A stretch of DNA of 64,000 nt from positions 1 to 64,000 of the forward strand of contig JAOTVB010000018.1 in NCBI GenBank assembly GCA_029863605.1, written 5' to 3'. A model generated the notes under the pieces. That model saw only the letters and a list, made by a program, of their open reading frames with translations, ran no database searches and had not been told where the DNA came from. Of the stretch, positions 1-64,000 are shown piece after piece. Made by a program: the position numbers and the translations under genes. Origin of the DNA: Myxococcales bacterium (GTDB taxonomy: Bacteria > Myxococcota_A > Polyangia > Polyangiales > Houyiibacteriaceae). Positions within the stretch are counted from its first letter, which is position 1. Every line of letters starts with the position of its first letter.

Positions 1-490
1 CTTGCGCCCGATCTGCCACGATGCGCCCGATGTTTCCGAGGCCGATGATACCGAGGGTCTTGTAGGCGATTTCACGGCCCTGGAACTTGCTCTTCTCCCA
101 CTTACCGGTACGCATCGAACCAACAGCCTGCGGAATCTTTCGTGCGAGCGCTGCCAAGAGTGCAAGGGCGTGTTCTGCGGTGGTCACCGAGTTTCCGGTC
201 GGCGTGTTCATGACGACAATTCCGCGCCGGCTCGCCGCGGGTATGTCTACATTATCGACGCCGATCCCTGCGCGCCCGATCACCCGCAGCTTGTCCGCAG
301 CATCGACGACCCGTGGGGTCACCTGCGTCCCCGAGCGAATGATCAGACCATCGTAGTCGCCGATGACATCGCAGAGCTCGTCTTCACTCATCCCCGGTCG
401 AAACTCGAGCTCGACACCGGGCGCCTCGCGCAGAGCGTCGAGGCCCGCCTCGGCGAGCTTGTCAGACACGAGGACCCGTACGTTGGACAT
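1..490 (-). CDS. serA: D-3-phosphoglycerate dehydrogenase, N-terminal 163 residues (truncated by window edge)
   Basis: First committed enzyme of serine biosynthesis: NAD-dependent oxidation of 3-phosphoglycerate to 3-phosphohydroxypyruvate in the cytoplasm. Read on the minus strand, the protein starts MSNVRVLVSDKLAEAG, runs through the substrate-binding half (GLIIRSGTQV, VIGRAGIGVDNVD, NTPTGNSVTTAEHALALL) and enters the nucleotide-binding fold with GIIGLGNIGR before the window ends; no stop is present because the rest lies outside. The ATG at 490 is preceded by GAGGAG at about 6 bases. The gene lies 79 bases downstream of the kinase gene on the same strand, so it may be cotranscribed with it. 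The motif set is typical of SerA rather than of other 2-hydroxyacid dehydrogenases. The presence of a C-terminal ACT domain cannot be judged. Confidence 0.93.
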   Translation of the reverse strand, partial: MSNVRVLVSDKLAEAGLDALREAPGVELEFRPGMSEDELCDVIGDYDGLIIRSGTQVTPRVVDAADKLRVIGRAGIGVDNVDIPAASRRGIVVMNTPTGNSVTTAEHALALLAALARKIPQAVGSMRTGKWEKSKFQGREIAYKTLGIIGLGNIGRIVADRAQ

Positions 491-569
491 GGTTACTCCT
501 CAGGAATTCGGCGCGAAAAGCCGGCGCAGAGCTAGCAGCCACCCCCTCAGGGGTCAAGGAGCGCGAGGT

Positions 570-2567
570 TTACGTCCAGTGGATCGCGCCAAGAGCAAGG
601 AGAATCGCCACGACGCGATAGCCGCGCTGCGGATCCTCCGTTTCAGGCAGGGCGCTCACGAATTCGACCAAGTCGTCTACCGTGTGAGGCTGCTTGCAAC
701 GCTTGAGCGTCGTCTGGATATCGTCGGGAAGGTTCGCGGTTGCCACGGCGGTGTCGATGCGGTCTGCTTGGACCACTCGGTGTTGTCCCCTCTCCAGGAT
801 GAGATCGCTTTCGAAACCAGCGGCGATTCTTCGCTGCAGCCCACGATCGAGGATCTCCCAGGCGTCGAGCCGAAGCGGAAAGCCGCTGCTCGGCGGGTCG
901 ACTCCCTCGTAGAAGTTCGCGGTGCCGGATGCCCACGTGAAAAGATCGAGGAGTTTCTCACGAACCTGCTCAGCGATGTGCTGGAAGAGCTCGAGGGGTT
1001 CGACGAGCCCCAAGGCAACCAGAGTGTCCCCGAGCTTGCCCTCGAAGCGCGGCATCACGGCGAGCGCCATGTCGAGCTCGCTACGGTTGATCACGCGTTT
1101 CGTCACGAGGTACTCGCCAAGGAGCTCTCCTGCGAGGTTGCTGGTGACGAACGCTGGCACGCCGAGCTTCGTGTAGACCTCCTTGCGGACCCCTCCTTGT
1201 TCACAGAGCCAAAGGCCGGTGCGCTGAGTCACCAAGGTGCGCACCAGAGCTGTGACGAAGCCACCGTTTTCGAACTCCATGCTCCGATCGGCGGCCGCAG
1301 CGGAGGCGATCCGCGTGGTCGTCGGTGTCATCCTCGATGCGGGCACGTGACGATAGAGATCGTGATGAGAGGACAGCGGTTGGAAGTCTCCTCCGGCCAC
1401 GCTGACGGTGTCGTCGCCGGTTACCTGACCCGTCGCGACTGCCTCGACGACTTTGGCATAAGGGAGCGGGCCGACGGTGGCACCATTGGGCTTGCGGATC
1501 TTGTACTCGAGCGGTGTGACGTTCGTGGTGCTCGGATGTTGCTCCGCGAGCAACATCGGTGTCGGGGCCATCGTTGCTTTGGGCACGGTGTCGGCAGAGG
1601 TCTTTCTCGTTCGCGTTTGTTCTGCGATCTCAGCGACCATCTCGGCAAGCTCAGCACGGAGCACCTCTTCAGGGCGGCTTTGCCAAGGCTCGAGCGCCGC
1701 CCAAAAAGCGCGGGCGGTCGGCGGGCGTTCATCGACGTTCGCAGCGAGCGCGCTCAGCACCACCTCACCGAGCCCCTCGGGTAGCTGAGGAAGAAACTCC
1801 ACGAACGGATGCACTTCGGCGTCTCGAATCGCAAGCAGCACCGCAAGCTCACTTCCCCCCGCAAACAGCGGCCTGCGCATGAAAAGCTCGGCAGCGATTA
1901 CGCCAGTCGAAAAGAGATCTGCTCGCCGATCGACATCGCGTCCGGTGACTTGCTCCGGCGCTAGGTAACCGAGCTTACCGTTGGCGCGAGCGGCCGTATC
2001 CGCTGCAAACGGGTCGGAGTCCGACTGGGCAATCCCGAAATCCGCGATCTTGACGTCGCCGTGAATGGAAATGAGGACGTTCGAAGGACTGATGTCGCGA
2101 TGGACGATGCCGAGCGCGCTGCCGCAACGATCGGTAGCCGTGTGCACTGCGTCGAGGCCGCTCAAAATCTGACGGACCAGGTACACGACCAGATCGTGCT
2201 CGAGCCTCTTGCTGTCCCGGGTAAGACTTCGGTTGAGTCGCCAGAGATCGCAGCCGGGTACGTATTCGAGCGTGAGGTACGGCTGGCCCTCGATTTCGCC
2301 GTGACCCAAGACGTGAACCACGTTCGGGTGGGTGACGCGACTCGCAAGCCTCGCTTCTTCGGCGAACATCGCGTGGGCGTGCGAACCATCCGCGATGTGT
2401 GGCAGCATGCGCTTCAGGACGACGACACGAGGCTCACCCACGGCGCGAGGCTCCAATGCGCGAAAGACTTCAGCCATGCCACCGACTGCAATGCGGTCGA
2501 CCAACGTGTAAGCGCCGAGCGGAGTGTTGGGTGGCGGTGCGGGAGGCGGTGATGAGGGTCTCTGCAC
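570..2567 (-). CDS. Ser/Thr protein kinase with GYF-like and DUF4388-type C-terminal region
   Basis: Hanks-type kinase, predicted to phosphorylate Ser/Thr of unknown protein targets in the cytoplasm; no transmembrane segment is visible. From the chosen GTG start the kinase domain spans about residues 18-295: Gly-rich loop VGGMAEVF, ATP-binding Lys in VVLKRM (about 52), alpha-C Glu in FAEEARL (about 71), catalytic HRDISPSN (about 156) and DFG (about 176), so it looks active. A GYF-like segment follows at about 354-408 (VGPLPYAKV). The last 230 residues match the DUF4388/PATAN-like region common in myxobacterial regulators (GLWLCEQGG...LLGEYLV...LGDTLVALG). The frame is open up to a GTG at 2624, but that would leave 17 bases to the divergent methyltransferase gene. 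The GTG at 2567 just before the Pro-rich leader is preferred, though not proven. Confidence 0.85.
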   Translation of the reverse strand: MQRPSSPPPAPPPNTPLGAYTLVDRIAVGGMAEVFRALEPRAVGEPRVVVLKRMLPHIADGSHAHAMFAEEARLASRVTHPNVVHVLGHGEIEGQPYLTLEYVPGCDLWRLNRSLTRDSKRLEHDLVVYLVRQILSGLDAVHTATDRCGSALGIVHRDISPSNVLISIHGDVKIADFGIAQSDSDPFAADTAARANGKLGYLAPEQVTGRDVDRRADLFSTGVIAAELFMRRPLFAGGSELAVLLAIRDAEVHPFVEFLPQLPEGLGEVVLSALAANVDERPPTARAFWAALEPWQSRPEEVLRAELAEMVAEIAEQTRTRKTSADTVPKATMAPTPMLLAEQHPSTTNVTPLEYKIRKPNGATVGPLPYAKVVEAVATGQVTGDDTVSVAGGDFQPLSSHHDLYRHVPASRMTPTTTRIASAAAADRSMEFENGGFVTALVRTLVTQRTGLWLCEQGGVRKEVYTKLGVPAFVTSNLAGELLGEYLVTKRVINRSELDMALAVMPRFEGKLGDTLVALGLVEPLELFQHIAEQVREKLLDLFTWASGTANFYEGVDPPSSGFPLRLDAWEILDRGLQRRIAAGFESDLILERGQHRVVQADRIDTAVATANLPDDIQTTLKRCKQPHTVDDLVEFVSALPETEDPQRGYRVVAILLALGAIHWT

Positions 2568-2641
2568 AATCTGGATTGTAACGGTACCAACGGAAAATAT
2601 CGATATCAGAGGAAGATAACTCACAGAGTTTCGGAGTTTTT

Positions 2642-3310
2642 ATGGCCGATCCATCCTCTCGGGCCGGCACCCGGTATGCCAGCCCACAAATACTCGACTG
2701 GGCCGCTCGGACGCACCACCCCGCCGACGCCGGTCTTAACCGTGCGTTCACTGCGCCTGCCGCGCACGGGATGCCTGAGATCCAGCTGGGCCCAGCCGAA
2801 GGCCGACTGCTGGAGCTTCTTCTCCGACTGGCCGGCGCCCGCAAGGTCGTCGAAATCGGAACACTGGCGGGCTACTCGGCCCTTTGGATGGTGCGCGCGC
2901 TTCCGCCGGAGGGCCATCTGTGGACCCTCGAGTCCGACCCGGGTCACGCGTCGGTGGCCCGCGAAGTGATCGCCGATGCCGGGTATTCGCAGCAGGTGAC
3001 GATCATCGAGGGAAGCGCCCTCGAAATTCTTCCAAAGCTCCGTGATTCCGGCCCGTTTTGCGCCGTCTTCATCGATGCAGACAAAGCCCGGTACGACCGG
3101 TACGGTCGATGGGCCGCGGCGAATCTGCGCGACGGGGGGCTCCTCATCGGTGACAACGCCTATCTATTCGGCCACCTTCTCGAGGCGCGCGAGGATGCGG
3201 AGGGAATGCGCCGCTTCCACGAAGAAATGGCCGCTCACTTCTTGTCGTTATGCGTACCGACCCCGGACGGCCTCGCGGTGGGGCTCAAGCTACCCGCCGT
3301 CGATACTTGA
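2642..3310 (+). CDS. Predicted O-methyltransferase (COMT/YrrM-like, class I SAM-dependent)
   Basis: A 222-residue member of the caffeoyl-CoA/catechol O-methyltransferase-like family (COG4122 type), expected to transfer methyl from S-adenosylmethionine to a small hydroxylated substrate that cannot be named here. SAM motif I is VVEIGTLAGYSALWM (about 70-85). The acidic residue closing strand 2 is in LESDPGHASVA, and VFIDADKARY (about 142) carries the Asp that in this family binds the divalent cation, followed by GGLLIGDNAY (metal-binding Asp-Asn). The ATG at 2642 has GGAG six bases upstream. It is divergent from the kinase gene and separated by 235 non-coding bases from the respiratory operon, so it is probably a single-gene unit. 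Confidence 0.85.
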   Translation: MADPSSRAGTRYASPQILDWAARTHHPADAGLNRAFTAPAAHGMPEIQLGPAEGRLLELLLRLAGARKVVEIGTLAGYSALWMVRALPPEGHLWTLESDPGHASVAREVIADAGYSQQVTIIEGSALEILPKLRDSGPFCAVFIDADKARYDRYGRWAAANLRDGGLLIGDNAYLFGHLLEAREDAEGMRRFHEEMAAHFLSLCVPTPDGLAVGLKLPAVDT

Positions 3311-3476
3311 CGCTTGGCTGGACTACGGTGATATAGGGCTCCGCGTTCGGATCGCGGCTGGCTTGACCCCCGCTGGCTCTGACCCTAGCGCGCGCCGAGG
3401 GAGAGGAAGGGTCGGGCGCGGCCAGTTCGCGCGAGTATCAGGCTGGCTGCTGTTCGTCGAAAAATGACCAACCGAC

Positions 3477-3505
3477 TTGTCCAATCCTCGGGCTTCGCCT
3501 AAATG
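3477..3505 (+). promoter_or_regulatory. Weak candidate promoter for the respiratory operon
   Basis: TTGTCC (3477-3482) and TAAATG (3500-3505) are 17 bases apart, 40 bases upstream of the actA ATG. The match to the sigma-70 consensus is partial. The rest of the 235-base gap 3311-3545 is GC-rich, and I see nothing else convincing in it. The operon must start somewhere here, because the gene upstream ends at 3310. Confidence 0.22.
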
Positions 3506-3545
3506 GCGGCGCGGTCGTCGAGAGGACTCTGAGAGAACACGCAGC

Positions 3546-4184
3546 ATGCAGATTTTCCCGCGCGAGCTGAATTACTTGCCCCTCGCATTGGCGCTTGTGG
3601 CTGGTGCCGTCGGAACGGGCGTATTCGTCTTGTTCTGGGTGTACTTCACTCCCTCCAACCTCCAGGTGGGCTACACCCCCGAGCAGCCCGTGGACTACAG
3701 CCACCGTCTGCACGCTGGCGAGCTCGGTATGGACTGCCGTTACTGTCACTCTCAAGTCGAGCGTTCGCACGAGGCGATGGTGCCGCCTACGCAAACCTGC
3801 ATGGGATGTCACGCTCTCGTGGGCACCGAGTCGGAAAAGCTCGCCGCAATCCGCGACAGCTGGGAAACGGGAGAATCGATCGCCTGGGTTCGCGTAACCA
3901 AGGTCCCGGATCACGCGTTCTTCGATCACAGTATCCATCTTGCGGGAGGCGTTGGCTGTGCATCGTGTCATGGCAGGATCGACCAGATGGAGGTCGTCGG
4001 GATCGTAGAACCGTTGGCGATGCAGTGGTGCCTCGAGTGTCACCGCAACCCAGAGCCCCACATTCGACCCAAGAGTGAAGTTACCAATATGGGGTGGCAG
4101 GCCGACGAAACCTGGTTGGCGCAGCGCGCCGAAGTCGCATCCCAGCTCAATCCCCCCATGCACTGTTCGGGGTGCCACCGATGA
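3546..4184 (+). CDS. actA: Alternative complex III subunit ActA, membrane-anchored pentaheme cytochrome c
   Basis: First gene of the alternative complex III (quinol:cytochrome c oxidoreductase) cluster. It carries one N-terminal membrane segment (LPLALALVAGAVGTGVFVLF) followed by a periplasmic region with five CxxCH heme c sites: CRYCH, CMGCH, CASCH, CLECH and CSGCH. Five hemes is the number known for ActA in characterised complexes. The hemes are expected to form part of the wire from the quinol site toward ActE and soluble or bound cytochrome c. The ATG at 3546 is chosen over an in-frame TTG at 3477 because it starts directly before the membrane anchor. Its stop (TGA 4182-4184) overlaps the actB start in an ATGA junction, so translation is probably coupled. 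Confidence 0.93.
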   Translation: MQIFPRELNYLPLALALVAGAVGTGVFVLFWVYFTPSNLQVGYTPEQPVDYSHRLHAGELGMDCRYCHSQVERSHEAMVPPTQTCMGCHALVGTESEKLAAIRDSWETGESIAWVRVTKVPDHAFFDHSIHLAGGVGCASCHGRIDQMEVVGIVEPLAMQWCLECHRNPEPHIRPKSEVTNMGWQADETWLAQRAEVASQLNPPMHCSGCHR

Positions 4185-7100
4185 CCCGCCGCAAGCAATA
4201 CGAGTTGAACCAAGGCAAGGGCCCGTCGATGTGGCGGAGCTTGGAAGACAAGAACACCGATCCCGAGTCGCTCAAAAAGCTAGCCGAAGAAGAGCAGCCT
4301 GGTGGCTTCGTCCGTGACCTCGTCGCGCCGGCATCGCTGGTAACGAGGCGCTCTCTCCTCAAGGGGTCGTCGATCGCAGCGCTGGCTGCCGGCCTTCAAG
4401 GCTGTCTCCGTCGTCCTGAAGACATCATCTATCCGTACAGCAAGTCCCCGGAAAACCTCATCCCAGGCATTGCGAATCATTTCGCGACAGTCACTGCGCG
4501 GGGGCGCGACGCGCTCGGCGTCGTCGTGACGAGTCACAATGGCCGCCCGACCAAGGTCGAGGGTAACACGCTCTCGCGAGCCAGCCTGGGCGCGACCGAC
4601 GTCCGTGCCCAAGCGTATGTCTGGGACCTCTACGATCCCGATCGCTCGAAGTCGCCCGCGCGACGTCAGGGCAATGCGCTTGCGGACGCCACCGAAGAAG
4701 AGTTTGGTTCGTTCCTCCAGGAGCTTCTTAAGACTCACGGGGCGGATAAGGGTGCTGGTCTCAGAATCCTCGCTCCGATCAGCAACAGCCCGTCGTTCCG
4801 GGCCATGCGCGCGAAGGTCCTCACCAAATTCCCTAAGGCGCGTTTCCACACCTACAGCGCGGTCAACGATGACAACGCGCGTGAAGGCGCGCGCATTGCG
4901 CTCGACGGTGCTGCGACGGTCCCAATCTACGACCATTTCAAGTCGGCGGTCACGTTGTCATTGGGTTCGGACTTCCTCGGAAACGAACAAGGCGCCGTCG
5001 CCGCCGCCCGACGTTTTGCCGCCACCCGCGCGCTATCGTCCCCTGATGCACCGGTCAATAGGCTCTACGTCGCCGAGTCCAACTTCACGGTCACGGGCAG
5101 CATGGCCGACCACAGGATGCGCTCGTCGCAGACCGACATCGAGTGGTACGCACGTATGCTTGTCATCGCGCTTGCCGCTAGAGGGCTGGACGATCTGAAG
5201 CCCATCGCTGCCGCGCTTGTGAAGAACAAAGATGAAGGCGCTGCCGCCGCAGGCCTCGATACGAAGTGGTTGGAGGCGGTCGCTACGGACCTCGCAAACC
5301 ACCGCGGCCAGTCGATCGTCCTTGCGGGCGCGGCGCAACCACCACGCGTCCATGCCCTCGTGAACGCGATCAACGCGGCGCTTGGCAACTTCGGGCGAAC
5401 GACGTCCTTCGGGCCGGATACCGATCGGGACGACCCCGCGAGTGCGAAGAGCATCGCCGACCTTGCAAAAGATGCCGAAAAGGTCTCCTCCCTGATCATC
5501 ATCGGCGGGAACCCCGTGTACGACGCTCCGGCGGACGTCAAGTTCGCCGACCTTCTCGCTCGAGACGGATTGACCTCGGTGCATCTTTCGACCCACCGAA
5601 ACGAGACGACCGAGCTCTGCGCCTGGCACGCTCCTTTGGCGCACGAGCTAGAAGCTTGGGGAGACCAAGTGGCGCTCGATGGGGCCGTATCGATTCAGCA
5701 GCCCTTGATCGCTCCACTCTACGGCGGTCGCAGTGAAATCGAGTTCCTGGCGGCCCTGGCTGGCGAGGAGACCACGCGGGGTCATGAGATCGTCCGGGAA
5801 GCGCACGGCGCTCGGATTCAAAAAGACACGAAGGCGCTCCTGGGGATGGGACTGTCCACCAAGGAACTCAACGGAGACGCCCTGTGGCGACGCGGGCTTC
5901 ACACCGGCATCTTGTTCACGCCCCAAGCTGGCAAACCGTCGGTCGTGACCGACGCGGTCATTAACGCGCTTCTCAAAAACAAGGTGCGGGAGGAGCCGCG
6001 CGCGGGGACCGTCGAGGTGAGCTTCGAGCCCGATCCCGCTCTCTGGGACGGGCAGCATGCCAACAACCTATGGGCTCTCGAGCTTCCGAGGCCGATGACC
6101 AAGCTCGTCTGGGACAACGCTGCAATCATGTCGCCAGCGACCAGGGACGCGTTCGGGCTGAAAAACGGCCAGATGGTGCGGCTTTCCAAAGGCGACGCGA
6201 GAATCGAAGTGCCGGTCTGGCCAATTCCCGGCCATGCGGACAACTGCATCACCCTCACGCTCGGATGGGGTCGCACCGCGGCGGGCCGTTATGGCAATGG
6301 CAAAGGCTTCGACGTGAATCCGTTGCGGATGCTCGACGGGATGGATTTCACCGGAGACGTCAAGCTCGAGCCGCTCACCGAGACATACAAGCTCGTACAG
6401 ACTCAGACGCACGACCGGATGGAAGGTCGTCCAATCGCGATCGACGCGACGCTCGACGAGTACAAGAAAGAGCCCGACTTCGCCTCCTATCGCTCGGTCG
6501 ATCCCGTGAGCACGCCGCCACTATGGAAGCAACAAGACTACAGCGACGGCTACAAATGGGGGATGACCATCGACCTTGCGTCGTGCACGGGGTGCAATGC
6601 CTGCGTGGTCGCTTGCCAGGCCGAAAACACGATTCCGGTCGTCGGCAAAATCGAAGTCGAGCGAGGCCGAGAAATGCATTGGCTGCGCATCGATCGGTAC
6701 TTCGTCGGCGAGGACGAAGGCGATCCGCAGGTTGCGGTTCAGCCGGTCACTTGCCAGCAATGTGAAGAGGCGCCGTGTGAGAACGTCTGTCCGGTCAACG
6801 CGACGGTTCACAGCCCCGAGGGCTTGAACGACATGTCCTACAACCGCTGCGTTGGTACGCGATATTGCGCCAATAACTGCCCGTATAAGGTGAGGCGCTT
6901 CAACTATCTCGACTACCACGGTCACCTCGACGACAAGTTCGCTTGGTACGGAGACTTCCCGGAGTCGCGCAAGCTTCAGTTCAACCCCAATGTCACCGTC
7001 CGGATGCGCGGCGTGATGGAGAAGTGCACTTATTGTGTGCAGCGTATCCAAGAGGTGAAGATCGTAGCGAATCGCGAGGACCGCAAGGTCAGAGACGGGG

Positions 7101-7303
7101 AGATCAAAACCGCTTGTCAGCAAGCCTGCCCAAGCGCAGCGATCACCTTTGGTGACCTAAACGACCCTAACAGTCGGGTGGCCAAGCTCTCCGGAATCGA
7201 CCGTCAGTATAAGTTGCTTGCCGAGATCGGTACGCGACCCCGCACGACTTACCTTGCCCGCATTCGCAACCCGAACCCCGAGCTGAGAAAAAAGGGTAGC
7301 TGA
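4181..7303 (+). CDS. actB: Alternative complex III subunit ActB, molybdopterin-oxidoreductase-like/Fe-S fusion
   Basis: A 1040-residue periplasmic subunit. The N-terminus has a twin-arginine motif (TRRSLLKGSSIAALAAGLQG) at about residue 50, with a Cys right after the hydrophobic stretch, so Tat export is likely. Residues about 70-770 have the CISM molybdopterin-oxidoreductase fold but no N-terminal cluster Cys set, as known for ActB, which binds no molybdenum cofactor. Residues about 780-1000 are a polyferredoxin-like domain: CTGCNACVVAC (about 802), CQQCEEAPCENVCP (about 858), CVGTRYCANNCP (about 890), CTYCVQRI (about 949) and CQQACP (about 978), enough ligands for four clusters. It passes electrons between the quinol site at ActC and the heme subunits. 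It overlaps actA by four bases, and actC begins six bases after its stop. Confidence 0.93.
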   Translation: MTRRKQYELNQGKGPSMWRSLEDKNTDPESLKKLAEEEQPGGFVRDLVAPASLVTRRSLLKGSSIAALAAGLQGCLRRPEDIIYPYSKSPENLIPGIANHFATVTARGRDALGVVVTSHNGRPTKVEGNTLSRASLGATDVRAQAYVWDLYDPDRSKSPARRQGNALADATEEEFGSFLQELLKTHGADKGAGLRILAPISNSPSFRAMRAKVLTKFPKARFHTYSAVNDDNAREGARIALDGAATVPIYDHFKSAVTLSLGSDFLGNEQGAVAAARRFAATRALSSPDAPVNRLYVAESNFTVTGSMADHRMRSSQTDIEWYARMLVIALAARGLDDLKPIAAALVKNKDEGAAAAGLDTKWLEAVATDLANHRGQSIVLAGAAQPPRVHALVNAINAALGNFGRTTSFGPDTDRDDPASAKSIADLAKDAEKVSSLIIIGGNPVYDAPADVKFADLLARDGLTSVHLSTHRNETTELCAWHAPLAHELEAWGDQVALDGAVSIQQPLIAPLYGGRSEIEFLAALAGEETTRGHEIVREAHGARIQKDTKALLGMGLSTKELNGDALWRRGLHTGILFTPQAGKPSVVTDAVINALLKNKVREEPRAGTVEVSFEPDPALWDGQHANNLWALELPRPMTKLVWDNAAIMSPATRDAFGLKNGQMVRLSKGDARIEVPVWPIPGHADNCITLTLGWGRTAAGRYGNGKGFDVNPLRMLDGMDFTGDVKLEPLTETYKLVQTQTHDRMEGRPIAIDATLDEYKKEPDFASYRSVDPVSTPPLWKQQDYSDGYKWGMTIDLASCTGCNACVVACQAENTIPVVGKIEVERGREMHWLRIDRYFVGEDEGDPQVAVQPVTCQQCEEAPCENVCPVNATVHSPEGLNDMSYNRCVGTRYCANNCPYKVRRFNYLDYHGHLDDKFAWYGDFPESRKLQFNPNVTVRMRGVMEKCTYCVQRIQEVKIVANREDRKVRDGEIKTACQQACPSAAITFGDLNDPNSRVAKLSGIDRQYKLLAEIGTRPRTTYLARIRNPNPELRKKGS

Positions 7304-7308
7304 ACACC

Positions 7309-8766
7309 ATGAGCTACGACGCGCCCATCAAAGAACTCGGTGAAACCTACCTGCTCCCGGAGGGCACCACCGCTCACCAAGTCACTGAGACGATCGCGCG
7401 GGTCACCGAAAACAAAGCACCCCGTGGCTGGTGGCTGCTCTTTTTGATGTCGCTTACCGGTCTTGGCGCCATGGGCGGCGCTCTGACTTATCTCTTCGTG
7501 CAGGGCGTCGGCGTCTGGGGCAACAACGCGCCGGTATATTGGGCCTGGGACATCACCAATTTCGTCTGGTGGATCGGCATCGGCCACGCGGGGACACTGA
7601 TTTCGGCGATCTTGTTTCTCTTCCGCCAGAAGTGGCGCACGAGCATCAACCGGTTTGCCGAAGCGATGACGGTCTTTGCCGTGCTTTGCGCGGCCCTCTT
7701 CCCCGCGATTCACACCGGGCGTCCGTGGTTCGACTATTACTTGTTTCCGCTTCCGAATCAGATGGACATGTGGCCGAACTTCAAGAGCCCGCTCATGTGG
7801 GACGTCTTTGCGGTCAACACCTACCTCTTGATCAGCGTCATCTTCTGGTACATGGGCCTGATCCCGGACTTCGCGACGCTGCGAGACCGTTCCAAGAGTC
7901 TCTTCCGCAAGCGAGCCTACGGCTTCTTCGCGTTGGGTTGGCGCGGGGCGCATCGGCACTGGCAACACTACGAGCGCGCGTACCTGATTCTCGCTGGCAT
8001 CTCGACGCCCCTGGTTCTTTCGGTGCACTCGGTCGTTTCGTTCGACTTCGCGACCTCGGTCGTGCCGGGGTGGCACACGACGATCTTTCCGCCGTACTTC
8101 GTCGCAGGCGCCGTGTTCAGCGGGTTTGCCCTCGTCACGACGCTGATGCTCATCTGTCGGAGCGTCTTCAAGATGCAGAACGTCGTCACGGTGAAGCATC
8201 TGGACTTGATGAACAAGTTCATGCTCGGTACGGCACTCCTGGTTGGCTACGCGTATGCGATGGAGCTCTTCATCGCTTGGTACTCTTCGAATCCTTATGA
8301 GCAGTGGGTCTTTCTGCACAATCGGCTTGGCTGGGGCATTCTTGACAGCGACGGCAACTGGGGGCCGCTCTGGTGGGCGTACTACACGATGGTGTTCTGC
8401 AACGTCGTAGTGCCTCAGATCTTCTGGTTCAAACGGGCTCGCACGAGCGTTCCGATCATGTTCATCGCGAGCATTCTCATCAACATCGGCATGTGGTTCG
8501 AGCGCTTCGTCATCATCGTGACATCGACCTATCAAGACTTCCTTCCCTCGGCCTGGGGCATGTTCCACCCGACATTGATCGACATCCTTACCTATCTCGG
8601 CACTTTCGGGCTGTTCTTCACGCTGTTCCTGCTCTTCGTCCGATGGCTGCCGATGATCGCCATCGCCGAGGTCAAAGGGACACTGCAGGGAGCACATCCC
8701 GATTTGCACGCCGTTGAAGCACTAGATGAGCCGGGCGCGGCCACCGCGCCGGTGCCCGCGGAGTGA
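7309..8766 (+). CDS. actC: Alternative complex III subunit ActC, NrfD/PsrC-like quinol-binding membrane protein
   Basis: A 485-residue polytopic membrane protein of the NrfD/PsrC family with about ten hydrophobic helices. It is the subunit expected to hold the menaquinol/quinol oxidation site and possibly a half-channel for protons. Features typical of ActC are visible: the cytoplasmic N-terminus ending in APRGWWLLFL, the FVWWIGIGHAGTLISAIL helix, and the conserved His/Asp/Glu residues in PAIHTGRPWFDYY and NIGMWFERFVII. The stop overlaps a possible GTG start of actD in a GTGA junction (8763-8766). Confidence 0.93.
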   Translation: MSYDAPIKELGETYLLPEGTTAHQVTETIARVTENKAPRGWWLLFLMSLTGLGAMGGALTYLFVQGVGVWGNNAPVYWAWDITNFVWWIGIGHAGTLISAILFLFRQKWRTSINRFAEAMTVFAVLCAALFPAIHTGRPWFDYYLFPLPNQMDMWPNFKSPLMWDVFAVNTYLLISVIFWYMGLIPDFATLRDRSKSLFRKRAYGFFALGWRGAHRHWQHYERAYLILAGISTPLVLSVHSVVSFDFATSVVPGWHTTIFPPYFVAGAVFSGFALVTTLMLICRSVFKMQNVVTVKHLDLMNKFMLGTALLVGYAYAMELFIAWYSSNPYEQWVFLHNRLGWGILDSDGNWGPLWWAYYTMVFCNVVVPQIFWFKRARTSVPIMFIASILINIGMWFERFVIIVTSTYQDFLPSAWGMFHPTLIDILTYLGTFGLFFTLFLLFVRWLPMIAIAEVKGTLQGAHPDLHAVEALDEPGAATAPVPAE

Positions 8767-9368
8767 GGCGCATTATGGTCGAACAAGCGCACAATCAGTC
8801 ATCGACGAAACGGCCGGCGCTATATCTGGCCGAGTACGACACGCCCAACGCCATCGCCAAGGCCGCGATGAAAGTCCGAGATGCGGGTTACAAGAAATGG
8901 GACTGCCACAGCCCGTACGCCATGCACGGGATGGACGAAGCGATGGGCCTCAAGCCCACCAAGATCGGCTTCATCTCATTCTTCTTCGGCATGGCAGGCG
9001 TGGCCACCGCGGTCCTGATGATGAAGTACATGAACGCGTGGGACTTCAACTTTCTGGATATCGGCTGGGGCTACCCGATCATCGTGGGCGGCAAGCCGCC
9101 GGGGGCGTTTCCGTCGATGGTGCCGATCATGTTCGAGCTCGGCATTCTGTTCTGTGGCTTCGCAACGCTCTTCGGGTTGCTCGGCATCATCAAGCTCCCG
9201 CGTCACAACCATCCGATTTTCGAATCGGAACGGTTCGAGGCTGCGACCGACGACAAGTTCTTCATCTCGATCGAGGCGGGCGACCCGAGCTTCGATCTCG
9301 ATCGAACCAAGGCGCTTCTGGAGTCGACCGGCCCTACGCATCTCGAGCTCATCGAGGAGGCTGCATGA
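8763..9368 (+). CDS. actD: Alternative complex III subunit ActD (DUF3341)
   Basis: About 200 residues with two transmembrane helices (around KIGFISFFFGMAGVATAVLM and IMFELGILFCGFATLFGLLG) between soluble ends, which is the DUF3341 arrangement of ActD. The N-terminal half resembles a small soluble domain (ALYLAEYDTPNAIAKAAMKV) ahead of the membrane hairpin. It is thought to be structural, with helices next to ActC. Two starts are possible: GTG at 8763 in the GTGA overlap with actC, or ATG at 8775, which has a purine-rich GAGTGAGG upstream. The product differs by four residues only. The stop overlaps the actE ATG (9365-9368). Confidence 0.92.
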   Translation: MRRIMVEQAHNQSSTKRPALYLAEYDTPNAIAKAAMKVRDAGYKKWDCHSPYAMHGMDEAMGLKPTKIGFISFFFGMAGVATAVLMMKYMNAWDFNFLDIGWGYPIIVGGKPPGAFPSMVPIMFELGILFCGFATLFGLLGIIKLPRHNHPIFESERFEAATDDKFFISIEAGDPSFDLDRTKALLESTGPTHLELIEEAA

Positions 9369-9997
9369 AGCGCTTCCTCTTGATGTTGGTGGTGCTGGAA
9401 ACGTTGGCGACAGGCTGCGTCGGCACGGAGAGCAAAGAGCCTCCGATCGTCGGCATTCGCAACATGTACGAACAGCCGCGCTACGATACCCAAGAGAAGA
9501 AGCCCTTCTTTGCCGACCAGCGTTCGATGCGCCCAAAGGTCGAGGGCACCGTTTCGAGGGAGATGGAACCAACGTTCACGTGGGCCACTGGGCGCACGGC
9601 CGACGAAGCGTACGTCATGGAAGTACCAGCGCGGCTCATCGCGGCGCGCGGCGGCAGCAGGGCTTTCGTCGAGCGTGGCCGGGACCGCTACAACATCTAC
9701 TGCTCTCCTTGTCATTCGTACTCGGGTAACGGCAAGGGGATGGTATCGCGGCGCGCGGACCAACTAGGAGCTGCGGGCCTGGTCGCTCCCACCTTTCATG
9801 ATGACCGCCTGCGCCACGTTCCCGACGGCCAGATTTACGCAAGTATCACGAATGGCGTTCGCAACATGCCGGGCTACGCCCACAACATCCCGGTCGACGA
9901 CCGCTGGGCCATCGTCCTGTACGTCCGCGCGCTTCAGCTGAGTCAGGCGCCCCAGGCGGCTGCCACGGCCACCACCGAAACGGAGCAAGCGCAGTGA
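9365..9997 (+). CDS. actE: Alternative complex III subunit ActE, lipoprotein monoheme cytochrome c
   Basis: A 210-residue exported protein with a lipoprotein signal (LLMLVVLETLATGC, Cys at about 18) and one heme c site CSPCH, followed by a plausible distal Met in RNMPGYAHNIP. In characterised complexes ActE is the lipid-anchored monoheme cytochrome at the periplasmic face that hands electrons to a mobile or oxidase-bound cytochrome. The tail is Ala/Thr/Gln-rich and probably disordered. ATGA overlap with actD at the start and GTGA overlap with actF at the end. Confidence 0.92.
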   Translation: MKRFLLMLVVLETLATGCVGTESKEPPIVGIRNMYEQPRYDTQEKKPFFADQRSMRPKVEGTVSREMEPTFTWATGRTADEAYVMEVPARLIAARGGSRAFVERGRDRYNIYCSPCHSYSGNGKGMVSRRADQLGAAGLVAPTFHDDRLRHVPDGQIYASITNGVRNMPGYAHNIPVDDRWAIVLYVRALQLSQAPQAAATATTETEQAQ

Positions 9998-11346
9998 CTG
10001 AAGCGAATAGCAACACGGACTACCGCGTCGGGAACGATGGTTTCTGGGCCCGCGCGTGGGTCGCGCCCTTGGTGCTCGCGGGAGTCGGCGGCTTGATGGC
10101 GGCCCTCACCGCAGGTCCCGAGCGACTGGGCTATGCTTATCTCTTCGCGCTCTTCACCGTCGTGACCTTCATGCTCGGCGGGATCTTTCTGGTACTGATC
10201 CAGTTCCTCACGGCCGCTCATTGGGGGGTGTCGACGAGACGGATCGTCGAGGTGGTCATGTCCGGCGCGCCGGTCGTGGCCTTGCTAGCCGCGCCACTCA
10301 TTTTCGGCGTGGCGACCGGAAAGGTTCCGATTTACCAAGAATGGCAAGGTGAGGGCGAACACGGCGCTCATCACGAAGGGCCCTCAGACGAGCATGGCGT
10401 CCTCGGGCTCGCTGCGAGCGTGGCGCAGGCACAAGGGCACGAAGCCGGCCACGAAGGCGACGACGCCGGGCATGACGAAGGACATGCTCATACGGCCCAA
10501 GAGACGAAGCTCCATCACGAGGTCATCGAAGCGAAGACGGGCTATTTGAATACTCGCAGCTGGACGATGCGCGCGATCATCTACCTCTTGATTTGGTCGG
10601 TGATCGCCCTCCTGTATTTTGGCTGGTCGCGCCGCCAAGACGACGACCACGACCCCAAGCACACACTCCGCATGCAGAGCCTGGCGGCGCCGCTACTTAT
10701 CGTGTTTGCGGGCACTCTCACGTTTGCTGCCTTCGACTGGTTGATGTCTCTTGAGCCTTCGTGGTTCTCGACGATTTTCGGAGTCGTGATCTTCGCCGGA
10801 TCGGCCGTGGCGATCCTCGCAGCCACCATTCTCATCGGCCTCAGCCTCTACAAGCGCGGCCTCGTCGGTGAGGCCATCAATCCCGTACATTTCCACGACC
10901 TCGCCAAACTGTTGTTTGGGTTCATCTGCTTTTGGACCTACGTCTCGTTCTCGCAATGGATGTTGATTTGGTATGCGGGCATCCCGGAGGAGGCCACTTG
11001 GTTCCACAAGCGCTGGGGGGGCGGCTGGATGTTCGTCTCCTATCTACTGATTTTCGGGCACTTCGTGGCGCCTTTCTTGCTGCTGATTTCACGCGTCCAG
11101 AAGCTCAACCTCCGTTGGCTTCAGGCGATGTGCCTCTGGGTCATCTTCATCCACGCCGTGGACATTTACTGGTTCGTCCTTCCGCAAGCCGGCGCCTTCC
11201 GGATTCAGCTGGCGGACATCGGGGCTTTGCTTTTCGTCGGTGGCGTGTTCTTCGCCTATGTTTTTTGGCAGCTCGGCCGCGTTCCCCTGATCCCCGTGGG
11301 CGACCCACGGCTTCAAAAGAGCCTTCACCACTATCAGACACATTGA
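9994..11346 (+). CDS. actF: Alternative complex III subunit ActF, NrfD-like membrane protein with His/Asp/Glu-rich loop
   Basis: A 450-residue polytopic membrane subunit homologous in fold to ActC, with about ten helices, and thought to contribute a second proton half-channel rather than a quinol site. The GTG start lies in a GTGA overlap with the actE stop. The unusual part is the loop after the third helix, about residues 116-180, which is packed with His, Asp and Glu (for example GEGEHGAHHEGPSDEH and HEAGHEGDDAGHDEGHAH). Helices resume at ARSWTMRAIIYLLIW-like sequence. The C-terminal half (WMLIWYAGIPEEATWFHKR, FVAPFLLLISRVQK) is standard for ActF. Confidence 0.92.
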   Translation: MTEANSNTDYRVGNDGFWARAWVAPLVLAGVGGLMAALTAGPERLGYAYLFALFTVVTFMLGGIFLVLIQFLTAAHWGVSTRRIVEVVMSGAPVVALLAAPLIFGVATGKVPIYQEWQGEGEHGAHHEGPSDEHGVLGLAASVAQAQGHEAGHEGDDAGHDEGHAHTAQETKLHHEVIEAKTGYLNTRSWTMRAIIYLLIWSVIALLYFGWSRRQDDDHDPKHTLRMQSLAAPLLIVFAGTLTFAAFDWLMSLEPSWFSTIFGVVIFAGSAVAILAATILIGLSLYKRGLVGEAINPVHFHDLAKLLFGFICFWTYVSFSQWMLIWYAGIPEEATWFHKRWGGGWMFVSYLLIFGHFVAPFLLLISRVQKLNLRWLQAMCLWVIFIHAVDIYWFVLPQAGAFRIQLADIGALLFVGGVFFAYVFWQLGRVPLIPVGDPRLQKSLHHYQTH

Positions 11347-11356
11347 GCATTCAAGG

Positions 11357-11980
11357 ATGAGTACGAAGCAGAGAATTCTGAGCACCGTCGCGACTCTCGT
11401 CGTGTGTGGGGCAGGTTGTGGCCAGCCCGATGCGGCCGATCGGAGCTGGCCCGATGACGAGTACGCCATCGTGAAACAGAATCAAGAAGCCAGCCTCGAC
11501 GCTGGCACGATGCCGATCGACCAGGCGATGAGTGAGCTGGTGACCAAGCAACGCTCCGACCTTTCGCCGATCTCTGCGGCGCCCTCGGAGGACCTTTCGG
11601 CGGTAAGCGGCTGGTCGTTTCAAGGCGCGGTCACCATTGCACCCGGCGAGGTCACCATGCCGCCCGAGTGTGAGGGTGCGGCGGAGCCGATGGCGTGCTG
11701 GGGTCAGAAGCTCAGCAACACCAAGGGCTGCATGGCGTGCCATTCCGTGGACGGGGTCAAGCAGCAACCGTGTCCAAACTGGAAGGGCCTCTTTGGCAAG
11801 GAGAGGCTTTTGGTGAGCGGCGAGACGGTCACCGCCGACGAGGAATACCTCACCAACTCGATTCTCAACTCCTGGGATCAGGTCGTCGAGGGCTACCAAA
11901 AGACGATGCCGCCGTACAACTTTCCTGAGCAGGAAGTCGCTGCGTTGGTTGCTTATGTGAAATCGTTGGGAGGCGGATGA
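11357..11980 (+). CDS. Lipoprotein monoheme cytochrome c
   Basis: A 207-residue protein with a lipoprotein signal (VATLVVCGAGC) and a single heme c site CMACH in a C-terminal class I-like cytochrome domain, about residues 110-205. A possible distal Met lies in TMPPYNF. The 70 residues between lipid anchor and cytochrome domain are polar and probably a flexible tether. Placed between actF and the oxidase genes, it is a candidate carrier linking complex III to the oxidase, the role a fused cytochrome domain plays in caa3 oxidases; the coxB here lacks such a fusion. Ends in an ATGA overlap with the next cytochrome gene. Confidence 0.85.
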   Translation: MSTKQRILSTVATLVVCGAGCGQPDAADRSWPDDEYAIVKQNQEASLDAGTMPIDQAMSELVTKQRSDLSPISAAPSEDLSAVSGWSFQGAVTIAPGEVTMPPECEGAAEPMACWGQKLSNTKGCMACHSVDGVKQQPCPNWKGLFGKERLLVSGETVTADEEYLTNSILNSWDQVVEGYQKTMPPYNFPEQEVAALVAYVKSLGGG

Positions 11981-12627
11981 TGATGAATCTACGCTTCGGT
12001 TTCGTTCTGAGCTTGGTTTCGCTTTCCCTGATCGCTTGCGAGGCCCGCACCGACAAAGAGAGCCTCGAGTACCGTGCGGAGCTCTACGACGGATGCGCGC
12101 AATGCCACGGGGTGAACGGTGAGGGGAACGCTGAAATCGGCGCTCCTTCGATCGCTGGCCTCGAGCGCTGGTACGTAAAGGCGCAGCTTCGGAAGTTCAA
12201 ACGTAGCCAACGGGGCTGGCATCCCGAGGACGCCGGCGGCAAGCGGATGTGGCCGATGGCCAGGGCGATGGATACCGACGAGAAAGTCGACCTCGTCTCC
12301 GCCTACGTCGCAAGCTTACCCCTCTACAAGCCCGAGCTGACGCTCGAAGGCGGCAATCCTGCGACGGGGAAGATCTACTTCGCTACTTGCGTGCAATGCC
12401 ATGGAGCCGACGCGGGCGGAAACATCGACGAATACGGTCCGCCCCTTAATTATGCCGACGACTGGTATCTGCTGACACAGCTTCAAAACTTCAAGGCGGG
12501 GCGTCGCGGAACGCACCCCGACGACGTGACCGGGGCCAAGATGCGCCCCTTTTCGATGACATTGCCTACTGAACAGGCCATGAAAGACGTCATCGCCTAC
12601 ATTGGCACGCTGCCGAACCAGAAATGA
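11977..12627 (+). CDS. Lipoprotein diheme cytochrome c (c4-like)
   Basis: A 216-residue lipoprotein (signal ending SLSLIAC) with two tandem cytochrome c domains, heme sites CAQCH (about residue 38) and CVQCH (about 137), each followed by a Met-containing segment (KRMWPMARAMD and KMRPFSMTLP) suitable as distal ligand. The two halves resemble each other (KAQLRKFKRSQRGWHPEDAGG against LTQLQNFKAGRRGTHPDDVTG), so the gene arose by domain duplication, as in cytochrome c4. Likely another electron carrier between alternative complex III and the oxidase. Three consecutive ATG codons stand at the start (11977, 11980, 11983); the first overlaps the previous stop. Confidence 0.88.
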   Translation: MMMNLRFGFVLSLVSLSLIACEARTDKESLEYRAELYDGCAQCHGVNGEGNAEIGAPSIAGLERWYVKAQLRKFKRSQRGWHPEDAGGKRMWPMARAMDTDEKVDLVSAYVASLPLYKPELTLEGGNPATGKIYFATCVQCHGADAGGNIDEYGPPLNYADDWYLLTQLQNFKAGRRGTHPDDVTGAKMRPFSMTLPTEQAMKDVIAYIGTLPNQK

Positions 12628-12640
12628 AGGTTGAACTTAG

Positions 12641-12751
12641 ATGGCTGACAAAAAGCGCAAACCCGATGAAGAGGCTTCGTTTTGGTTTACATGGACGATG
12701 GCAGGAGCCGCGCTTTTCATCGCCGTTGTCTTCGCTTTCATTCTGAGCTGA
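12641..12751 (+). CDS. 36-residue single-helix membrane peptide in the ACIII-oxidase operon
   Basis: A tiny reading frame, 13 bases after the diheme cytochrome gene and 15 bases before coxB. It encodes a charged head (MADKKRKPDEEASFWF) and one hydrophobic helix of about 19 residues ending at the C-terminus, TWTMAGAALFIAVVFAFIL. GAACTTAGATG precedes the start, with only a weak AAGG ribosome-binding site further up. The position, strand and positive-inside head fit a single-span accessory subunit of the complex III-oxidase supercomplex or of the oxidase, comparable in kind to small subunits found in purified respiratory complexes. No homologue can be named by eye. Confidence 0.7.
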   Translation: MADKKRKPDEEASFWFTWTMAGAALFIAVVFAFILS

Positions 12752-12766
12752 GTTGGGAGGACCCGC

Positions 12767-13513
12767 ATGCTTCAGGGAATATACGAGTTCATCAAGAGCA
12801 TCTTCGCACCGATCGGGGACTTCTTCATCGGTTCTCTCGTTCCGGTCGGGTCGTCCTTTGCGAGTGACATCGATTCGCTGATCGCGCTCGTCGCCGTCTT
12901 CGTCGGCTTCTGGGGGCTCCTCGCCTATATCGCGTTCTTCTTTCTGATCTTTCGCTTTCGCCGCAAAGATGGGCAGCGAGCAAAATACGTCACGGGGGAG
13001 GAAAAAGACCTCAAGCGGTGGATCTCGTGGCCGCACGCCGCGATCATCGTCTGCGACGTGGTCATCGTCTTCATGGCGATCATGGTTTGGTACAACATCA
13101 AACAGCGACTTCCTGAAGCTGACGCCACCGTTCGCATCGTTTCGCAGCAGTGGGCATGGAACTTCATCCATCCGGGCCCAGACGGCGTGCTCGACACCGA
13201 GGACGACATCAATACCTTCAACGAGCTGCACGTCCAGGAAGGAATGGTTTACCATTACGAGCTCGTTTCGAAGGACGTCCTCCACGACTTCTCGGTTCCC
13301 GTCTTCCGCCTCAAGCAGGACGCGATTCCTGGACGCGTGATGAAAGGCTGGTTCAAGCCCACCATCACCGGGACGTATGACGTTCAGTGCGCCGAAATGT
13401 GCGGAGTCGGTCACGGGATCATGGGCGCGCGCATCATTATCGAGACACCTGAGGAACACGCGGCGTGGATGTCGCAAAACAAGGGGCAGCTCGCGTCGGC
13501 GACGACCCGCTGA
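12767..13513 (+). CDS. coxB: Cytochrome c oxidase subunit II (CuA protein)
   Basis: A 248-residue subunit II. Two transmembrane helices (about residues 25-60 and 85-108) are followed by a periplasmic cupredoxin domain with the aromatic QQWAWNF segment and the complete CuA site: His in VLHDFSVP and CAEMCGVGHGIM supplying Cys, Glu, Cys, His and Met. It accepts electrons from cytochrome c. No cytochrome c domain is fused at the C-terminus, so the oxidase is of aa3 rather than caa3 build. An Asp-rich insertion (GPDGVLDTEDDINT, about 142-155) lies between the aromatic patch and the NELHV strand. The gene ends 11 bases before coxA. Confidence 0.95.
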   Translation: MLQGIYEFIKSIFAPIGDFFIGSLVPVGSSFASDIDSLIALVAVFVGFWGLLAYIAFFFLIFRFRRKDGQRAKYVTGEEKDLKRWISWPHAAIIVCDVVIVFMAIMVWYNIKQRLPEADATVRIVSQQWAWNFIHPGPDGVLDTEDDINTFNELHVQEGMVYHYELVSKDVLHDFSVPVFRLKQDAIPGRVMKGWFKPTITGTYDVQCAEMCGVGHGIMGARIIIETPEEHAAWMSQNKGQLASATTR

Positions 13514-13524
13514 ATGGTATAGAT

Positions 13525-15255
13525 ATGGCTGAAGCAGGCTCGGTAACTGTAGATACTCACGAGGCGCACGGACACGAAGCGCATCACGAGCAGAGCTTTT
13601 GGAGCAAGTACGTCTTCTCCACCGATCACAAGATGATCGCGATGCAGTACATGTTCACCGGCATCGTGATGGCGTTGATCGGTGGTTACATGTCGTATGC
13701 CTTCCGCATGCAGCTCGCGTTCCCAGGGGAGAGCGTGCCGGGCTACGGCTTGGTTTCGCAAGGCGAGTACAATGCGCTGGTTACGAACCACGGCACAATC
13801 ATGATCTTCTGGGTCGCGATGCCGATGCTGATCGCGGCCTTTGGCAACTTCCTGATCCCCTTGATGATCGGCGCCGACGACATGGTGTTCCCCCGCATCA
13901 ACCGACTCTCGTATCAGATCTTCTTCATCAGCGCGGTCGTGCTGATCGCCTCGTTCTTCGTCCCGGGCGGCGGCTTTGGCGGTGCTTGGACCGCGTATCC
14001 GCCCCTCTCGGCGAACGCCCAATACAACCTCACGCCTCTCGGAGCGACGTTTTGGATCGTCGCCGTTGCGCTCGAGTTCGTGGCGTTCTTGTTGGGCGGC
14101 ATCAACTTCATCACGACGCTCATGAACTCCCGAGCGCCAGGCATGAAGATGTACGACATCCCGATGGTGCTCTGGATGATCGTGATCGCGAGCATCCTTT
14201 TCATGGCGTCGGTGGGGCCGCTGATCGCAGGCGCAGTCATGCTCTTCATGGACCAGGTGATCGGCACCGGGTTCTTCGACCCAAACCGCGGCGGCGACCC
14301 GATTCTGTGGCAACATCTCTTTTGGTTCTTTGGGCATCCCGAGGTGTACGTCGTGTTGTTACCCGCCATGGGCATCGTCGCCGATGTGATATGCACATTC
14401 GCCCGCAAGAAGCTCTTCAACTACAAGCTGATTCTCTTCACAGTCTTTGCGACCGGCATCATCAGTTTCTTCGTGTGGGCGCACCATCAGTTCGTGGCCG
14501 GTATCGACCCGCGGATGGCGAACGTGTTCACTGTCACGACGTTGATCATTTCGATCCCGATCGCCGAGATGCTGTTCTTGTACATCGCGACCCTCTACGG
14601 CGGCTCGATTCAGCTCACCACACCGATGCTTTGGGCGTTGGCTTTCATCGCCGAGTTCTTGATCGGTGGCGTGACGGGTATCTTCCTCGGAGCGAGCGGC
14701 GCGGACATCTACTTCCACGACACCTACTTCGTGCTCGCTCACTTCCACTACACATTCTTCCCGATCGCGATCATCGGTTTCTACGCCGGAATCACATATT
14801 GGTTCCCGAAGATGTTCGGGAAAATGATGAACGAGGCGCTCGGGAAGATTCACTTCTGGGGCACGATCATCGCCTTCAACTGCATCTTCATTCCGTTGTT
14901 CATCCTCGGCGCGGCAGGGCAGCATCGACGCATCTACAACTTCCAAAACTTCCCCGACTTGGCGGGGCTCCAGGACATGCGGGTTTTCGCGACGATGGCG
15001 CTGATCGTCATGCTCGCGTTCCAGGTCGTCTTCTTGGTCAACTTCGTGATGAGCCTCATCAAGGGGAAGCCGGCGGGCAAGAACCCCTGGAAAGCGAACA
15101 CCCTCGAGTGGACGGCCGAGTCGCCCCCACCGCATGGCAACTGGCCCGAAGGGCTTCCGAACTGTTACCGGGGCCCCTACGAGTACAGCGTCCCGGGCCG
15201 CGAGGAAGACTACTGGCCGCAGAACGCTCCACCGGATACGGCTCCGGCCGAATGA
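13525..15255 (+). CDS. coxA: Cytochrome c oxidase subunit I (A1-type, K-channel Lys apparently absent)
   Basis: A 576-residue catalytic subunit with twelve core helices. Heme and copper ligands are present: His in NHGTIMIFW (low-spin heme), CuB ligands in WFFGHPEVY and WAHHQF, and both His of HDTYFVLAHFHYTF. GHPEVY carries the glutamate and the cross-link Tyr of A1-type oxidases, and the D-channel entrance reads GADDMVFPRIN. At the K-channel helix, however, where TG(I/V)K(I/V)F(S/N)W is usual, this protein reads IPIAEMLFLYIAT, with no Lys. The N-terminus is His-rich (THEAHGHEAHHEQ). The ATG at 13525 is chosen over an upstream in-frame start at 13465 that would overlap coxB by 49 bases. Confidence 0.95.
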   Translation: MAEAGSVTVDTHEAHGHEAHHEQSFWSKYVFSTDHKMIAMQYMFTGIVMALIGGYMSYAFRMQLAFPGESVPGYGLVSQGEYNALVTNHGTIMIFWVAMPMLIAAFGNFLIPLMIGADDMVFPRINRLSYQIFFISAVVLIASFFVPGGGFGGAWTAYPPLSANAQYNLTPLGATFWIVAVALEFVAFLLGGINFITTLMNSRAPGMKMYDIPMVLWMIVIASILFMASVGPLIAGAVMLFMDQVIGTGFFDPNRGGDPILWQHLFWFFGHPEVYVVLLPAMGIVADVICTFARKKLFNYKLILFTVFATGIISFFVWAHHQFVAGIDPRMANVFTVTTLIISIPIAEMLFLYIATLYGGSIQLTTPMLWALAFIAEFLIGGVTGIFLGASGADIYFHDTYFVLAHFHYTFFPIAIIGFYAGITYWFPKMFGKMMNEALGKIHFWGTIIAFNCIFIPLFILGAAGQHRRIYNFQNFPDLAGLQDMRVFATMALIVMLAFQVVFLVNFVMSLIKGKPAGKNPWKANTLEWTAESPPPHGNWPEGLPNCYRGPYEYSVPGREEDYWPQNAPPDTAPAE

Positions 15256-15265
15256 CGAGGCACCG

Positions 15266-15841
<576 letters not shown>

Positions 15842-15862
15842 GGGCTTGAGGGACTACGAATC

Positions 15863-16291
15863 ATGGCTGAACACGAGGAACACGCAGAACACGGCCAATC
15901 CCACTACGTGCGGATATGGGGCATCCTGCTCGTCTTGCTGACGGTCAGCATCCTCGGGCCAGTCCTGGCGCCCCACATCGAAGAGGCAGCAGCTGGGGTC
16001 GGGGCCGCGTTCGTCAAAGGGTGGATGATCACCCTCTTGACGGCCTTCGGGATCGCGATTTACAAAGCCTATCTCGTCGCGGCGAACTTCATGCACCTCA
16101 ACATCGAGAAGCGGTACATTTCGTATCTGTTGGCCACCTTTCTGACGCTCATGGTCTTGTTTTTCGCGGGAACTTCCCCAGATGTGATGAAGCACAAAGG
16201 TCAGAACTGGGAAAACGTCGCGGCCGAAGCGGAGGTCGATCGGGCGCTGAAATCGCAGGAGTCCGACAGCCACGGCGGAGAACACAACTAA
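15863..16291 (+). CDS. coxD: Cytochrome c oxidase subunit IV (prokaryotic COX4 family)
   Basis: A 142-residue protein with three predicted helices (YVRIWGILLVLLTVSILGPV, a second around WMITLLTAFGIAIYKAYLVA, a third around SYLLATFLTLMVLFFAG). The motif VAANFMHLNIEKRY is typical of the small subunit IV encoded with CoxC in bacterial aa3/caa3 operons. Its role is structural. Both ends are His/Glu-rich (EHEEHAEHGQSH at the N-terminus, HGGEHN at the C-terminus), repeating the pattern seen in ActF and CoxA. Placed between the two subunit III genes. Confidence 0.85.
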   Translation: MAEHEEHAEHGQSHYVRIWGILLVLLTVSILGPVLAPHIEEAAAGVGAAFVKGWMITLLTAFGIAIYKAYLVAANFMHLNIEKRYISYLLATFLTLMVLFFAGTSPDVMKHKGQNWENVAAEAEVDRALKSQESDSHGGEHN

Positions 16292-16309
16292 AGAAAGGAG
16301 GAACATCAC

Positions 16310-16900
16310 ATGCCGGATGACGCACTAGGTCGCCCCTACCAGGTCCCGGTCAAGCGTGAGCCGCTCCTCCCTAACGGTGTGATGGGGATGCTGATCTTCG
16401 TCGCGACCGAGGTCATGTTCTTCTCTGGCCTCATCAGCGCCTTCGTGATCGGCAAGAGCAACGCAATCGGCGGCTGGCCGCCACCGGGTCAACCGCGTCT
16501 CCCCGTCGAGGAGACTGCGTTCAACACCGCCGCCCTCCTTGCAAGCGGCGTTTGTCTCTACTTCGCCAATCGAGCGTTTCGCGAAGGCGCAGCTCGGGCC
16601 AAGGGTTTGTTGCTCGCGTCGATCCTCCTTGGAGGGTTCTTCGTGCTGTTCCAAGGCGCCGAATGGGTCGCGCTCGTGCGCGAAGGGCTCACCCTGACCT
16701 CGGGCCAGCTCGGTGGGTTTTTCTATCTCATCGTCGGGACGCACGCGCTTCACGTGGTCGCTGGCTTTGCAATCCTGCTCTACACGTACAACAAGCTCGC
16801 GCACGGCGACCTGAGCCGCTTCACGTTCTGGCCGGCACAGATTTTTTGGTACTTCGTTGTCGGGGTTTGGCCGGTACTCTATTGGCTGGTGTACTTGTGA
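16310..16900 (+). CDS. coxC: Cytochrome c oxidase subunit III, second copy
   Basis: A 196-residue membrane protein of the subunit III family: FVATEVMFFSGLISAFV holds the conserved Glu, and IVGTHALHVVAGFAILLY and FWPAQIFWYFVVGVWPVLYWLVYL match the C-terminal helices. It is clearly distinct from the copy at 15266, with different loops and an NSPVEETAFNT-like loop here (LPVEETAFNTAALLASG). GGAGG precedes the ATG. Because long subunit III proteins have seven helices and these two have about five each, both may be needed, or one may belong to the ACIII-oxidase interface. GTGA overlap with the next gene. Confidence 0.88.
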   Translation: MPDDALGRPYQVPVKREPLLPNGVMGMLIFVATEVMFFSGLISAFVIGKSNAIGGWPPPGQPRLPVEETAFNTAALLASGVCLYFANRAFREGAARAKGLLLASILLGGFFVLFQGAEWVALVREGLTLTSGQLGGFFYLIVGTHALHVVAGFAILLYTYNKLAHGDLSRFTFWPAQIFWYFVVGVWPVLYWLVYL

Positions 16901-17166
16901 GCCGCTGGTTTCTATCGATGGGCGCGGTTGCGGTCGGCTCAGTTGCGGATCTCGCGCGGGCCTGTCCTTCTTGTGCTTCGCCCCTCGAAGAAAATCGCCA
17001 AGCCTTCGTCGATACGACGATCCTACTGACCTTCTTGCCACTGATCATGATCGGCGGATTCATCTGGTGGCTTCGCCGAAAGGCCCAGCAACTCGAGCAG
17101 CCGCCCGAAATCGCCGTCCCCGAAACCCTCCTCCGGGACATCAGACCCCTCCCGAAAGAACGGTGA
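16897..17166 (+). CDS. Small exported CxxC membrane protein of unknown function
   Basis: An 89-residue protein starting at a GTG that overlaps the subunit III stop (GTGA). It begins with a short hydrophobic leader (WFLSMGAVAVGSVADLA), probably a signal peptide, followed at once by CPSC, a short polar stretch and one transmembrane helix (TTILLTFLPLIMIGGFIWWL) with a basic cytoplasmic tail. The CxxC would therefore sit in the periplasm next to the membrane. That would fit copper handling or thiol chemistry for the oxidase, but no function can be assigned from sequence. It is the last gene of the respiratory operon. Translational coupling argues that it is genuine. Confidence 0.65.
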   Translation: MSRWFLSMGAVAVGSVADLARACPSCASPLEENRQAFVDTTILLTFLPLIMIGGFIWWLRRKAQQLEQPPEIAVPETLLRDIRPLPKER

Positions 17167-17179
17167 CGGCGGCCACCGT
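17160..17179. terminator. Weak hairpin between convergent genes
   Basis: ACGGTG (17160-17165) pairs with CACCGT (17174-17179) around an 8-base loop, between the stop of the last oxidase-operon gene and the stop of the PAP2 gene. There is no T-run on either side. It may serve both strands. Confidence 0.3.
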
Positions 17180-18148
17180 CTAGAGCTCCTCCCAGACGGG
17201 TTGACGCATGTCATAGCGGCGTTTCCGGTGGCTTTCCCGTTCGGCGACAACCACCGAGAGGCGGCGCGCCGCGAATGCGAGCAAAAGCCCGGCTGCTACG
17301 TCGATGAACCAGTGCCATCGAAGGAACATGGTTGCTGCGATGATATTGAGCGCCACGAATGCAAGGATGGGCCAGGCCCAGCTGAACGGACGCTCGCGGC
17401 GATGACCGTACGCGTAGAGTGTGAAATACGCGGGGAACGCCGTGTGGAGCGATGGGAAGATGTCGAGCTGCGCGCCGGCGGTCGCGACCGTGACACGCAC
17501 TTGGTTCCACCAAAAGCCGCCGTGGAGCGGCTCGTCGAAGGAGAGGGTGGCGAAGGGCCCCGCGCCAGGAACGATCGTATAAAGACAGTGTCCGGCTGCG
17601 ACGATGACGAGCGCCCCGATCATCAGCTCGTGGAGGCGTCGACCCTTGTCGAGAAAGAGTGCAGGGATCAGCATCACGATCAACACGAGGAAGTACCCGT
17701 AGTAGTAGAACGAGAGCCACTCCACGACGGGTCTGGTGTTCCACGCCTCCATCCAAACCGAGGGGGTGCTCCCCAACAGCCAGAGGTCGATCGCGTAGAG
17801 ACGGTAATCCATTAACTCCGGTTGGAGGGCCGGCAGCAGAACCCGCATCTCAAAATACGAGAACACCATCGGCAAGAAGAGACCGAGGCGGTAAGTGAGT
17901 GCACGTGCGCGCTGGCTACGGATCACTTCTCCACGGCTGAGGATCATGGTGCAGGTGGTCGCCACCAAGAGGGCCAAGGTAATCCGTCGGGCGGTGATCG
18001 CGTCGGGGCTGTGCGGCGCAATCAAAACCCTAAGAAAAACATACGCATGGAAGGCCAGGGCGACCACGTCCTGAAAGGCCAGGTTCTGGGCCGTAACACC
18101 TGCCACCGATCGCGCGCGCTCCGCTACACTGCGTGTGAGTTCCAGCAT
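17180..18148 (-). CDS. PAP2/inositolphosphotransferase-like integral membrane protein
   Basis: A 322-residue membrane protein with about eight helices and the three PAP2-superfamily signatures: GAGPFATL, FPSLHTAFP (catalytic His) and RWHWFIDVAAG (second His and Asp). The wide spacing and the Aur1/Ipt1-like C-terminal half suggest a phosphotransferase or phosphatase acting on lipid phosphates at the outer side of the inner membrane. It is divergent from pgsA, a phospholipid synthesis gene, which fits a lipid role. The ATG at 18148 is preceded by GGAG at five bases and preferred over a TTG at 18196. Confidence 0.8.
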   Translation of the reverse strand: MLELTRSVAERARSVAGVTAQNLAFQDVVALAFHAYVFLRVLIAPHSPDAITARRITLALLVATTCTMILSRGEVIRSQRARALTYRLGLFLPMVFSYFEMRVLLPALQPELMDYRLYAIDLWLLGSTPSVWMEAWNTRPVVEWLSFYYYGYFLVLIVMLIPALFLDKGRRLHELMIGALVIVAAGHCLYTIVPGAGPFATLSFDEPLHGGFWWNQVRVTVATAGAQLDIFPSLHTAFPAYFTLYAYGHRRERPFSWAWPILAFVALNIIAATMFLRWHWFIDVAAGLLLAFAARRLSVVVAERESHRKRRYDMRQPVWEEL

Positions 18149-18294
18149 GCGACTCCAGCGTGCTCGCAGTGTGTCGATGCGGCGAAACCATTGCAACCAT
18201 CCGACAAGCGGTTCGGCCTGGGTGGAAATTTCTATTCCGGCAACGCCAGGGTAACTCGAGACTCGAGGCGGAAGGTGGGTTACACCTCGCTCAC

Positions 18295-18954
18295 ATGAAC
18301 CAGCCGACCCAAGGAGCAGCGAGACGGCCCTCGATTCGGGAGGACGCGATCAACCTACCGAACCTGCTCACCATGCTTCGGATCGCGCTGATCCCCGTGG
18401 TCCTGTGGCTGCTGGCGGATGGAACCCCGAGGGCGAACTTCTGGGCGGCCATGGCCTACATCGGGACCGCGCTCACCGACTTGATCGATGGTTACCTCGC
18501 AAGGCGGTGGGGACAGATCAGCGTCCTTGGGAAGTTCCTCGACCCGCTAGCGGACAAGCTGCTGGTGATGGCGACTCTCGTCTTCTTGGCGTACCTCGGC
18601 CGCCTACCGTTTCTCGGTGTCGTTGCAGTCATCATCATGGTCGGACGCGAGCTGGCTATTACGGCGCTTCGAACGATCGCGATGAGTGAAGGGCTTGTGA
18701 TGGAGGCGATGCGGGCCGGCAAAGACAAGACCGCGTTGCAGATGGTCGCGATCCTGATGTTGATCGTCCACCAGCGGTACGTGATCAACTTCGGCTTCTA
18801 CCAGACCGAGTTCGACTTTGCGGGCGCGGGACTCGTATTGCTGTACCTGAGCCTGTTCTTCGCCCTCAAGAGCGGAGGAGAGTACTTCAAGTTGTTCGTC
18901 GACGCGGTGGATGCGAAGGATGACCGACTGGCCCGTGCGGCATCGGAAGGATGA
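18295..18954 (+). CDS. pgsA: CDP-diacylglycerol-glycerol-3-phosphate 3-phosphatidyltransferase
   Basis: Makes phosphatidylglycerol phosphate from CDP-diacylglycerol and glycerol 3-phosphate at the inner membrane, the committed step to phosphatidylglycerol and cardiolipin. The CDP-alcohol phosphotransferase motif is intact: DLIDGYLARRWGQISVLGKF followed by LDPLADK, with all four Asp residues. NLPNLLTMLRIALIPVVLWLL at the start is typical of PgsA, as is the REL motif (VGRELAITALR). The product has 219 residues. The ATG at 18295 begins the conserved part. The stop overlaps the next start in an ATGA junction. Confidence 0.92.
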   Translation: MNQPTQGAARRPSIREDAINLPNLLTMLRIALIPVVLWLLADGTPRANFWAAMAYIGTALTDLIDGYLARRWGQISVLGKFLDPLADKLLVMATLVFLAYLGRLPFLGVVAVIIMVGRELAITALRTIAMSEGLVMEAMRAGKDKTALQMVAILMLIVHQRYVINFGFYQTEFDFAGAGLVLLYLSLFFALKSGGEYFKLFVDAVDAKDDRLARAASEG

Positions 18955-19697
18955 CGATATTTTCGGCTCAGACCAACGCCTCACGCACCATCGTGGGACG
19001 CGTCTTTCGTGGCCGCCGGTTGCAAGAAGCGCTCCACGAGCTGGTGGATGAGCACCACCTTCAAACAGCTTGGCTGAACGCACTCGGCGCTTTCGAGTGG
19101 ATCGACCTGACCGAGTACAGCCAGGTCGACCAAAAGTACGGGGAACCCCACCGCTTCGAGCGGTGCGAGCTCCTGGCGATGCAGGGCAACCTCTCGGAAC
19201 GCGACGAAGAGCCGTTTTGGCACTTGCACGCGACCATTTCGTGCCGTGAGAACAACCGTGACGTCACTTATGGCGGGCACGTCGTCGATGGTGTCGTGTT
19301 TGCCCTCGAGTTTCGGATCGATTGCTTCGATGACCTCGCGCTTTCTCGAAGCCATGACGAGGCGACCGGGCTTCATCTTTGGTTGAAGGGCGAAGGAACA
19401 CCTGCAGCGGCCGCGCGGGACGTCGAGGATCGACCGATCACCTGGGCAATGGCCGCGGAGGCGTCGAAGGTCGAGCCCGGTGAGGGCCGCGAAACCACGC
19501 CTGTCAGAGGAGAGTGGTTGGATCACCCAAAGTTCGGTGTGTGCGAGATCGAAGGGCTCTCCGGCGACGGTGTCTGCATCATCAAGCTTCCCAACGCGCG
19601 CCGAAAGAAGATCCAAATCGGAGCACTCCAGGTTTTGGCGCCCCGGCAGGACGGGGCTCGCAAGGTGTTCCCGGTTCGGCCGAAGCCGAAGTTTTGA
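18951..19697 (+). CDS. PPC/DUF296-domain protein with C-terminal beta module
   Basis: The first 145 residues form a PPC (DUF296) domain: FRGRRLQEALHELVDEHHL, LGAFEWIDL, then HLHATISCRENN and TYGGHVVDGVVFALEF. The His residues and the GGHV motif correspond to the metal-binding trimer interface of bacterial PPC proteins. A linker of about 40 residues leads to a small C-terminal unit (GEWLDHPKFGVCEIEGLSGD, KLPNARRKKIQIGALQVL) that looks like a short beta-barrel domain. Bacterial PPC proteins have been linked to DNA or nucleotide binding, but the role here is unknown. Overlaps pgsA by four bases. Its stop lies two bases from that of the convergent ABC permease gene. Confidence 0.75.
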   Translation: MTIFSAQTNASRTIVGRVFRGRRLQEALHELVDEHHLQTAWLNALGAFEWIDLTEYSQVDQKYGEPHRFERCELLAMQGNLSERDEEPFWHLHATISCRENNRDVTYGGHVVDGVVFALEFRIDCFDDLALSRSHDEATGLHLWLKGEGTPAAAARDVEDRPITWAMAAEASKVEPGEGRETTPVRGEWLDHPKFGVCEIEGLSGDGVCIIKLPNARRKKIQIGALQVLAPRQDGARKVFPVRPKPKF

Positions 19698-19699
19698 GG

Positions 19700-20701
19700 T
19701 CAATCGTTCAAGCGAATCCGCGGATCGAGCGCCGCCACCGCGATGTCGGCGAGCAAATTTCCAGCCTGCACGGCCACGCCGAACATCAGGACGACGGCCA
19801 TGATGACGGGGGCGTCGAGTGATTCGATCGATTCGATGGTCAGCAGCCCGAGCCCCGGCCACGCGAAAATCTTTTCGGTGATGATGGCGCCGCCGACGAG
19901 GAACGGAAGACTAAGGCCCACCAGGGTGACGACTGGAAGCAACGCGTTTCTGATCGCGTGCCGGAGGACGACCTGACTCGGCGGCATGCCCTTAGCCTTC
20001 GCCGTGCGGACGTGGTCGTGCCGGAGGGTCTCGATCAGCTCACCGCGCATGACGCGTGCGTAAGTCGCGGCGCCCGCGATCGCCAAGATGAGGGCGGGGA
20101 GCAACGCATGGTAGACGTGGTCTAGGGGATCGATCCCGTACCCACCGAACGGAAACCACCCGAGCAAGAACGAGAACACCAGCAGTGCGATCGGTCCAGT
20201 CACATACGTCGGCAAACTGATGCCCACGAAGGTGCCAAACATGATCAGGGTATCGGACCAACGGTTTCGCCGCAGGGCGGCGATGACGCCCGCGGTGAGG
20301 CCGATGATTAGCTCGAACAACACCGCCATCGATGCGAGGAGCAGTGTTCGCGGCAGCCGAAACCCGATCACGGCGGCGACGGACTCGTGATGCGAATAGG
20401 ACTCACCCAGGTCGCCCTGAAGAACACCGCAAAACCCTCGCGAGCCGTCCTCGCGCTCGTACTTTGGTGAGTCTTTTCGGACACACGGCAGGATCCCGAG
20501 GTAGCTGAAGAACTGCTCGACCATCGGGCGGTCGAGGCCCTTTTTGGCGTTGAAGTCGGCGATCTGCTCGGCGCGCGCCTGTGGACCGAGCACGGTGACC
20601 GCTGGGTCGCCGGCCACGAAGATCAAGAAGAAGACCAGGGTGACCACCGAGACGACGACGACGAAACCCCAGAGCGCGCGCTGAGCAATGAATCGAATCA
20701 T
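19700..20701 (-). CDS. Peptide/nickel-type ABC transporter permease (DppB/OppB-like)
   Basis: A 333-residue inner-membrane permease. MIRFIAQRALWGFVVVVSVV at the N-terminus is typical of the DppB family, followed by about six helices and the ATPase-contact EAA-like loop (LRHDHVRTAKAKGMPPSQVVLRHAIRNALLPV). An ending such as LNDPRI is usual for the family, here DIAVAALDPRIRLND. It is third in the transcript order permease C, binding protein, permease B. Overlaps the binding protein gene by four bases. Neither ATPase gene is present nearby. Confidence 0.9.
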   Translation of the reverse strand: MIRFIAQRALWGFVVVVSVVTLVFFLIFVAGDPAVTVLGPQARAEQIADFNAKKGLDRPMVEQFFSYLGILPCVRKDSPKYEREDGSRGFCGVLQGDLGESYSHHESVAAVIGFRLPRTLLLASMAVLFELIIGLTAGVIAALRRNRWSDTLIMFGTFVGISLPTYVTGPIALLVFSFLLGWFPFGGYGIDPLDHVYHALLPALILAIAGAATYARVMRGELIETLRHDHVRTAKAKGMPPSQVVLRHAIRNALLPVVTLVGLSLPFLVGGAIITEKIFAWPGLGLLTIESIESLDAPVIMAVVLMFGVAVQAGNLLADIAVAALDPRIRLND

Positions 20702-22428
20702 CGAGACACCTTCGGCGAGTAGACGCTCTGGCTGACGCGCCTTCTAGGAAGGTCGAGCCAGATGTTGCGGTACTCATTGAGCCACACCGGGTGGGGGCGG
20801 AAGTTCTTCACGTAGGGCTGCCACACGAACATCTCGATGGGATAGTAGAGAAACGCCCACGGTGCCTCGGCGGCGAGGATCGCGTTGGCCTGCGCATAGA
20901 GCTCGAGCCGCACCGTTCGGTCGACCTCGGGGCGTGCTTTGTCGAGGATCGCGTCGAGCTCGGGGTTGCGATAGAAGGACCGGTTCTCGGAGTTCTCCGG
21001 ATGGATCGACCTGCTGTGGAACAAGATGTCCATGAAGTTCGAGGGATCCGGGAAGTCTTGGTGCCAGCCTGTGAACGCCGCCTGCGCGACGCGCGGCCGT
21101 CCAGTCTCCTTCAAATACGTCGCAAAGGTCACCAGCTTGAGCTCGATGTCGATCCCGATCGCCTTGAGATCCTGTTGGAAGAACTGGGCAAGCTGGACCT
21201 CGCCTTCGCCTCGCACCCAGAGGGTCACGGGCTCGGGCAGTCCGTTCGGGTAACCTGCGAGACGCATCTCTTCCTTGGCGCGCGCGAGGTCGAACACCTG
21301 GCCCTGCGGGAGATCGGGGTCGTAGGGGGGGAGCATCGGCGGCAAGACTTGCGTGGCAGCGATCACCTTGCCTGGGTCGAGGCGTTCGAGCTTCGAGCGG
21401 TCGATGGCGAACGCGACTGCTCTCCGTACGTGGATGTTGTCGAAAGGAGGGAGCTCGCAGTTGAGGCCGAGCGCAAAGACCGACGGACTCGGAGCTTCGG
21501 CTCGATATGGTGCCCATGCCTTCGACTCCCGCAGGAACAGTCGGTTGACTTTGCTCGGCCGGTAGATGATGTCGATCCCGCCATTGCGAAAACGTGCACT
21601 CGCCACGTCGGAGGAGATGTTCTCGAGAAACACCATCTGATCGGGGCGGGCTCTCGGGTCCCAGTAGTCCTCGAAACGCTCGAATTCGACTTGGACGCCC
21701 CGCTCCCAGCGTCCGAGGGCAAATGGCCCGGTGCCGATCGGATTTCGGCCAACGGCCGTGCGCCCTTCGGCCTTCTCGAGTGCTTCGACGTGCTCGCGAG
21801 CGATCGGGTACGCGAAGGGCATCGCAATGGCGTTCAAGAAAGTTTGATCGGCTTCATCCAAACGAAACTCGATAGTCTTGGGGCCTAGGACGACGATCCC
21901 TTCAATCACATCGGTCTTGCCTACGTGATAGTCAGGTGCCCCTTCGATCGATTTGAAGAACGGATAGCCGGGTGAGCCGATACGCTCGCTGAGCAGTCGG
22001 TGCATCGACCAAGAGATGTCCTCGGCCATCACTTCTCTGCCGTTGTGGAATTTGATGCCGTCACGCAAGGTAAAGCGAAACACGCGGCCGTCGTCCGAGA
22101 CTTCGGGCAGTGAGGCAGCGAGGCTCGGGACCATCTTGCCCTCGTAGTCGTAGTCGAGAAGGCCGTCGTACAGAAGTCGGCAGGCGGCCGTCGATAAGGT
22201 GTCGTACGCGAAGTGCGGATCCAGGGTGTGGATGTTGCTGCTGGCCGAGAAGACGAGAGTGCCCCCCGAGCGTGGGGTTTCTTGGTCTGCGCCGACGAAG
22301 CGCGGCCCGATCGGTGCCCTGGGGAAATGAGTGATCACCCAGCCTCCGAGAACCGCCGCCGCGGCGATCGTGACGATGCCCGCGACCCAGCGGCTACCGC
22401 GGGTTCTAGTCTTTGGGGTCGAACGCAT
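20698..22428 (-). CDS. Family 5 solute-binding protein of a peptide-type ABC importer
   Basis: A 576-residue extracytoplasmic binding protein (DppA/OppA family 5). It has a basic N-terminus and one hydrophobic segment (WVAGIVTIAAAAVLGGWVITHF), then GGTLVFSASSNIHTLDPHFAYDT, the family signature NGREVMAEDISWSMHRLLS and NPIGTGPFALGRWERG, and the late RRAVAFAIDRSKL helix. No lipobox Cys follows the hydrophobic segment, so the protein is probably either membrane-anchored or cleaved as a secreted protein. The ligand class, peptides or another oligomer, cannot be told. The ATG at 22428 is preferred over a TTG at 22446; it overlaps the upstream permease gene by 23 bases. Confidence 0.9.
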   Translation of the reverse strand: MRSTPKTRTRGSRWVAGIVTIAAAAVLGGWVITHFPRAPIGPRFVGADQETPRSGGTLVFSASSNIHTLDPHFAYDTLSTAACRLLYDGLLDYDYEGKMVPSLAASLPEVSDDGRVFRFTLRDGIKFHNGREVMAEDISWSMHRLLSERIGSPGYPFFKSIEGAPDYHVGKTDVIEGIVVLGPKTIEFRLDEADQTFLNAIAMPFAYPIAREHVEALEKAEGRTAVGRNPIGTGPFALGRWERGVQVEFERFEDYWDPRARPDQMVFLENISSDVASARFRNGGIDIIYRPSKVNRLFLRESKAWAPYRAEAPSPSVFALGLNCELPPFDNIHVRRAVAFAIDRSKLERLDPGKVIAATQVLPPMLPPYDPDLPQGQVFDLARAKEEMRLAGYPNGLPEPVTLWVRGEGEVQLAQFFQQDLKAIGIDIELKLVTFATYLKETGRPRVAQAAFTGWHQDFPDPSNFMDILFHSRSIHPENSENRSFYRNPELDAILDKARPEVDRTVRLELYAQANAILAAEAPWAFLYYPIEMFVWQPYVKNFRPHPVWLNEYRNIWLDLPRRRVSQSVYSPKVSR

Positions 22429-23260
22429 CTCTGAGCCCTTCTCCAAAGAGGTTGAAACCGAACACGGCCATGCTGATGAGAACGGCTGGATAAAGTGTCA
22501 GTCGCGGCACACCGAGAAGCAGCGACTGACTTTCGTTGAGCATCGAGCCCCAACTCGCCGTTGGCGGCCGAACACCCAGTCCGAGGAACGACAGTGCGCT
22601 CTCGGCAATGATCATTCGTGCAACGAGAATCGTGGCGATCGCGATGATCGGCCCAGCGACGTTGGGAAGCACGTGTCGGGCGAGAATGCGAGAGTGGCGT
22701 AGGCCGAGCGCGCGTGCAGCTTCGACGTAGTCGAGCTCTCGCGCTTCCATCGTTTTGGCCCGTGTGACGCGGGCCAGCGTCGTCCACGAGAGCACTCCGA
22801 GCACGATGCAAATCGTCCAAATGCCGGGAGCATCCCAAACGCGTTGCATGACGATGGCGAGCAGAAGGAACGGCATCGACAACACGACATCGACGAATCG
22901 CATCAGAGCGGAGTCGATCCGTCCGCCTACGTAGCCGGAGATCAGCCCGAGACCGACCCCGATCAGGACGGCAATGGCGGTGGCGATGTAGGCGACCAGC
23001 ATCGAGACTCGGGCGCCGCTCAGAAGCCTGCTGAGCTCGTCGCGCGCCAACGGGTCTCCGCCGAGCCAGTGCCCTGGCGCCAGACGCGGCCCTGCGGGAA
23101 GGCCGTTGCTCAAGAGCAGGACGTCGGTGAACTGCTCGACCGGGTCGTAGGGGGCTAGCCAGGGGCCCAGGATCCCCAGGACCGTCACCGCCACGACGAG
23201 CACGAGCCCAGCGAGGGCCCCCTTGTTGCGCCGAAACCGCCGAAACGCCCGAGAATCCAT
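22406..23260 (-). CDS. Peptide/nickel-type ABC transporter permease (DppC/OppC-like)
   Basis: A 284-residue permease starting MDSRAFRRFRRNKGALAGLV, the usual DppC-type beginning, with six helices. The ATPase-contact loop is EARELDYVEAARALGLRHSRILARHVLPNV, and the end is the family-typical FNLFGEGLRDAFDPKD. It is first in the operon. The ATG at 23260 is chosen because upstream in-frame sequence (to 23356) does not resemble the family. The operon promoter should lie in 23261-23500. Confidence 0.9.
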   Translation of the reverse strand: MDSRAFRRFRRNKGALAGLVLVVAVTVLGILGPWLAPYDPVEQFTDVLLLSNGLPAGPRLAPGHWLGGDPLARDELSRLLSGARVSMLVAYIATAIAVLIGVGLGLISGYVGGRIDSALMRFVDVVLSMPFLLLAIVMQRVWDAPGIWTICIVLGVLSWTTLARVTRAKTMEARELDYVEAARALGLRHSRILARHVLPNVAGPIIAIATILVARMIIAESALSFLGLGVRPPTASWGSMLNESQSLLLGVPRLTLYPAVLISMAVFGFNLFGEGLRDAFDPKD

Positions 23261-23410
23261 GCGCTTGCAGGAGGTACTGGGTTCGGGGGGACCAGTCAAT
23301 TTCCCCAGGTTCAGAGACAGCGGTGATGTCAGCGGCCGGGCCCCTGTCGATGGCAACTGCGATCTCAGCTACTAGCTAGCGATCGGTATTCTCCGGGTGA
23401 GCCGTGCCTA

Positions 23411-23442
23411 TTGGCGTGGGCTTTCCAATAAAGCCTTATAAT
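23411..23442 (+). promoter_or_regulatory. Candidate promoter in AT-rich divergent intergenic region
   Basis: The 261 bases between the ABC operon and the MerR-like gene include a strikingly AT-rich stretch (about 23420-23521) in otherwise GC-rich DNA. It contains a perfect TATAAT at 23437-23442. TTGGCG at 23411-23416 lies 20 bases upstream, longer than optimal, so an activator may be needed, as is common for MerR-type promoters. A second TTGACG stands at 23475. Operator palindromes were not identified with confidence. Confidence 0.35.
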
Positions 23443-23521
23443 TTCCGCAATTTATAGATCTTATGTTTTTTGCGTTGACGTGATTATCTTCAATGGAATA
23501 CATTCGCTATAAGTTATTCAA

Positions 23522-24079
23522 ATGACTCTACCAAGAGGACAACGCAGCGCGCATCGGGAACCAGAACGGAGCTGGTCCGACCAGGAGCTCGAGGACATCG
23601 AGCGCGCCCATGCCAACGGGATGAGCGTTCAACAAGTCGTCGACGCCTTCACCGCGCGTGGGTCTCGCCTTACGGAGGCGACGTTCCGCAAATACGTGCA
23701 GCTCGGGTTGTTGCCCCGGAGCGTCCGGGTCGGCCGCAAAGGCAAGCATCGAGGGTCGCAAGGCTTGTACCCGGCGACGGCGGTTCGCCAAATCGATCAC
23801 ATCCGTCGGTTGATGCATCAGGGCTTCACGATGGAGGAAATCCAAAAGGAGTTCCTCTTCGTTCGAGGCGATATCGATGCGTTGAGCCGGCAGCTCAACC
23901 GCGTGTACCAGGCGATCGAAAACGCCGTGCACGACCAGCAGCGCGAGGCCGCCGAAGATCCGGGGGTCAGCGACGCGCTCAACGAAGTGCGCGAGCTCGG
24001 CAAAGAGCTCGTTCAGAAGCTTGAAGTCATCGAGCGGCGTTTGACGATGCGCGCCCGCATGGCTCGAGCAGCCGTCTGA
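23522..24079 (+). CDS. MerR-like transcriptional regulator
   Basis: A 185-residue DNA-binding protein. After a charged N-terminus with a first helical element ([20 protein letters not shown]), residues about 50-105 form a MerR-type winged helix: [21 protein letters not shown], a wing with basic residues ([13 protein letters not shown]), then [22 protein letters not shown] long coiled-coil follows (about 115-175), the usual dimerisation helix. There is no recognisable ligand-binding domain or Cys metal site after the coiled coil. The gene precedes a sigma-region-4-like protein gene by 23 bases, so the two are probably cotranscribed and act together. Confidence 0.75.
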
Positions 24080-24102
24080 AGAGGTTTGAGGGGGAGATTC
24101 CA

Positions 24103-24633
24103 ATGAAGGACGCAGCAAGCACGAAGGCCGTGGACGCAGATGCGAGCTCCGAGGGGGAAGAACGGGAGTCGCTGGCGGACGCGTTACAGGAGCCGGGCCA
24201 GGAAGAACGTCGGGGGCGCCGCAAGCGTCGGTCGAGAGCGCGTGCGCGGACCATCTCGATTCGGCGCCTGAGCAAGGCAGAGCTCAACCGGGGCCGCGAG
24301 CTCTACCCGGAATCCGACTATTGGAAGCCGAGGAGCCGGTCGGAGTGCAAAGACATGGAACGGCCATGTCCGTTCGTGTCGTGCAAGTACCACCTCTACA
24401 TCGACGTCCACCCAGTGCGGGGCTCGATCAAGCTCAACTTCCCAGACCTCGAAATCTGGGAGATGACTGAAACCTGCGCCCTCGATGTGGCGGACCGCGG
24501 GGGAATCACCCTCGAAGAGGTGGGCGAGATCATGAACCTCACTCGCGAGCGCGTACGCCAAGTCGAGACTGCAGGCCTTGCGCGCTTGCAGGACTACCGG
24601 GCCGTCGATCGGTTGAAGGATTATGTGACATAA
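24103..24633 (+). CDS. Sigma-70 region 4-like DNA-binding protein with Cys motif
   Basis: A 176-residue protein. The first 60 residues are acidic then strongly basic ([20 protein letters not shown]) and probably disordered. The core holds [15 protein letters not shown] (about 86-100) and a later Cys in [22 protein letters not shown]. The C-terminus is a helix-turn-helix with the sigma region 4 signature [19 protein letters not shown]. Region 2 and the rest of a sigma factor are absent. It could recognise a -35-like element, act as an anti-termination or activator protein, or partner the MerR-like protein upstream. GGGGGAG lies before the start, and a strong terminator follows 26 bases after the stop. 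Confidence 0.7.
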
Positions 24634-24659
24634 CGAGCCACTCCAAGGGCAAAGGGGGA

Positions 24660-24690
24660 GGGTGTCGCCAATTGGCGGCACCCTTTTTTT
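24660..24690 (+). terminator. Rho-independent terminator
   Basis: A ten-base-pair stem GGGTGTCGCC (24660-24669) / GGCGGCACCC (24674-24683) with one G-T pair and an AATT loop is followed by seven T. It ends the MerR-like/sigma-4-like operon. This is the clearest intrinsic terminator in the window. Confidence 0.9.
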
Positions 24691-24763
24691 GTCCCATCTT
24701 ACGGCTGGATCTGCGGGCCGTCGCTCTGCTACCGTCCGCCAAATCAAGCAACGAGGGCGAGCT

Positions 24764-25762
24764 GTGCGTGATGTAGTGGTGTTCATTTTGGTCGGAGCGG
24801 TGTGCGGATGCGGCGATGAAAGCGGCAGCGCCGGAGCCGGTGGAGCAGGTGGAGCTGGTGGGGCCGGCGGAGGCTCGGCTCTTCAAGAGGAGTACATCTT
24901 GTCCGATCAGGACCTCGTGCCCGAGAGCGGCGCCTACGATCCCGTGAGCCGCGCGTTCTATGTCGGAAGCGCGACCCAAGGGAGCATCACCCGCGTCGAC
25001 GCCGACGGCACCGAATCGCTTTTCTTCGAGCCCCCCCCATCCTCGAGCCTGGGCACCTTCGGCCTCACGATCGATCCCGACGCACGACGACTATGGGTGT
25101 GCGTCGATGACACAGTAATGATGAGCCGGAGCGTCTGGACATTCGACATGTCGACCGGTGACTTGGAGATCGAATTCGCTTTGGCCGACGCCGCTCCGGA
25201 TGCCAGCTGCAATGACATCGCGCTCGACAGTGAAGGTGTCGCTTATGTGAGCGACTCGGACAATCCGCGTGTTTATCGGGCGAACGTCGACGGCGAAGCA
25301 ATCGAAATCTGGGCCGATGACCCGCTGCTCGCGCCCCCTGGCGGCGCCTTGGGCGGCAATGGAATTGCGGTGACCGAAAACGATCGATACGTTCTTGTAT
25401 CGAAGACCCTTCCATCGCCGTCGACGCCCCCGCTGGTGCGCATCGAGCGCACCAACCCAGAAAACATCTCAGGCGTCACGACGACACCTGAGATCACGAC
25501 GACCACCGATGGTATGAGTTTCCTGGGTGGAGATCTGTATATAGCCGGCCCGGTCTCGGGCGAGACTTTCCGGCTGACGAGCAACGACCAGTGGCAAACC
25601 GCGTCGATCGCCACCTCGATGCAGCAGGCCGGGACGTCGACCGTGCGGCCCGCGGAGGGCGACCTTTACGGCATTTATAGCGATATCGCCGATCGCGTCT
25701 TCGGCAACCCGCTCACTCCGCCGTTCCGCATCTATCGGATCGACCTCGCCTCCTTTGAATGA
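24764..25762 (+). CDS. Beta-propeller (SMP-30/NHL-like) lipoprotein
   Basis: A 332-residue lipoprotein. The GTG at 24764 has GAGGGCGAG upstream and begins a lipoprotein signal (VVVFILVGAVCGC). A Gly/Ala tether of GAGGAGG repeats follows, then a propeller-like domain with recurring Asp-rich strand turns: YDPVSRAFYVGS, LTIDPDARRLWVCVDD, DIALDSEGVAYVSDSDNPRVYR, NGIAVTENDRYVLVSKT. This resembles SMP-30/gluconolactonase-type six-bladed propellers, but the metal-binding residues were not verified, so an enzymatic role is open. It is exposed to the periplasm or cell surface. Its stop overlaps the start of the next gene (ATGA at 25759), which suggests a joint function with the membrane protein. Confidence 0.75.
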   Translation: MRDVVVFILVGAVCGCGDESGSAGAGGAGGAGGAGGGSALQEEYILSDQDLVPESGAYDPVSRAFYVGSATQGSITRVDADGTESLFFEPPPSSSLGTFGLTIDPDARRLWVCVDDTVMMSRSVWTFDMSTGDLEIEFALADAAPDASCNDIALDSEGVAYVSDSDNPRVYRANVDGEAIEIWADDPLLAPPGGALGGNGIAVTENDRYVLVSKTLPSPSTPPLVRIERTNPENISGVTTTPEITTTTDGMSFLGGDLYIAGPVSGETFRLTSNDQWQTASIATSMQQAGTSTVRPAEGDLYGIYSDIADRVFGNPLTPPFRIYRIDLASFE

Positions 25763-28125
25763 GCGACGCCGACTTGTCAGTGAGCGCTCCGTTGCCTACG
25801 GTGCGCGCCGTCGTGGTGCGAGCCGCCATCATCTTCTTGCTTTGCTTGACGGCAACCGCGCCCGCGGACGCGCAGGATGGGCCGTGTCCACCGGGCAATC
25901 TGCTGGCGCGCAAATCTCCATCCGCCAGTCGGGGAGTGCAGTCTAGCCCTCGGCTCACCAACGGCATCATCACCGCCGAGGGCGACTCGTGGCAGAGCGA
26001 GCTGACATCGACGTTCAGCGACCCCGGCAGCCACGTCGTCTACGATCTCGGGCAATCCGTGCCAATCACCGCGGTCGACCTCCAGGGCGACAACAACGAC
26101 GAATATATCGTCGAGTTGTCGGAGGACGGCGAGACCTTCGTGTGGCTCTGGACCGCAGACCCCGTCTCAGGCCAAGGGATGCGCCGACGCGGTGCCCAAA
26201 GGCTCTCCGGCCAAGGCCGCTACGTTCGACTGCGCGCGCAAGGCGGTGACGGCTACTACAGCCTCAGCGAGATCCAAGTCTTCTGCCGAAAGTCCGCAAC
26301 GTGGCCTCCCCCGGTCGAGGTCAAGGCCACCGCGAGTGGGTGGTGGAAGGGGATCATGCAAAAGCGGGACCATCGCTATCGCCTTGGCCTCGCCTTCCTC
26401 GGGCTCTTGTTCTTCATCGCCCTCTTTCGTGTAGAGCGGAGTAAGACTGCGCTCGGTGTTGCTGTGTCGTTGGCGCTCGCGATGTTGGCGATCGCAAGCT
26501 ACCGGTTCTACAGCGCCAGGCATGCCCCGTGGTTCGCAGATTGGGGTCTTCAGGTCTTGGCCGGCCTCGTCGCCGCATGGGGTGTGCGTGGCCTTTGGCT
26601 CGCAAGGCAGGGCGAGGGTGCATCGCTTTGGTGGGAGCGCGGGGCACTGGTGTGGATAATCCTCGCGTGCGGTGCCGCGTGGGTGAACTTCGGCACCTAT
26701 CACAGCTCGCGCATCGTCCACTACTGGGACACGTTCCACTACTACATCGGCTCGAAGTATTTCGAGGAGAACGAATACGAACGGCTCTACCAGTGCGTCC
26801 TCGCCGCGGACTACCAAGACCGCGGATCCGCCGATCTCCAAAGGCGAAAGATCCGAGATCTCGTCGACAATCGGCTCCACTACCTCACCGAAGAGGACGC
26901 GATTGTCTACACGAAGACTTGCGCCGAGCACTTTTCCCCGCAGCGTTGGGAGGCATTCAAACAGGATGCCCGATCCTTTCGAACCGTGATGGGTACGTCG
27001 TGGTGGCGGGACATGCTGATGGACCACGGCTACAACGCGAGCCCGATCTCCAACATGGTTGCGGCTGCTCTCACGAACGTCCGCTGGAAACAGCAGGTCC
27101 CCGAGACCCCGAGCGTGCGCGTCGATCAAGGCGCGATGAAGAAGTTTCGGAAGCGGATCCTCCGCTACGCGATGATCGACTTGGGGCTTTATGCGGGCGC
27201 GTTTCTGCTCATTCTATGGGCCTTCGGTCTTCGGGCGTGCGCCCTTGCTGTTGCCTTGTGGGGCACCGGCTATCCGTGGGCGTACTTTTGGACGGGGGGA
27301 AGCTTCGCGCGGGTGCCGTGGTTCTTCATGGCGGTCGCTGCGGTCTGTCTTCTGAAAAAGGGATTCCCTTTGCTCTCGGGCTTCGCGTTGTCGTGGAGCG
27401 CACTGCTTCGGTTGTTCCCTGCGGCATTGGCGGGCGGACCGGGCGCGGCCATCGTCGACCGTTTCATCCGGCGGAAGAAGCTCGAGGGGCCGTGGCTGCG
27501 CCCCGAGGACAAGCGTTTCATCGCGGGCGGCATGGCCGGGTTGCTGGTCCTGTGCTCGGCGAGCGTGGCGATCAACGGGGTAGACGCGCACACCCGTTTT
27601 CTGGGCAACACCTTCAAGCACGCGGAAACCCCGCTTACCAATCACATGGGGCTTCCGACCCTTCTCTCGTATCGGCCGAGCACAGTTGGGCGTCACACCA
27701 AGGATGCAAGCCTCGAAGACCCGTGGGCCCATTGGAAGCAGTTCCGCAAAGACACGAAGCATGACCGGCGCTGGCTGCATCGCTTGATCCTGCTCGGCAT
27801 GTTCGTGCTGTTGGCCTTGGCCGGCCGGCGCATGGCGGGGTGGGCTGTCTTGGCGAGCAGCACGATCCTCATCATCGGGTTCTTCGAGCTGACTTGCTAC
27901 TACTACAGCTTCGTGGTCTTGATGGCGCCACTTGCGATTGAACGCTTGCGCTATACCGCAGCGCTGATCGCCATGGTCATGGCCGGGTTGATCATCCAGT
28001 TTTTCGCCGGTTGGTACGACGAGCAGTACTTGTGGGAGACCGCCGCTTGCCTAGTTGCGCTGCTCTACATCATCGTGGATGTCGTCCTCCGTCCGTTGCC
28101 CGAGTCGTCGCCTGCCGCCCCGTAA
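25759..28125 (+). CDS. Discoidin-like domain fused to polytopic membrane protein (GT-C-like?)
   Basis: A 788-residue protein with an N-terminal signal-like helix (about residues 16-38), then a discoidin (F5/8 type C)-like beta domain at about 45-175 (LTNGIITAEGDSWQSEL, HVVYDLGQSVPITAVDLQGDN, GRYVRLRAQ, YSLSEIQVFC). At least nine membrane helices follow, with a large hydrophilic loop (about 315-455) that starts with IVHYWDTFHYYIGSKYFEEN. The acidic first loop and the arrangement recall GT-C glycosyltransferases that use lipid-linked sugars, but no family motif is certain. Together with the overlapping beta-propeller lipoprotein it could decorate or process surface glycans. This is inference from topology only. 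Confidence 0.6.
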   Translation: MSDADLSVSAPLPTVRAVVVRAAIIFLLCLTATAPADAQDGPCPPGNLLARKSPSASRGVQSSPRLTNGIITAEGDSWQSELTSTFSDPGSHVVYDLGQSVPITAVDLQGDNNDEYIVELSEDGETFVWLWTADPVSGQGMRRRGAQRLSGQGRYVRLRAQGGDGYYSLSEIQVFCRKSATWPPPVEVKATASGWWKGIMQKRDHRYRLGLAFLGLLFFIALFRVERSKTALGVAVSLALAMLAIASYRFYSARHAPWFADWGLQVLAGLVAAWGVRGLWLARQGEGASLWWERGALVWIILACGAAWVNFGTYHSSRIVHYWDTFHYYIGSKYFEENEYERLYQCVLAADYQDRGSADLQRRKIRDLVDNRLHYLTEEDAIVYTKTCAEHFSPQRWEAFKQDARSFRTVMGTSWWRDMLMDHGYNASPISNMVAAALTNVRWKQQVPETPSVRVDQGAMKKFRKRILRYAMIDLGLYAGAFLLILWAFGLRACALAVALWGTGYPWAYFWTGGSFARVPWFFMAVAAVCLLKKGFPLLSGFALSWSALLRLFPAALAGGPGAAIVDRFIRRKKLEGPWLRPEDKRFIAGGMAGLLVLCSASVAINGVDAHTRFLGNTFKHAETPLTNHMGLPTLLSYRPSTVGRHTKDASLEDPWAHWKQFRKDTKHDRRWLHRLILLGMFVLLALAGRRMAGWAVLASSTILIIGFFELTCYYYSFVVLMAPLAIERLRYTAALIAMVMAGLIIQFFAGWYDEQYLWETAACLVALLYIIVDVVLRPLPESSPAAP

Positions 28126-28185
28126 AGGCGACGCCTCGCGCCGCCCACGGGGCTTCGCGCCCCCCCGACCGATTTTTGAGGGGTT

Positions 28186-28214
28186 TCGGGGTGGATTTGA
28201 GCCTGTCACCCCGA
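28186..28214. other. Hairpin upstream of Gly-rich lipoprotein gene
   Basis: TCGGGGTG (28186-28193) and CACCCCGA (28207-28214) form a perfect 8-base-pair stem with a 13-base loop, in the 109-base gap before the lipoprotein gene at 28235. A smaller GGGGC/GCCCC hairpin at 28149-28163, with T5 at 28173-28177, could terminate the upstream gene. Function is not determined. Confidence 0.35.
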
Positions 28215-28234
28215 TGGCCTAGAATTGCGAGGGG

Positions 28235-28723
28235 ATGAGTTTGTGCGCACGCGTGCTCGTGGGGATCGCCGCGCTCCTGGTCGGGTGCTCGAGCGCCAGC
28301 GGAATAGAAACCGTCTGCCCGAGTGGCAAGGTGGCCCTGTGCACAGACCCGAGCAACATCCTCGCCTGTTGTCAGGAATTCAAATGTACAGACGGGCGCA
28401 TCGTGCCGTGCAGCAGCCTCGCCCGTGCGGAGTGCCAGACCCAGGTTTGCGAGCGCGTCATCGTGTTCGATGCGGGGCTGCCCGACGCGGATGTGCCTGA
28501 CGGCAACATCGGGACAGGTGGCACGGGCGGTGCTGGCGGTGCCGGCGGCGTAAGCGGTGCCGGTGGCGTAGGCGGTGCCGGTGGCGTAGGCGGTGCCGGT
28601 GGCGTAGGCGGTGCCGGGGGCGTAGGCGGCGCCGGGGGCCGAGGCGGCGCGGGCGGTGCTGGCGGCGCCGGAGGCGTAGGCGGCACGGGCGGTGCCGGCG
28701 GCGCAGGCGGCGCGACGCTGTAG
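28235..28723 (+). CDS. Cys-rich lipoprotein with C-terminal (GGAGGV)n repeat
   Basis: A 162-residue protein. The lipoprotein signal (ARVLVGIAALLVGC, Cys 18) is followed by a 65-residue Cys-rich module containing eight further Cys (VCPSGKVALC, ACCQEFKC, VPCSSLARAECQTQVC), likely disulfide-bonded outside the cytoplasm. Then comes an acidic segment (DAGLPDADVPDGN), and the last 65 residues are almost only Gly, Ala and Val, encoded by 11 tandem 18-base units. Similar short GAGG tethers occur in other lipoproteins of this window, but here the repeat is at the C-terminus and ends the protein. Function unknown. GAGGGG stands just before the ATG at 28235. Its stop lies 35 bases before the RNase P RNA gene. 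Confidence 0.7.
   Translation: MSLCARVLVGIAALLVGCSSASGIETVCPSGKVALCTDPSNILACCQEFKCTDGRIVPCSSLARAECQTQVCERVIVFDAGLPDADVPDGNIGTGGTGGAGGAGGVSGAGGVGGAGGVGGAGGVGGAGGVGGAGGRGGAGGAGGAGGVGGTGGAGGAGGATL
28517..28714 (+). repeat. Eleven tandem 18-base units (GGAGGV-type peptide repeat)
   Basis: The in-frame unit is GGCGGTGCCGGTGGCGTA with drift. Units start at 28517, 28535, 28553, 28571, 28589, 28607, 28625, 28643, 28661, 28679 and 28697. Units 4 and 5 are identical, and units 3 and 6 differ from them by one base, so recent expansion by slippage or unequal crossover is likely. Length variation between strains would be expected and would keep the reading frame. Confidence 0.95.
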
Positions 28724-28752
28724 TTGCAGGGACCTCTGAGCGGCCTTACGTT
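28724..28752 (+). promoter_or_regulatory. Putative sigma-70 promoter of rnpB
   Basis: TTGCAG (28724-28729), a 17-base spacer and TACGTT (28747-28752) lie directly behind the stop codon of the Gly-rich lipoprotein gene. They place a start about six bases downstream, at 28759, where the P1 helix of RNase P RNA begins. The element match is moderate, but the geometry is right. Confidence 0.5.
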
Positions 28753-28758
28753 CTCTAA

Positions 28759-29138
28759 GTTAGACAGGTTCAAGCGATCGCTGGTGTGCTTCGCACACGG
28801 GAGGAAAGTCCGAGCTTCACAGGACAGGATGCCAGGCAACACCTGGTGGGGGTGACCCCGAGGAAAGTGCCACAGAAAGCAAACCGCCGCGTCGTCGTAA
28901 AGCCGCGCGGCAAGGGTGAAAGGGTGAGGTAAGAGCTCACCGGGCTGGCGGTAACGTCGGTCGCACGGCAAACCCCATCCGAAGCAAGACGAAATAGGGA
29001 GGCGTCGAGGGTGGTTCCGCCCGAGTCTCCGGGTAACGTCGCTCGAGGCCGATGGTGACATCGGTCCCAGAAGAATGATCGCGACCCGTGTTTCGGTGAC
29101 GAGCACGGGAACAAAACTCGGCTTACGAGCCCTCTAAC
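28759..29138 (+). ncRNA. rnpB: RNase P RNA, bacterial class A
   Basis: Catalytic RNA that removes 5' leaders from precursor tRNAs. Universally conserved blocks are all present in order: GAGGAAAGTCCGAGCTTC (28800), CACAGAAAGCAAACCGCC (28872), GGCAAGGGTGAAAGGGTGAG with GGTAAGAGCTCACC (28910), CAAACCCCATCCGAAGCAAG and ACGAAATAGGG, AGAATGATCGCGA and finally ACAAAACTCGGCTTAC (29110). The ends are set by the P1 pairing GTTAGA (28759-28764) with TCTAAC (29133-29138), so they are approximate by a few bases. The length of about 380 bases fits class A. A GC-rich hairpin follows immediately. Confidence 0.95.
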
Positions 29139-29141
29139 CAC

Positions 29142-29165
29142 GGCGCCCTGTTTCGGCAGGGCGCC
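29142..29165 (+). terminator. Terminator hairpin of rnpB
   Basis: GGCGCCCTG (29142-29150) / CAGGGCGCC (29157-29165) is a perfect 9-base-pair stem with loop TTTCGG, starting three bases after the P1 helix. Only a short TTTT occurs, eight bases further on, so the U-tract is weak. Confidence 0.65.
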
Positions 29166-29215
29166 GCGCTGTTTTGCGGGAAGACCGATTGACCAGGTGT
29201 TGGGGATCGGAAAAG

Positions 29216-30400
29216 ATGCGCGCGATGTTTGGCGAACGCTCACTGATTCTCATGTCTCTGGTCACTGCGCTAGGCGGTGCAGGCTGCAGCACCTCCGCTG
29301 GCGAGGACTTCGATCCGGCTTTCTACGTACCTCCGGATCCCCTCCCGTCGGAGACTCCAGGAACCTTGATCCGGGCCGAGTCGATGGAGCCCTTCGCGGA
29401 CGGGATGAATGTGTGGCGCGTATTGTACGTGTCGCAGGCGGTCGATGGCACTCCGATCGCGGTGTCCGGAATGGTCGCGTCGCCCACCGGGGCAGCGCCC
29501 GAGGCCGGCTACGACGTCGTCACGTGGGGACACGGAACGAAGGGCATCGCGGATCCTTGCGCCCCGTCGCGCTTCTATCGAAGCGGTTTCCAAGACTTCG
29601 TCGACATTGCCCCCGAGCTTGTGGCCGCGGGGTACGTTGGGGTCGCTTCGGACTACGAAGGACTTGGGACACCAGGCATTCATCCCTATCTCCTCGGGGC
29701 GAGCGAGGGACGTGGCCAACTCGACATCGTGAAAGCCGCTCAGCAAATCGACGAAGCTCGTGCCGGTAGCAGGGTGGTGATCTGGGGCCGGTCGCAAGGC
29801 GGGCATGCCGCACTCTTTTCCGGCGAGATTGCGCCCGACTGGGCGCCCGAGCTGACGATCCGAGGCGTGATTTCGGCTGCGCCCGCCGCGGAGCTACCGG
29901 GAAGCCTTTCCTTCGGCGCTGTCGTCCCCGGAGCGTTCGGGTTCTTTTGGCAGTTGACCGTCGGCTTCGATGCCACGTACGACGAGCTCTCGATCGAAGA
30001 CATCTATACCGATGAAGCCCTCGCCACGATCCGCGGGCTGATCGATGAGGAAGCGTGCGGCGGCACTTTCAGCGAGGTCGCGAGGGAAGTAGAGGGCGCG
30101 GGCTTCAAAACGAACCCGACCGAGCTACCCGAGTGGTTGGCTCGGTTGGAGGAGAGCTCTCCGGGGCGTGTTCGAACGGACGTGCCGATCCTGCTCCTGC
30201 AAGGCACAGACGACGAGGTGGTCCCCAAGGTACTCACCGACATCCTGAACATCAACCTTTGCGCCATCGGCAGCCGGGTTGATTATCGCGTTTTCGAGGG
30301 GTTTGGGCACAACGACTCCACGCTCATGAATATGCCGTTGATGCTCGAGTGGACCGCTGCGCGATTCGCGGGCGAGCCCGCTACGACGACTTGCGAGTAG
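29216..30400 (+). CDS. Secretory-lipase-type alpha/beta hydrolase, lipoprotein
   Basis: A 394-residue exported esterase/lipase of the LIP family. The lipoprotein signal (SLILMSLVTALGGAGC) is followed by a standard alpha/beta-hydrolase core: oxyanion-region TWGHGTKG, nucleophile elbow GRSQGG (Ser at about 183), acid in LLQGTDDEVVP and catalytic His in FEGFGHNDSTLM. The substrate is unknown; the family includes triacylglycerol lipases and other carboxylesterases. The ATG at 29216 is preferred over a TTG at 29174 because it directly precedes the signal peptide and has GGGGA upstream. The end overlaps the convergent deacetylase-like gene by 20 bases. Confidence 0.85.
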   Translation: MRAMFGERSLILMSLVTALGGAGCSTSAGEDFDPAFYVPPDPLPSETPGTLIRAESMEPFADGMNVWRVLYVSQAVDGTPIAVSGMVASPTGAAPEAGYDVVTWGHGTKGIADPCAPSRFYRSGFQDFVDIAPELVAAGYVGVASDYEGLGTPGIHPYLLGASEGRGQLDIVKAAQQIDEARAGSRVVIWGRSQGGHAALFSGEIAPDWAPELTIRGVISAAPAAELPGSLSFGAVVPGAFGFFWQLTVGFDATYDELSIEDIYTDEALATIRGLIDEEACGGTFSEVAREVEGAGFKTNPTELPEWLARLEESSPGRVRTDVPILLLQGTDDEVVPKVLTDILNINLCAIGSRVDYRVFEGFGHNDSTLMNMPLMLEWTAARFAGEPATTTCE

Positions 30401-32231
30401 GCTCGAGGACGATGCCTCGCGCTTTGGCGGCGGCTTGGGCTCGGGCGCGAGGTTCCTGGTAGTTGCGCGAGCCGAGGTAGGCGAAAAGCCGATCGCTGGT
30501 CGGGACCACGATGTCCTCGGCTTCCCATGCGACCGGGGTGCCGTCATCGGCCCAGCGGACTTCACTCCGCTCCATCATCCAAGCGGCTTCGGCGAGATCG
30601 AGACCGGCAAGCGCTTCGCGGATGGCCTCGAAGCGCCCCTGCACTTCAGGATCCAAAAAGAAGAACTGCCCCCCGCCGATGAACGCGATGTGATAGCGCG
30701 ATGGATGATTGACCACCCCATCGAGCTCGAGCCGCTTCGCCCCCTGAAACAGCATGTGCATGAGCTCTTCGCCAACTCCGAGCCCGGGGTGATCCTGTCC
30801 GGGCCACTTGGGCTGCCGAAGCGAGAACTCGGTCGTTGGGTTCTGGAGCATCATCCACTCGATTGAGAGAAACCCGAGATCATCAGGAGGGGTGAGCCCC
30901 TCGGGTGCCGCCACGCGGATCCGACGAATGACGAGGTCGACCAGCAGCCAGTCCTGGCCGTTCTTCTTGGCGTGAAGGGTGATGTGCTGCCGCTCGGGAT
31001 CGGTGGGGTCGACCGTGAGTCGCGGCTCCGCGAATCCCCGTTCGCGCACCTCGCTCATCAGACCGTACTTCTCCAGCGCGAACTCGAGGCCGTGCTTCGA
31101 GTAGTAGTCGAGGATCCGGGTCGCCTTGTAGCGCGGTCCCTCGAGGTCGCCGAGCAAGTCGGCTTCGGTGATCTGCCAGTCGCCGCTCGGACGCTGGAGC
31201 TCGTAGGGGTCTAGCTCGCGCGCGATTTCCTCGTATTGTTCGAACAGGTTCACTTCGGGCTCCACGGAGATCTGGGTGTCGTCGGTGAGAAGCCACCGGA
31301 TGAAGTCTTTCGACGAAAGCCAGGCTTCCTCGCTGTAGCCGCCGCCGAGCGTCACCACGACATTGCACCCCCGAGCCTGGGCCAGGTCGATGACCCGGCG
31401 ATCTCGCTCGAGGACTCCCTCTCGCGTCATGGCGAACTCGCCTAGGCGATCCTCTCGAAGCACGTCGTTACCAGCGATGTAGAACGATAGCCGAGGCGCA
31501 TGGGCGTCGAGCGCGGCTGGCAACGTCTCGTCGAGCTTGGCGAGGTACGCGGCGTCATCGGTGTTTGACGGCAGCAAGAACTGCTGGTCGGCGGCTGCCT
31601 CGACGTGGCTCCATACCGAGCCGTGGATCGAGTAAGTGAAGACGGTCTCGTCCTCCTCGAAGGTGACGATGTTGCCGTTCCCTTGATGGTAGTCGAGGTC
31701 GATGATCGCGATCGCCTCATTGAAGCCCTCCGAGCGCAACAAGGCGATGGCGACGGCGATGTCGTTGTAGACGCAAAAGCCGCTGCCTTGCTCGGGCTCG
31801 GCATGATGAAAACCACCTCCGATGTTGAACGCCACACGGCCTTGCCCGTGAGCGGCCCATCGCGCGGCATCGACGGTCCCACCAACCTGGCGCCGCTGCG
31901 CGATCAGGATGGGGTCGACATCGACGAGCGCCGGCTCGAGGCCGAAAATCTGGCCCAGGTACTCCGGCCTTGCCGTCCTATCGAGATACCCGTCGGAATG
32001 GACCATGGCGAGGCTCGTGAGCTTGGCCAGCGGCGCCGGTCGCACTTGTTTGGGGCGAATCAGGTCCTCGCTAGCGAGCACGCCGAGAATTCTCTCTCCT
32101 CGGGCGACCTCGATTCCAGGCACACGCGCGCTCTCGGCGAGCGCGGCAGCCTTGTACTGCGGATGGTACCAGAGGCCCACGGCTTCTTGCAGGCGTCGTC
32201 GCGCCCGACGCTTCTGGACCCAGGAGGCCAT
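30381..32231 (-). CDS. Histone deacetylase-family protein with long uncharacterised C-terminal domain
   Basis: 616 residues. The first 320 form an arginase-fold HDAC/acetylpolyamine amidohydrolase domain with the full active site: tandem His in GGGFHHAEPEQGSGFC (142-143), zinc ligands Asp180 and His182 in DLDYHQGNG and Asp256 in AGNDVLREDRLG, and Tyr299 in LGGGYS. It should therefore remove acyl groups from Lys side chains or polyamines. The last 290 residues are not part of this fold: they include LTVDPTDPERQHITLHAKKNG, a Trp-rich mixed alpha/beta segment and RYHIAFIGGGQFFFLDPEVQGR, and I recognise no family. It is the last gene of a three-gene operon; the start overlaps the ThDP enzyme stop by one base (TAATG). 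Confidence 0.85.
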   Translation of the reverse strand: MASWVQKRRARRRLQEAVGLWYHPQYKAAALAESARVPGIEVARGERILGVLASEDLIRPKQVRPAPLAKLTSLAMVHSDGYLDRTARPEYLGQIFGLEPALVDVDPILIAQRRQVGGTVDAARWAAHGQGRVAFNIGGGFHHAEPEQGSGFCVYNDIAVAIALLRSEGFNEAIAIIDLDYHQGNGNIVTFEEDETVFTYSIHGSVWSHVEAAADQQFLLPSNTDDAAYLAKLDETLPAALDAHAPRLSFYIAGNDVLREDRLGEFAMTREGVLERDRRVIDLAQARGCNVVVTLGGGYSEEAWLSSKDFIRWLLTDDTQISVEPEVNLFEQYEEIARELDPYELQRPSGDWQITEADLLGDLEGPRYKATRILDYYSKHGLEFALEKYGLMSEVRERGFAEPRLTVDPTDPERQHITLHAKKNGQDWLLVDLVIRRIRVAAPEGLTPPDDLGFLSIEWMMLQNPTTEFSLRQPKWPGQDHPGLGVGEELMHMLFQGAKRLELDGVVNHPSRYHIAFIGGGQFFFLDPEVQGRFEAIREALAGLDLAEAAWMMERSEVRWADDGTPVAWEAEDIVVPTSDRLFAYLGSRNYQEPRARAQAAAKARGIVLEPTRKSS

Positions 32232-33979
32232 TACATGGAAATAGAGCCCTTACGAAACTCCGAGCTCCCGATGTGCACATTGATGACGACCGGCTTCCCG
32301 GACGCTGCAAGCTCCTTCGCTCGGTCGAGCGTGTCGTCAATCTTCGAAGGGTCGTCGAGCAGCAAACCCACTGCGCCGTATCCTTGGGCAGCATCGTGGT
32401 AAGCCGTCCGCCGAAGGACCGTGCCGACATCATCGCCGAGCAGTGGCACCTGCTCGCGAGCAATTTGTGCCCAGGACCCATCGGTGCCGATGACTGCAAT
32501 GGGGGCAAGCCCGTGTCGCACGTACGTGTCGATCTCGGCGAGGCTATAGGCGCAGGAGCCATCTCCATAGATCAACCAAACCTCCTTGCCCGGACGCACC
32601 TTCGACGCTCCTATGGCAAAGCCGCCCCCGACACCCAAAGTTCCGAACACGCCGGGGTCGAGCCAGGAAAGTGGTTTACGCGGCCTCAGGATGTACGCCG
32701 CGGTCGCTACGAAATCCCCACCGTCGACGACGAGAACGGCGTCATCGTTCATTTTTTCTTCCAGTTTGAGAAACAGCTCGAGAGGATTGACGAGCTCGGA
32801 GGGGGCCTTGGCCTGGCTTTGGATTTCCCCGTCTCGCTGGGCCTCTCGGGCGCGCAGAGTTTCGAACCACTCGGTCCAGGGGCCGAGGCCGTCGCCGACG
32901 CTGCCGGCCAGCGATCGCAGGAACTCACCGGCGTGCATGTGAACGGGGATTTCGGGACGGCGGTTCTTTCTCATCTCGGTAGTGCTGAGGTTTGCGGCCA
33001 CGAGTGTCGCCCGGCTCGAGATGCTTCGGCCGTAGCCGAGTCGAAAGTCGAACGGAAAGCCGGCGACGATGACCAAGTCCGCCTCTTTGAGCGCGGCGCC
33101 TCGCTTGTGGCGAAACTGAATCTCGCTGCGCCTCCCCAGCAACCCGCGCGCGGTTCCGCCCAGCCACGTCGGCATTCCGAGCGCCCGCACGGCGTCGGCT
33201 AGCGGTTCGGGGTCGTGACAGTTGACCAGCGCCTGACTCCCGATGATGAGCGCTGGCCGTTGGGCGTCTCGGAGCAGCGACGCTACTTTGTCGACGTGGG
33301 GGCCCCGGAGGTTCGGCTTAGGCGGCAGAGACTCTCGGATCGGCGGCACGATGCTCACGTGGGGTTGATGGAACTGGCGGTACAGGTGGCCGCGCATGTA
33401 GAGCTCGAGCGCCTTCGATCCGAGGTTCTTGGCGTCCTTGACGCCGCTTTCCTTCATGAACATGTCGCGCACGAGGTCCTCGGCGTAGAGGAGATCGATC
33501 GGGACCTCGATGAAGACGGGCCCCGGCACGCCGTCCTGCGCGAGGTCGAGGGCTTTCTCGACGGTCGGACCTATGCTGTTGACCGTCTTCAGAGACACCG
33601 CCCATTTTGTGATCGACTCCATCAGCGAGATCTGGTCGATGTCCTGCAGGGCCCCGCGCCCCTTGAGCAGGGTGGCTGCGGCGCCACCGAAGATCAAGAG
33701 CGGCGACTGAGCGAGTTGCGCGTTCTTCACTGCCGTGACGGTGTTCGTGACACCGGGGCCAGCGGTCACGGCAGCAACGCCAGGGATACCCGTCATGCGT
33801 GCCACGGCGTCGGCGGCGAATACGGCACTGACTTCGTCTCGCACGTCGACCACGTCGATCCCGCTTGCCTTGGCTCCGATTAGGATCGGGGAAATGTGTC
33901 CGCCGCAGAGGGTGAAGAGCTGCTTCACCCCGCGCGCCGCAAGTGTCTTTCCGATGATGGAGCCGCCGTCCTGTGTCAT
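32231..33979 (-). CDS. ThDP-dependent enzyme, 2-hydroxyacyl-CoA lyase 2/ILVBL-like (annotated as acetolactate synthase-like)
   Basis: A 582-residue enzyme with the three-domain acetolactate synthase fold. The catalytic Glu is in [16 protein letters not shown] (about 49), the FAD/central domain at about 190-340, and the ThDP-Mg motif starts [19 protein letters not shown] (about 472) and ends [20 protein letters not shown]. This last stretch and the following [14 protein letters not shown] closely resemble vertebrate ILVBL/HACL2 rather than valine-pathway IlvB. The predicted reaction is thus cleavage of 2-hydroxyacyl-CoA to formyl-CoA and an aldehyde, or the reverse. The first Asn of the usual NN/ND pair is Thr here. 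Coupled by ATGA to the thioesterase gene upstream. Confidence 0.85.
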
Positions 33980-34377
33980 CACTCGCTCCCCGTTCCCTCG
34001 AGCACGTGGTGCGCGAGCACGAAACACGTAAACATCCCTTCGAAAACTCTGGTGGACCCGACGCTGACTTCCACGGCGACTTCGTGCTTCCGTCCCTCGG
34101 TCGCCACGGTGCGAGCATGCGCGATCGCGCGCTCGCCACGTCTTACTGGTTTGAGAAACCGGCTCTGCGCGCCCGCTAGCACGACGTTTGGGTCGTTGAC
34201 GGCGAGCATGGCGGCGTAGTCGGCCACGCCAAACACGAAACCTCCGTGGACGAGCCCTTGCTCGTCCACCGCCATTCGGTCCGTAGTGTCGAGGGCCACC
34301 GAAGCCCTCCCATCGCCGAAGTCGAGAGGCGAGCCACACAGGCTCTGATCTGCGTTGAGATGGGTTCGGGCCTTCAC
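33979..34377 (-). CDS. Hotdog-fold thioesterase (PaaI-like)
   Basis: A 132-residue hotdog protein of the PaaI/acyl-CoA thioesterase type: [21 protein letters not shown] is the central helix with the conserved HGG, preceded by [13 protein letters not shown] and followed by [26 protein letters not shown]. It hydrolyses small acyl-CoA or aryl-CoA esters. It is first in the operon with the 2-hydroxyacyl-CoA lyase-like and deacetylase-like genes, so the three probably act on related acyl groups. The start is a GTG at 34377, and an internal start cannot be excluded. The TGA stop overlaps the next ATG. Confidence 0.8.
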
Positions 34378-34446
34378 CGTCCGGACGATTACATGACCCG
34401 CCCGCCGAGAAAAGCGGCTCGATGCCTAGGTGAAGGCCTTTATCAC

Positions 34447-34476
34447 TTGCCGTTTGGGCTTTCGGGTGTCTAATAG
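34447..34476 (+). promoter_or_regulatory. Putative promoter of small hypothetical gene
   Basis: TTGCCG (34447-34452), an 18-base spacer and TAATAG (34471-34476). The predicted transcription start is near 34483. That is downstream of the ATG at 34477 but upstream of the GGAGGG and GTG used to place the start of the next gene at 34507. Confidence 0.4.
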
Positions 34477-34506
34477 ATGACGAAATCAGGCGACACGGAG
34501 GGTCAT

Positions 34507-34761
34507 GTGAACGAGTTGGCGCGTTACCTCATGGAAAACGCTTACATTGACTTCCAAGGTGGAATTACCATCGACGAGGTTCGAAAGTTTCTGCGAGACG
34601 AGGACAGCCGCGAGTCCCGGGCCCTCCTGTCGAGGCTCATCGAAGACAAGGGAATGGATGACCTCATGGTGACGATTGCCGATTGCCTGAAGGAATACAT
34701 TCGAACGGGAATCAACGAGGATATCGTTCGGGCTCAGCTCATCACCTACAGCGAGTCCTGA
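34507..34761 (+). CDS. Hypothetical small acidic helical protein
   Basis: An 84-residue soluble protein, largely helical, starting MNELARYLMENAYIDFQGG and containing ITIDEVRKFLRDEDSRE and KGMDDLMVTIADCLKEYIR. I recognise no family. The GTG at 34507 is chosen over the ATG at 34477 because GGAGGG (34497-34502) lies just upstream, and a promoter-like TAATAG touches the earlier ATG. It precedes the DsbA-like gene by 55 bases on the same strand and could be cotranscribed. Confidence 0.6.
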   Translation: MNELARYLMENAYIDFQGGITIDEVRKFLRDEDSRESRALLSRLIEDKGMDDLMVTIADCLKEYIRTGINEDIVRAQLITYSES

Positions 34762-34816
34762 GGCTCCTGGGTTCGCCACGGCGTTGCAAAGAAACTCTGC
34801 TAAGCTCGGCTCTCCC

Positions 34817-35707
34817 ATGCGCTGGTCGGCATTGTGCGTCTTCATGGCCCTCGCGGCCCTTGGCTGCGAGCGCTCCTCCGAGGCGGATAGCGACTCCAAG
34901 AGCGAGGGGTCGGCCGTCGATGAGGCCGCGCCCGGGGAGTCGAAAGGGCCGATCGAGAGTCTGCCCCAAGTCGACGTGAGCGCGCTCGACGACTTCTCGC
35001 GGAGCATCTGGGTCGACATGGTGAACGAGCTCCTGTCACCCTGCGGCGATCCCGTCAGCGTCGCTCGATGTGTCGCGGAGAACCGCAAGTGTAAGCGATG
35101 CGTACCGGCAGCTCGCTACGTCGCACGGCTCGTCGACGAGGGCTACTCTCGCGACGAGATTCGGGAGATCTATCGGGTTCGGTACGACGCCGACACCAAG
35201 GTGAAGCTGAGCCACAAGGGTTCTCCGCTTCGGGGCTCTCCGATGGCGCCGGTCACGATCTACGAGTTCAGTGATTTCCAGTGCCCGCACTGCCGCCTGG
35301 CCGCTCCCTACCTGAAGAAGATCGTCGACGACTCGAACGGCAAGGTGAAGCTCGTCTTCAAGCAGTATCCGCTCCCTGGGCATCCCAAGGCGAGGGAAGC
35401 CGCCAAGGCAGCGATCGCGGCTGATCGGCAGGGGAAGTTTTGGGAGATGCACGACTTGATTTTCAAGAACCAGGCCAAACTAGAGACGGCTAACTTCGAG
35501 AACTACGCCAAGGAGCTCGGGCTCGACCTCGAGCGCTTTCGGGTGGATTTGAAGTCGAAAGAGGTCGAGACCAAGATCGAAGCCGATCGCGCCGAGGGCA
35601 AGAAAATCGGCGTCGATTCGACCCCTTCGATCTATGTGAACGACCGGCGGTTCGTATTCCCGCCGGAGCAGCTAGCCGAGTATATACATGAAGAGCTCGA
35701 CCAGTAG
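34817..35707 (+). CDS. DsbA/DsbG-like thioredoxin-fold lipoprotein
   Basis: A 296-residue lipoprotein (signal MRWSALCVFMALAALGC). After an acidic tether, residues about 60-125 contain four Cys (LSPCGDPVSVARCVAENRKCKRC), an extra module. Residues about 140-290 are a thioredoxin fold of the DsbA/disulfide-oxidoreductase type with the active site FSDFQCPHCRLAAP, the helical insertion KAREAAKAAIAADRQGKFW and the cis-Pro in GVDSTPSIYVND. Likely periplasmic thiol oxidase or disulfide isomerase. Start at the ATG 34817, which begins the signal. The stop lies inside the start of the TlpA-like gene (20-base overlap), so the two redox proteins are translated together. Confidence 0.85.
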   Translation: MRWSALCVFMALAALGCERSSEADSDSKSEGSAVDEAAPGESKGPIESLPQVDVSALDDFSRSIWVDMVNELLSPCGDPVSVARCVAENRKCKRCVPAARYVARLVDEGYSRDEIREIYRVRYDADTKVKLSHKGSPLRGSPMAPVTIYEFSDFQCPHCRLAAPYLKKIVDDSNGKVKLVFKQYPLPGHPKAREAAKAAIAADRQGKFWEMHDLIFKNQAKLETANFENYAKELGLDLERFRVDLKSKEVETKIEADRAEGKKIGVDSTPSIYVNDRRFVFPPEQLAEYIHEELDQ

Positions 35708-36203
35708 TGCGTGCAGTCTCGGTTTGCTCGTCATCGTATGCGTGACTGCCACCGCACACGCCCTCACGCCCGGTGACACACCTCCGCCGATCAACCTCCC
35801 GGATCGGACCGGCAAGGAGGTCGACCTCGGAAAGCTCAAGGGCAAGGTCGTCCTGATCGACTTTTGGGCGTCCTGGTGTGGTCCCTGCAAGCAGGAAATA
35901 CCGGTGCTCGAGGCGCTTCACAAGAAGTACGCGTCCAAGGGGCTCGTAATCGTCGGAGTCAACATCGACAACAGTGACAAGAAGATGAACAACTTCCTCA
36001 AGGCCACACCCGTGACCTTCCGTCAGGTCCGCGACAAGAAGCTTCAGGTCGCCTCACGGTACGAGCCTTCAACCATGCCGTCGTCGTACTTCATCGGCCG
36101 CGACGGCAAGATCCGCCACGTCCACGAAGGATTTCGAAAGAGCGACGCTGGCACGCTCGAGGCGCGCGTCGAGGCATTACTGGCCGAATCCCCACGTGAC
36201 TAG
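35688..36203 (+). CDS. TlpA/ResA-like periplasmic thiol-disulfide oxidoreductase
   Basis: A 171-residue exported thioredoxin-like protein: signal peptide (LGLLVIVCVTATAHA), then GDTPPPINLPDRTGKEVDLGKL, the active site FWASWCGPCKQE and the cis-Pro loop EPSTMPSSYFIG. Proteins of this group reduce disulfides, for example apocytochrome c Cys pairs before heme attachment, which would be relevant with at least nine c-type heme sites encoded earlier in the window. It overlaps the DsbA-like gene by 20 bases, and its last bases overlap the convergent GAF-domain gene. Confidence 0.88.
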   Translation: MKSSTSSACSLGLLVIVCVTATAHALTPGDTPPPINLPDRTGKEVDLGKLKGKVVLIDFWASWCGPCKQEIPVLEALHKKYASKGLVIVGVNIDNSDKKMNNFLKATPVTFRQVRDKKLQVASRYEPSTMPSSYFIGRDGKIRHVHEGFRKSDAGTLEARVEALLAESPRD

Positions 36204-37513
36204 CCAGCGGCTCTCGGCGCGGCGCCTCTTGCGACGAATGCGCTGAGCTGCTGTGTCACGTAGTCGACCACCTCACAGTCGGCCTCGCTGAACATGCCGC
36301 GGCCAACGCCGTTTGCCAGTTGAAGCAGACCAAACAGTCGACCTTTGTGAATTAGCGGCCGGTACAGGAGTGCCCGAACGTCGAGGCCGGGAATGCCGTC
36401 CACGTCTTCGCGGAAGCGGGGGTCCTTCTGCGCATGCGCGAGGACCAAGACCGCATGGTCGGCGAGCCCGCTTGCGGCGCCAAGTAGCCCGGCCGAGGAC
36501 GGGAAGCCTTTGCCTTGGCGCGCGCGCGCCCCCGTTCCGCGCGCAGCGACCACCCGAAACTCGTCCGTGTTGATGTCGAGAAGAAACGCCGCTGTCGCTT
36601 CTGACGGAACGAGCTCCTCGAGCAGGTGCACCCCGAACTCCAACGCCTCGGCGCGGTTCTTCAAGAAGAGTAGGTCCTGGCAGGCTTCGAAGGCGACCGA
36701 AAGACGGTCTTCGGTCGCAGGAGGGGGCACGCTGCTGACCCTTGGTTCCTCCCTCGTATCGTCCTGCAGTGGGAACTCGATGTCGATGCCTTTGTTCCAG
36801 TCCTTCCATTCGACGCGGACCACCGCCGGCCGGTCAGGGCGTGATCGCCAAACGTGATCGAACAACTCGATTCGAACGAACTTCGCGCCGCGCTGTTCCC
36901 GAAGCTCATCTTGGGCTTCGCGGAGCAACTTGGTCGCCAGCTTCTCGGCCGTCCCCGCCTCGATGGGAAGAGGTACGGCGTACATTCGTTCGCGAAAATG
37001 AAGCGGGCTCGACCCGGTGGGCTGCTCCTCCCGTGTTGCCAGCAGGATGAGCTTATTTTCGATCGCAGTGGGAGGTGGGCCGCTTGGCCTCGGCACGTTC
37101 GCGAATCCGGCGCCGGGCGAGACACTCGGCGGAGCTGGATTACGAGCCGGGGTCGGATGGATCAACGCGGCCCGTCGAGCTTGCGCAGAGGCGGTCGCCT
37201 CGACTTTCGGCAGGCTCGGAGCCGGCCGCTTGGTGCCAGGCGGCGCTTTCGGCGTCTGCGCGGGCGCGAGCAGATAGCGACGCTGCGCGCGGGAATCGTG
37301 AATGGTGACGACACCGTCCGGGCTGACGTTGCAGCTGGCTCCGTCGGGCACGCCGCCGTCCTCGCCGATGGCACTGCGAGTCGCCTGAAGTGCAGTAGGC
37401 CACGTCGGCGCGTCGACCGTACCTTCGTACAACGAGTCCGACGTGCCGAGTCGGCTGATCAAGACTTTCCAGTGCTTCGTCGCCACTTGTTCCCGTGCAA
37501 ACGTCGGCGACAT
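36200..37513 (-). CDS. GAF-domain protein, probable signalling component
   Basis: A 437-residue soluble protein. An N-terminal region of about 85 residues (WKVLISRLGTSDSLYEGTVDAP, CNVSPDGVVTIHDS) looks like a small beta domain, followed by a long Pro/Ala-rich linker. A middle alpha/beta segment is at about 200-265 (KFVRIELFDHVW). A C-terminal GAF domain occupies about 280-435 (DLLFLKNRAEALEFGVHLLEEL, SEATAAFLLDINTDEFRVVAARG, VRALLYRPLIHKGRLFGLLQLAN). No catalytic output domain is visible. It may sense a ligand and act through protein contacts. The ATG at 37513 is used; an upstream in-frame start at 37615 would overlap the divergent regulator gene. The two start codons are 70 bases apart. Confidence 0.75.
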   Translation of the reverse strand: MSPTFAREQVATKHWKVLISRLGTSDSLYEGTVDAPTWPTALQATRSAIGEDGGVPDGASCNVSPDGVVTIHDSRAQRRYLLAPAQTPKAPPGTKRPAPSLPKVEATASAQARRAALIHPTPARNPAPPSVSPGAGFANVPRPSGPPPTAIENKLILLATREEQPTGSSPLHFRERMYAVPLPIEAGTAEKLATKLLREAQDELREQRGAKFVRIELFDHVWRSRPDRPAVVRVEWKDWNKGIDIEFPLQDDTREEPRVSSVPPPATEDRLSVAFEACQDLLFLKNRAEALEFGVHLLEELVPSEATAAFLLDINTDEFRVVAARGTGARARQGKGFPSSAGLLGAASGLADHAVLVLAHAQKDPRFREDVDGIPGLDVRALLYRPLIHKGRLFGLLQLANGVGRGMFSEADCEVVDYVTQQLSAFVARGAAPRAAG

Positions 37514-37583
37514 AATAGCGGGGATCGGCCTCGAAGTCGCGCTCCGGCTGGCGCCCCGAGCAGCCGAGGTGTAGGAATCCCCG

Positions 37584-38261
37584 ATGTGGATCCTCGTCGT
37601 AGGTCGAGAGGGCATCGAAGACCGCGAGGAAAGCGCTGTTGCGTGCCTTCATGAGCTCGGCTGCGAGGTCCAAACCGCGACGCTCTGGGACCGCCTCGAT
37701 GAAGAGGAGCTGGCGAAGAACCCGCCCGCGGCCGTTCTGATCGAGGCCGGAGATGAGGCTGACGCGGGTCGTGCCGCCTTGGTCCGCGTCCGGGGTGCGA
37801 GTCCACTGCAAGAAGTTCCTGTCATCATCGGTGTCACCCTGAACGCCCTTTCTCGCCTCGACGTCGGCGACGGCTTCGACGATTTCGTCCTCATGCCCTA
37901 CGTCCCGGCCGAGCTCTACATGCGGATTCGGCGAGTCGACTGGAGCCGCAGCGAGTTCGCCCAGCAGGAGCGCATCAAGATGGGCCCGCTGTACATCGAC
38001 TTGGCGGCCCACGAAGTAAGCATCGATGGACGTCCACGTCAGCTCACCCATCAAGAGTTCGCCCTCCTCAGCTTTCTCTGCCAGAACCGCGGACGCGTTT
38101 TTTCCAGGCGGCAGCTCCTCGAGCGCGTGTGGGGAGTCGACTACTATGGAAGCAGTCGAACCGTGGACATCCACGTTCGGCGTTTGCGCATGAAGCTCGG
38201 TCTATCGGTCAGCAACCTCGAGACCGTTCGCGGGGTCGGATACAAAATGAAGGAACCGTGA
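37584..38261 (+). CDS. OmpR/PhoB-family response regulator with degenerate receiver
   Basis: 225 residues. The C-terminal half (about 128-225) is a normal OmpR-type winged helix (GRPRQLTHQEFALLSFLCQNRG, VFSRRQLLERVWG, RTVDIHVRRLRMKL, VRGVGYKM). The N-terminal half has the receiver fold (MWILVVGREG ... PPAAVLIEAGDEAD ... DFVLMPYVPAELYMRIRR) but lacks the acidic pair after strand 1. It carries Glu in place of the phosphorylated Asp after strand 3, and Met where the conserved Lys of the KP motif should be. Phosphorylation control by a kinase is therefore unlikely. It probably binds DNA constitutively or through another signal. It is divergent from the GAF protein gene and overlaps pdxA by one base (TGATG). 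Confidence 0.85.
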   Translation: MWILVVGREGIEDREESAVACLHELGCEVQTATLWDRLDEEELAKNPPAAVLIEAGDEADAGRAALVRVRGASPLQEVPVIIGVTLNALSRLDVGDGFDDFVLMPYVPAELYMRIRRVDWSRSEFAQQERIKMGPLYIDLAAHEVSIDGRPRQLTHQEFALLSFLCQNRGRVFSRRQLLERVWGVDYYGSSRTVDIHVRRLRMKLGLSVSNLETVRGVGYKMKEP

Positions 38262-39277
38262 TGCTTCCACCGCTCGCGATTTCGACAGGAGATCCGGCAG
38301 GCGTCGGCCCTGTGGTGACGGCGGCGGCACTGGCCCAGTGTATCGGCGCCGACCGCGCCGTGGTCTACGGCGATGCGGCCTGGATGGAGGAGGCGCTTCG
38401 AACGCTGGGGGTGGAGTCGGTGAAGCGCATCGAATCGGCCGATGCCGCGACTCTAGCGCCAGGAGAAGTCGGTTTGGTTCACGTTGCGGATTGGCCGTTG
38501 GCGATGGTGCAGGCGAGAGCCGCCACGATCGACGGTGGCACCGTCCAATGCAACGCCCTCGACGCGGCATGCGACGCAACCATCGCCGGGCACACTCGGG
38601 CGCTGGTGACCGGGCCGGTGAGCAAAGAAGCGGTGTACCTTTCGGGGGTTTCGTTTCGCGGTCAGACCGAGCACCTTGCCCGACGAGCCGGTGTCCACGT
38701 CGAGCGGGTGACGATGATGTTTCTTGGGCCGCGGCTCAAAGTGGCGCTGGTGGCCACGCACTGGCCGATCAAGCGCGTGCCATCGACGATCACTGTCGAG
38801 CACATCAAGCGCACCGTACATCATCTCACCGATGCATTGATGCGGTGGCTTCCCGATGAGCGGCCCCTTTGCATCGAGGTCTCCGGGCTGAATCCACACG
38901 CGGGCGAGGGTGGACTCCTAGGGACCGAAGAGGAGGCCATCATCGGCCCCGCGCTCGATGACCTTCGCGACGAACCGCGGTTCTCGGGGGGCGAGGTGGA
39001 GCTCCGTGGGCCAACCCCGGCCGAGGCGGCGTTCCGCTATGCAGCCGATGGTCGTGCCCAGGGCGTCATCGCGATGTTTCACGACCAAGCCACGATCCCG
39101 TCGAAGCTGCTCGATTGGGGTCAAGCGGTGAATGTCACCTGGGGGCTTCCGTTCGTCAGGACGAGCGTCGATCACGGGGTCGCCTACGATGCGGCGGCCT
39201 CGGGGACCGCTTCCGAGAGTGGAATGATCGCCGCCATCCGCGCGGCGCAGCGCCTCACGGGTGGGACCCCTGAATGA
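38261..39277 (+). CDS. pdxA: 4-hydroxythreonine-4-phosphate dehydrogenase
   Basis: Pyridoxal 5'-phosphate biosynthesis (DXP-dependent route): NAD-dependent oxidation and decarboxylation of 4-phosphohydroxy-L-threonine. The start MLPPLAISTGDPAGVGP is typical. Metal and substrate residues are visible in ALVTGPVSKEA, RGQTEHLA, THWPIKRVPS, SGLNPHAGEGGLLG, MFHDQATIPSKLL and RTSVDHGVAYDAA. Length 338 residues, normal for the family. It lies between a response regulator gene and uvrA with overlaps at both ends (TGATG and ATGA), so it is expressed with them. Confidence 0.93.
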   Translation: MLPPLAISTGDPAGVGPVVTAAALAQCIGADRAVVYGDAAWMEEALRTLGVESVKRIESADAATLAPGEVGLVHVADWPLAMVQARAATIDGGTVQCNALDAACDATIAGHTRALVTGPVSKEAVYLSGVSFRGQTEHLARRAGVHVERVTMMFLGPRLKVALVATHWPIKRVPSTITVEHIKRTVHHLTDALMRWLPDERPLCIEVSGLNPHAGEGGLLGTEEEAIIGPALDDLRDEPRFSGGEVELRGPTPAEAAFRYAADGRAQGVIAMFHDQATIPSKLLDWGQAVNVTWGLPFVRTSVDHGVAYDAAASGTASESGMIAAIRAAQRLTGGTPE

Positions 39278-42054
39278 GCGCGGACATCGTCATCCGCGGC
39301 GCTCGCGAGCACAACCTCAAGAACGTGAACGTCAACCTGCCGCGGGGCCGACTCACGGTGGTCACTGGGCCCAGCGGAAGCGGCAAGTCGAGCCTGGTAT
39401 TCGACACCCTTTACGCCGAAGGGCAGCGCCGATATGTCGAGTCATTGAGCGGACATGCGCGACGAATCTTGACAAAGCTTCCGCGTCCGAACGTCGACGT
39501 GATCGAGGGGCTCTGCCCGGCGATCGCGGTCCGGGAGCGGGCTCCCTCGCGCAGCCCCCGCTCCACTGTCGGCACCCTGACGGAGATCGCCGATTACCTG
39601 CGGGTTCTGTTTGCGACCCTCGGCGAGGTCCATTGCCCGGAGTGCGGCGAGCGACTGATGGCGCACTCGAGCACCCAAGTCGCGCAGGAGACGTTACGCC
39701 TCCCGGAGGGAACCCCGTTTTCGGTTTTGGCTCCGGTCGTCCGTGCCGGGGAGGGCGCTCCGGAGCTAGTATTGAACAACCTTCGGGCGAAAGGCTTTGT
39801 CCGCCTGCGCGTAGACGATGCGGCGGTCGACCTCGAAGACCTGTCGAAGCTGCCCGAGGGCGCCGCGGTGGACGTGGTGATCGACCGGCTGTCGGTTCGA
39901 GACGCGATCGACTCGCGCCTCGCCGAAGCGGTCGAGCTCGCCTACCAGATGAGTGATGGGTTTGCGGTCGTCCGGGAACACGGGGGCCACCGGCGCCGAT
40001 ACTCCGAGCGCTATGCGTGCTTCGAGGGGCACGCGTCGATTCCAAAGGTCACCCCCCGTCTCTTTTCGTTCAACACGCCGCTTGGTGCGTGCCCGAGCTG
40101 CGACGGTTTGGGGCGAACCCGGGTGTTCAAAGAAGAGCTGGCGATTCCAGATCCCAGGCGATCGATGCGTGGCGGCGCAGTCGCTGCCTGGGGCAAAGCC
40201 GGGCTCGCGTACCACCGTTCGATGCTCGAGAAGGTGGCGAGAGCCGGCGTCGACCTCGACGCTCCCCTCGAAGAGCTACCGAAGAAGCAAAGACGTATCG
40301 CTCTAGAGGGGGGTGCGGGCTTCGAGGGCGTGTTGCCGGGGCTCGAGCGACGCGCTCGGGAGTACGCGCGTCGAAAGCTAGCCGAAGGCGGTGACGAAGA
40401 GCGGGTGCTCGAGTTTCTCGACGACGAGCTCGGGCAGTTTGCGCGCATGGAGACGTGTACTGCATGTCAGGGGTCCCGCCTCAATCCAAACGCCCGCTCG
40501 GTCCGCGTTGGCGAGCTGACGATCGATCGTGCCAGCGCGTTCGACATCCTTCGTCTTCGAAGGTGGGTGCAGGAGCTCACCTGGCCTGCTTCGCTGGAAC
40601 CGGCGGCACGGCCGCTGGTGCAATCGATCATAGACCGCGTTTCCTTCCTCGAGCGGGTCGGGCTCGACTATTTAAGCCTCGATCGCGGCGCGAGCTCGCT
40701 GTCGGCTGGAGAGGCCCAGCGGGTGCATCTCGCCACTCAGCTCGGTGCTCGTCTCTCCGGGGTGCTGTACGTGCTCGACGAGCCGACGGCGGGTCTTCAT
40801 TCGGCCGACGCTGAACGGCTTCTCTCGACTATCCGCGAGCTCAGAGACAACGGGAACACCCTCGTCGTGGTCGAGCACGACCGACAGACCACTCGCGCCG
40901 CGGATCACCTCGTCGAAATGGGACCTGGCGCGGGGGAGCGAGGAGGTGAGGTCGTGGCCGAGGGCGACGTCGATGCAGTGATGGCCGACGACGCCTCGCT
41001 CACCGGCGCTTATCTTTCCGGACGCCGTCAGGTTCCCACCCCAGAGCGGCCCCGCGCGACATCGTCCGGGACGATCGACATTCGCGTCGATGAGCTACAC
41101 AACCTCCGGGGGCTACGCGCCGAGTTCCCGCTTCGCACCCTGTGTTGCGTGACGGGAGTGAGCGGAAGTGGAAAAAGCACACTCGTGGTCGACGCGTTGC
41201 TTCCGGCCGTTCGGGAGAAGTTGGGATTATTGGCAGAGGTCCCGCCTGGCGTAGTGCTCGAAGGGGGGCTTAGCCTTGCGCGCGTGTCGTACGTCGACGC
41301 GACGCCGATCGGTAGAAGCGCGCGCTCGAACCCGGCGACCTATCTGGGGGTCCTCTCGCCGCTCCGCGACCTGTTTGCAGGGCTTCCCGAAGCCCGTGCG
41401 CGCGGCTATCGCGCCGGTCGCTTCAGCTTCAACACCAAGGGAGGGCGCTGCGCAGCATGTAAAGGCGAGGGCGTGCAGCGGATCGAAATGCAGCTGCTGC
41501 CAGACGCCGAAGTCGAATGCGAGCTCTGTAGCGGTCGCCGCTACAACGACGAAACCCTTCAGATTCGTTATCGCGGCCTCAACATCGCCGAGGTGCTGGC
41601 TTTGTCTGTCGAAGAGGCACGCACGCTCTTCGAAGCCGTCCCCGCGATCCGGTCCCGGCTCGACGCCTTGTTGCGGGTGGGCCTCGGTTACCTCGAGCTT
41701 GGGCGCAGATCGACCACGCTGAGCGGTGGTGAAGCACAGCGGGTCAAGCTCGCCCGAGACCTCGCCCAGCCCGCGCGAAACCCGACTCTCTACATCTTCG
41801 ATGAGCCTACCCGTGGTCTGCACTTCGTCGATGTCGAACAACTGGTTTCCGTTCTGCAGCAACTCGTGGAGGATGGGCACACCGTGATCGCGGTAGAACA
41901 CCAACTCGACGTGATCCGAAATGCCGACTTCATCCTCGACCTCGGCCCCGGCTCAGGCCCGTCTGGCGGGCGCATCGTCGCCTCGGGCCCTCCCGCCGTC
42001 ATCGCCGCCTCCCCGGACTCCGCCACCGGCCGCTACCTATCCTCCGACCGGTAA
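39274..42054 (+). CDS. uvrA: Excinuclease ABC subunit A, divergent form
   Basis: A 926-residue DNA-damage recognition ATPase of nucleotide excision repair. Two ABC ATPase halves are present: Walker A GPSGSGKSS (about 32) and GVSGSGKST (about 627), with signatures SLSAGEAQRVHLA (about 475) and TLSGGEAQRVKLA (about 816). Zinc modules are seen at CPSCDGLG/CTACQGSRL (about 272/394) and CAACKGEGVQ/CELCSGRRYN (about 726/749). The UvrB-contact segment TEIADYLRVLFATLGEVHCPECG is there. Deviations from the usual UvrA are GHARRILTKLPRPNVD where YARQFL...KPDVD is common, AVRERAPSRSPRS for the usual IEQK...NPRS, and LSAGE for LSGGE. It could be the sole uvrA or a paralogue. Overlaps pdxA by four bases. 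Confidence 0.9.
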   Translation: MSADIVIRGAREHNLKNVNVNLPRGRLTVVTGPSGSGKSSLVFDTLYAEGQRRYVESLSGHARRILTKLPRPNVDVIEGLCPAIAVRERAPSRSPRSTVGTLTEIADYLRVLFATLGEVHCPECGERLMAHSSTQVAQETLRLPEGTPFSVLAPVVRAGEGAPELVLNNLRAKGFVRLRVDDAAVDLEDLSKLPEGAAVDVVIDRLSVRDAIDSRLAEAVELAYQMSDGFAVVREHGGHRRRYSERYACFEGHASIPKVTPRLFSFNTPLGACPSCDGLGRTRVFKEELAIPDPRRSMRGGAVAAWGKAGLAYHRSMLEKVARAGVDLDAPLEELPKKQRRIALEGGAGFEGVLPGLERRAREYARRKLAEGGDEERVLEFLDDELGQFARMETCTACQGSRLNPNARSVRVGELTIDRASAFDILRLRRWVQELTWPASLEPAARPLVQSIIDRVSFLERVGLDYLSLDRGASSLSAGEAQRVHLATQLGARLSGVLYVLDEPTAGLHSADAERLLSTIRELRDNGNTLVVVEHDRQTTRAADHLVEMGPGAGERGGEVVAEGDVDAVMADDASLTGAYLSGRRQVPTPERPRATSSGTIDIRVDELHNLRGLRAEFPLRTLCCVTGVSGSGKSTLVVDALLPAVREKLGLLAEVPPGVVLEGGLSLARVSYVDATPIGRSARSNPATYLGVLSPLRDLFAGLPEARARGYRAGRFSFNTKGGRCAACKGEGVQRIEMQLLPDAEVECELCSGRRYNDETLQIRYRGLNIAEVLALSVEEARTLFEAVPAIRSRLDALLRVGLGYLELGRRSTTLSGGEAQRVKLARDLAQPARNPTLYIFDEPTRGLHFVDVEQLVSVLQQLVEDGHTVIAVEHQLDVIRNADFILDLGPGSGPSGGRIVASGPPAVIAASPDSATGRYLSSDR

Positions 42055-42170
42055 CAGTGAAAGCGTCAGTGTGCTCACTCTGCGTCAACCGGTGACCCGA
42101 GCCGGGCCGCCACCGATGGGGCTTCGTCGGCCGAGTTGATCCGGTCTTGACGCTGTCGCTTTCTAACCGG
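42048..42170. repeat. Large imperfect inverted repeat between convergent genes
   Basis: Nested pairings span the gap and both stop codons: CCGGT 42048-42052 with ACCGG 42166-42170; GAAAGCG 42059-42065 with CGCTTTC 42157-42163; GCGTCAA 42082-42088 with TTGACGC 42147-42153; CCGG 42089-42092 with CCGG 42141-42144; and an inner hairpin CCGATG 42113-42118 / CGTCGG 42125-42130. A small AGTG/CACT hairpin (42068-42079) sits in the left arm. As RNA this would be one long branched stem on either strand. A bidirectional terminator, a structured RNA or a mobile miniature repeat are all possible. Confidence 0.6.
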
Positions 42171-43476
42171 CGTGGAGGGAACGGCTGAATGCGTCGCCTA
42201 CGGTGACGCACGCCTGACGCACTTCGAGCTCGCCTCCGACGAGGATCGCGAGCGGGTTGACCTCCACGGCTTCGATTTGATCCCGCCATTGGTGCACGAA
42301 TGCGGCCAGTCGCATCAGCACGTCGCCGATCGCGCTCACCGCTTGCTTTCGTTCCTGAGCACTGCCCTCGAGCAAGAGAGAGCTGCCACGGAGCCTGAGC
42401 AGGACCCGTTCGAGCGCCCGCGCCGTGGCCGGCAAGACAGTTTGTGTGTTGTCTCCCGAAGCCCGACCATGGGGGTCCGCAAAGCCGATCTCAGCGAGCA
42501 CGGGACCGCTCGGTAGCGGTTCCATCCGGACGCGTAACAAGGTCCGCGCCATCGTCGACTCGCTCACGGTGACCCCGAGGAGCCGCGCGTTTTTGGAGCG
42601 GCTCTTGGCTAGCGCCAGGATCTGTCGATACGCTTCTCGCGCCTGTGCGGCTGAGAACACTTCGGCGGAGAGGTCGGGGTGATCCCAAAGTCGGAGATCC
42701 GGTGATGCAAGCGCGACCCGTGCCGGAAACCCGATCCGTGATGCTTCGGATGCGGCTCTCGAGGGCGTCGCACACAGCTCTTCGAGAGGCAGGGGCACGT
42801 CGTAGGGACCGAGGGCTGCTTTACTCGCGGGGTCGGAAAGCGCGCGCTTGGGACCCAAGATCGTATCGAGCACCGCGTCGGCTTCGACCCCTTGCACCAC
42901 TGGCACCTTCGGTCGCGATGCTCCGTGGGAGGCTCGCAACGCTCGAAGCGCTGCCGCCACGTCTCGCGGGGTACCGATTGGACAACTGGCGCCCGCATGG
43001 TTTACGTGCGCGATGAGCCCATCGTCGATCCGGACGAACCGGCCTTCGGCGGGGTGGCTGACGCTATCGCCTAGCCGAATCCGGTCCGCCGAGGGGAGCT
43101 CTTTGGTCGTCGCCGCCCAGGGGTGCTCCGTCGGAAGCTCGAGGAGCCCGGCAATCGCCACCATTGGGCCGGTCTCGTGGACCGCCGGCAGCCCGAGGTC
43201 GTGCAAGAGGCCGAGCGGTTGCGGGCCCATGATCGCGAGGGGAACCGTCGCTTCGCGGGCCCTCATCGCCTCGGCGAGCTGGACGCCTTGATCGGCCGTG
43301 ATCCCGCGTTCGAGCGCGAGCGCTGTAGGCTCGCCCGCAGATACCGTCACGATCGCCGTTTCCGCAGGCTTGTCCGCCACGATCGCCTCGACCGATAAAC
43401 CGATTCGTTCGGCGTCGCGCGCCACATCGACCGCCAGCTCAGGGCAGTCACAAACCATGCTCCACGCCTTCGGCAT
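42163..43476 (-). CDS. Degenerate acyl-CoA synthetase (NDP-forming)/ATP-grasp_5-like protein
   Basis: 437 residues. The C-terminal 220 residues follow the ATP-grasp_5 plan of ADP-forming acyl-CoA synthetases: PYDVPLPLEELCATPSRAAS, GFPARVALASPDLRLWDHPDL, ARLLGVTVSES, AEIGFADPHG, and at the end the conserved IEAVEVNPLAIL. However, the Lys expected in the V-x-K-x-x-S-P-D-x-x-H-K-x-D stretch is missing (VALASPDLRLWDHPD). The N-terminal half resembles the flavodoxin-like middle domains only loosely. The CoA-binding and ligase active-site His motif was not found. Probably a non-catalytic relative. The start at ATG 43476 is uncertain; a GTG at 43536 is in frame. Confidence 0.6.
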   Translation of the reverse strand: MPKAWSMVCDCPELAVDVARDAERIGLSVEAIVADKPAETAIVTVSAGEPTALALERGITADQGVQLAEAMRAREATVPLAIMGPQPLGLLHDLGLPAVHETGPMVAIAGLLELPTEHPWAATTKELPSADRIRLGDSVSHPAEGRFVRIDDGLIAHVNHAGASCPIGTPRDVAAALRALRASHGASRPKVPVVQGVEADAVLDTILGPKRALSDPASKAALGPYDVPLPLEELCATPSRAASEASRIGFPARVALASPDLRLWDHPDLSAEVFSAAQAREAYRQILALAKSRSKNARLLGVTVSESTMARTLLRVRMEPLPSGPVLAEIGFADPHGRASGDNTQTVLPATARALERVLLRLRGSSLLLEGSAQERKQAVSAIGDVLMRLAAFVHQWRDQIEAVEVNPLAILVGGELEVRQACVTVGDAFSRSLHAG

Positions 43477-43612
43477 CGCCGTCAGCGAAGGATACCGCCC
43501 TCTGGCACCTGCGCCACTTCCCCGACCCCCAATCACGTTAGGAATTCGGCAGTCAGCACGGAGCGCTGGATCGCAAATATCGCTTCACTTTGAAGTTTGG
43601 TGCGCCGCGCGC

Positions 43613-43640
43613 TTGACGCCCTCGACGACGCGGTGATAAT
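43613..43640 (+). promoter_or_regulatory. Putative sigma-70 promoter
   Basis: TTGACG (43613-43618), a 16-base spacer and GATAAT (43635-43640, five of six consensus). The transcription start would be near 43647, giving a leader of about 70 bases with pairing segments CCCC/GGGG (43664-43681 region) and CTCATC/GATGAG (43695-43708) before the ATG at 43718. The other strand of this 241-base gap (43477-43717) should hold the promoter of the ATP-grasp-like gene, which I could not place. Confidence 0.5.
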
Positions 43641-43717
43641 CCGGGCTCGGTCGGTGCAAATCCCCTGATCAACGGGGGAATTGGCCCTGGGGGGCTCATC
43701 CTGATGAGAGACGCGGC

Positions 43718-45169
43718 ATGCGCCTGAAGCTTATTGCGGGCAACATCATCGTGGTGCTGCTCGTCGGGTTGGGGTCGTACTTGGTGGTGCGAACCCAGCT
43801 TCAAACCGGGCTCTCGAGGGCTCTCGAAGGGCGGATCGACGAGGATTCCGAGTTGTTCGAGCGGTCCTGGCGGGCTGATGGAGCCAGACTCGTCGAAGGG
43901 GTTTCGGACCGCGCGTCGAGCACTCAGGTTCGATATGTCTTCACGGCTTCCGGCGAACAGAAGCGACGCGGCCGTGCATTCTCCGCGGCCCAGGCGGTTT
44001 CCAAGTGGTTCCAAGATCCGGCCCGTGGGCGTCGCGGGCGCCCTCACATCGTGGCGGTCATCGACGAAACCGGTCGGGTTATTGCGCGGGACACCGATCC
44101 GAATCGCATGGTCGGTCAGTCGCTCCTCAACGCCGTTCCCGTCGTTCGGCAGGTCCTCGCGAGCGGGGCCGCACGCTACGGAATCTGGCTCGATCAGGAC
44201 AAGCTCGTCCAGGTCGCCCTCGCTGCGGTTCGAAACGACGAGGGCGGCATCGTCGGAACGCTGCTGGTCGGTTACGATCTTTCGAACGGATTTGCGCAGC
44301 GCGAGGGTAAGCTGATAGGGCACGACCTGCTCTTCATCACCTCCGACAAAATCTACAGCACCTCGACCTCCGTCGGCGTGCGCGATGCGCTGCAGGAGGC
44401 GCTATACTCGGTCCCCCTCGACAAAGGCACTAAGACAGCACTTCAGGGGAAACGCACGGCCCCTTGGAAGACGACGTTGCGAGGTGACGACTACGTCGGC
44501 GTGACCGCATCTTTGCCCGACGTGTCTGGTGTAGAAGCGGGCTACGTGATCCTTGCCCATCACGGCAAGACCACGGAGCTCGCAGGCGTGGCCACGATGA
44601 TCCTCTGGCTGACCTTGCTCGGGCTCATCGGGGTGACGATTTATGGGTTCATCGTGGCCAACAACATCATGGAGCCCATCGAACGGATGGAGGACGACAT
44701 CTTGGCAGTCATCAACGGGCGCGGTGACGTCCGGCTCGAGATCGAGACGGCCGAGCTCGGTGGCCTGTCGTATCGCGTGAACCAGCTGATCAATCTATTC
44801 ATGGGGGTGGCAGAGGAAGACGAAGAAGGCCGGGCCGTGACGAGCAGCGGCGGCTGGGACGCGATCACCACTGGCCAGGAGCTCCCCGCGACGAGCTCCG
44901 TCAGCGGGCCGGTACAAGACGACGATCCCGAAGCGGAAGCGCTCGCCGCGCAACCCGAAGGTCAGTACTACGCGCAGCTCTTCCAGGACTACATCGCTGC
45001 GAAGCAATCGGTCGGGGAAGACGTCTCGAACATTCCCGAGGACCGCTTTATCGAACGGATTCGGGGCAACGCCGAGCATCTCCTCAAGAAGCACGGGGCG
45101 CGGATGGTGCGCTTCAAGGTCGAGACCATCGGCGGGCAGGTGAGTCTCAAGCCGGTGGTTATCCACTGA
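43718..45169 (+). CDS. Membrane sensor-like protein: Cache-type domain, HAMP, and myxobacterial C-terminal domain
   Basis: 483 residues. One N-terminal helix (IIVVLLVGLGSYLVV) is followed by a large periplasmic region (about 30-285) with Cache-like strands (HIVAVIDETGRVIARDTDPNRMVGQ and LLFITSDKIYSTST), a second membrane helix (VATMILWLTLLGLIGVTIYG), then a HAMP linker (NNIMEPIERMEDDILAVING) and an acidic Ser-rich spacer. The C-terminal 70 residues (YYAQLFQDYIAAKQSVGE, RFIERIRGNAEHLLKKHGARM) resemble the domain annotated in myxobacteria as the MXAN_5187 C-terminal type. There is no kinase, cyclase or chemoreceptor tip, so the output is unknown. It stands alone behind its own promoter, 72 bases before the HEAT-repeat gene on the same strand. 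Confidence 0.75.
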   Translation: MRLKLIAGNIIVVLLVGLGSYLVVRTQLQTGLSRALEGRIDEDSELFERSWRADGARLVEGVSDRASSTQVRYVFTASGEQKRRGRAFSAAQAVSKWFQDPARGRRGRPHIVAVIDETGRVIARDTDPNRMVGQSLLNAVPVVRQVLASGAARYGIWLDQDKLVQVALAAVRNDEGGIVGTLLVGYDLSNGFAQREGKLIGHDLLFITSDKIYSTSTSVGVRDALQEALYSVPLDKGTKTALQGKRTAPWKTTLRGDDYVGVTASLPDVSGVEAGYVILAHHGKTTELAGVATMILWLTLLGLIGVTIYGFIVANNIMEPIERMEDDILAVINGRGDVRLEIETAELGGLSYRVNQLINLFMGVAEEDEEGRAVTSSGGWDAITTGQELPATSSVSGPVQDDDPEAEALAAQPEGQYYAQLFQDYIAAKQSVGEDVSNIPEDRFIERIRGNAEHLLKKHGARMVRFKVETIGGQVSLKPVVIH

Positions 45170-45241
45170 CCCGGGGCTTCTGCGATCGAGGGACGCATCT
45201 CGTTGCGCCAGCCGTCCGTTCGGCCTACGCCTTGTCGCGTC

Positions 45242-45961
45242 ATGGGGTTGTTCGATGTCTTCAAGGGCGGTGGTGGCGGGATCACAAAGCACGTTGCCCG
45301 CGTCGCCAACAAGCGGGCTCAGCAGCACGAGCGCTGGGAATCCATCCAGGTCCTCGCCGCCGACGGCTCCGAGGAGGCCCTCCGAGCGCTTCTGACTCGC
45401 TTTACGGTTCGGGTGGACCCAAGCATCACCGACGGCGAGGAGAAGAACGCCGCCTTTCAGGGGATTGTGCAGAACGGTGATGCGGCGATAGGTCCGGTCC
45501 GCGACTTCCTCGAGGCCGCCGACACCCTCGCGTGGCCGCTCAAGATCCTCAGAGAGCTTCAAACAGAGGAAGAGGTCACAGCGACGCTCATCGAGCTCCT
45601 CTCGAAGATGGACACCGAGTACGAGCGCGATCCACAAAAAAAGATCGACGTCATTGCGAGCCTCGAGGAGCGCAATGACCCTCGAATCGTTGGGGCGGTG
45701 ACCCGGTTTCTCAGGGACATGAATGAGACGGCGCGCTTCCACGCCGTCTGCGCGATCTTCGCGCAACCTGAAGCCGAGGAAGCCATTGAGGCCCTGAACG
45801 AAGCGCTCCTCGCTGAAGAGAGTGTCCGCGTGAGGATGATGATCCTAGACGGATTCGTCGAGCGAGATTGGAGGATCACCGAGTCGAAGGACGAGGTGCT
45901 GAAGAAGCTGCCGACGGGATACTCGCTCGGGAAAAAGGGCGAGGTCCGAAAGAGACAGTGA
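45242..45961 (+). CDS. HEAT-repeat protein
   Basis: A 239-residue soluble protein built of helical hairpins (RWESIQVLAADGSEEALRALLTRF, DAAIGPVRDFLEAADTLAWPLKIL, DPRIVGAVTRFLRDMNETARFHAVCAIF, AEEAIEALNEALLAEESVRVRMMIL), the pattern of HEAT/PBS-lyase-like repeats. The N-terminus has a Gly-rich turn (MGLFDVFKGGGGG), and the tail is basic. Likely a protein-protein scaffold; the partner is unknown. The ATG at 45242 is preferred over an upstream in-frame start at 45203 because MGLFDVFK begins a compact domain. It ends before a hairpin shared with the convergent barrel genes. Confidence 0.75.
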   Translation: MGLFDVFKGGGGGITKHVARVANKRAQQHERWESIQVLAADGSEEALRALLTRFTVRVDPSITDGEEKNAAFQGIVQNGDAAIGPVRDFLEAADTLAWPLKILRELQTEEEVTATLIELLSKMDTEYERDPQKKIDVIASLEERNDPRIVGAVTRFLRDMNETARFHAVCAIFAQPEAEEAIEALNEALLAEESVRVRMMILDGFVERDWRITESKDEVLKKLPTGYSLGKKGEVRKRQ

Positions 45962-45966
45962 CAAGG

Positions 45967-45988
45967 TGCGGGGCAGCCTCACCCCGCA
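45967..45988. terminator. Hairpin between convergent genes
   Basis: TGCGGGG (45967-45973) pairs perfectly with CCCCGCA (45982-45988) across an 8-base loop. It starts six bases after the HEAT-repeat gene stop and lies 31 bases from the stop of the convergent barrel gene. No U-tract on either strand. Confidence 0.45.
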
Positions 45989-46019
45989 AAGTGACTTCGT
46001 CTCGACGGGGTGTCAGCGA

Positions 46020-46922
46020 CTAGTCCGTCGTCTTAATCTTCGGGGGCAGGACGAAGATGAAGCCGATGTTGATCATCTGGTTGAACTGCCTCTGGCGATC
46101 GGAGCTGTTGATTTGGCCGTCGGGGAAGCCGCCGTCTGGGCCCGCTTCGTCGGTACCGCCCGTGTTCCATTTGAAGGGAAAGGCCCGCCACCGGATAGCG
46201 ATCCCCATGAACTCCTTGAAGTAGGCTTGAAAGGCCACGCCGAACGACGGCGCGATCGCGACTCGCTTGGAGCGCGCCAGTTGGCTCCCGAGGCACCCAG
46301 TGTCCATTGCCGGTGGATCGCAGAGCTGTGTGCCATCTGGCGCGACCTGGATGCTGGTGTCCGATCGCTCGGTGATCCCCACGAATGCCGCCCCGACGAA
46401 GAAGTCCAGGTCTGCATCGAAGAAGACCTTCTGGAACATCGCGAGCTTGCCTCGAAAGGGCGTGAAATGGACGTCCGCACCGGCCATCCAATTCATCCGA
46501 CCAACCTGATCAGGAAAGTTCTCCCGGCTCGGGAGGCTCAAGCGGTTGCGGTTTGTGGTGACCCCTTTGTCCCGCACTTGCCGGGTGAGGTCGGTGTTTA
46601 GATTGACGAATGACCCGCCACCCCAGCCGCCGATGCCTAGCCAATCCAAGAAACTGAAGCGGACCTCCCCGCCGAAGATCAGCGCGCGCGAATAGTCGTC
46701 TCCGACCGTGAACGCGAAAAACGGCTCGAGCTGAAGCCTGTTCTTACGCCAAAGTCGAAGCTTCATGACGGCTGGCTTGTCCGCCAGCGGACCGGTGACG
46801 TGAACTTCCTGTGCGCTAGCCGAGTGGGTTCCCGACCACAGGCCGTCGCCGACCAGTAGGCAGGAAGCGACCGCCACCGTAATGCCGATTCGCGAAAGCG
46901 TTTTGCGTGCGAGATTCATCAT
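46020..46922 (-). CDS. Outer-membrane beta-barrel protein (myxobacterial OMP type), second of a pair
   Basis: A 300-residue exported protein with a signal peptide (IGITVAVASCLLVGDGLWS ... SASA) and alternating amphipathic strands through to a terminal strand (MINIGFIFVLPPKI). Segments RLQLEPFFAFTVGDDYSRALIFGGEVRF and MNWMAGADVHFTPFRGKLAMFQK match the paralogue at 46919 (RFEIAPSAAFTVND, YVPFYGKFSMFRK), so the genes arose by duplication. This is the outer-membrane beta-barrel family frequent in myxobacteria, which includes Glt barrels. Two Cys (QLCDPPAMDTGC) sit in one extracellular loop. ATGA overlap with the upstream gene shows cotranslation. Confidence 0.78.
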   Translation of the reverse strand: MMNLARKTLSRIGITVAVASCLLVGDGLWSGTHSASAQEVHVTGPLADKPAVMKLRLWRKNRLQLEPFFAFTVGDDYSRALIFGGEVRFSFLDWLGIGGWGGGSFVNLNTDLTRQVRDKGVTTNRNRLSLPSRENFPDQVGRMNWMAGADVHFTPFRGKLAMFQKVFFDADLDFFVGAAFVGITERSDTSIQVAPDGTQLCDPPAMDTGCLGSQLARSKRVAIAPSFGVAFQAYFKEFMGIAIRWRAFPFKWNTGGTDEAGPDGGFPDGQINSSDRQRQFNQMINIGFIFVLPPKIKTTD

Positions 46923-47833
46923 TTCGGTAACCGGTATTCGAACTTAATCGGTAGGAACAGGGTGAAGCCGAACTGCACCGTCAGGTTGTTGAAGAAGGTC
47001 GAGCTCCCTGCGAGCCAAGTCGAAGGGTCGTCGCGATTTGCCGGATCGACATTCACGTTCTCGAACTTTTCGAGGAACATGTAGTCGCGGAACTCGGTGA
47101 AGAACGTCAGGTAGCGCGTCAAAAAGATTCGTAGGCCGATGCCGACGTTGAACGATACCTGCATGTCCCAGTTGAACTCGCGAATTTCCGGGTCGAACAC
47201 CGGAATCGGCTTGGTGCGCATGACACCCACGCCGCCGATAAGATAGGAGTCCCACTGGAAGAGGAACTTCCTGAACATGGAGAACTTCCCGTAGAAGGGC
47301 ACGTAGGTGAAGTTGGCCCAGAGCCCAAACTGCCACTCGTTGATCGGCACGCCCAACCGGAATGAGCGCTGAATCTGTTCGACCAGCGTGGTGCCGCGCT
47401 CGAGCGGATTACCCCAGTCATACCAAATGAAGTTGACCCCGATCGCCAGCACGTTGGTGAACCAGTAGTTCGCGGCCACGCCGAACCCTGGGTGCCGCAA
47501 GTACTTGTCGTTGACCGTGAATGCGGCCGAGGGGGCGATCTCGAATCGCTTGAGGCGGAGTGCGTAGATCTGCTGCACGGCATAGATCTCTTCGACGGTC
47601 TCTTCGCGCGCCGGCACGGGCTCTTCTGGGCCTTCGACTTCCTTTTCGGCGGCCAGCTGCTCGATCAGGTCGCCTTCTTCCTTGGCGTCCTTGCCGACCT
47701 TCTTCTGCGCCGCTCGGTTTGGTCCTTCGTCCTCGACTTCGTCGAGGGAGAACTCCATCTGGGCTCCCACCGATGTGGGCAGCGCTGCGCAAAGCGCCGC
47801 CAACAGTAGCGTGATCCCCCCAAATTCTCGCAT
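46919..47833 (-). CDS. Outer-membrane beta-barrel protein with acidic N-terminal segment, first of a pair
   Basis: 304 residues. The signal peptide (ITLLLAALCAALPTSVGA) is followed by about 70 highly charged, helical residues (EVEDEGPNRAAQKKVGKDAKEE, EVEGPEEPVPAREETVEEIY), then a barrel with strands such as RFEIAPSAAFTVNDKYLRHPG, NVLAIGVNFIWYDWG, TYVPFYGKFSMFRKFLFQWD and a last strand FGFTLFLPIKFEYRLPK. The charged segment would lie in the periplasm and may contact other envelope proteins. The ATG at 47833 is used rather than a TTG at 47902, because it begins the signal peptide. Paralogous to the next gene. Confidence 0.78.
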   Translation of the reverse strand: MREFGGITLLLAALCAALPTSVGAQMEFSLDEVEDEGPNRAAQKKVGKDAKEEGDLIEQLAAEKEVEGPEEPVPAREETVEEIYAVQQIYALRLKRFEIAPSAAFTVNDKYLRHPGFGVAANYWFTNVLAIGVNFIWYDWGNPLERGTTLVEQIQRSFRLGVPINEWQFGLWANFTYVPFYGKFSMFRKFLFQWDSYLIGGVGVMRTKPIPVFDPEIREFNWDMQVSFNVGIGLRIFLTRYLTFFTEFRDYMFLEKFENVNVDPANRDDPSTWLAGSSTFFNNLTVQFGFTLFLPIKFEYRLPK

Positions 47834-47928
47834 TGGCCGCCGGCCTTCCCCTGGAGTGTCCCGGTCCCCCACCGGTGACAACTCGCTGAAATCACATGAC
47901 AAGTGTCCGTTTCCGTTCGGACGACAAG

Positions 47929-47958
47929 ACTATACCATGGCGAATATCGCACCACCAA
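47929..47958 (-). promoter_or_regulatory. Putative promoter of the beta-barrel gene pair
   Basis: On the minus strand, TTGGTG (47953-47958) and TATAGT (47929-47934) are 18 bases apart, about 95 bases upstream of the ATG at 47833. The region 47834-48002 separates this operon from ftsY, which is transcribed in the same direction. A small GTCCG/CGGAC hairpin lies just downstream of the -10. Confidence 0.4.
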
Positions 47959-48002
47959 ATCCGGTAGCTATTTTCGACAGATTTCGACGTCGTCCCGGCG
48001 GG

Positions 48003-49229
48003 TTAGCCAGCGTTTTGCGCCTCTTCGGCGGGCTCCAGAGCCTCGGGCGACTCGAATAGCGCCTGAACGAAGGCCTCAGCGTCGAACGGTTTCAGATCTT
48101 CGACCCGCTCTCCAACCCCGATGAACTCGATCGGGACCTGATGCTGATCGACGATCCCGAGAATTACGCCTCCCTTCGCCGTGCCATCGAGCTTGGTCAG
48201 CACGATGCCGCTCAAAGGAAGCGCGTCCTTGAAGAGTTGGGCTTGTTGAATGGCGTTTTGGCCAGTCGTGGCGTCCAGCACGAGCAGCACGTGGTCAGCT
48301 GGGCGGCCAAGCGCCTTTTCGACAGTCCGACCGAGCTTTCTGAGCTCATCCATCAGAGGCACCTTCGTGTGCAATCGACCCGCCGTGTCAGCTATCACCA
48401 CGTCTACACCGCCGTCTTGGGCTTTTCGAATCGCATCGAAGATCACCGAGCCAGGATCGGCACGGTCCTTCCCCTTGACGACTTCGCAGCCCACGCGACG
48501 ACCCCATACTTCGAGTTGTGTGACGGCTGCAGCGCGAAAGGTGTCACCAGCCGCCAGCAAGACGCTTTTGTCTTTGCGGTGAAGACGGCTCGCCAGCTTA
48601 CCGATCGTCGTGGTCTTTCCAACACCATTGACGCCCACCACCAAGATGACCGTCGGCTTCGAGTCGAGCGCCAAGCCGCGACCACTCGATGCGAGGATGT
48701 CCTTGGTTTCCCCGCGAATCACCGCCCAGGCGTCGTCCGCGGATGCGAGTTGGCCGCCGTTCATCTGGGCGCGCAGCCCTTCGAGCACGCGGCCGGCGGT
48801 GTGCACGCCGACGTCCGCCGTGATCAGCACTTCTTCGACCTCTTCGAGGATCGTGGTGTCGAGCTCGCGATCCTTGCGAAGAACCCCGGCCAGGCGTGAA
48901 ATCAGATTCCCACGCGTCGACTTCAACCCGGTTCGAAAGGCCCCGAGGTCAGCTGGGGGGGCTGGCGGTGGGGCAACCCCGCGTTCGGGTGCCCCTGGCG
49001 GGCGGGTGAGCAGGTCTTCGAGCTCGAGAGGTAGGGTAGAATCCTTCGCTCGCGCAACGGTCGCCGGGTCGGGCTCACCGTCGGCGTCCTCCGGTGGCGG
49101 CGGAGGAGGCTCGGGTGGCAAGACGGGCCGCTTTCGCCCGCGCCAAAGGCCAATGCCGATCCCCGCGGCAATGAGCGCCGCAAGTGCCGCGGCTGCGACG
49201 ATGATGACTACGCTGTCTATAGACTCCAT
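48003..49229 (-). CDS. ftsY: Signal recognition particle receptor FtsY, with N-terminal membrane anchor
   Basis: SRP receptor GTPase that docks ribosome-SRP complexes at the inner membrane. 408 residues. The NG domain is complete: helical N domain (LISRLAGVLRKDRELDTTILEEVEEVLITADVG), G1 GVNGVGKTTT (199-208), DTFRAAAV, G3 DTAGRLH, TKLDGTAKGG and the ending GVGERVEDLKPFDAEAFVQALF. Unlike the E. coli protein, whose acidic A domain binds the membrane peripherally, this one begins with a real transmembrane segment (SVVIIVAAAALAALIAAGIGIGLW, residues 6-29) and a Pro-rich linker. The ATG at 49229 has AGAGG a few bases upstream. It is divergent from the HEAT-repeat gene at 49380. Confidence 0.93.
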   Translation of the reverse strand: MESIDSVVIIVAAAALAALIAAGIGIGLWRGRKRPVLPPEPPPPPPEDADGEPDPATVARAKDSTLPLELEDLLTRPPGAPERGVAPPPAPPADLGAFRTGLKSTRGNLISRLAGVLRKDRELDTTILEEVEEVLITADVGVHTAGRVLEGLRAQMNGGQLASADDAWAVIRGETKDILASSGRGLALDSKPTVILVVGVNGVGKTTTIGKLASRLHRKDKSVLLAAGDTFRAAAVTQLEVWGRRVGCEVVKGKDRADPGSVIFDAIRKAQDGGVDVVIADTAGRLHTKVPLMDELRKLGRTVEKALGRPADHVLLVLDATTGQNAIQQAQLFKDALPLSGIVLTKLDGTAKGGVILGIVDQHQVPIEFIGVGERVEDLKPFDAEAFVQALFESPEALEPAEEAQNAG

Positions 49230-49379
49230 TCGACCTCTGTAAGCCCCCGGTGGTCGTTGGGACCGCCGCAATATAGAGACGCCAGGCCTCCGCCGTCAAC
49301 GCGGCTGAGCGTGAGGAATCGGTTGCCCCTCGGTCGAGGGGGCGGTGATACTGGAAACGTTGGGGAAGGGCGGGGACTT

Positions 49380-50204
49380 TTGACGCGGCACTTCGTAGTA
49401 CGGCGTGGTTGGCGACCAGTGGTCGTGATCGCCTTGCTGTTCGCCACCGCGGTTCACGCCGACGGACGACCGGACTACCTCATCCGCCTCTTGCGCAACT
49501 CGGATGCCTTCCGAGTTCGCGCCCAGGCTGCACTGTCACTCGGCCAGCTCGACCCGAGCCCTAAATCGGTGGCCGCGCTCGAGCGCGCCGCCCGTGACAG
49601 ACACCCAGCGGTGCGGGTCTCGGCGATCTCGTCGTTACGCCGACTAGGTGCGAAAGAGGCCCTGCCGACCCTGAGACAAACGACACGGGATCGTAACAAG
49701 TCGGTTCGACGGGCCGCCGCCGAAGCGGTCGCTGAGCTCGAAGCGATCGGACAGCGACGGCGCGGTCCCGGCGAGCCGAGGCATTTGGTCGCGGTGGGAA
49801 TGCCTGGTGCCCGAGCAGAGCGTGTTTCCCGTCAGATGCTTTTCGACGCCCGGATCTTCTTATCCGAGAAGCTGACCGAGCTCGCGGGGGTCGAGCTCGC
49901 TCCAGATGATTTGAGCCCGGCTGACGCCAAGCGCGAGATCGCGCAACGCAGGCTTCACGGCTACTACCTCGAAAGCTCGATCGTCACCCTGAAGCCGAAA
50001 GGAAACGGGGTCAGGGCGGAGGTGTCGATCATCATGCTGACCTATCCGGGTCGTGACATGCGCGCGATGCTTCGCGGGGCCGCGACCGCGTCGGGCCGGT
50101 ACAGCGCAGAGACAGCAGAGCAGGCCATCCACGGGGCGTTCGTCGGCGCACTTCGCCGGCTTCCGCAGGCGTTGGCGGCGGCCGACGCGAAAGGAAGCCT
50201 TTGA
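49380..50204 (+). CDS. Exported HEAT-repeat protein
   Basis: About 274 residues. A signal-like segment (RRGWRPVVVIALLFATAVHA) is followed by two or three HEAT-type repeats (RPDYLIRLLRNSDAFRVRAQAALSL, PKSVAALERAARDRHPAVRVSAISSL, EALPTLRQTTRDRNKSVRRAAAEAV), then an unrelated C-terminal domain of about 130 residues (FDARIFLSEKLTELAGVELAPDD, LHGYYLESSIVTLKPKGNGVRAEVSIIML). No ATG is available near the signal. A TTG at 49380 behind GGGCGGGGAC is the best start, but the frame is open up to 49257. It stands upstream of the HAMP gene with 38 bases between. Confidence 0.65.
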   Translation: MTRHFVVRRGWRPVVVIALLFATAVHADGRPDYLIRLLRNSDAFRVRAQAALSLGQLDPSPKSVAALERAARDRHPAVRVSAISSLRRLGAKEALPTLRQTTRDRNKSVRRAAAEAVAELEAIGQRRRGPGEPRHLVAVGMPGARAERVSRQMLFDARIFLSEKLTELAGVELAPDDLSPADAKREIAQRRLHGYYLESSIVTLKPKGNGVRAEVSIIMLTYPGRDMRAMLRGAATASGRYSAETAEQAIHGAFVGALRRLPQALAAADAKGSL

Positions 50205-50242
50205 CCGACGAAGACCGATGAGCGTAGGAAGAGAGAAACGCG

Positions 50243-50830
50243 ATGGACAGTAAGAGACAACGAAAACTGAGGAACTACCTCCTCGATCGGCGTTTTCAGC
50301 TCAAGTACACGAGCATGGTCGTGCTCGTGACGGTGTCGGTCGCAAGCGGCCTAGGCTACGTTGCCTATCGGTTTTCACGTGGGCAGACCGAATCGCTGAC
50401 GGCGCACATCGCAGCTCAACCCGACCTCGACATCGAGACCGCCGAGGACTTGGAGCGCTTCGCTCAACAGGAGGATCGCAAGATCCGAAACGCCATCGTC
50501 GTCGGCGTCCTTCTGCTCACGTTGGCCCTCGGAATCACCGGAATCCTGGTGACGCACCGCGTCGTCGGTCCTGCGTACCGAATGCGCCGCCTGTTCGAGG
50601 GGGTCGGCGAAGGGAAGCTCCGGGTCACGACGGGTATTCGTAAAGGCGACGAGCTTCAAGAGCTGTATCAATCCTTTGCGGACATGGTGGAGTCGTTGCG
50701 GGACCAGCGATCCGAAGAGATCGCGCGGCTCGAGGACACCCTTGCCAAGATGGAAGCGGCAGGGGTGGAGTCGGAGTACATCACGGAGCTTCGCGCCCTC
50801 CTAAAGCGGATCCGCGACACTGTCGACTAG
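50243..50830 (+). CDS. Two-helix membrane protein with HAMP domain only
   Basis: A 195-residue protein: cytoplasmic basic start (KRQRKLRNYLLDRRFQLKY), first helix (SMVVLVTVSVASGLGYVAY), a short periplasmic loop of about 45 residues, second helix (AIVVGVLLLTLALGITGILV), then a HAMP domain (THRVVGPAYRMRRLFEGVGEGKLRV, IRKGDELQELYQSFADMVESL) and a coiled-coil tail. There is no kinase or chemoreceptor signalling domain. The loop is too short for a sensor fold. It may act as an adaptor that changes its coiled coil in response to membrane or partner signals. Confidence 0.75.
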   Translation: MDSKRQRKLRNYLLDRRFQLKYTSMVVLVTVSVASGLGYVAYRFSRGQTESLTAHIAAQPDLDIETAEDLERFAQQEDRKIRNAIVVGVLLLTLALGITGILVTHRVVGPAYRMRRLFEGVGEGKLRVTTGIRKGDELQELYQSFADMVESLRDQRSEEIARLEDTLAKMEAAGVESEYITELRALLKRIRDTVD

Positions 50831-50901
50831 AGCCCTTCGGCTGGGGGCGCGCTATTGATGAATCGGTCTGACCGCGGTATCCCCGCGATCGAGGAGCTCG
50901 C

Positions 50902-51468
50902 ATGCGCGCACTGAAGGTCATCATCGGTTTGCTGGTCGCGGCCGTTCTCATCGTTCTCGCGGTCGGCCTATTTCTCCCGAACGAATACCGCGTCGAGCGG
51001 TCGATCGAGATCGACGCCGCCCCGGAAGTGGTTTTCGATCAGGTGAACACGCTCGAGAGCTGGAGCGCATGGTCTCCCTGGATGGCCAAGGACCCCAGCA
51101 TCGAGAACAGCTACAGCGGCCCCGAGGCTGGCGTCGGTGCCAAGGTTACCTGGACGAGCAAGGACTCCGGCAATGGCAGTCAGACGATCACCTTCAGTGA
51201 ACGACCCAAGCGAATCGAAACGCATCTTGACTTCGGCGACATGGGTCAACCCAGGGCAGATTGGACCTTCGCGCCAAGCGGAGACGGCACGCGGGTGACG
51301 TGGGGCCTGGGCGGCACCGCATCAGGCCTGCTCGGCGGCTACTTTGCGAAGATGATGGATGGATGGGTCGGCGCCGACTACGAGGACGGGCTGGAGAGGC
51401 TGAAGAAGGTCGTGGAAGGCGACAGCGACGACAGTGCAGCAGACAGTGCCGCGGACGCTGGGCCCTGA
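50902..51468 (+). CDS. SRPBCC (START-like) family protein with N-terminal membrane anchor
   Basis: A 188-residue protein: a membrane-spanning N-terminus (ALKVIIGLLVAAVLIVLAVGLFL) and a SRPBCC/polyketide cyclase-like domain with the typical EYRVERSIEIDAAPEVVFDQVNTLESWSAWSPW beginning and a long C-terminal helix (YFAKMMDGWVGADYEDGLERLKKVV). Such domains bind hydrophobic ligands in a deep cavity; the ligand is unknown. The tail is Asp/Ser/Ala-rich. GAGGAGC precedes the ATG. It lies 71 bases behind the HAMP gene on the same strand. Confidence 0.8.
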   Translation: MRALKVIIGLLVAAVLIVLAVGLFLPNEYRVERSIEIDAAPEVVFDQVNTLESWSAWSPWMAKDPSIENSYSGPEAGVGAKVTWTSKDSGNGSQTITFSERPKRIETHLDFGDMGQPRADWTFAPSGDGTRVTWGLGGTASGLLGGYFAKMMDGWVGADYEDGLERLKKVVEGDSDDSAADSAADAGP

Positions 51469-51502
51469 CACTGACACTTGACTGCCGCTGACGCTGGCAC
51501 TG

Positions 51503-52003
51503 TCAGACCGACCGGTACGGGAACGATACGTTTTCGTAGTACTCGATTCGCGGCTTCCCTCGTGGGCCGTCGAACACGACCGCGGCGGCGTCGATCCTTG
51601 CTTGCACCCTGCCGAGCTTTTGCCGCCTCAGCCACAACGCGGTGGCGCGCCGTACCCGGTTGAGCTTTTCGCCGCGGATCGTCTCGGCGGGAAAGACCGG
51701 GCGTGCGCTTCGTCGCGACCGCACCTCACACACGACGACCAATGATCCACGTCGCGCGATCACGTCGAGCTCCAATCGACCGACGCGCACGTTGCGTCCG
51801 ACGATCGTGAAGCCGCGTTCGCTCAACAACGACGCGACTAGGTCTTCGCCGCGCTGGGCGAGGTCACTTCTACTGGACTTCGAGGGTCGGGTCGCGGACG
51901 CAGTAGCTTCCGCGGAGGCCGTCGCCTCCGGTTTCCAAGATCTCTTCGCAGAGGAAGCCGCCGGGGCATCCGCAGGTCGGGAGGCCGCTCCCTTCGGGCG
52001 CAC
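51503..52003 (-). CDS. UPF0102 (YraN-like) putative endonuclease with N-terminal extension
   Basis: The conserved YraN/UPF0102 domain (PD-(D/E)xK nuclease fold) begins at SDLAQRGEDLVASLLSERGF and contains RVGRLELDVIARRGSLVVVCEVRSR and the helix GEKLNRVRRATALWLRRQ. Cellular role not known; often placed near DNA repair or rnhB genes elsewhere. The active-site stretch is E-V-R rather than E-V-K. The nearest possible start upstream of the domain is a GTG at 52003, since no ATG/GTG/TTG/CTG occurs in frame between it and the domain. So at least 134 bases overlap the Cys-rich lipoprotein gene in another frame. Earlier starts (GTG in the frame further up, ATG at 52090) would lengthen the overlap. The extra 40 residues are Ala/Ser/Pro-rich. 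Confidence 0.7.
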   Translation of the reverse strand: MRPKGAASRPADAPAASSAKRSWKPEATASAEATASATRPSKSSRSDLAQRGEDLVASLLSERGFTIVGRNVRVGRLELDVIARRGSLVVVCEVRSRRSARPVFPAETIRGEKLNRVRRATALWLRRQKLGRVQARIDAAAVVFDGPRGKPRIEYYENVSFPYRSV

Positions 52004-52307
52004 CGCATCGGCACGAGCAGTAGACGCTTCGCTCGACGTCACTCGGGGAAACGCAGGTGGTGGTTCCTCCTGGGCATTCCGGTTCGACATTGTTTGGGTC
52101 GCCAGCCAGTTCTCGGACAAGACAGACGCGAGTTGCGCACTGAACCGAGCTGGTCTCCAGATATGTTTCGGAGGCGAGAAATCCGCCTTCGGGCACCTGC
52201 TCCGGGACACATGGGTCGCCCACGGCGCTCTCGGCGCAACCAGTGCCGACCAACCCTACGGCGGCGACCGCCACAAACCCCAGTAATTCAAGCCATTTTC
52301 CGCTCAT
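51870..52307 (-). CDS. Cys-rich lipoprotein of unknown function
   Basis: 145 residues from the ATG at 52307 (a GTG at 52310 is directly in front). The lipoprotein signal (LLGFVAVAAVGLVGTGC) is followed by a mature part with some 12 further Cys, including CATRVC, ECPGGTTTC, YCSCRCGAPEG, TCGCPGGFLCEE and a final YCVRDP, so several disulfides are likely. No family recognised; such Cys-rich lipoproteins are common in myxobacteria. GAGGGGG lies just before the start. Its last third overlaps the UPF0102 gene start region in another frame. Confidence 0.7.
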   Translation of the reverse strand: MSGKWLELLGFVAVAAVGLVGTGCAESAVGDPCVPEQVPEGGFLASETYLETSSVQCATRVCLVRELAGDPNNVEPECPGGTTTCVSPSDVERSVYCSCRCGAPEGSGLPTCGCPGGFLCEEILETGGDGLRGSYCVRDPTLEVQ

Positions 52308-52339
52308 CACGCCCCCTCAACAAGCCCCCGCTTACCCAC

Positions 52340-52369
52340 ATCATAACGGCAATAAGAGATCGCACCCAA
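52340..52369 (-). promoter_or_regulatory. Putative promoter of the Cys-rich lipoprotein gene
   Basis: On the minus strand, TTGGGT (52364-52369) and TATGAT (52340-52345) are 18 bases apart. The predicted start near 52333 gives a leader of about 25 bases. It lies in the 322-base divergent gap 52308-52629, whose other content is the plus-strand promoter at 52505 and no further feature I can support. Confidence 0.45.
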
Positions 52370-52504
52370 ACTTCCCCCGCCGTCAGGGGTCAGAAAAGGG
52401 AGATGCCGGCGAAACCGACGCCTCTGTTTGAATTTGTCAGGTCCGCGAGGAAGATTCCAGTGCCAATTGCAGTCAGCCCGTCAAAAGCTCAATGGCGCTA
52501 TACC

Positions 52505-52534
52505 TTGACGACCCCTTCGGCTGCTTTCTATGAT
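52505..52534 (+). promoter_or_regulatory. Putative promoter of the TPR/Glt-like operon
   Basis: TTGACG (52505-52510, five of six consensus), an 18-base spacer and TATGAT (52529-52534, five of six). The start would be near 52541, leaving a leader of about 90 bases to the ATG at 52630. This is one of the best sigma-70-like promoters in the window, and it precedes the seven-gene envelope block. Confidence 0.6.
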
Positions 52535-52629
52535 GGTACCCGGGCGAGACACAAGGGGTTCGTTTCGTTCCAATTTTGGGGGTCATGGGGGAACTTGGAA
52601 AACCAAGCTTCCACACCAAGGAGCACTTT

Positions 52630-54258
52630 ATGAAGTGGATCCACTTGTGGGCGGTGTCCGCGTTCGTTGTCAGCTTGTGGGTTGGTACGCCCGCCGACGC
52701 GCAGGACATGAGCTTCGGTCTCGAGGAGACGGGGCAGAGCGGTGCACCGGCGAAGCTCGGTAAACCGTCGAAGAGGCTGGCAGCGGCGTTGAGCGCATTC
52801 GAGTCCAAGGACTACGAGGAGGCGGCGATGGGTCTTCAGCGCGTTGCCGCAGGAAAGTCGAAGGACGGAAGGGGCAATCGACAGAAGGCCCAATTCATGT
52901 TGGGACAGGCGCTTTATGCGGCGGGCTACTACCAGTCCGCGCTTACCGTCTTCGACGAGGTCAGCGAGCAGGGCCCCGGTCATTTGTTTTTCGGCGATAC
53001 ACTCGCGTGGCTCGGCAAGCTCGCCTCGAAGCTCCCAGAGTCGTCGGGCATCATCGGGATCGTCGGGCGGTACGGGATCGGCGCACTCGGAGAGTTCAAA
53101 GAGAAAGACTCAGTCCTCTACAACCAGCTCCTCTACTTGATGGGACGTCATCTCTATGCGCAGGCGGACTTCCGCCAGGCCATCGACCTCTTCCAGGAAG
53201 TCGACCCGAGCTCCAAGCAGTACACATACGCGAAGTTCTTCGAAGGGATTTCGTTCATTCGCATGCGCCAGGCGCGTCCTGCGATCGCTTCGTTTCGTGC
53301 CATTCTCGACGTTGTCGACAGTGGTGATACCAAAGGCATCGACGAAGACCGGATGACCAACCTCGCCTGGATCTCGCTTGCTCGCGTCTATTACACCGCG
53401 GCTAACCAGGGAAAGGACATAGATGGAACGCTGTTGGGTCAGTCCGTCGAGTCCTGGAACAAGGTGTCGCAATCGAGCGAGTACTGGCTCGACGCGCTCT
53501 TCGAATCGTCATGGGCGTTTTTCTTAGCGGACGAATACTCCCGCTCGCTGGGCAACGTTCACACCCTGTTCTCGCCGTATTTCGAGGACTCGTTTTATCC
53601 CGAAGCACTCGTGCTCAAGGCCGTTACGTTCTTCGTGAACTGCCAGGTCGACAACGCCGATGCGACCGTAGCCAAGTTTCATAATCTGTATGACCCAGTC
53701 AAAGTCGAGCTCGACGCGGTGCTTTCCAAGCATCAGGACAACGCAGACTTCTTCGAATTCTTGAAAGCGGTTCGAGCTGGCAAGGCGGAACTTTCGCCGC
53801 GCGTGCGCCCCATCGTGGCCACGGCGCTGAGCGACCGTACCGTTCTTCAGCATCTCGAGTACGTTTCGATTCTCGATAAAGAGGAACGACTTCTGAGTAA
53901 GTCGAGCGCAGAGTTCCAGGGCTCGCCGGTTGGCGAAAAGATTCTCGAAGACACTTCTCTTGCAAAGGCGTTTGCGGTCGATCAGGCCGGCGACCTCGCA
54001 CGGGGGCGCTATAAGCGACTGATTCGAGAGCTTAGTGACCTCAGCAACCAGGTCGACACGGTGGAGCTCGAGATCGCCACGTTCCGGCGAGGGCAGATCG
54101 ATCAAGATCTTCAACAGCAGATGTCGCTGGCCAAGCAATCGAAGGGCGGCGACGTCGAAGTGGATGATGAACACCAACTATGGCCGTTCAATGGGGAGTA
54201 CTGGCGAGATGAGTTGGGGTTCTATCGACAACAGGTGACTAACCTATGTACGCGCTGA
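52630..54258 (+). CDS. Exported TPR protein (possibly GltC-like)
   Basis: 542 residues with a signal peptide (IHLWAVSAFVVSLWVGTPADA) followed by tetratricopeptide-like helical pairs over most of the length: LAAALSAFESKDYEEAAMGLQRV, AQFMLGQALYAAGYYQSALTVFDEV, LYLMGRHLYAQADFRQAIDLFQEVD, WISLARVYYTAANQG, LDALFESSWAFFLADEYSRSLG. It should act in the periplasm as a scaffold. Within this block it precedes the GltD-like gene and overlaps it by 13 bases. A TPR protein, GltC, belongs to the second Glt cluster in Myxococcus, so the comparison is only suggestive. AGGAG stands seven bases before the ATG. Confidence 0.75.
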   Translation: MKWIHLWAVSAFVVSLWVGTPADAQDMSFGLEETGQSGAPAKLGKPSKRLAAALSAFESKDYEEAAMGLQRVAAGKSKDGRGNRQKAQFMLGQALYAAGYYQSALTVFDEVSEQGPGHLFFGDTLAWLGKLASKLPESSGIIGIVGRYGIGALGEFKEKDSVLYNQLLYLMGRHLYAQADFRQAIDLFQEVDPSSKQYTYAKFFEGISFIRMRQARPAIASFRAILDVVDSGDTKGIDEDRMTNLAWISLARVYYTAANQGKDIDGTLLGQSVESWNKVSQSSEYWLDALFESSWAFFLADEYSRSLGNVHTLFSPYFEDSFYPEALVLKAVTFFVNCQVDNADATVAKFHNLYDPVKVELDAVLSKHQDNADFFEFLKAVRAGKAELSPRVRPIVATALSDRTVLQHLEYVSILDKEERLLSKSSAEFQGSPVGEKILEDTSLAKAFAVDQAGDLARGRYKRLIRELSDLSNQVDTVELEIATFRRGQIDQDLQQQMSLAKQSKGGDVEVDDEHQLWPFNGEYWRDELGFYRQQVTNLCTR

Positions 54259-57200
54259 ACAAATCGAAATGCGTCGCGAGCTTCCTCTTCGGGTCGTTCG
54301 TCGTCGTGATGGGGGGCGAGGCCGCGGCAGAGCAAGCGCCGATGAGCCTCGAGGCCGTTTGCATCCCGGAGACCACCGAGCAGGCGATTGCTGCCTGTCC
54401 TGCCGGTGCCCGGAAGGGGAGTGCCAAGGAGGGCGGAAACGTTCCTGTTTCTCGGTTTCACGAGGCCGAGCGCAAGCAGACCAAGAAGCAGGGTCCAACG
54501 GGGCCGTCGCTTCAAATCGACATGAGCACCCGACTCGGACGCGAGCAGACCCGCGCCCGCACGGAGGCGTTGCTCAAGCGCGAGATCCAAATCCTCGAGC
54601 GGCTTGTGAAAAACAGCGCAGATGACGATCCAAGGCGGCCCGCGGTGTTGCTTCGACTCGCCGAGACGCAGTTCGAGATGCAGATCGCGCAAACGGCGAC
54701 CGTGAGGTCCTTCGACGACCCGATCTACGAGGCCTGCACGCGCGACAAGGATAAGGCGCGCTGCAAAGAGGCGCGGGAAGGTCAAAAGAAGGCCACGGCG
54801 GCGCTCGATGCGACCCGCAATGACAGCATTCGCACCTACGCGACCCTCGTCCGCGACCATCCGAATTTCAAACGGATGGATGAGGTCCTGTTCTCGTTAG
54901 CCTTCGCGCTCCAAGAACAAGACCAGTTCGACAAGGCTCGGGCGGTTTATCGGCGGTTGATCAAAGACTACCCGAAGAGCCGCTTCGTGCCGAACGCCTA
55001 TCTCTCGTTTGCGGAGTACTACTTCAACGACAGCGACATGGAGGCGGCGGGGAAGTTCTACCGTAAGGTCATCGAGTTTCCGCCGAAGAACAACTCGGTC
55101 TATGGCTACGCGCTCTATAAGATCGCGTGGGTCGAGTACAACCGGGAGCGGTATCGTCAGTCGTTGCAGGGGTTCGTCGACATTCTCGAGTTCGCCCGCA
55201 AGAACAAGTATGCCAACGACGCCAAGAACCTGGCGCGCCAGGCCCGAAAGGAGCTGGTGCTTCCGTATTCGCACTACGGGTCGCCCGGCAAGGCGCTCGA
55301 TTTCTTCCGTCGATACGCAAAGAGCGACGCCGAGGCTCACGAGATGCTCGAAAATCTGGCCGAGCTCTACTTCGATACCGGCCAGTGGCCCCAGGCGATT
55401 ACGGTCTACCACAAGCTGATGGCGGACGCGCCTCGCAGCAACTCGCTCTGTGACTGGCAGACGAAAGTCACCAACGCGGTGATTTCCTCGCGGCCGAATC
55501 AGGAGCAGATCATCGAGCTCAAGCGCTTGGTCGACATTTACCGGACCTTCAAGGAGGGCAGTAGGCCCGCTGCCAAGGTCGAGCAGTGCAAGTCCGAGAC
55601 GGCGACCACGATTCTTTGGCTCGCCACGTCGTGGCACCGCGAAGCCGTCGGGACTGACTCGGCTCCGGGAACCAAGAGCAAGAAGACGATGTCGCAGGCT
55701 TCCGTGCTCTACCGGACTCTTCTCAAAGAGTTCCCGGACATGGAACAAATGGAGTTCAAGAACATCGACCGTCGTGATTGGCCGACGGAATACAAGATTT
55801 CGTACTTCTACGCCGAACTTCTTTGGAAGATGGAGGAGTGGGGGCAGTGCGGTCCGGCGTTCGACGCCGTGGTCGAGCTGAATTCGCAGGGTGAGTTTAC
55901 GAGTGACGCAGCCTACGCAGCGGTGCTCTGTTACAACAACTTATATCAGCAGCAGTACGTTCCTCGCGAGACCAAGACGAAGTTCGTCAGCAAGCGAGAT
56001 CAAAAGTCGATGAAGAACGCCGAGCCCGCCGAAGCGGCCAAGTTCAAGAAGAAGCAGTTCACACCGCTTCAAAAGGGCATGCTGGAAGCGTTCAACCGAT
56101 ACGTTTGCTACGTCGACAAGGCCGAGGACCTCGCGACCATCAAGTATCGCCGCGCTCGAATCTACTACGAGGCAAACCGTTTCGAGGAAGCTGCCGTCCT
56201 GTTCCGCGACATCGCATTCAATCACAAGGACAGCGAGCTTTCAGAGTACGCCGCGAACCTCTACCTCGATTGCTTGAACATCCTCGGCACGCAGCTCGCG
56301 GAGCCGCGCGTGGCTTGCGTGCAGGAGCTCGGCGCTTCGATCGACCCGATGTCGGCGTCCTTCTGCGGTACCGAGCAACTCGCCGAGGAGCATCCCGACC
56401 TCTGCGGCAGCCTCAGCACGCTTCAGTGTCAGGTGCGTCGGAAGGAAGCCGAGACTTACGAAAAAACGCAGCAATTCAAGAAAGCAGCTGCAACGTATGT
56501 TCGCATTTTCCGGCGTCACCAGGAGTGCGGCGAGATGGACGAGGTCCTCTACAACGCGGCGATCAACTTCGAGGCGGCTCACCTGCTCGGCCGTGCGATT
56601 CAGGTTCGAACGGTGATGATCGAGCGCTACCCGCAGAGTGCCCTCTCCAAGAAGGCCGTCTATTTGATCGGTCAGAACTTCCAGGCGCTGGCGTACTACG
56701 AGCAGGCCGCCAAGTACTACGAGCAGTTCGCGAGGAAGTTTCCCGGTGAGGACGGCACGAAGTGCGACGCCGACGACAAGAAGGCGGGCATCTGTCCGAA
56801 CGCCATCGAGGGTCTCGAGCAAGCTACCTTCTTCCGCATCGGCCTAGGCGACGATCAAGCAGCCATGGAAGACGCGGACCTCTTTGCCCGCAACTACCGG
56901 CGCAAGCTTCCGCGGCAGACGTCGCAAGTCATGTTCTCCATCGGCTCGATCTACGAGCGACAGAACCGACCTTCCCAGGTGATCTCGCACTACCAGGAGT
57001 ATCTGAAGAAGTATGGCAAAGTGGGGACGCCGCATCAGATCATCCAGGCGAACACCGCCATCGGCCGAGCGTACTGGCAGCTCAACAGGAAGAACGAGGC
57101 CAAGAAGTACTTCTCGACTGCGGTCAAGGGTTGGACCTCGGGTGCGCCAAAGAGGATTCGAGGGCTCAACGATACTTCGAAGGAGACCAAGGCTGCGTTC

Positions 57201-57863
57201 ATGCGAGAAGCGCTCGATAGCGCTGCCGAATCGCAGTTTTACCTGTCCGAATACAAGTTCGCCGAGTTCGCGAAGGTCGCCTTCCCGAAGTACACGGGCG
57301 GCAAGAGCGCTGCGAAGGTGAAGAAGTGGTCGGAAACCGAGTTCAAACGGTGGGTGACGAAGAAGCTCGGGGTGCTTCGCGCGGCCGAGGCCGATTACGC
57401 CAAGGTCGCTAAGATGACGGTCACGCTCGACGGCATCAAAATGCAGTCGGCTCCGTGGCAGATCGCGGCCGCGTCGCGGACCGGTGAGATGTACCGGAGC
57501 TTCGTCGACGAGTTCCGGGATGCTCCGATTCCACGCGAAATCGAAAAGGACCCAGGGCTCTTCGATATCTATGTGGGTGCTCTCGACGACGCCTCCGAGC
57601 CGCTTCAGCGGCAGGCGATCGACAAGTTCGAGTTCTGCCTGAAGACCGCCACGCAGGTGCGATGGTTCAACAAGTGGTCGCGCTCCTGTGAGAGCGAGCT
57701 CAACGCGCTCAACCCGAAGCAATATCCCGTCGCGGCTGAGCTCCGCGGCGAGCCCAATTACGTGAAGCACACGGTCGGAGAGCCCGGTGCGGTGGATCTG
57801 GGCGCCATCAAAGACACGTCGCTGACGTCCAAGGATGCCGTCGCGGAAAGGGGGAAGCCGTGA
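54246..57863 (+). CDS. Giant exported TPR protein (GltD-like)
   Basis: 1205 residues: signal peptide (CVASFLFGSFVVVMGGEAAA), a low-complexity stretch, then at least a dozen TPR-like helix pairs from about residue 100 onward (VLLRLAETQFEMQIAQ, VLFSLAFALQEQDQFDKARAVYRRLIKDYPKSRFV, AYLSFAEYYFNDSDMEAAGKFYRKV, LAELYFDTGQWPQAITVYHKL, AVYLIGQNFQALAYYEQAAKYYEQF, IGSIYERQNRPSQVISHYQEYLKKYG). Basic, Lys-rich segments lie between repeats. Size, export signal and position just before a TPR lipoprotein match GltD of the Myxococcus gliding (Glt) complex. AGGTGA precedes the ATG, which overlaps the previous gene; its own stop overlaps the next GTG. Confidence 0.75.
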   Translation: MYALNKSKCVASFLFGSFVVVMGGEAAAEQAPMSLEAVCIPETTEQAIAACPAGARKGSAKEGGNVPVSRFHEAERKQTKKQGPTGPSLQIDMSTRLGREQTRARTEALLKREIQILERLVKNSADDDPRRPAVLLRLAETQFEMQIAQTATVRSFDDPIYEACTRDKDKARCKEAREGQKKATAALDATRNDSIRTYATLVRDHPNFKRMDEVLFSLAFALQEQDQFDKARAVYRRLIKDYPKSRFVPNAYLSFAEYYFNDSDMEAAGKFYRKVIEFPPKNNSVYGYALYKIAWVEYNRERYRQSLQGFVDILEFARKNKYANDAKNLARQARKELVLPYSHYGSPGKALDFFRRYAKSDAEAHEMLENLAELYFDTGQWPQAITVYHKLMADAPRSNSLCDWQTKVTNAVISSRPNQEQIIELKRLVDIYRTFKEGSRPAAKVEQCKSETATTILWLATSWHREAVGTDSAPGTKSKKTMSQASVLYRTLLKEFPDMEQMEFKNIDRRDWPTEYKISYFYAELLWKMEEWGQCGPAFDAVVELNSQGEFTSDAAYAAVLCYNNLYQQQYVPRETKTKFVSKRDQKSMKNAEPAEAAKFKKKQFTPLQKGMLEAFNRYVCYVDKAEDLATIKYRRARIYYEANRFEEAAVLFRDIAFNHKDSELSEYAANLYLDCLNILGTQLAEPRVACVQELGASIDPMSASFCGTEQLAEEHPDLCGSLSTLQCQVRRKEAETYEKTQQFKKAAATYVRIFRRHQECGEMDEVLYNAAINFEAAHLLGRAIQVRTVMIERYPQSALSKKAVYLIGQNFQALAYYEQAAKYYEQFARKFPGEDGTKCDADDKKAGICPNAIEGLEQATFFRIGLGDDQAAMEDADLFARNYRRKLPRQTSQVMFSIGSIYERQNRPSQVISHYQEYLKKYGKVGTPHQIIQANTAIGRAYWQLNRKNEAKKYFSTAVKGWTSGAPKRIRGLNDTSKETKAAFMREALDSAAESQFYLSEYKFAEFAKVAFPKYTGGKSAAKVKKWSETEFKRWVTKKLGVLRAAEADYAKVAKMTVTLDGIKMQSAPWQIAAASRTGEMYRSFVDEFRDAPIPREIEKDPGLFDIYVGALDDASEPLQRQAIDKFEFCLKTATQVRWFNKWSRSCESELNALNPKQYPVAAELRGEPNYVKHTVGEPGAVDLGAIKDTSLTSKDAVAERGKP

Positions 57864-59137
57864 CGCGATATCGCAAATTGGCAGTCGTCATCGCTATGCT
57901 CGTGGTGGGCTGCGGTGGTGGTGAAGGCGTGAAGAAAGAGACCGTCCCGAAGGCTGATGTCGCCCGCACCGCAGGGGGCGAGGCGATCACGACCGCCGAC
58001 GGTAGCGCCGTCAGCAAGAAGGCACACAACCGATGGGGATCCGCTCTCGACGATTTCGAACAGAACGAGAAGGCGGGCTGGACTCCGGCCAAGTGTGGCG
58101 CCTCTTCGAGGGACTTCGAAAAAGCCGCCGCCGCGCAAGGCGGTGGATTCGCCGAGGCTCACTACATGGCCGGGCTCGCTCTTGAGCGTTGTGGTGATAG
58201 CGGAGCCAAGAAGCATTACGAGACGGCTCTCAAAGTTGACCCGAAGTTCTGCAAGGCCCGAGTGGCGCTCGCCCTCGAAGATTTGGAGGGCGGGAAAGCC
58301 AGCCAGGCCAAGTCCGAGTTTGAAAGGGCCATCAAAGACGATCCGCAGTGCACGTCGGGGTACACCAACCTTGCCATCGTGCAACGGGCACAAGGGCAGG
58401 ACGACGAGGCGCTCAAGAACCTTCGTCGCGCGCTCGCGATCGAGTCAGATTACCTGGCCGCCTTCAACCAGATGGCACTCCTTCACTACGATCGCGGTCG
58501 CAAAGGCAACGCCGCCGAGCTCGACCTTGCCGAGGTCGTCTGCCGCCAGGCCCAGATGATCGATGCGGACTATGCGCCGATCTACAATACGTGGGGCTTG
58601 ATCAAGGTCTACAAGGGCGATGTCATCGCGGCGCTTCGGTTCTTTCAGAAGGCTATCACGCTCGATCCGGATCTCTTCGAAGCACAAATGAACTTCGGCG
58701 AGGTGACGATTTCGTTTCGCGGCTACGAGGACGGACGCAAGGCGTTTGAACGGGCGGTCGCCCTCCAGCCGGACAACTACGAGGCTATCATCGGGCTCGG
58801 CAGCGCCCTTCGAGGCTTGGACCGCTTTCCGGAGGCCCAGGCCCAATACGAACGAGCGCAGAAACTCGACCCGCGCCGTCCCGAGGCGTACTTCAATCTA
58901 GGGGTGCTCTACCAAGACTACATGTCGGGTTCAGTGGTTGATTTGAAGAAAGCGAAGCAATACTTCACCGACTTCGTGCAAAAGGCGGGCAACCGACCCG
59001 AGTTTCGTTCGAACGTGGCCGATGTGAACAATCGATGCGGGCAGAAGCCGAGCAAAAAGCGCGGCGCGCCGAAGTGTCGACCCGGACGCATGCAGAACAT
59101 CAACATCTCCATCGAGGCCATGCAGGTCGCGGGTTAG
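57860..59137 (+). CDS. TPR lipoprotein (GltE/AglT-like)
   Basis: 425 residues. The GTG start is in a GTGA overlap. The lipoprotein signal (KLAVVIAMLVVGC) is followed by a variable stretch, then eight or so TPRs (AEAHYMAGLALERCGDSGAKKHYETALKVDP, TSGYTNLAIVQRAQGQDDEALKNLRRALAIE, YAPIYNTWGLIKVYKGDVIAALRFFQKAITLDP, PEAYFNLGVLYQDY). The C-terminal tail has three Cys and ends MQNINISIEAMQ. In Myxococcus xanthus, GltE (AglT) is a TPR lipoprotein encoded between GltD and the small GltF, the same order as here. Predicted outer-membrane or periplasmic component of the trans-envelope complex. Confidence 0.78.
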   Translation: MTRYRKLAVVIAMLVVGCGGGEGVKKETVPKADVARTAGGEAITTADGSAVSKKAHNRWGSALDDFEQNEKAGWTPAKCGASSRDFEKAAAAQGGGFAEAHYMAGLALERCGDSGAKKHYETALKVDPKFCKARVALALEDLEGGKASQAKSEFERAIKDDPQCTSGYTNLAIVQRAQGQDDEALKNLRRALAIESDYLAAFNQMALLHYDRGRKGNAAELDLAEVVCRQAQMIDADYAPIYNTWGLIKVYKGDVIAALRFFQKAITLDPDLFEAQMNFGEVTISFRGYEDGRKAFERAVALQPDNYEAIIGLGSALRGLDRFPEAQAQYERAQKLDPRRPEAYFNLGVLYQDYMSGSVVDLKKAKQYFTDFVQKAGNRPEFRSNVADVNNRCGQKPSKKRGAPKCRPGRMQNINISIEAMQVAG

Positions 59138-59146
59138 GTGGCAAAC

Positions 59147-59419
59147 ATGAGCAAAACGACTTCGAGGTTCGCTTTACAAACACTTGTTTTCATTGGGTTG
59201 CTGGCGATGGCCTCTTTGGTTTCGACGCCGACCGTCCAAGCGCAGTCGGGGCCGGCACCGGAAACGACCTATGACTTCGAGGATGACCTCGTCACCGGCG
59301 ATTTGATTCGACCCGATGGCGAGCAATTGATCGTTCGCCGTCGCGGGCGCCGAGCGTCGCTGATTCAGATTCGCGAGCATTTTATTCCCGAGATGCTGAA
59401 ATCTGTGGAAGATTTGTAG
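59147..59419 (+). CDS. Small exported protein (GltF/CglF-like)
   Basis: 90 residues: signal peptide (LQTLVFIGLLAMASLVSTPTVQA), an acidic segment (TTYDFEDDLVTGDLIRPDGE) and a C-terminal part IVRRRGRRASLIQIREHFIPEMLKSVEDL. The ending with FIPEMLKS-V-E-D-L and the DD(L)xxGDLIRPDGE pattern are what I associate with the CglF/GltF protein of the Myxococcus gliding cluster, which sits between GltE and GltG. The ATG at 59147 with AGGTGG upstream is chosen over a GTG at 59138. Periplasmic location expected. Confidence 0.7.
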   Translation: MSKTTSRFALQTLVFIGLLAMASLVSTPTVQAQSGPAPETTYDFEDDLVTGDLIRPDGEQLIVRRRGRRASLIQIREHFIPEMLKSVEDL

Positions 59420-59431
59420 TGGGGGTTTCGG

Positions 59432-61453
59432 GTGAGTGATTCGAGTCACAATACTTCGGTTGCTTTCTCCGTTTATGACGGGGACGAGCTGCTCGGCACT
59501 GAAACGCTGAGTCAAGAGATCATCAAGATCGGTCGGCTTCAGACGAGCGACGTTCGTCTCGAGGACGACAAGGTCAGTCGCATGCACGCGGTCATCGAGG
59601 TCGCGGCGCCAGGGGAGGTCTACATCATCGACCTCGGTTCCGCTTCGGGAACTCTCGTCAATGGCGACAAGGTCAACAAGCGCAAGCTTCAGACCGGCGA
59701 CATAATCCAGATCGGCCACAAGCGGATCCACGTCGACATCATCACGGGTAAGGTGGCCATGGCGTCGAGCCCGCCCGTCGCCATGGCGGTGGGTGCCGAG
59801 CGTCAGACGCCGGTCGTCGACGAGCATGCGATGACCTCAATGCTCGACGAGGAGTCCGAGCCGCGACAAAAAGCCGTGGTCGAAGAGGCCGAGGATGACT
59901 CCGGCCCCAAGTTCAACCCGTTCGAGGTGGGGGCCAGGCGGCTCTCGCGTACGCCTTTTGCCAATACCGTTGGTGAAGATGGGGACGAGTACCGCCTGAT
60001 CGCGACGACCGGCGCGGTACCTTCTCACGAGATCGAAACCAACGAACGCGCGATCGAGGTCTCGGTGCTCTGGGGTGACAAGAGCGTCCTGAACGTCGAT
60101 TATTTGAAGCCTGCGCGGGATTACTACGTCGGCGAGCCCAATGGCGAAGAAGTAGACTTCATACTCGGCCACGACGCGATCGGAGTCGACCGTATGCCGC
60201 TTTGCCTCGCACAGGGCGAAGGCGTGACCGCGATCATTCCAGAAGGCGCCAAGGGCGAGGCGACGATTGGTGAGCAGACGCGTTCCTTTGACCTGATGCG
60301 CGGGCAGGGCGAGCTTCGCCCGAGCAGCGCGATGGCTGGCGCGATGGAGTTTCCAGTACCCGAAGGCGGGGCGGTTCGGATGACGCACCGCGACTTCACC
60401 TTCATCGTCAAAGACGTAAAGGCCGGCAAGAAGGTTGCGGGTCACGCCAAGATCGACGTCCGCCCAATGATCTACGTCGCTGGCGCAGCGCTCTTCGCGA
60501 GCCTCGTGTTGACGATGTTCTACTTCCAGCCTCCGCGCCCCCGTGGCCTTTCTTCAGATCTGCTCAGCACCGATTCGCGTCTGATCCAGTTCTTGATGGA
60601 GCCTGAGGAGCTTGAAGAGCCAGAGCCCGAGTGGCTCAACGGTGCGGATTCGTCCGGTGGCGGCACAGGCAAGGCCCACGAGGGCGAGCAGGGCCAGATG
60701 GGCGACGAAAAGGCCGAGAAGAATCGCAATAAGTACGGCATCCAAGGGCCGGAGGACAATCCCGATCCGCAGATGGCGCGCGAGCAAGCCGAGCAAGAAG
60801 CACGGACGGCTGGAATCATCGGGACGCTGGCAGCCATGCAAGGCTCGTTCAACTCTCCGACCTCGCCGTACGGTGCCGACTTCGCTCTCGGCAACGATCC
60901 GATGAGCGCCCTTGGAGCCATGACGGGCGACGACATCGGTCAGAACTTCGGGTTCGGCGGCCTCGGTCTGCGAGGCACGGGGCGAGGTGGTGGCGGCCTA
61001 GGCCAAGGCACCATCGGCATGGGCAACTTCGGCACGATAGGCCGAGGGGGCGGTCGCGGTGCAGGCGAGGGTGGCTACGGCCGCGGCGCGGGCGGGTTCC
61101 GCGGGCGGTCAGCAGGGGTTCCTCAGGTCCGCAGTGGCGGCGCCGAGGTGCGCGGCTCACTCTCGAAGGAAGTCATCCGACGCGTGGTCCGACGCCATAT
61201 CAACGAGGTGAAGTTCTGCTACGAGCAGCAGCTCAACGCGCGTCCCGATCTTCAGGGACGAGTCACGACGCGGTTCGTGATCTCACCGACCGGCTCCGTC
61301 CAGTCTGCGATGGTAGCGAGCTCGAGCCTCCGCAACGAGGCAGTCGAAAGCTGCATCGTGCGTGCGGTTCGCAGGTGGACCTTCCCGGCACCCGACGGGG
61401 GCGGCGTGGTGGTCGTGAACTATCCGTTCCTTCTCGACGCCGCGGGCCAGTGA
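59432..61453 (+). CDS. FHA-transmembrane-TonB-type energy transducer (GltG-like, AgmX/PglI C-terminal domain)
   Basis: 673 residues with three parts. A cytoplasmic FHA domain at about 24-103 (KIGRLQTSDVRLEDDKVSRMHAVIE, DLGSASGTLVNGDKV) should bind phosphothreonine. A beta-rich region to about 340 is followed by one transmembrane helix (YVAGAALFASLVLTMFYF, about 346-366). The periplasmic part has an acidic/Gly-rich linker (long Gly/Arg/Phe stretch at about 505-570) and a C-terminal TonB-like AgmX/PglI domain at about 573-670 (IRRVVRRHINEVKFCYEQQL, GRVTTRFVISPTGSVQSAMVASSSL, RRWTFPAPDGGGVVVVNYPF). This is the architecture of GltG. It would connect the inner-membrane motor to periplasmic and outer-membrane proteins. 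GTG start. Confidence 0.85.
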   Translation: MSDSSHNTSVAFSVYDGDELLGTETLSQEIIKIGRLQTSDVRLEDDKVSRMHAVIEVAAPGEVYIIDLGSASGTLVNGDKVNKRKLQTGDIIQIGHKRIHVDIITGKVAMASSPPVAMAVGAERQTPVVDEHAMTSMLDEESEPRQKAVVEEAEDDSGPKFNPFEVGARRLSRTPFANTVGEDGDEYRLIATTGAVPSHEIETNERAIEVSVLWGDKSVLNVDYLKPARDYYVGEPNGEEVDFILGHDAIGVDRMPLCLAQGEGVTAIIPEGAKGEATIGEQTRSFDLMRGQGELRPSSAMAGAMEFPVPEGGAVRMTHRDFTFIVKDVKAGKKVAGHAKIDVRPMIYVAGAALFASLVLTMFYFQPPRPRGLSSDLLSTDSRLIQFLMEPEELEEPEPEWLNGADSSGGGTGKAHEGEQGQMGDEKAEKNRNKYGIQGPEDNPDPQMAREQAEQEARTAGIIGTLAAMQGSFNSPTSPYGADFALGNDPMSALGAMTGDDIGQNFGFGGLGLRGTGRGGGGLGQGTIGMGNFGTIGRGGGRGAGEGGYGRGAGGFRGRSAGVPQVRSGGAEVRGSLSKEVIRRVVRRHINEVKFCYEQQLNARPDLQGRVTTRFVISPTGSVQSAMVASSSLRNEAVESCIVRAVRRWTFPAPDGGGVVVVNYPFLLDAAGQ

Positions 61454-61504
61454 CCCTTGGGTCGCCGGCCGAAAAGCGCGTTTTCCCCCTAATATCCCGG
61501 ATTT

Positions 61505-61532
61505 CCAGCCCTGTTCCCACGTTCAGGGCTGG
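61505..61532 (+). terminator. Stem-loop after the GltG-like gene
   Basis: CCAGCCCTG (61505-61513) / CAGGGCTGG (61524-61532), a perfect 9-base-pair stem with a 10-base loop, 51 bases after the stop. No U-tract follows, so it may act as an mRNA 3'-end stabiliser or attenuate read-through into the next genes. The 206-base gap 61454-61659 also holds the promoter-like pair at 61593. Confidence 0.4.
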
Positions 61533-61592
61533 CGGGCTGTCTGCGGCTTCGCCAAAAAGGCGGAAACGCTTGAAAAATAGCTTAGTTTAGAG

Positions 61593-61622
61593 TTGTTGGC
61601 TGCACGACAAATGCTGTAGGAT
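61593..61622 (+). promoter_or_regulatory. Candidate promoter for the TPR lipoprotein gene
   Basis: TTGTTG (61593-61598), an 18-base spacer and TAGGAT (61617-61622), in a short AT-richer stretch. The ATG at 61660 follows TAGGAGG, a near-perfect ribosome-binding site. Confidence 0.4.
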
Positions 61623-61659
61623 TGAAGTGCTTGTGAATTTCCAAGCGTAGGAGGCACGC

Positions 61660-62529
61660 ATGCGAGGTCACAAAATCGGCTTGGTTCTGGCCGGTCTAAT
61701 CCTGATGGGCGGCAACTGTTCGCGCGCCCGCGTGGAGTCGATGAACGAGATGAACGCTGGGGTCGAGTTGGCGCAGCTGAAGCGGTATAGCGAAGCCGCG
61801 GAGATGCTCGAGAAGGCGGCAGCTCTAGACCCAACCAACCACCAGGCCTACTTCAACCTGGCCATCGTCCAGATCGAACAGCGGAGCTTCTCCGCAGCTC
61901 GAGAGGCGCTGGAACGAGCTGTCGTCGCGCAACCGGACATGGCGGGTTATCACGAAAAGCTCGGCACCGTGCTCATTGAGCTCGAGGACTGGAAGGCTGC
62001 CGCGGCGTCTTTCAAGAAAGCGCTCGAGCTCGACCCGTCGCTCTTCAAGGCGCACTTCAAGCTTGGACGGGTCTACGAAGAGGTCGAGGATCCGCAGAAT
62101 GCCCTCTATCAGTACACGGACGCCATCAAGACGGGACCGCGATTCCTTCCGTCGTACTCGGCTCTCGGTCGGCTGTACGCTGACCTGCGCTACCCGGACA
62201 ATGCTGCCCAGGTGTTGCGGGAGGCGCTGAAGGTCGCGATGCCCGGCACCGAGGAGGAGGCGAACATCCATCATCTGCTCGGTACCGTGTACCAGCAGCA
62301 GCGCAAGTTCGACGACGCGGTCGTGGAGTTCCAGGCGGCGCTTGGCATTGTGCCAGGGATGCCAGATGCGCTCTTCGCGCTTGGCTGGACTTATGCTCTC
62401 CAAAACAATGACGAGGAGGCGAAGCGCTATCTGAACAAGTACGTGATGATGGCCGGGGCTGAAGCGCCAGAAAACTACGTCAAAGCCGCAAAAGATCGTC
62501 TTGCAGAGTTGAGGACCGAATCGCCGTAG
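61660..62529 (+). CDS. TPR lipoprotein
   Basis: 289 residues: signal (IGLVLAGLILMGGNC, Cys at about 20) and seven TPRs filling the rest (AGVELAQLKRYSEAAEMLEKAAALDP, AYFNLAIVQIEQRSFSAAREALERAV, YHEKLGTVLIELEDWKAAAASFKKALELDP, AHFKLGRVYEEVEDPQNALYQYTDAI, IHHLLGTVYQQQRKFDDAVVEFQAAL, ALFALGWTYALQNNDEEAKRYLNKYV). It faces the periplasm, anchored in a membrane; the residue after Cys is Ser, so outer-membrane sorting is plausible. In Myxococcus an outer-membrane barrel (GltH) occupies this place in the cluster, so the block is rearranged or the protein is lineage-specific. Confidence 0.8.
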   Translation: MRGHKIGLVLAGLILMGGNCSRARVESMNEMNAGVELAQLKRYSEAAEMLEKAAALDPTNHQAYFNLAIVQIEQRSFSAAREALERAVVAQPDMAGYHEKLGTVLIELEDWKAAAASFKKALELDPSLFKAHFKLGRVYEEVEDPQNALYQYTDAIKTGPRFLPSYSALGRLYADLRYPDNAAQVLREALKVAMPGTEEEANIHHLLGTVYQQQRKFDDAVVEFQAALGIVPGMPDALFALGWTYALQNNDEEAKRYLNKYVMMAGAEAPENYVKAAKDRLAELRTESP

Positions 62530-62544
62530 GGGGGCTGAGGCAAC

Positions 62545-64000
62545 ATGTCGGAAGAACACGAATCGGGGGATGAGGTTCTAGAGCTGACTGGGGATCAGGT
62601 CGCGGAGCTCGAAAAGCTCGACGACGCGATCGCGAAGTTCGAACAACAGAAGCGATGGTCGGACATGATCCGGTCCATACTCAAGAAGGCCGAGCTCCTC
62701 GTCGACAAGGACGAAAAAGCGCAGCTCTTCCGACAAGCCGGCACTCTCTATCTCGAGCGTTCGAGCAACCAGGCCGAGGCGATCAAGTGTTTCGAGCGGC
62801 TTCTCGAGCTCGATCCCAACGACGTCGATGCGCTTGGGCGTCTCAAGCAGATGTATGAGAAGCGTCGCGACTGGGAAAAGCTCATTAGCACGATGCGGCG
62901 GGAAGTGGAGCTGCTGCCCGAGGACGACCAGCTCATTCGATATGCCGAGATGGCCGATCTCGCGACGCAGCGACTGCGCAAGCCCGAAGTTTGCATCGAG
63001 CTCTGGCAGAAGGTGCTCGAGGCGGACCCGCAAAACCCGAACGCGCTTAGCAATCTTGCACAGCTTTATGAGCGCGCACGTCAGTGGGAGCCACTCGCCC
63101 TCGTGCTGGAAACGTTGATCGAGAGCGACACCGACGTCGTCCAGATGAAACAGCAGCTTCAAAAGCTGGGGATGATTTACGCCGACAAGGTAGGCAACGA
63201 CGAAGGGGCAATCAGTGCGTTCAAGAAGCTCCTCGAGCTCGATCCTTCGGATCGTCGAGCGCAAGAGCAGCTGAAGCGTCGTTACGTGTCGCTTGGGGCG
63301 TGGGACGAGCTCGAAACGTTTTATGCGCAAAACGAAAAGTGGGACGAGCTGATCCGCATCGTCGAGCGACAGGCTGAGGCGCAGGAAACCCCTCCTGAGG
63401 AGCGGATACCGCTCTTGTTTCGTGCGGCACGCCTTTGGGAAGACAAGAAAAACAAACGCGATCGCGCAGCGCGGGTCTATGAGAAGATCCTCGCGTCCGA
63501 TCCGAGCAACGTCCAAGCCGCCGAGGCGCTGACACCGATCTACGAGGACGCGCATGATGCTCGGAAGTTGGTCTCGGTCCTAGAGGTTCGGTTGGCACAC
63601 GCGACCGAGACCGAATCGAAGGTCGAGCTTCTCGGACGGATCGGTCTCGTCTTCGAGGAGCGACTTCGCCAGCCCGAGACCGCATTCGAGCGCTATCTCG
63701 AGGCGTTCGCGTTGGCGCCTTCAATGGAGGAAGCTCGCGTTCATGTCGAGCGGTTGGCCGGCGAGATGAACGGCTGGGACCGCCTCGTGTCGGGCTACGA
63801 GTCCGCGATCGGAGCGGTGTCGGACCCGCATCAGACAGTGCCGATCCGGCTCAGTTACGGCCAGACCTTGGCCGCGCTCGAACGCATCGACGACGCCGTC
63901 GAACAGTTCCGGCTGGTATACGATCTCGAAAGTGACAACCTGCCCGCGATCACCGCGCTGGGCGATCTCTACTTCCGCACCGAACGGTATCGCGACCTTC
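62545..64000 (+). CDS. Large cytoplasmic TPR protein, N-terminal 485 residues (GltI-like; runs off the window)
   Basis: Open to the window end with no stop. No signal peptide; the start is acidic (MSEEHESGDEVLELTGDQV). TPR-like units recur about every 35-40 residues: AQLFRQAGTLYLERSSNQAEAIKCFERLLELDP, IRYAEMADLATQRLRKPEVCIELWQKVLEADP, LSNLAQLYERARQWEPLALVLETLIE, AVSDPHQ...IRLSYGQTLAALERIDDAVEQFRLV. Giant TPR proteins of this look occur in myxobacterial Glt clusters as GltI, a cytoplasmic partner of the motor. The identification rests on position and repeats. AGG and GAGG precede the ATG at 62545, 15 bases after the TPR lipoprotein stop. Confidence 0.78.
   Translation, partial: MSEEHESGDEVLELTGDQVAELEKLDDAIAKFEQQKRWSDMIRSILKKAELLVDKDEKAQLFRQAGTLYLERSSNQAEAIKCFERLLELDPNDVDALGRLKQMYEKRRDWEKLISTMRREVELLPEDDQLIRYAEMADLATQRLRKPEVCIELWQKVLEADPQNPNALSNLAQLYERARQWEPLALVLETLIESDTDVVQMKQQLQKLGMIYADKVGNDEGAISAFKKLLELDPSDRRAQEQLKRRYVSLGAWDELETFYAQNEKWDELIRIVERQAEAQETPPEERIPLLFRAARLWEDKKNKRDRAARVYEKILASDPSNVQAAEALTPIYEDAHDARKLVSVLEVRLAHATETESKVELLGRIGLVFEERLRQPETAFERYLEAFALAPSMEEARVHVERLAGEMNGWDRLVSGYESAIGAVSDPHQTVPIRLSYGQTLAALERIDDAVEQFRLVYDLESDNLPAITALGDLYFRTERYRDL

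Follow-up and report, generated by a model that had tools for sequence, protein, structure and literature searches.

In the window, by which we mean the whole stretch of 64,000 nucleotides of DNA that was analysed, an ACIII operon and two cytochrome c genes are followed by a small reading frame and by the genes of an oxidase module (Table 1). The names actA to actF are our own assignment from gene order and heme counts, in line with what is known of the family. The N-terminus of the diheme cytochrome, CytD, resembles a lipoprotein signal (LSLIAC, judged by eye), while the monoheme cytochrome c gene upstream of it is found in 13 of the 80 loci compared below, 12 of them from the window's genus. 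The window's CoxB contains the CuA pattern and no CxxCH motif, that is, no cytochrome c domain of its own. The start of coxA has also been called from 13465, and its residues were counted from 13531 in our analysis. At the end of the module, the second coxC-like gene is present in 63 of the 80 loci, and the unnamed small membrane protein gene that comes after it, at 16897-17166, in 46 of the 80, some loci being short contigs.

Table 1. Coordinates of the features at the locus, in positions of the window
Feature	Coordinates	Strand	Basis
ACIII operon actA-F	3477..11346	+	ORFs, gene order, heme counts
Monoheme cytochrome c between actF and cytD	11357..11980	+	Pfam Cytochrom_C E=2.2e-11
cytD, diheme cytochrome c	11977..12627	+	Pfam Cytochrom_C E=2.6e-22, two CxxCH
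36-aa single-span peptide (sORF), predicted N-in/C-out	12641..12751	+	ORF, purifying selection, family in 73/80 loci
coxB, oxidase subunit II, 248 aa, CuA domain	12767..13513	+	Pfam COX2 E=1.4e-14
coxA, oxidase subunit I, start uncertain	13525..15255	+	alignment with R. sphaeroides 1m56_A (E=2.2e-122)
Short coxC, oxidase subunit III	15260..15841	+	Pfam COX3 E=3.6e-17, module context
Oxidase subunit IV, COX4_pro-like	15863..16291	+	Pfam COX4_pro E=2.9e-6, just below family cut-off
Second coxC-like gene	16310..16900	+	name from position and resemblance
Second small membrane protein gene, module end, start uncertain	16897..17166	+	

The small frame before coxB and its conservation

According to the ORF listing of the window, the frame consists of 36 codons beginning with ATG and is closed by a TGA stop; its translation is MADKKRKPDEEASFWFTWTMAGAALFIAVVFAFILS, a peptide of 4097 Da. 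It is present as the earlier note had described it, a 36-residue frame with a single span between the cytochrome and coxB genes, and the tight spacing claimed there is exact, with 13 bases between the end of the diheme cytochrome gene and the frame (12627 to 12641) and 15 between the frame and the start of coxB (12751 to 12767). The charged head and the C-terminal hydrophobic helix are likewise recognisable in the window's copy, with charged residues prevailing at positions 1-11 and hydrophobic ones at positions 13-36. Given that 17 ORFs of at least 20 aa overlap positions 12400-13000 in the same listing, a frame of 36 codons is by itself no evidence of a gene.

The start, length and stop of the peptide gene are unchanged in 12 loci of the same genus, including the window's own. 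Over all pairs of these 12 copies, the pN/pS of the frame is 0.31, a ratio to be taken as a guide because the pairs are non-independent and the pairwise estimate is uncorrected for saturation or relatedness. The five other reading frames of the same copies gave values from 0.46 to 1.48, and none of 200 column permutations reached the value of the peptide frame. By codon position, 13, 16 and 29 of the 36 columns are variable. The peptide is present in 15 of the 19 genomes of the window's genus, and in the four members without it (G001, G009, G010 and G015) a coxB match is absent too.

For a wider comparison, named genome contigs were scanned with a coxB profile, which left 80 loci. The starting peptide profile, made from ten same-genus and two same-order copies, some of which come from genomes among the 80, detected the peptide before coxB at 67 of these loci (E<0.05). 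With the iterated profile, the number rose to 73 (72 at E<1e-3), the best opposite-strand control match in the same upstream regions having an E of 0.55, and a stricter whole-locus search keeps it in 68. As for the seven loci with no match, L043 belongs to a genome with an assembly gap at that point, seen in L013, and a second place in it has the peptide; L094 has a similar helix that runs into CoxB. In L090, L096, L101 and L106, a membrane-helix frame can be seen by eye at the peptide site, and the profile gives it no support; in L078, neither the profile search nor a look at the locus found a peptide before coxB.

According to the submitters' labels, which are unchecked, the loci belong to Myxococcota, Acidobacteria, Verrucomicrobia/Opitutia, Gemmatimonadetes, Bdellovibrionales, SAR324 and Tanganyikabacteria, and the close relatives of the window's locus are labelled as Myxococcales, Polyangiaceae or Deltaproteobacteria MAGs. 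The oxidase module is also carried by a record labelled as a Klebsiella pneumoniae MAG (L060), a label that looks wrong. Members of the family have a median length of 36 aa, and 56 of the 72 measure 33-41 aa. Among the 52 aligned members, position 16 is always F, W or Y, and G22 and T19 are found in 71% and 67%, respectively.

Judging from the sequences, we hold with very high confidence that 12641-12751 on the forward strand is a real, conserved and overlooked gene for a small membrane protein. The earlier note had named two findings as refutations, namely no counterpart in related genomes and random codon substitution; the gene survived both, with a counterpart before coxB in 73 of the 80 loci and a pN/pS that no permutation equalled.

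Association with CoxB type and with ACIII

We searched 377 genomes of the window's phylum, taken as Myxococcota, with profiles for the peptide, ActC and CoxB. The peptide profile, used independently of any coxB query, matched 109 of these genomes (E≤0.001), and ActC relatives were found in 317. The CoxB profile matched 127 genomes at E≤1e-40, and the CoxB type was defined by those 120 that scored about 7e-66 or better. All 109 peptide-bearing genomes fall among the 120 that have this peptide-type CoxB (Fisher p about 1e-82, relatedness ignored). Furthermore, 110 of the 116 peptide genes lie on the same strand as such a coxB and directly before it, the other six matches being located away from coxB (in G187, G443, G031, G200, G230 and G319). 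Counted from the side of coxB, 111 of 127 coxB places have an adjoining peptide and 16 do not. Eleven of the 120 genomes with this CoxB type are without a peptide match: six of them score weaker on CoxB, while G026, G234, G390, G421 and G474 have a strong CoxB score and yet no peptide match.

ActC is present in 105 of the 109 peptide-bearing genomes and in 212 of the 268 others (Fisher p about 9e-6, relatedness ignored). Since ACIII is far more widespread and all carriers of the peptide have one CoxB type, the CoxB type appears as the determinant and ACIII as the background. At the level of the locus, an ACIII gene lies upstream in only 10 of the 59 loci that have at least 4 kb before coxB, seven of these 10 coming from the window's genus, and the remaining 49 have no ACIII gene there. 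ActC is encoded somewhere in 40 of the 42 module genomes at E≤1e-50. The other two are G493, which has a 42%-identical ActB-like protein, and G495, in which the ActB match is to the iron-sulfur part only and there are three cytochrome b matches. G467, which is 88% complete and apparently the same genome as G495, has the peptide and no good ActC. Two of the four peptide genomes with no ActC match show other ACIII genes, namely G004, with actF on the contig of its coxB (L039), and G295, with an ActB fragment.

The opposite arrangement was found in ten genomes of the same order (G020, G021, G022, G024, G025, G027, G029, G033, G034 and G035), where ActC and a distant coxB type lie about 5 to 6 kb apart on one contig. 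The family profile detected the peptide in none of the ten; the starting profile alone gave weak matches at other places, in G022 within a frame of 455 aa (E=6.9e-5) and in G027 (E=0.09). The eight CoxB that were read from these genomes all have CxxCH and are caa3-like, and the motif is also present in 12 of the 13 CoxB of L018-L030, the exception being L018; peptide-type CoxB is without it.

At 3477-16900, the window has ACIII and then an aa3 module with separate cytochromes, and in genomes of the same family and order (L019-L030) ACIII is followed by caa3-like genes. The window's genus thus joins its family's ACIII to an oxidase module of another kind, and it seems that the oxidase downstream of ACIII was exchanged in this genus.

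The peptide follows the CoxB type, with a linkage that is nearly obligatory, and does not track ACIII linkage. As ACIII is encoded in most of the peptide-bearing genomes, the peptide may nevertheless be in contact with ACIII.

A putative oxidase subunit and competing explanations

In a single MAG labelled Verrucomicrobiales (L064), the peptide (E=3e-10) and CoxB form one frame of 278 aa, which keeps the internal ATG of CoxB together with a purine-rich stretch. Both genes share one reading frame in 24 of 73 loci, L064 included, so a single lost stop or a base error could explain this fusion. In another single MAG, labelled Tanganyikabacteria (L094), a frame starting with GTG at 5869 leads from a helix into CoxB with no stop, and an ATG is absent near the usual CoxB start. 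Here, the extra helix is not statistically related to the family (E=0.37), and its homology therefore rests on its place and appearance; L094 is a possible second fusion of peptide and CoxB. Matches to coxB among the relatives of the fusion genomes amount to 1 of 1, 1 of 18 and 2 of 268 genomes, with the fusion genomes counted, which are so few that hardly any relative is able to test the fusions. The sole informative one, G770, has the peptide and coxB as separate genes.

With regard to topology, the stretch before the helix is richer in K and R than the one behind it in 68 of the 72 members, and the reverse is seen in none, so an N-in orientation is to be expected. The N-terminus of CoxB is periplasmic in known oxidases. 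A peptide whose C-terminus lies at the periplasmic face would meet it there, so that joining the two in one chain agrees with the topology. For the L064 fusion, the AlphaFold model predicts one helix at residues 6-34, followed by the CoxB hairpin at 54-85 and 102-135, and it leaves the extra helix unplaced (pLDDT about 51-71 for residues 1-30, pTM 0.59, CoxA not included). In a fold search, the part of this model that aligns with subunit II of A-type oxidases starts near residue 46, and the fold matches listed, which span mainly residues 49-267, include no known counterpart of the extra helix. The two hairpin helices of the L064 CoxB were carried over to the window's CoxB by homology.

The explanation that we prefer, with a probability of around 0.64, is that the peptide would be a small, stably bound accessory subunit of one A-family (aa3-type) branch, located beside CoxB. 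As such, it would cross the membrane as a single helix with its N-terminus in the cytoplasm and its C-terminus at the periplasmic face, lie next to the N-terminal end and the transmembrane hairpin of subunit II, and hold CoxB, and possibly the interface between CoxB and CoxA, in place. We base this on the selection acting on the frame, its place before coxB, the linkage to a single CoxB type, the L064 fusion and, less firmly, that of L094, the conserved residues and the single helix of the fusion model. The unlinked copies in G032 described below count in its favour as well, since they are what one would expect if the protein works in trans. Less easily reconciled with it are the coxB places and CoxB-type genomes with no peptide match, the six matches away from coxB and the paralogues next to unrelated genes. 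We infer that the peptide is translated and permanently bound, and likewise its orientation, its position and what it stabilises. On sequence grounds, our confidence in a stable oxidase subunit is moderate.

It is unlikely, though worth keeping in mind, that the peptide is instead an assembly factor of the oxidase that is absent from the mature enzyme, for example one that holds CoxB during the insertion of CuA or heme. Small single-span proteins linked to oxidase genes can play such a role, as is the case for CcoH and COX14, and there are weak matches to the Pfam family COX14 in 2 of 52 members of the peptide family; with a best E of 0.016, however, these are not credible alone. The occurrence of the peptide away from coxB could also speak for this explanation: in G032, the coxB region has no peptide, and the genome contains two copies that are not linked to it. 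Nevertheless, the placement of 110 of 116 peptide genes directly before coxB, as well as the L064 fusion, fits a stoichiometric subunit somewhat better.

Unlinked paralogues exist in G031, G061, G065 and G066 as well. Across these four genomes and G032, the paralogues at L141, L142, L143, L144, L145 and L149 lie away from oxidase genes, and some are extended at the C-terminus. Among the neighbours of the unlinked paralogues, we found unrelated genes and no common context.

The possibility, raised in the earlier note, that the peptide is a bridge from complex III to the oxidase, taken here as a role within a supercomplex, appears quite improbable to us. It would suit the position of the gene between the ACIII and cox genes in the window's genus, as well as the higher frequency of ActC in peptide-bearing genomes, but the 49 of 59 loci with no ACIII gene upstream and the absence of the peptide from the ten genomes that have ActC and another coxB on one contig argue against it. 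In addition, G467 carries the peptide with no good ActC, its ActB match being to the iron-sulfur part only, and has cytochrome b. A dedicated ACIII bridge is, in short, unsupported. The more general part of the same proposal, a small respiratory subunit, is upheld as a probable reading by the linkage to CoxB type and the conservation over several phyla by label, with weaker support from the fusions.

It is very improbable that the peptide serves to dock the diheme cytochrome c, the presumed electron donor of CuA, at the membrane. In favour of such a role, the gene for this cytochrome, cytD, adjoins the peptide gene on its upstream side in 65 of the 68 loci where the strict search found the peptide, and this CoxB has no cytochrome c domain of its own, when 12 of 13 other CoxB have CxxCH. 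Nonetheless, in the SAR324 loci L086 and L092, which have both the peptide and coxB, about 12.7 kb of sequence contain no match to cytD, and the fusion partner of the peptide is CoxB and not the cytochrome. Finally, that the frame is untranslated or a mere leader coupling the translation of coxB, as its shortness and closeness to coxB might suggest, is hardly tenable in the face of selection at the amino-acid level, conservation across several phyla (by label) and unlinked copies kept elsewhere.

Channel residues and comparison with known systems

According to PMC3084760, the K-channel of A-type oxidases is formed by Lys354, Thr351, Ser291 and Tyr280 (P. denitrificans numbering), and only 4 of 1216 sequences were without the channel residues of their type. 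We read the corresponding positions in the CoxA of 75 module loci within L031-L110. The equivalent of the lysine is M, L, I or A in all 70 readable loci, with a Glu one position before it in all 70; all 70 loci readable at the threonine position have I, V or L there, and the equivalent of the serine is not Ser in any of 71 readable loci. The D-channel positions checked are kept, with D132 and N139 in 74 of 74 and E286 in 72 of 72 readable loci of the 75, and the equivalent of the helix-VI tyrosine Y288 is also kept in module CoxA. In the window, M347 of CoxA (counted from 13531) aligns with no gap to the lysine of R. sphaeroides 1m56_A whose number we take to be K362. In the 11 other CoxA of the order, the lysine is kept in 5 of 6 readable cases, the serine position is not Ser in 7 of 10, and the E286 position is mostly Ala, which is A2-like. 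Subunit II differs as well: the glutamate of the canonical CoxB motif LE..WT (read in L024, L026 and L030), which presumably sits at the K-channel entrance, has mostly given way to a Lys/Arg-rich, KRW-like sequence in the module (L031-L110).

One could propose from these residues that the peptide marks an undescribed A-family class in which the D-channel is kept and the K-channel lost, and that its helix takes part in the entrance of a replacement proton pathway, but we regard this as improbable. In L179, the CoxA Glu before the lysine position is missing, yet a similar small frame precedes coxB; its presence argues against a strict link between the peptide and such a class, with the proviso that this frame is not statistically a member of the family (E=0.18). 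The peptide, which is conserved in several phyla by label and missing from the family libraries searched, probably belongs to a respiratory enzyme and gives a signature for a distinct oxidase branch. The residues of this branch do not fit the definition published for the A-type K-channel, which bears on the delivery of protons to the active site.

The peptide family has no credible match in Pfam (the best among 52 members being GDT1, E=0.0085) or in NCBIfam (best E=0.016), nor does its profile have one among PDB sequences (best E=0.93). Among the papers listed by searches of open-licence literature on small proteins before coxB, ACIII subunits and A-type oxidases without the K-channel lysine, we saw no description of the peptide. 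A known gene cluster resembles the locus in having a diheme cytochrome c4, one extra gene and then coxB-coxA-coxC; in that cluster, however, the extra gene codes for a rusticyanin-like copper protein and not for a helix of 36 aa.

Among known small subunits, subunit IV of alphaproteobacterial aa3 oxidases (7ate_D, 1qle_D and 1m56_D; about 50 aa) is a single helix and, like the putative subunit, a small partner of an A-type oxidase. Membership in this family was rejected (hhalign probability 1.4%, no such family among the Pfam matches), and its chains, which are contained in the PDB set, were not listed by the peptide family profile. ActG of the R. marinus ACIII, according to PMC5928083, is a subunit of the Act complex that is predicted to be single-span and is not present in all clusters. 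Compared by this description, the peptide is similar in being single-span and linked to respiration; unlike ActG, it accompanies cox genes and in most cases has no linkage to ACIII. Classification as an ACIII subunit fails on gene linkage, an ACIII gene being present in 10 of the 59 loci with at least 4 kb upstream.

The nearest analogue of the putative subunit is subunit IIa (CbaD) of the B-type ba3 oxidases of Thermus and Aquifex. PMC3128077 describes IIa as a protein of one helix and about 34-41 aa whose gene lies directly upstream of that for subunit II, and as undetected in the few cases of a subunit II with two predicted helices. Membership in IIa was rejected (hhalign probability 1.2%): IIa families are absent among the Pfam matches of the 52 members (E≤5), and the IIa chains 1xme_C and 1ehk_C of the PDB set were not listed by the family profile at E≤10. 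The two partners are also different, since the L064 model gives CoxB a two-helix hairpin, in contrast to the one helix of the subunit II that accompanies IIa, and the oxidase here keeps the D-channel residues that the B-type ba3 enzymes lack. Insofar as IIa is described in that source, the peptide nevertheless resembles it in size, in its single helix, in its place directly before coxB and in its probable polarity. Thus, although the peptide belongs to neither IIa nor subunit IV, the putative accessory subunit may, by analogy, work in the same way as IIa of ba3 oxidases.

What the first reader, a model, noticed from the sequence alone, without database searches (positions are those of the whole stretch)
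52630..64000. Glt-like trans-envelope machine encoded as a block
Exported TPR, giant TPR, TPR lipoprotein, small exported protein, FHA-TM-TonB protein, TPR lipoprotein and large cytoplasmic TPR protein appear in nearly the order gltD-gltE-gltF-gltG...gltI of Myxococcus. The FHA domain implies control by Ser/Thr phosphorylation, and a Hanks kinase is encoded at 0.6-2.6 kb. The missing barrel and added TPR proteins suggest a variant machine, possibly not for gliding.
Basis: partly seen in the sequence, partly recalled or inferred. Interest (0 to 1): 0.6.

Follow-up and report, generated by a model that had tools for sequence, protein, structure and literature searches.

The report
Gliding-type envelope motor gene cluster
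[quoted passage not shown] it is an ordinary, widely conserved member of a known kind with a few details I have not seen described.

Summary
The block is real. It reads gltC-gltD-gltE-gltF-gltG-[TPR lipoprotein]-gltI on one strand, nearly gapless; gltI runs past the window to contig position 72,600 (3,351 aa). NCBIfam gliding models match GltC (E 2.3e-83), GltE, CglF/GltF and GltG (6.5e-117), all below the curated Myxococcus cut-offs; this block is the genome's best GltC and GltG locus.

Two claims fail. Barrels are not missing: two adjacent barrel-family genes lie at 46,020-47,833 (minus strand), linked to the block in relatives; one is predicted OmpA-like. The kinase, 50 kb away, shows no link.

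Every component Luciano et al. (2011) listed for a potential glider has a homologue here (GltA/B at family level only). Gliding is the likeliest function, unproven.

Extras: a conserved TPR lipoprotein between G and I that has no Glt name in the papers read; an M48-protease-like, apparently inactive GltI end domain; a second, FHA-less Glt-like complex; two motors encoded back to back.

The parts
46020..46922 (-). Outer-membrane barrel-family protein, 300 aa, GltA/GltB-like (omp1)
   Evidence: TIGR04565 OMP_myx_plus 37.3 bits, E 2.6e-9, below cut-off 60; next to omp2 and syntenic with the block in same-order genomes
46919..47833 (-). Outer-membrane barrel protein, about 304 aa, GltA/GltB-like (omp2)
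   Evidence: TIGR04565 75.3 bits, above cut-off 60; AlphaFold2 model has 8 strands; Foldseek matches OmpA barrel 1qjp TMt 0.81, NspA E 2e-6
52630..54258 (+). gltC: exported TPR protein, 542 aa (start ATG 52630, signal peptide)
   Evidence: NF033756 E 2.3e-83, 281 bits, cut-off 450; best GltC locus of the genome
54246..57863 (+). gltD: giant exported TPR protein, 1205 aa
   Evidence: TPR families; position and homologues in relatives
57860..59137 (+). gltE: TPR lipoprotein, 425 aa (lipobox VVGC)
   Evidence: NF033758 E 3.9e-33, 115 bits, cut-off 225
59138..59419 (+). gltF (CglF): small exported protein, 93 aa
   Evidence: NF033764 E 4.9e-17, 61.7 bits, cut-off 90; C-terminal motif shared by relatives
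59432..61453 (+). gltG: FHA - one TM (about aa 343-361) - TonB_C-like tail, 673 aa
   Evidence: NF033760 E 6.5e-117, 391.7 bits, cut-off 650; NF033768 tail 115.6 bits, cut-off 40; TM segment
59522..59716 (+). FHA domain of GltG (aa 31-95)
   Evidence: PF00498 E 1.1e-18; GR, SRMH and NG positions intact
61660..62529 (+). lpX: TPR lipoprotein-like protein, 289 aa, between gltG and gltI; no Glt letter in the papers read
   Evidence: TPR families; same position in many families; clear lipobox in most relatives, GGNC here
62545..64000 (+). gltI (AgmK-like): cytoplasmic TPR scaffold, first 485 of 3351 aa; gene ends at contig position 72600
   Evidence: open frame on C5; homologues of 3351-4087 aa at the same position; no TM segment by hydropathy

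Best explanation
The block encodes the cytoplasm-to-outer-membrane transducer of an Agl-Glt-type machine. Working model: a proton-driven AglRQS-type triad in the inner membrane (the R2-Q2-S2 triad at C28:77986-79695) works on GltG, whose FHA domain faces the cytoplasm and whose TonB-like tail reaches the periplasm. GltI, a 3,351-aa TPR scaffold, docks the complex to cytoplasmic regulators such as the MglA/MglB GTPase switch encoded elsewhere. Force passes through periplasmic GltD, GltE, GltF, the extra TPR lipoprotein and GltC to a pair of outer-membrane barrels (46020-47833). Most likely use: surface gliding. Shown: the genes, their family matches, synteny and the motors' presence. Inferred: protein contacts, which motor serves which complex, and the function.
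For: Gliding models match GltC, GltE, CglF, GltG and the C5 block is the genome's best GltC and GltG locus. Motor: four MotA/ExbB proteins; two sit in TolQ+TolR+TolR triads, the others look like Tol-Pal and ExbBD-TonB by gene context. In a concatenated R+Q+S tree the R2 triad groups (support 100) with the triad next to a type-A gltG in G040, the R1 triad (93) with triads inside type-B clusters. Barrels: TIGR04565, OmpA-like model, near the block in same-order genomes and in f13 genome G094; a TIGR04565 barrel directly precedes gltC in G171. In M. xanthus GltA and GltB are mutually stabilising barrels that bind GltC (PMC4488436). MglA E 1.5e-101, MglB 5.9e-64 to the PDB proteins. Two proteins with GltJ's Zn-ribbon + GYF domains; one matches solved AgmX domains. 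Luciano et al. speculate that AglRQS + GltC,D,E,F,G,A,B marks a potential glider (PMC3169522).
Against: No NCBIfam gliding cut-off is met. No M. xanthus Glt sequence could be compared directly. GltH, GltK and the CglB adhesin were not tested. omp1 scores below the barrel family cut-off, and TIGR04565 need not be limited to GltA/GltB. The motor is not linked to the block in this genome. The organism is known only as an assembly, so no phenotype exists. Nfs, a close paralogue, works in sporulation.
Confidence: 0.68

Rival explanations
1. Same machine, different cargo: an Nfs-like or ancestral surface-polymer transporter that moves envelope polysaccharide or coat material rather than the cell.
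For: Nfs is a close paralogue of Glt and rotates a carbohydrate polymer at the spore surface with the Agl motor (PMC3858216 abstract; PMC3169522). GltC and GltG score below the Myxococcus equivalog cut-offs. Many genomes with this block are uncultured, with no motility record.
Against: The nfs cluster lacks GltI, J and K homologues, whereas this block carries gltI and the genome has GltJ-like proteins and mglA-mglB.
Confidence: 0.22
2. A Tol-Pal or TonB-type envelope energiser that merely shares TPR, TonB_C and TolQR parts with Glt.
For: TonB_C-like tail and TolQ/TolR homology.
Against: Tol-Pal-like and ExbBD-TonB-like loci are present separately; GltC, GltE, CglF and GltG models outscore the other models for these proteins.
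Confidence: 0.04
3. Variant of the best explanation: the R1 triad, not R2, drives the C5 complex, or both complexes share motors.
For: The two triads lie back to back; in M. xanthus the Agl motor also works with Nfs (PMC3858216).
Against: Tree placement with linked clusters.
Confidence: 0.25

Closest known systems
Agl-Glt gliding machinery of Myxococcus xanthus (clusters G1, G2, M1)
   Same: GltC,D,E,F,G,I homologues; AglRQS-type triads, barrel pair, GltJ-like proteins, MglA and MglB in the genome
   Different: gltC joined to gltD-I in one block; TPR lipoprotein between G and I; no gltH or gltJ in the block; barrels on the opposite strand 5 kb upstream; model scores below cut-off
Nfs sporulation machinery of M. 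xanthus
   Same: Shares homologues of C,D,E,F,G and of the barrels (PMC3169522)
   Different: Nfs lacks GltI, J and K homologues; gltI is present here
Core complex (gltC,D,E,G + aglRQS) of other Proteobacteria and Fibrobacter
   Same: Shared group-B genes
   Different: Here also gltF, gltI and barrels; motor not in the block
M48-type metalloproteases (BepA, Ste24p)
   Same: Predicted fold of the GltI C-terminal domain
   Different: No HExxH in any of 14 GltI homologues; likely not an active protease

Membership tests
Agl-Glt machine (broad kind) | gltC, gltD, gltE, gltG encoded together | tested here: met
   gltD by position and homologues, as no GltD model was hit
Agl-Glt machine (broad kind) | AglRQS-type proton motor: one TolQ-like and two TolR-like proteins | tested here: met
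   Two triads at C28:75748-79695
Agl-Glt machine (broad kind) | GltF and outer-membrane barrels GltA/GltB | tested here: inconclusive
   GltF model hit; two barrel-family genes linked in relatives, but one-to-one orthology with GltA and GltB not shown
M. xanthus Glt equivalog families (NCBIfam GltC, GltE, CglF, GltG) | Score above curated cut-off | tested here: not met
   281/450, 115/225, 61.7/90, 391.7/650 bits; so not filed as these equivalogs
M. xanthus gliding machine | GltI scaffold after GltG | tested here: inconclusive
   Position, size class and TPR content fit (M. xanthus 4132 aa, here 3351 aa); no M. xanthus sequence to align
M. xanthus gliding machine | GltJ (Zn ribbon, GYF, TonB-like tail) | tested here: inconclusive
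   Two proteins with this architecture at C28:166738-168564 and C31:8196-9908, but below the GltJ cut-off
M. xanthus gliding machine | MglA/MglB switch | tested here: met
   C21:5056-5646 and 5666-6148
M. xanthus gliding machine | GltH, GltK/CglC, CglB adhesin | not tested
   No usable reference sequence or model at hand
M. xanthus gliding machine | Powers gliding at focal adhesions | not testable with these tools
   Uncultured organism
Nfs sporulation system | Homologues of G1/G2 genes without GltI, J, K | tested here: not met
   gltI present in the block
Active M48 peptidase (GltI C-terminus) | HExxH zinc motif | tested here: not met
   Absent from 14 full-length homologues

The most novel reading that the evidence does not exclude
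One bacterium runs two separate proton-driven trans-envelope machines, an FHA-bearing type A (C5) and an FHA-less type B (C10), each with a dedicated motor triad, the two triads being encoded back to back; and the type A scaffold GltI ends in a retired M48-protease fold used for docking.
Probability: 0.4. Interest if true: 0.55.

Novelty: new member of a known kind. Interest (0 to 1): 0.4.

Why it matters
A single-block layout, gltC through gltI with barrels nearby, recurs across the phylum. This suggests that the split G1/G2 arrangement of M. xanthus may be derived, and it gives a cleaner part list than M. xanthus alone. It makes testable which parts are universal (the extra lipoprotein, the GltI end domain) and predicts gliding in many uncultured lineages.

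Tried and rejected
Direct comparison with M. xanthus Glt proteins: no clear Myxococcus locus surfaced (no GltJ or GltG hit over the cut-off in 187 and 377 phylum genomes; one GltC hit over it, in G171); the single genome-contig scan returned only uncultured close relatives. GltJ at E 1e-60 found nothing, probably because the protein matches in separate domains. PADLOC gave no defence hits for the motors, so a Zorya-like system is not indicated. The kinase as dedicated regulator: rejected for lack of linkage. The MglA paralogue at C5:82653 as the gliding MglA: set aside, since the C21 copy is the strong match with mglB beside it. No Pfam family or PDB sequence explained the GltI C-terminus; only the fold comparison did. 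A literature search for MXAN_4864/4865 (agmV), between gltH and gltI in M. xanthus, gave nothing that settles whether it corresponds to the extra lipoprotein.

Full report
The window is the first 64 kb of contig C5 (84,277 bases) of a 4.2 Mb Myxococcota assembly. Its nearest named relatives are uncultured 'Myxococcales' and 'Deltaproteobacteria' assemblies. One single-contig genome of the same order has 10,327,335 bases, which I take from memory to be Sandaracinus; this is not a test.

Observation. Seven genes follow one another on the plus strand from 52,630. NCBIfam adds names: gene 1 is GltC-like (E 2.3e-83), gene 3 GltE-like (3.9e-33), gene 4 CglF/GltF-like (4.9e-17), gene 5 GltG-like (6.5e-117) with the AgmX/PglI tail above its cut-off. 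None of the gliding equivalog models reaches its curated cut-off, so the proteins are homologues, not certified equivalogs. In whole-genome searches the C5 block is the best locus for both GltC (280 bits, next 75) and GltG (391 bits, next 165). The last gene continues to 72,600 and encodes 3,351 aa.

Conservation. A GltG relative was found in 135 of 144 genomes of the class and a GltC match in 177 of 235 genomes of the phylum. Of 20 loci fetched around GltG homologues, 17 hold gltC-D-E(-F)-G. The TPR lipoprotein and gltI usually follow where the contig continues, except in three f13 loci, where a hisS-like gene follows. The full block through gltI also occurs in families f41, f31 and f26. Full-length GltI homologues measure 3,351-4,087 aa; M. 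xanthus GltI has 4,132.

Barrels. Two adjacent minus-strand genes at 46,020-47,833, separated from the block by ftsY (minus) and by HEAT-repeat and HAMP genes (plus), belong to or resemble the OMP_myx_plus barrel family (75.3 bits, cut-off 60; and 37.3 bits). The better-scoring one has an 8-stranded predicted barrel (only 9 sequences, mean pLDDT 67, strands mostly 70-90) matching OmpA (1qjp, TMt 0.81). One or both of the pair keep their place near the block in the seven same-order genomes checked with enough upstream sequence (G024, G031, G165, G309, G140, G150, G062; only one of the two was recognised in G309 and in G150) and in the f13 genome G094. In G171 a barrel of this family directly precedes gltC. 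In M. xanthus GltA and GltB are mutually stabilising barrels that bind GltC (PMC4488436). In more distant genomes the barrels were not seen next to the block.

Motor. The genome has four MotA/TolQ/ExbB proteins. By gene context, C28:642 kb looks like Tol-Pal and C49 like ExbBD-TonB. The other two are back to back at C28:75,748-79,695, each followed by two ExbD/TolR proteins. The divergent pair of TolQ-like genes is kept in seven same-order genomes, this one included. A tree of concatenated R, Q and S proteins puts R2 with the triad next to a type-A gltG in G040 (support 100) and R1 with triads sitting in type-B clusters (93). The second, type-B complex of this genome is at C10:14,577 to about 26,000: GltC-, D-, E- and G-like genes, the G without the canonical FHA residues, then a 214-aa protein and a porin-like gene. 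The pairing of R2 with C5 is inference.

Other parts. MglA (C21:5,056-5,646) and MglB (5,666-6,148) match the solved MglA and MglB at E 1.5e-101 and 5.9e-64. Two proteins have GltJ's Zn-ribbon and GYF domains; one hits the solved AgmX Zn-ribbon and GYF domains. With these, every component of the list that Luciano et al. call a potential glider (AglR,Q,S, GltC,D,E,F,G,A,B; PMC3169522) has a homologue here, GltA/B only at family level.

GltI end domain. The last 260 aa are conserved and predicted with mean pLDDT 88; the leading fold matches are gluzincin metalloproteases (Foldseek, weak E-values; VIA-align BepA and 3c37 Z 8.7). The tool warns that Z under about 8, or more for helical folds, can reflect a common arrangement. 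The likely active-site helix reads GRHLSYYRGEH; no HExxH exists in any of 14 homologues. I read it as a retired protease fold used for binding, with moderate confidence.

FHA and kinase. The FHA residues expected to bind phospho-Thr are present. The kinase at 570-2,624 is real and carries a match to an MshE-type c-di-GMP domain, but no linkage ties it to GltG.

Verdict. Shown: block identity, conservation, barrel genes nearby, motors and regulators in the genome. Inferred: assembly into one machine, motor pairing, gliding. Known kind; interest moderate, for the part list and the side findings.

Noticed in passing
G000 C10:14577-26000 (L023:8578-20000): Second Glt-like complex: GltC-, D-, E-, G-like (no FHA match), a 214-aa protein and a porin-like gene.
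   Followed up: partly
G000 C28:75748-79695 (L008:7749-11696): Two AglRQS-type triads encoded back to back, the divergent pair kept in seven same-order genomes.
   Followed up: yes
L006:1699-2598 (C5:71698-72597): GltI C-terminal domain with an M48-like predicted fold but no zinc motif.
   Followed up: yes
window 570-2624 (-): Ser/Thr kinase with a match to an MshE-type c-di-GMP-binding domain (39.9 bits, cut-off 38) and to DUF4388.
   Followed up: partly
C5:82653-83375 (L006:12654-13376) and C2:46974-47528: Two further MglA-family GTPases beside the MglA on C21.
   Followed up: no
window 49257-50830: Exported HEAT-repeat protein and HAMP-domain membrane protein that keep their place between ftsY and gltC in relatives.
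   Followed up: partly
L147 (G171 C212): A third type of cluster with R-Q-S, GltG-like, barrel and GltC/D-like genes; its motor forms a separate clade with some from G115, G176 and G239.
   Followed up: partly
window 4094-16900: Looks like an alternative complex III plus cytochrome oxidase gene run, judged from protein N-termini only.
   Followed up: no
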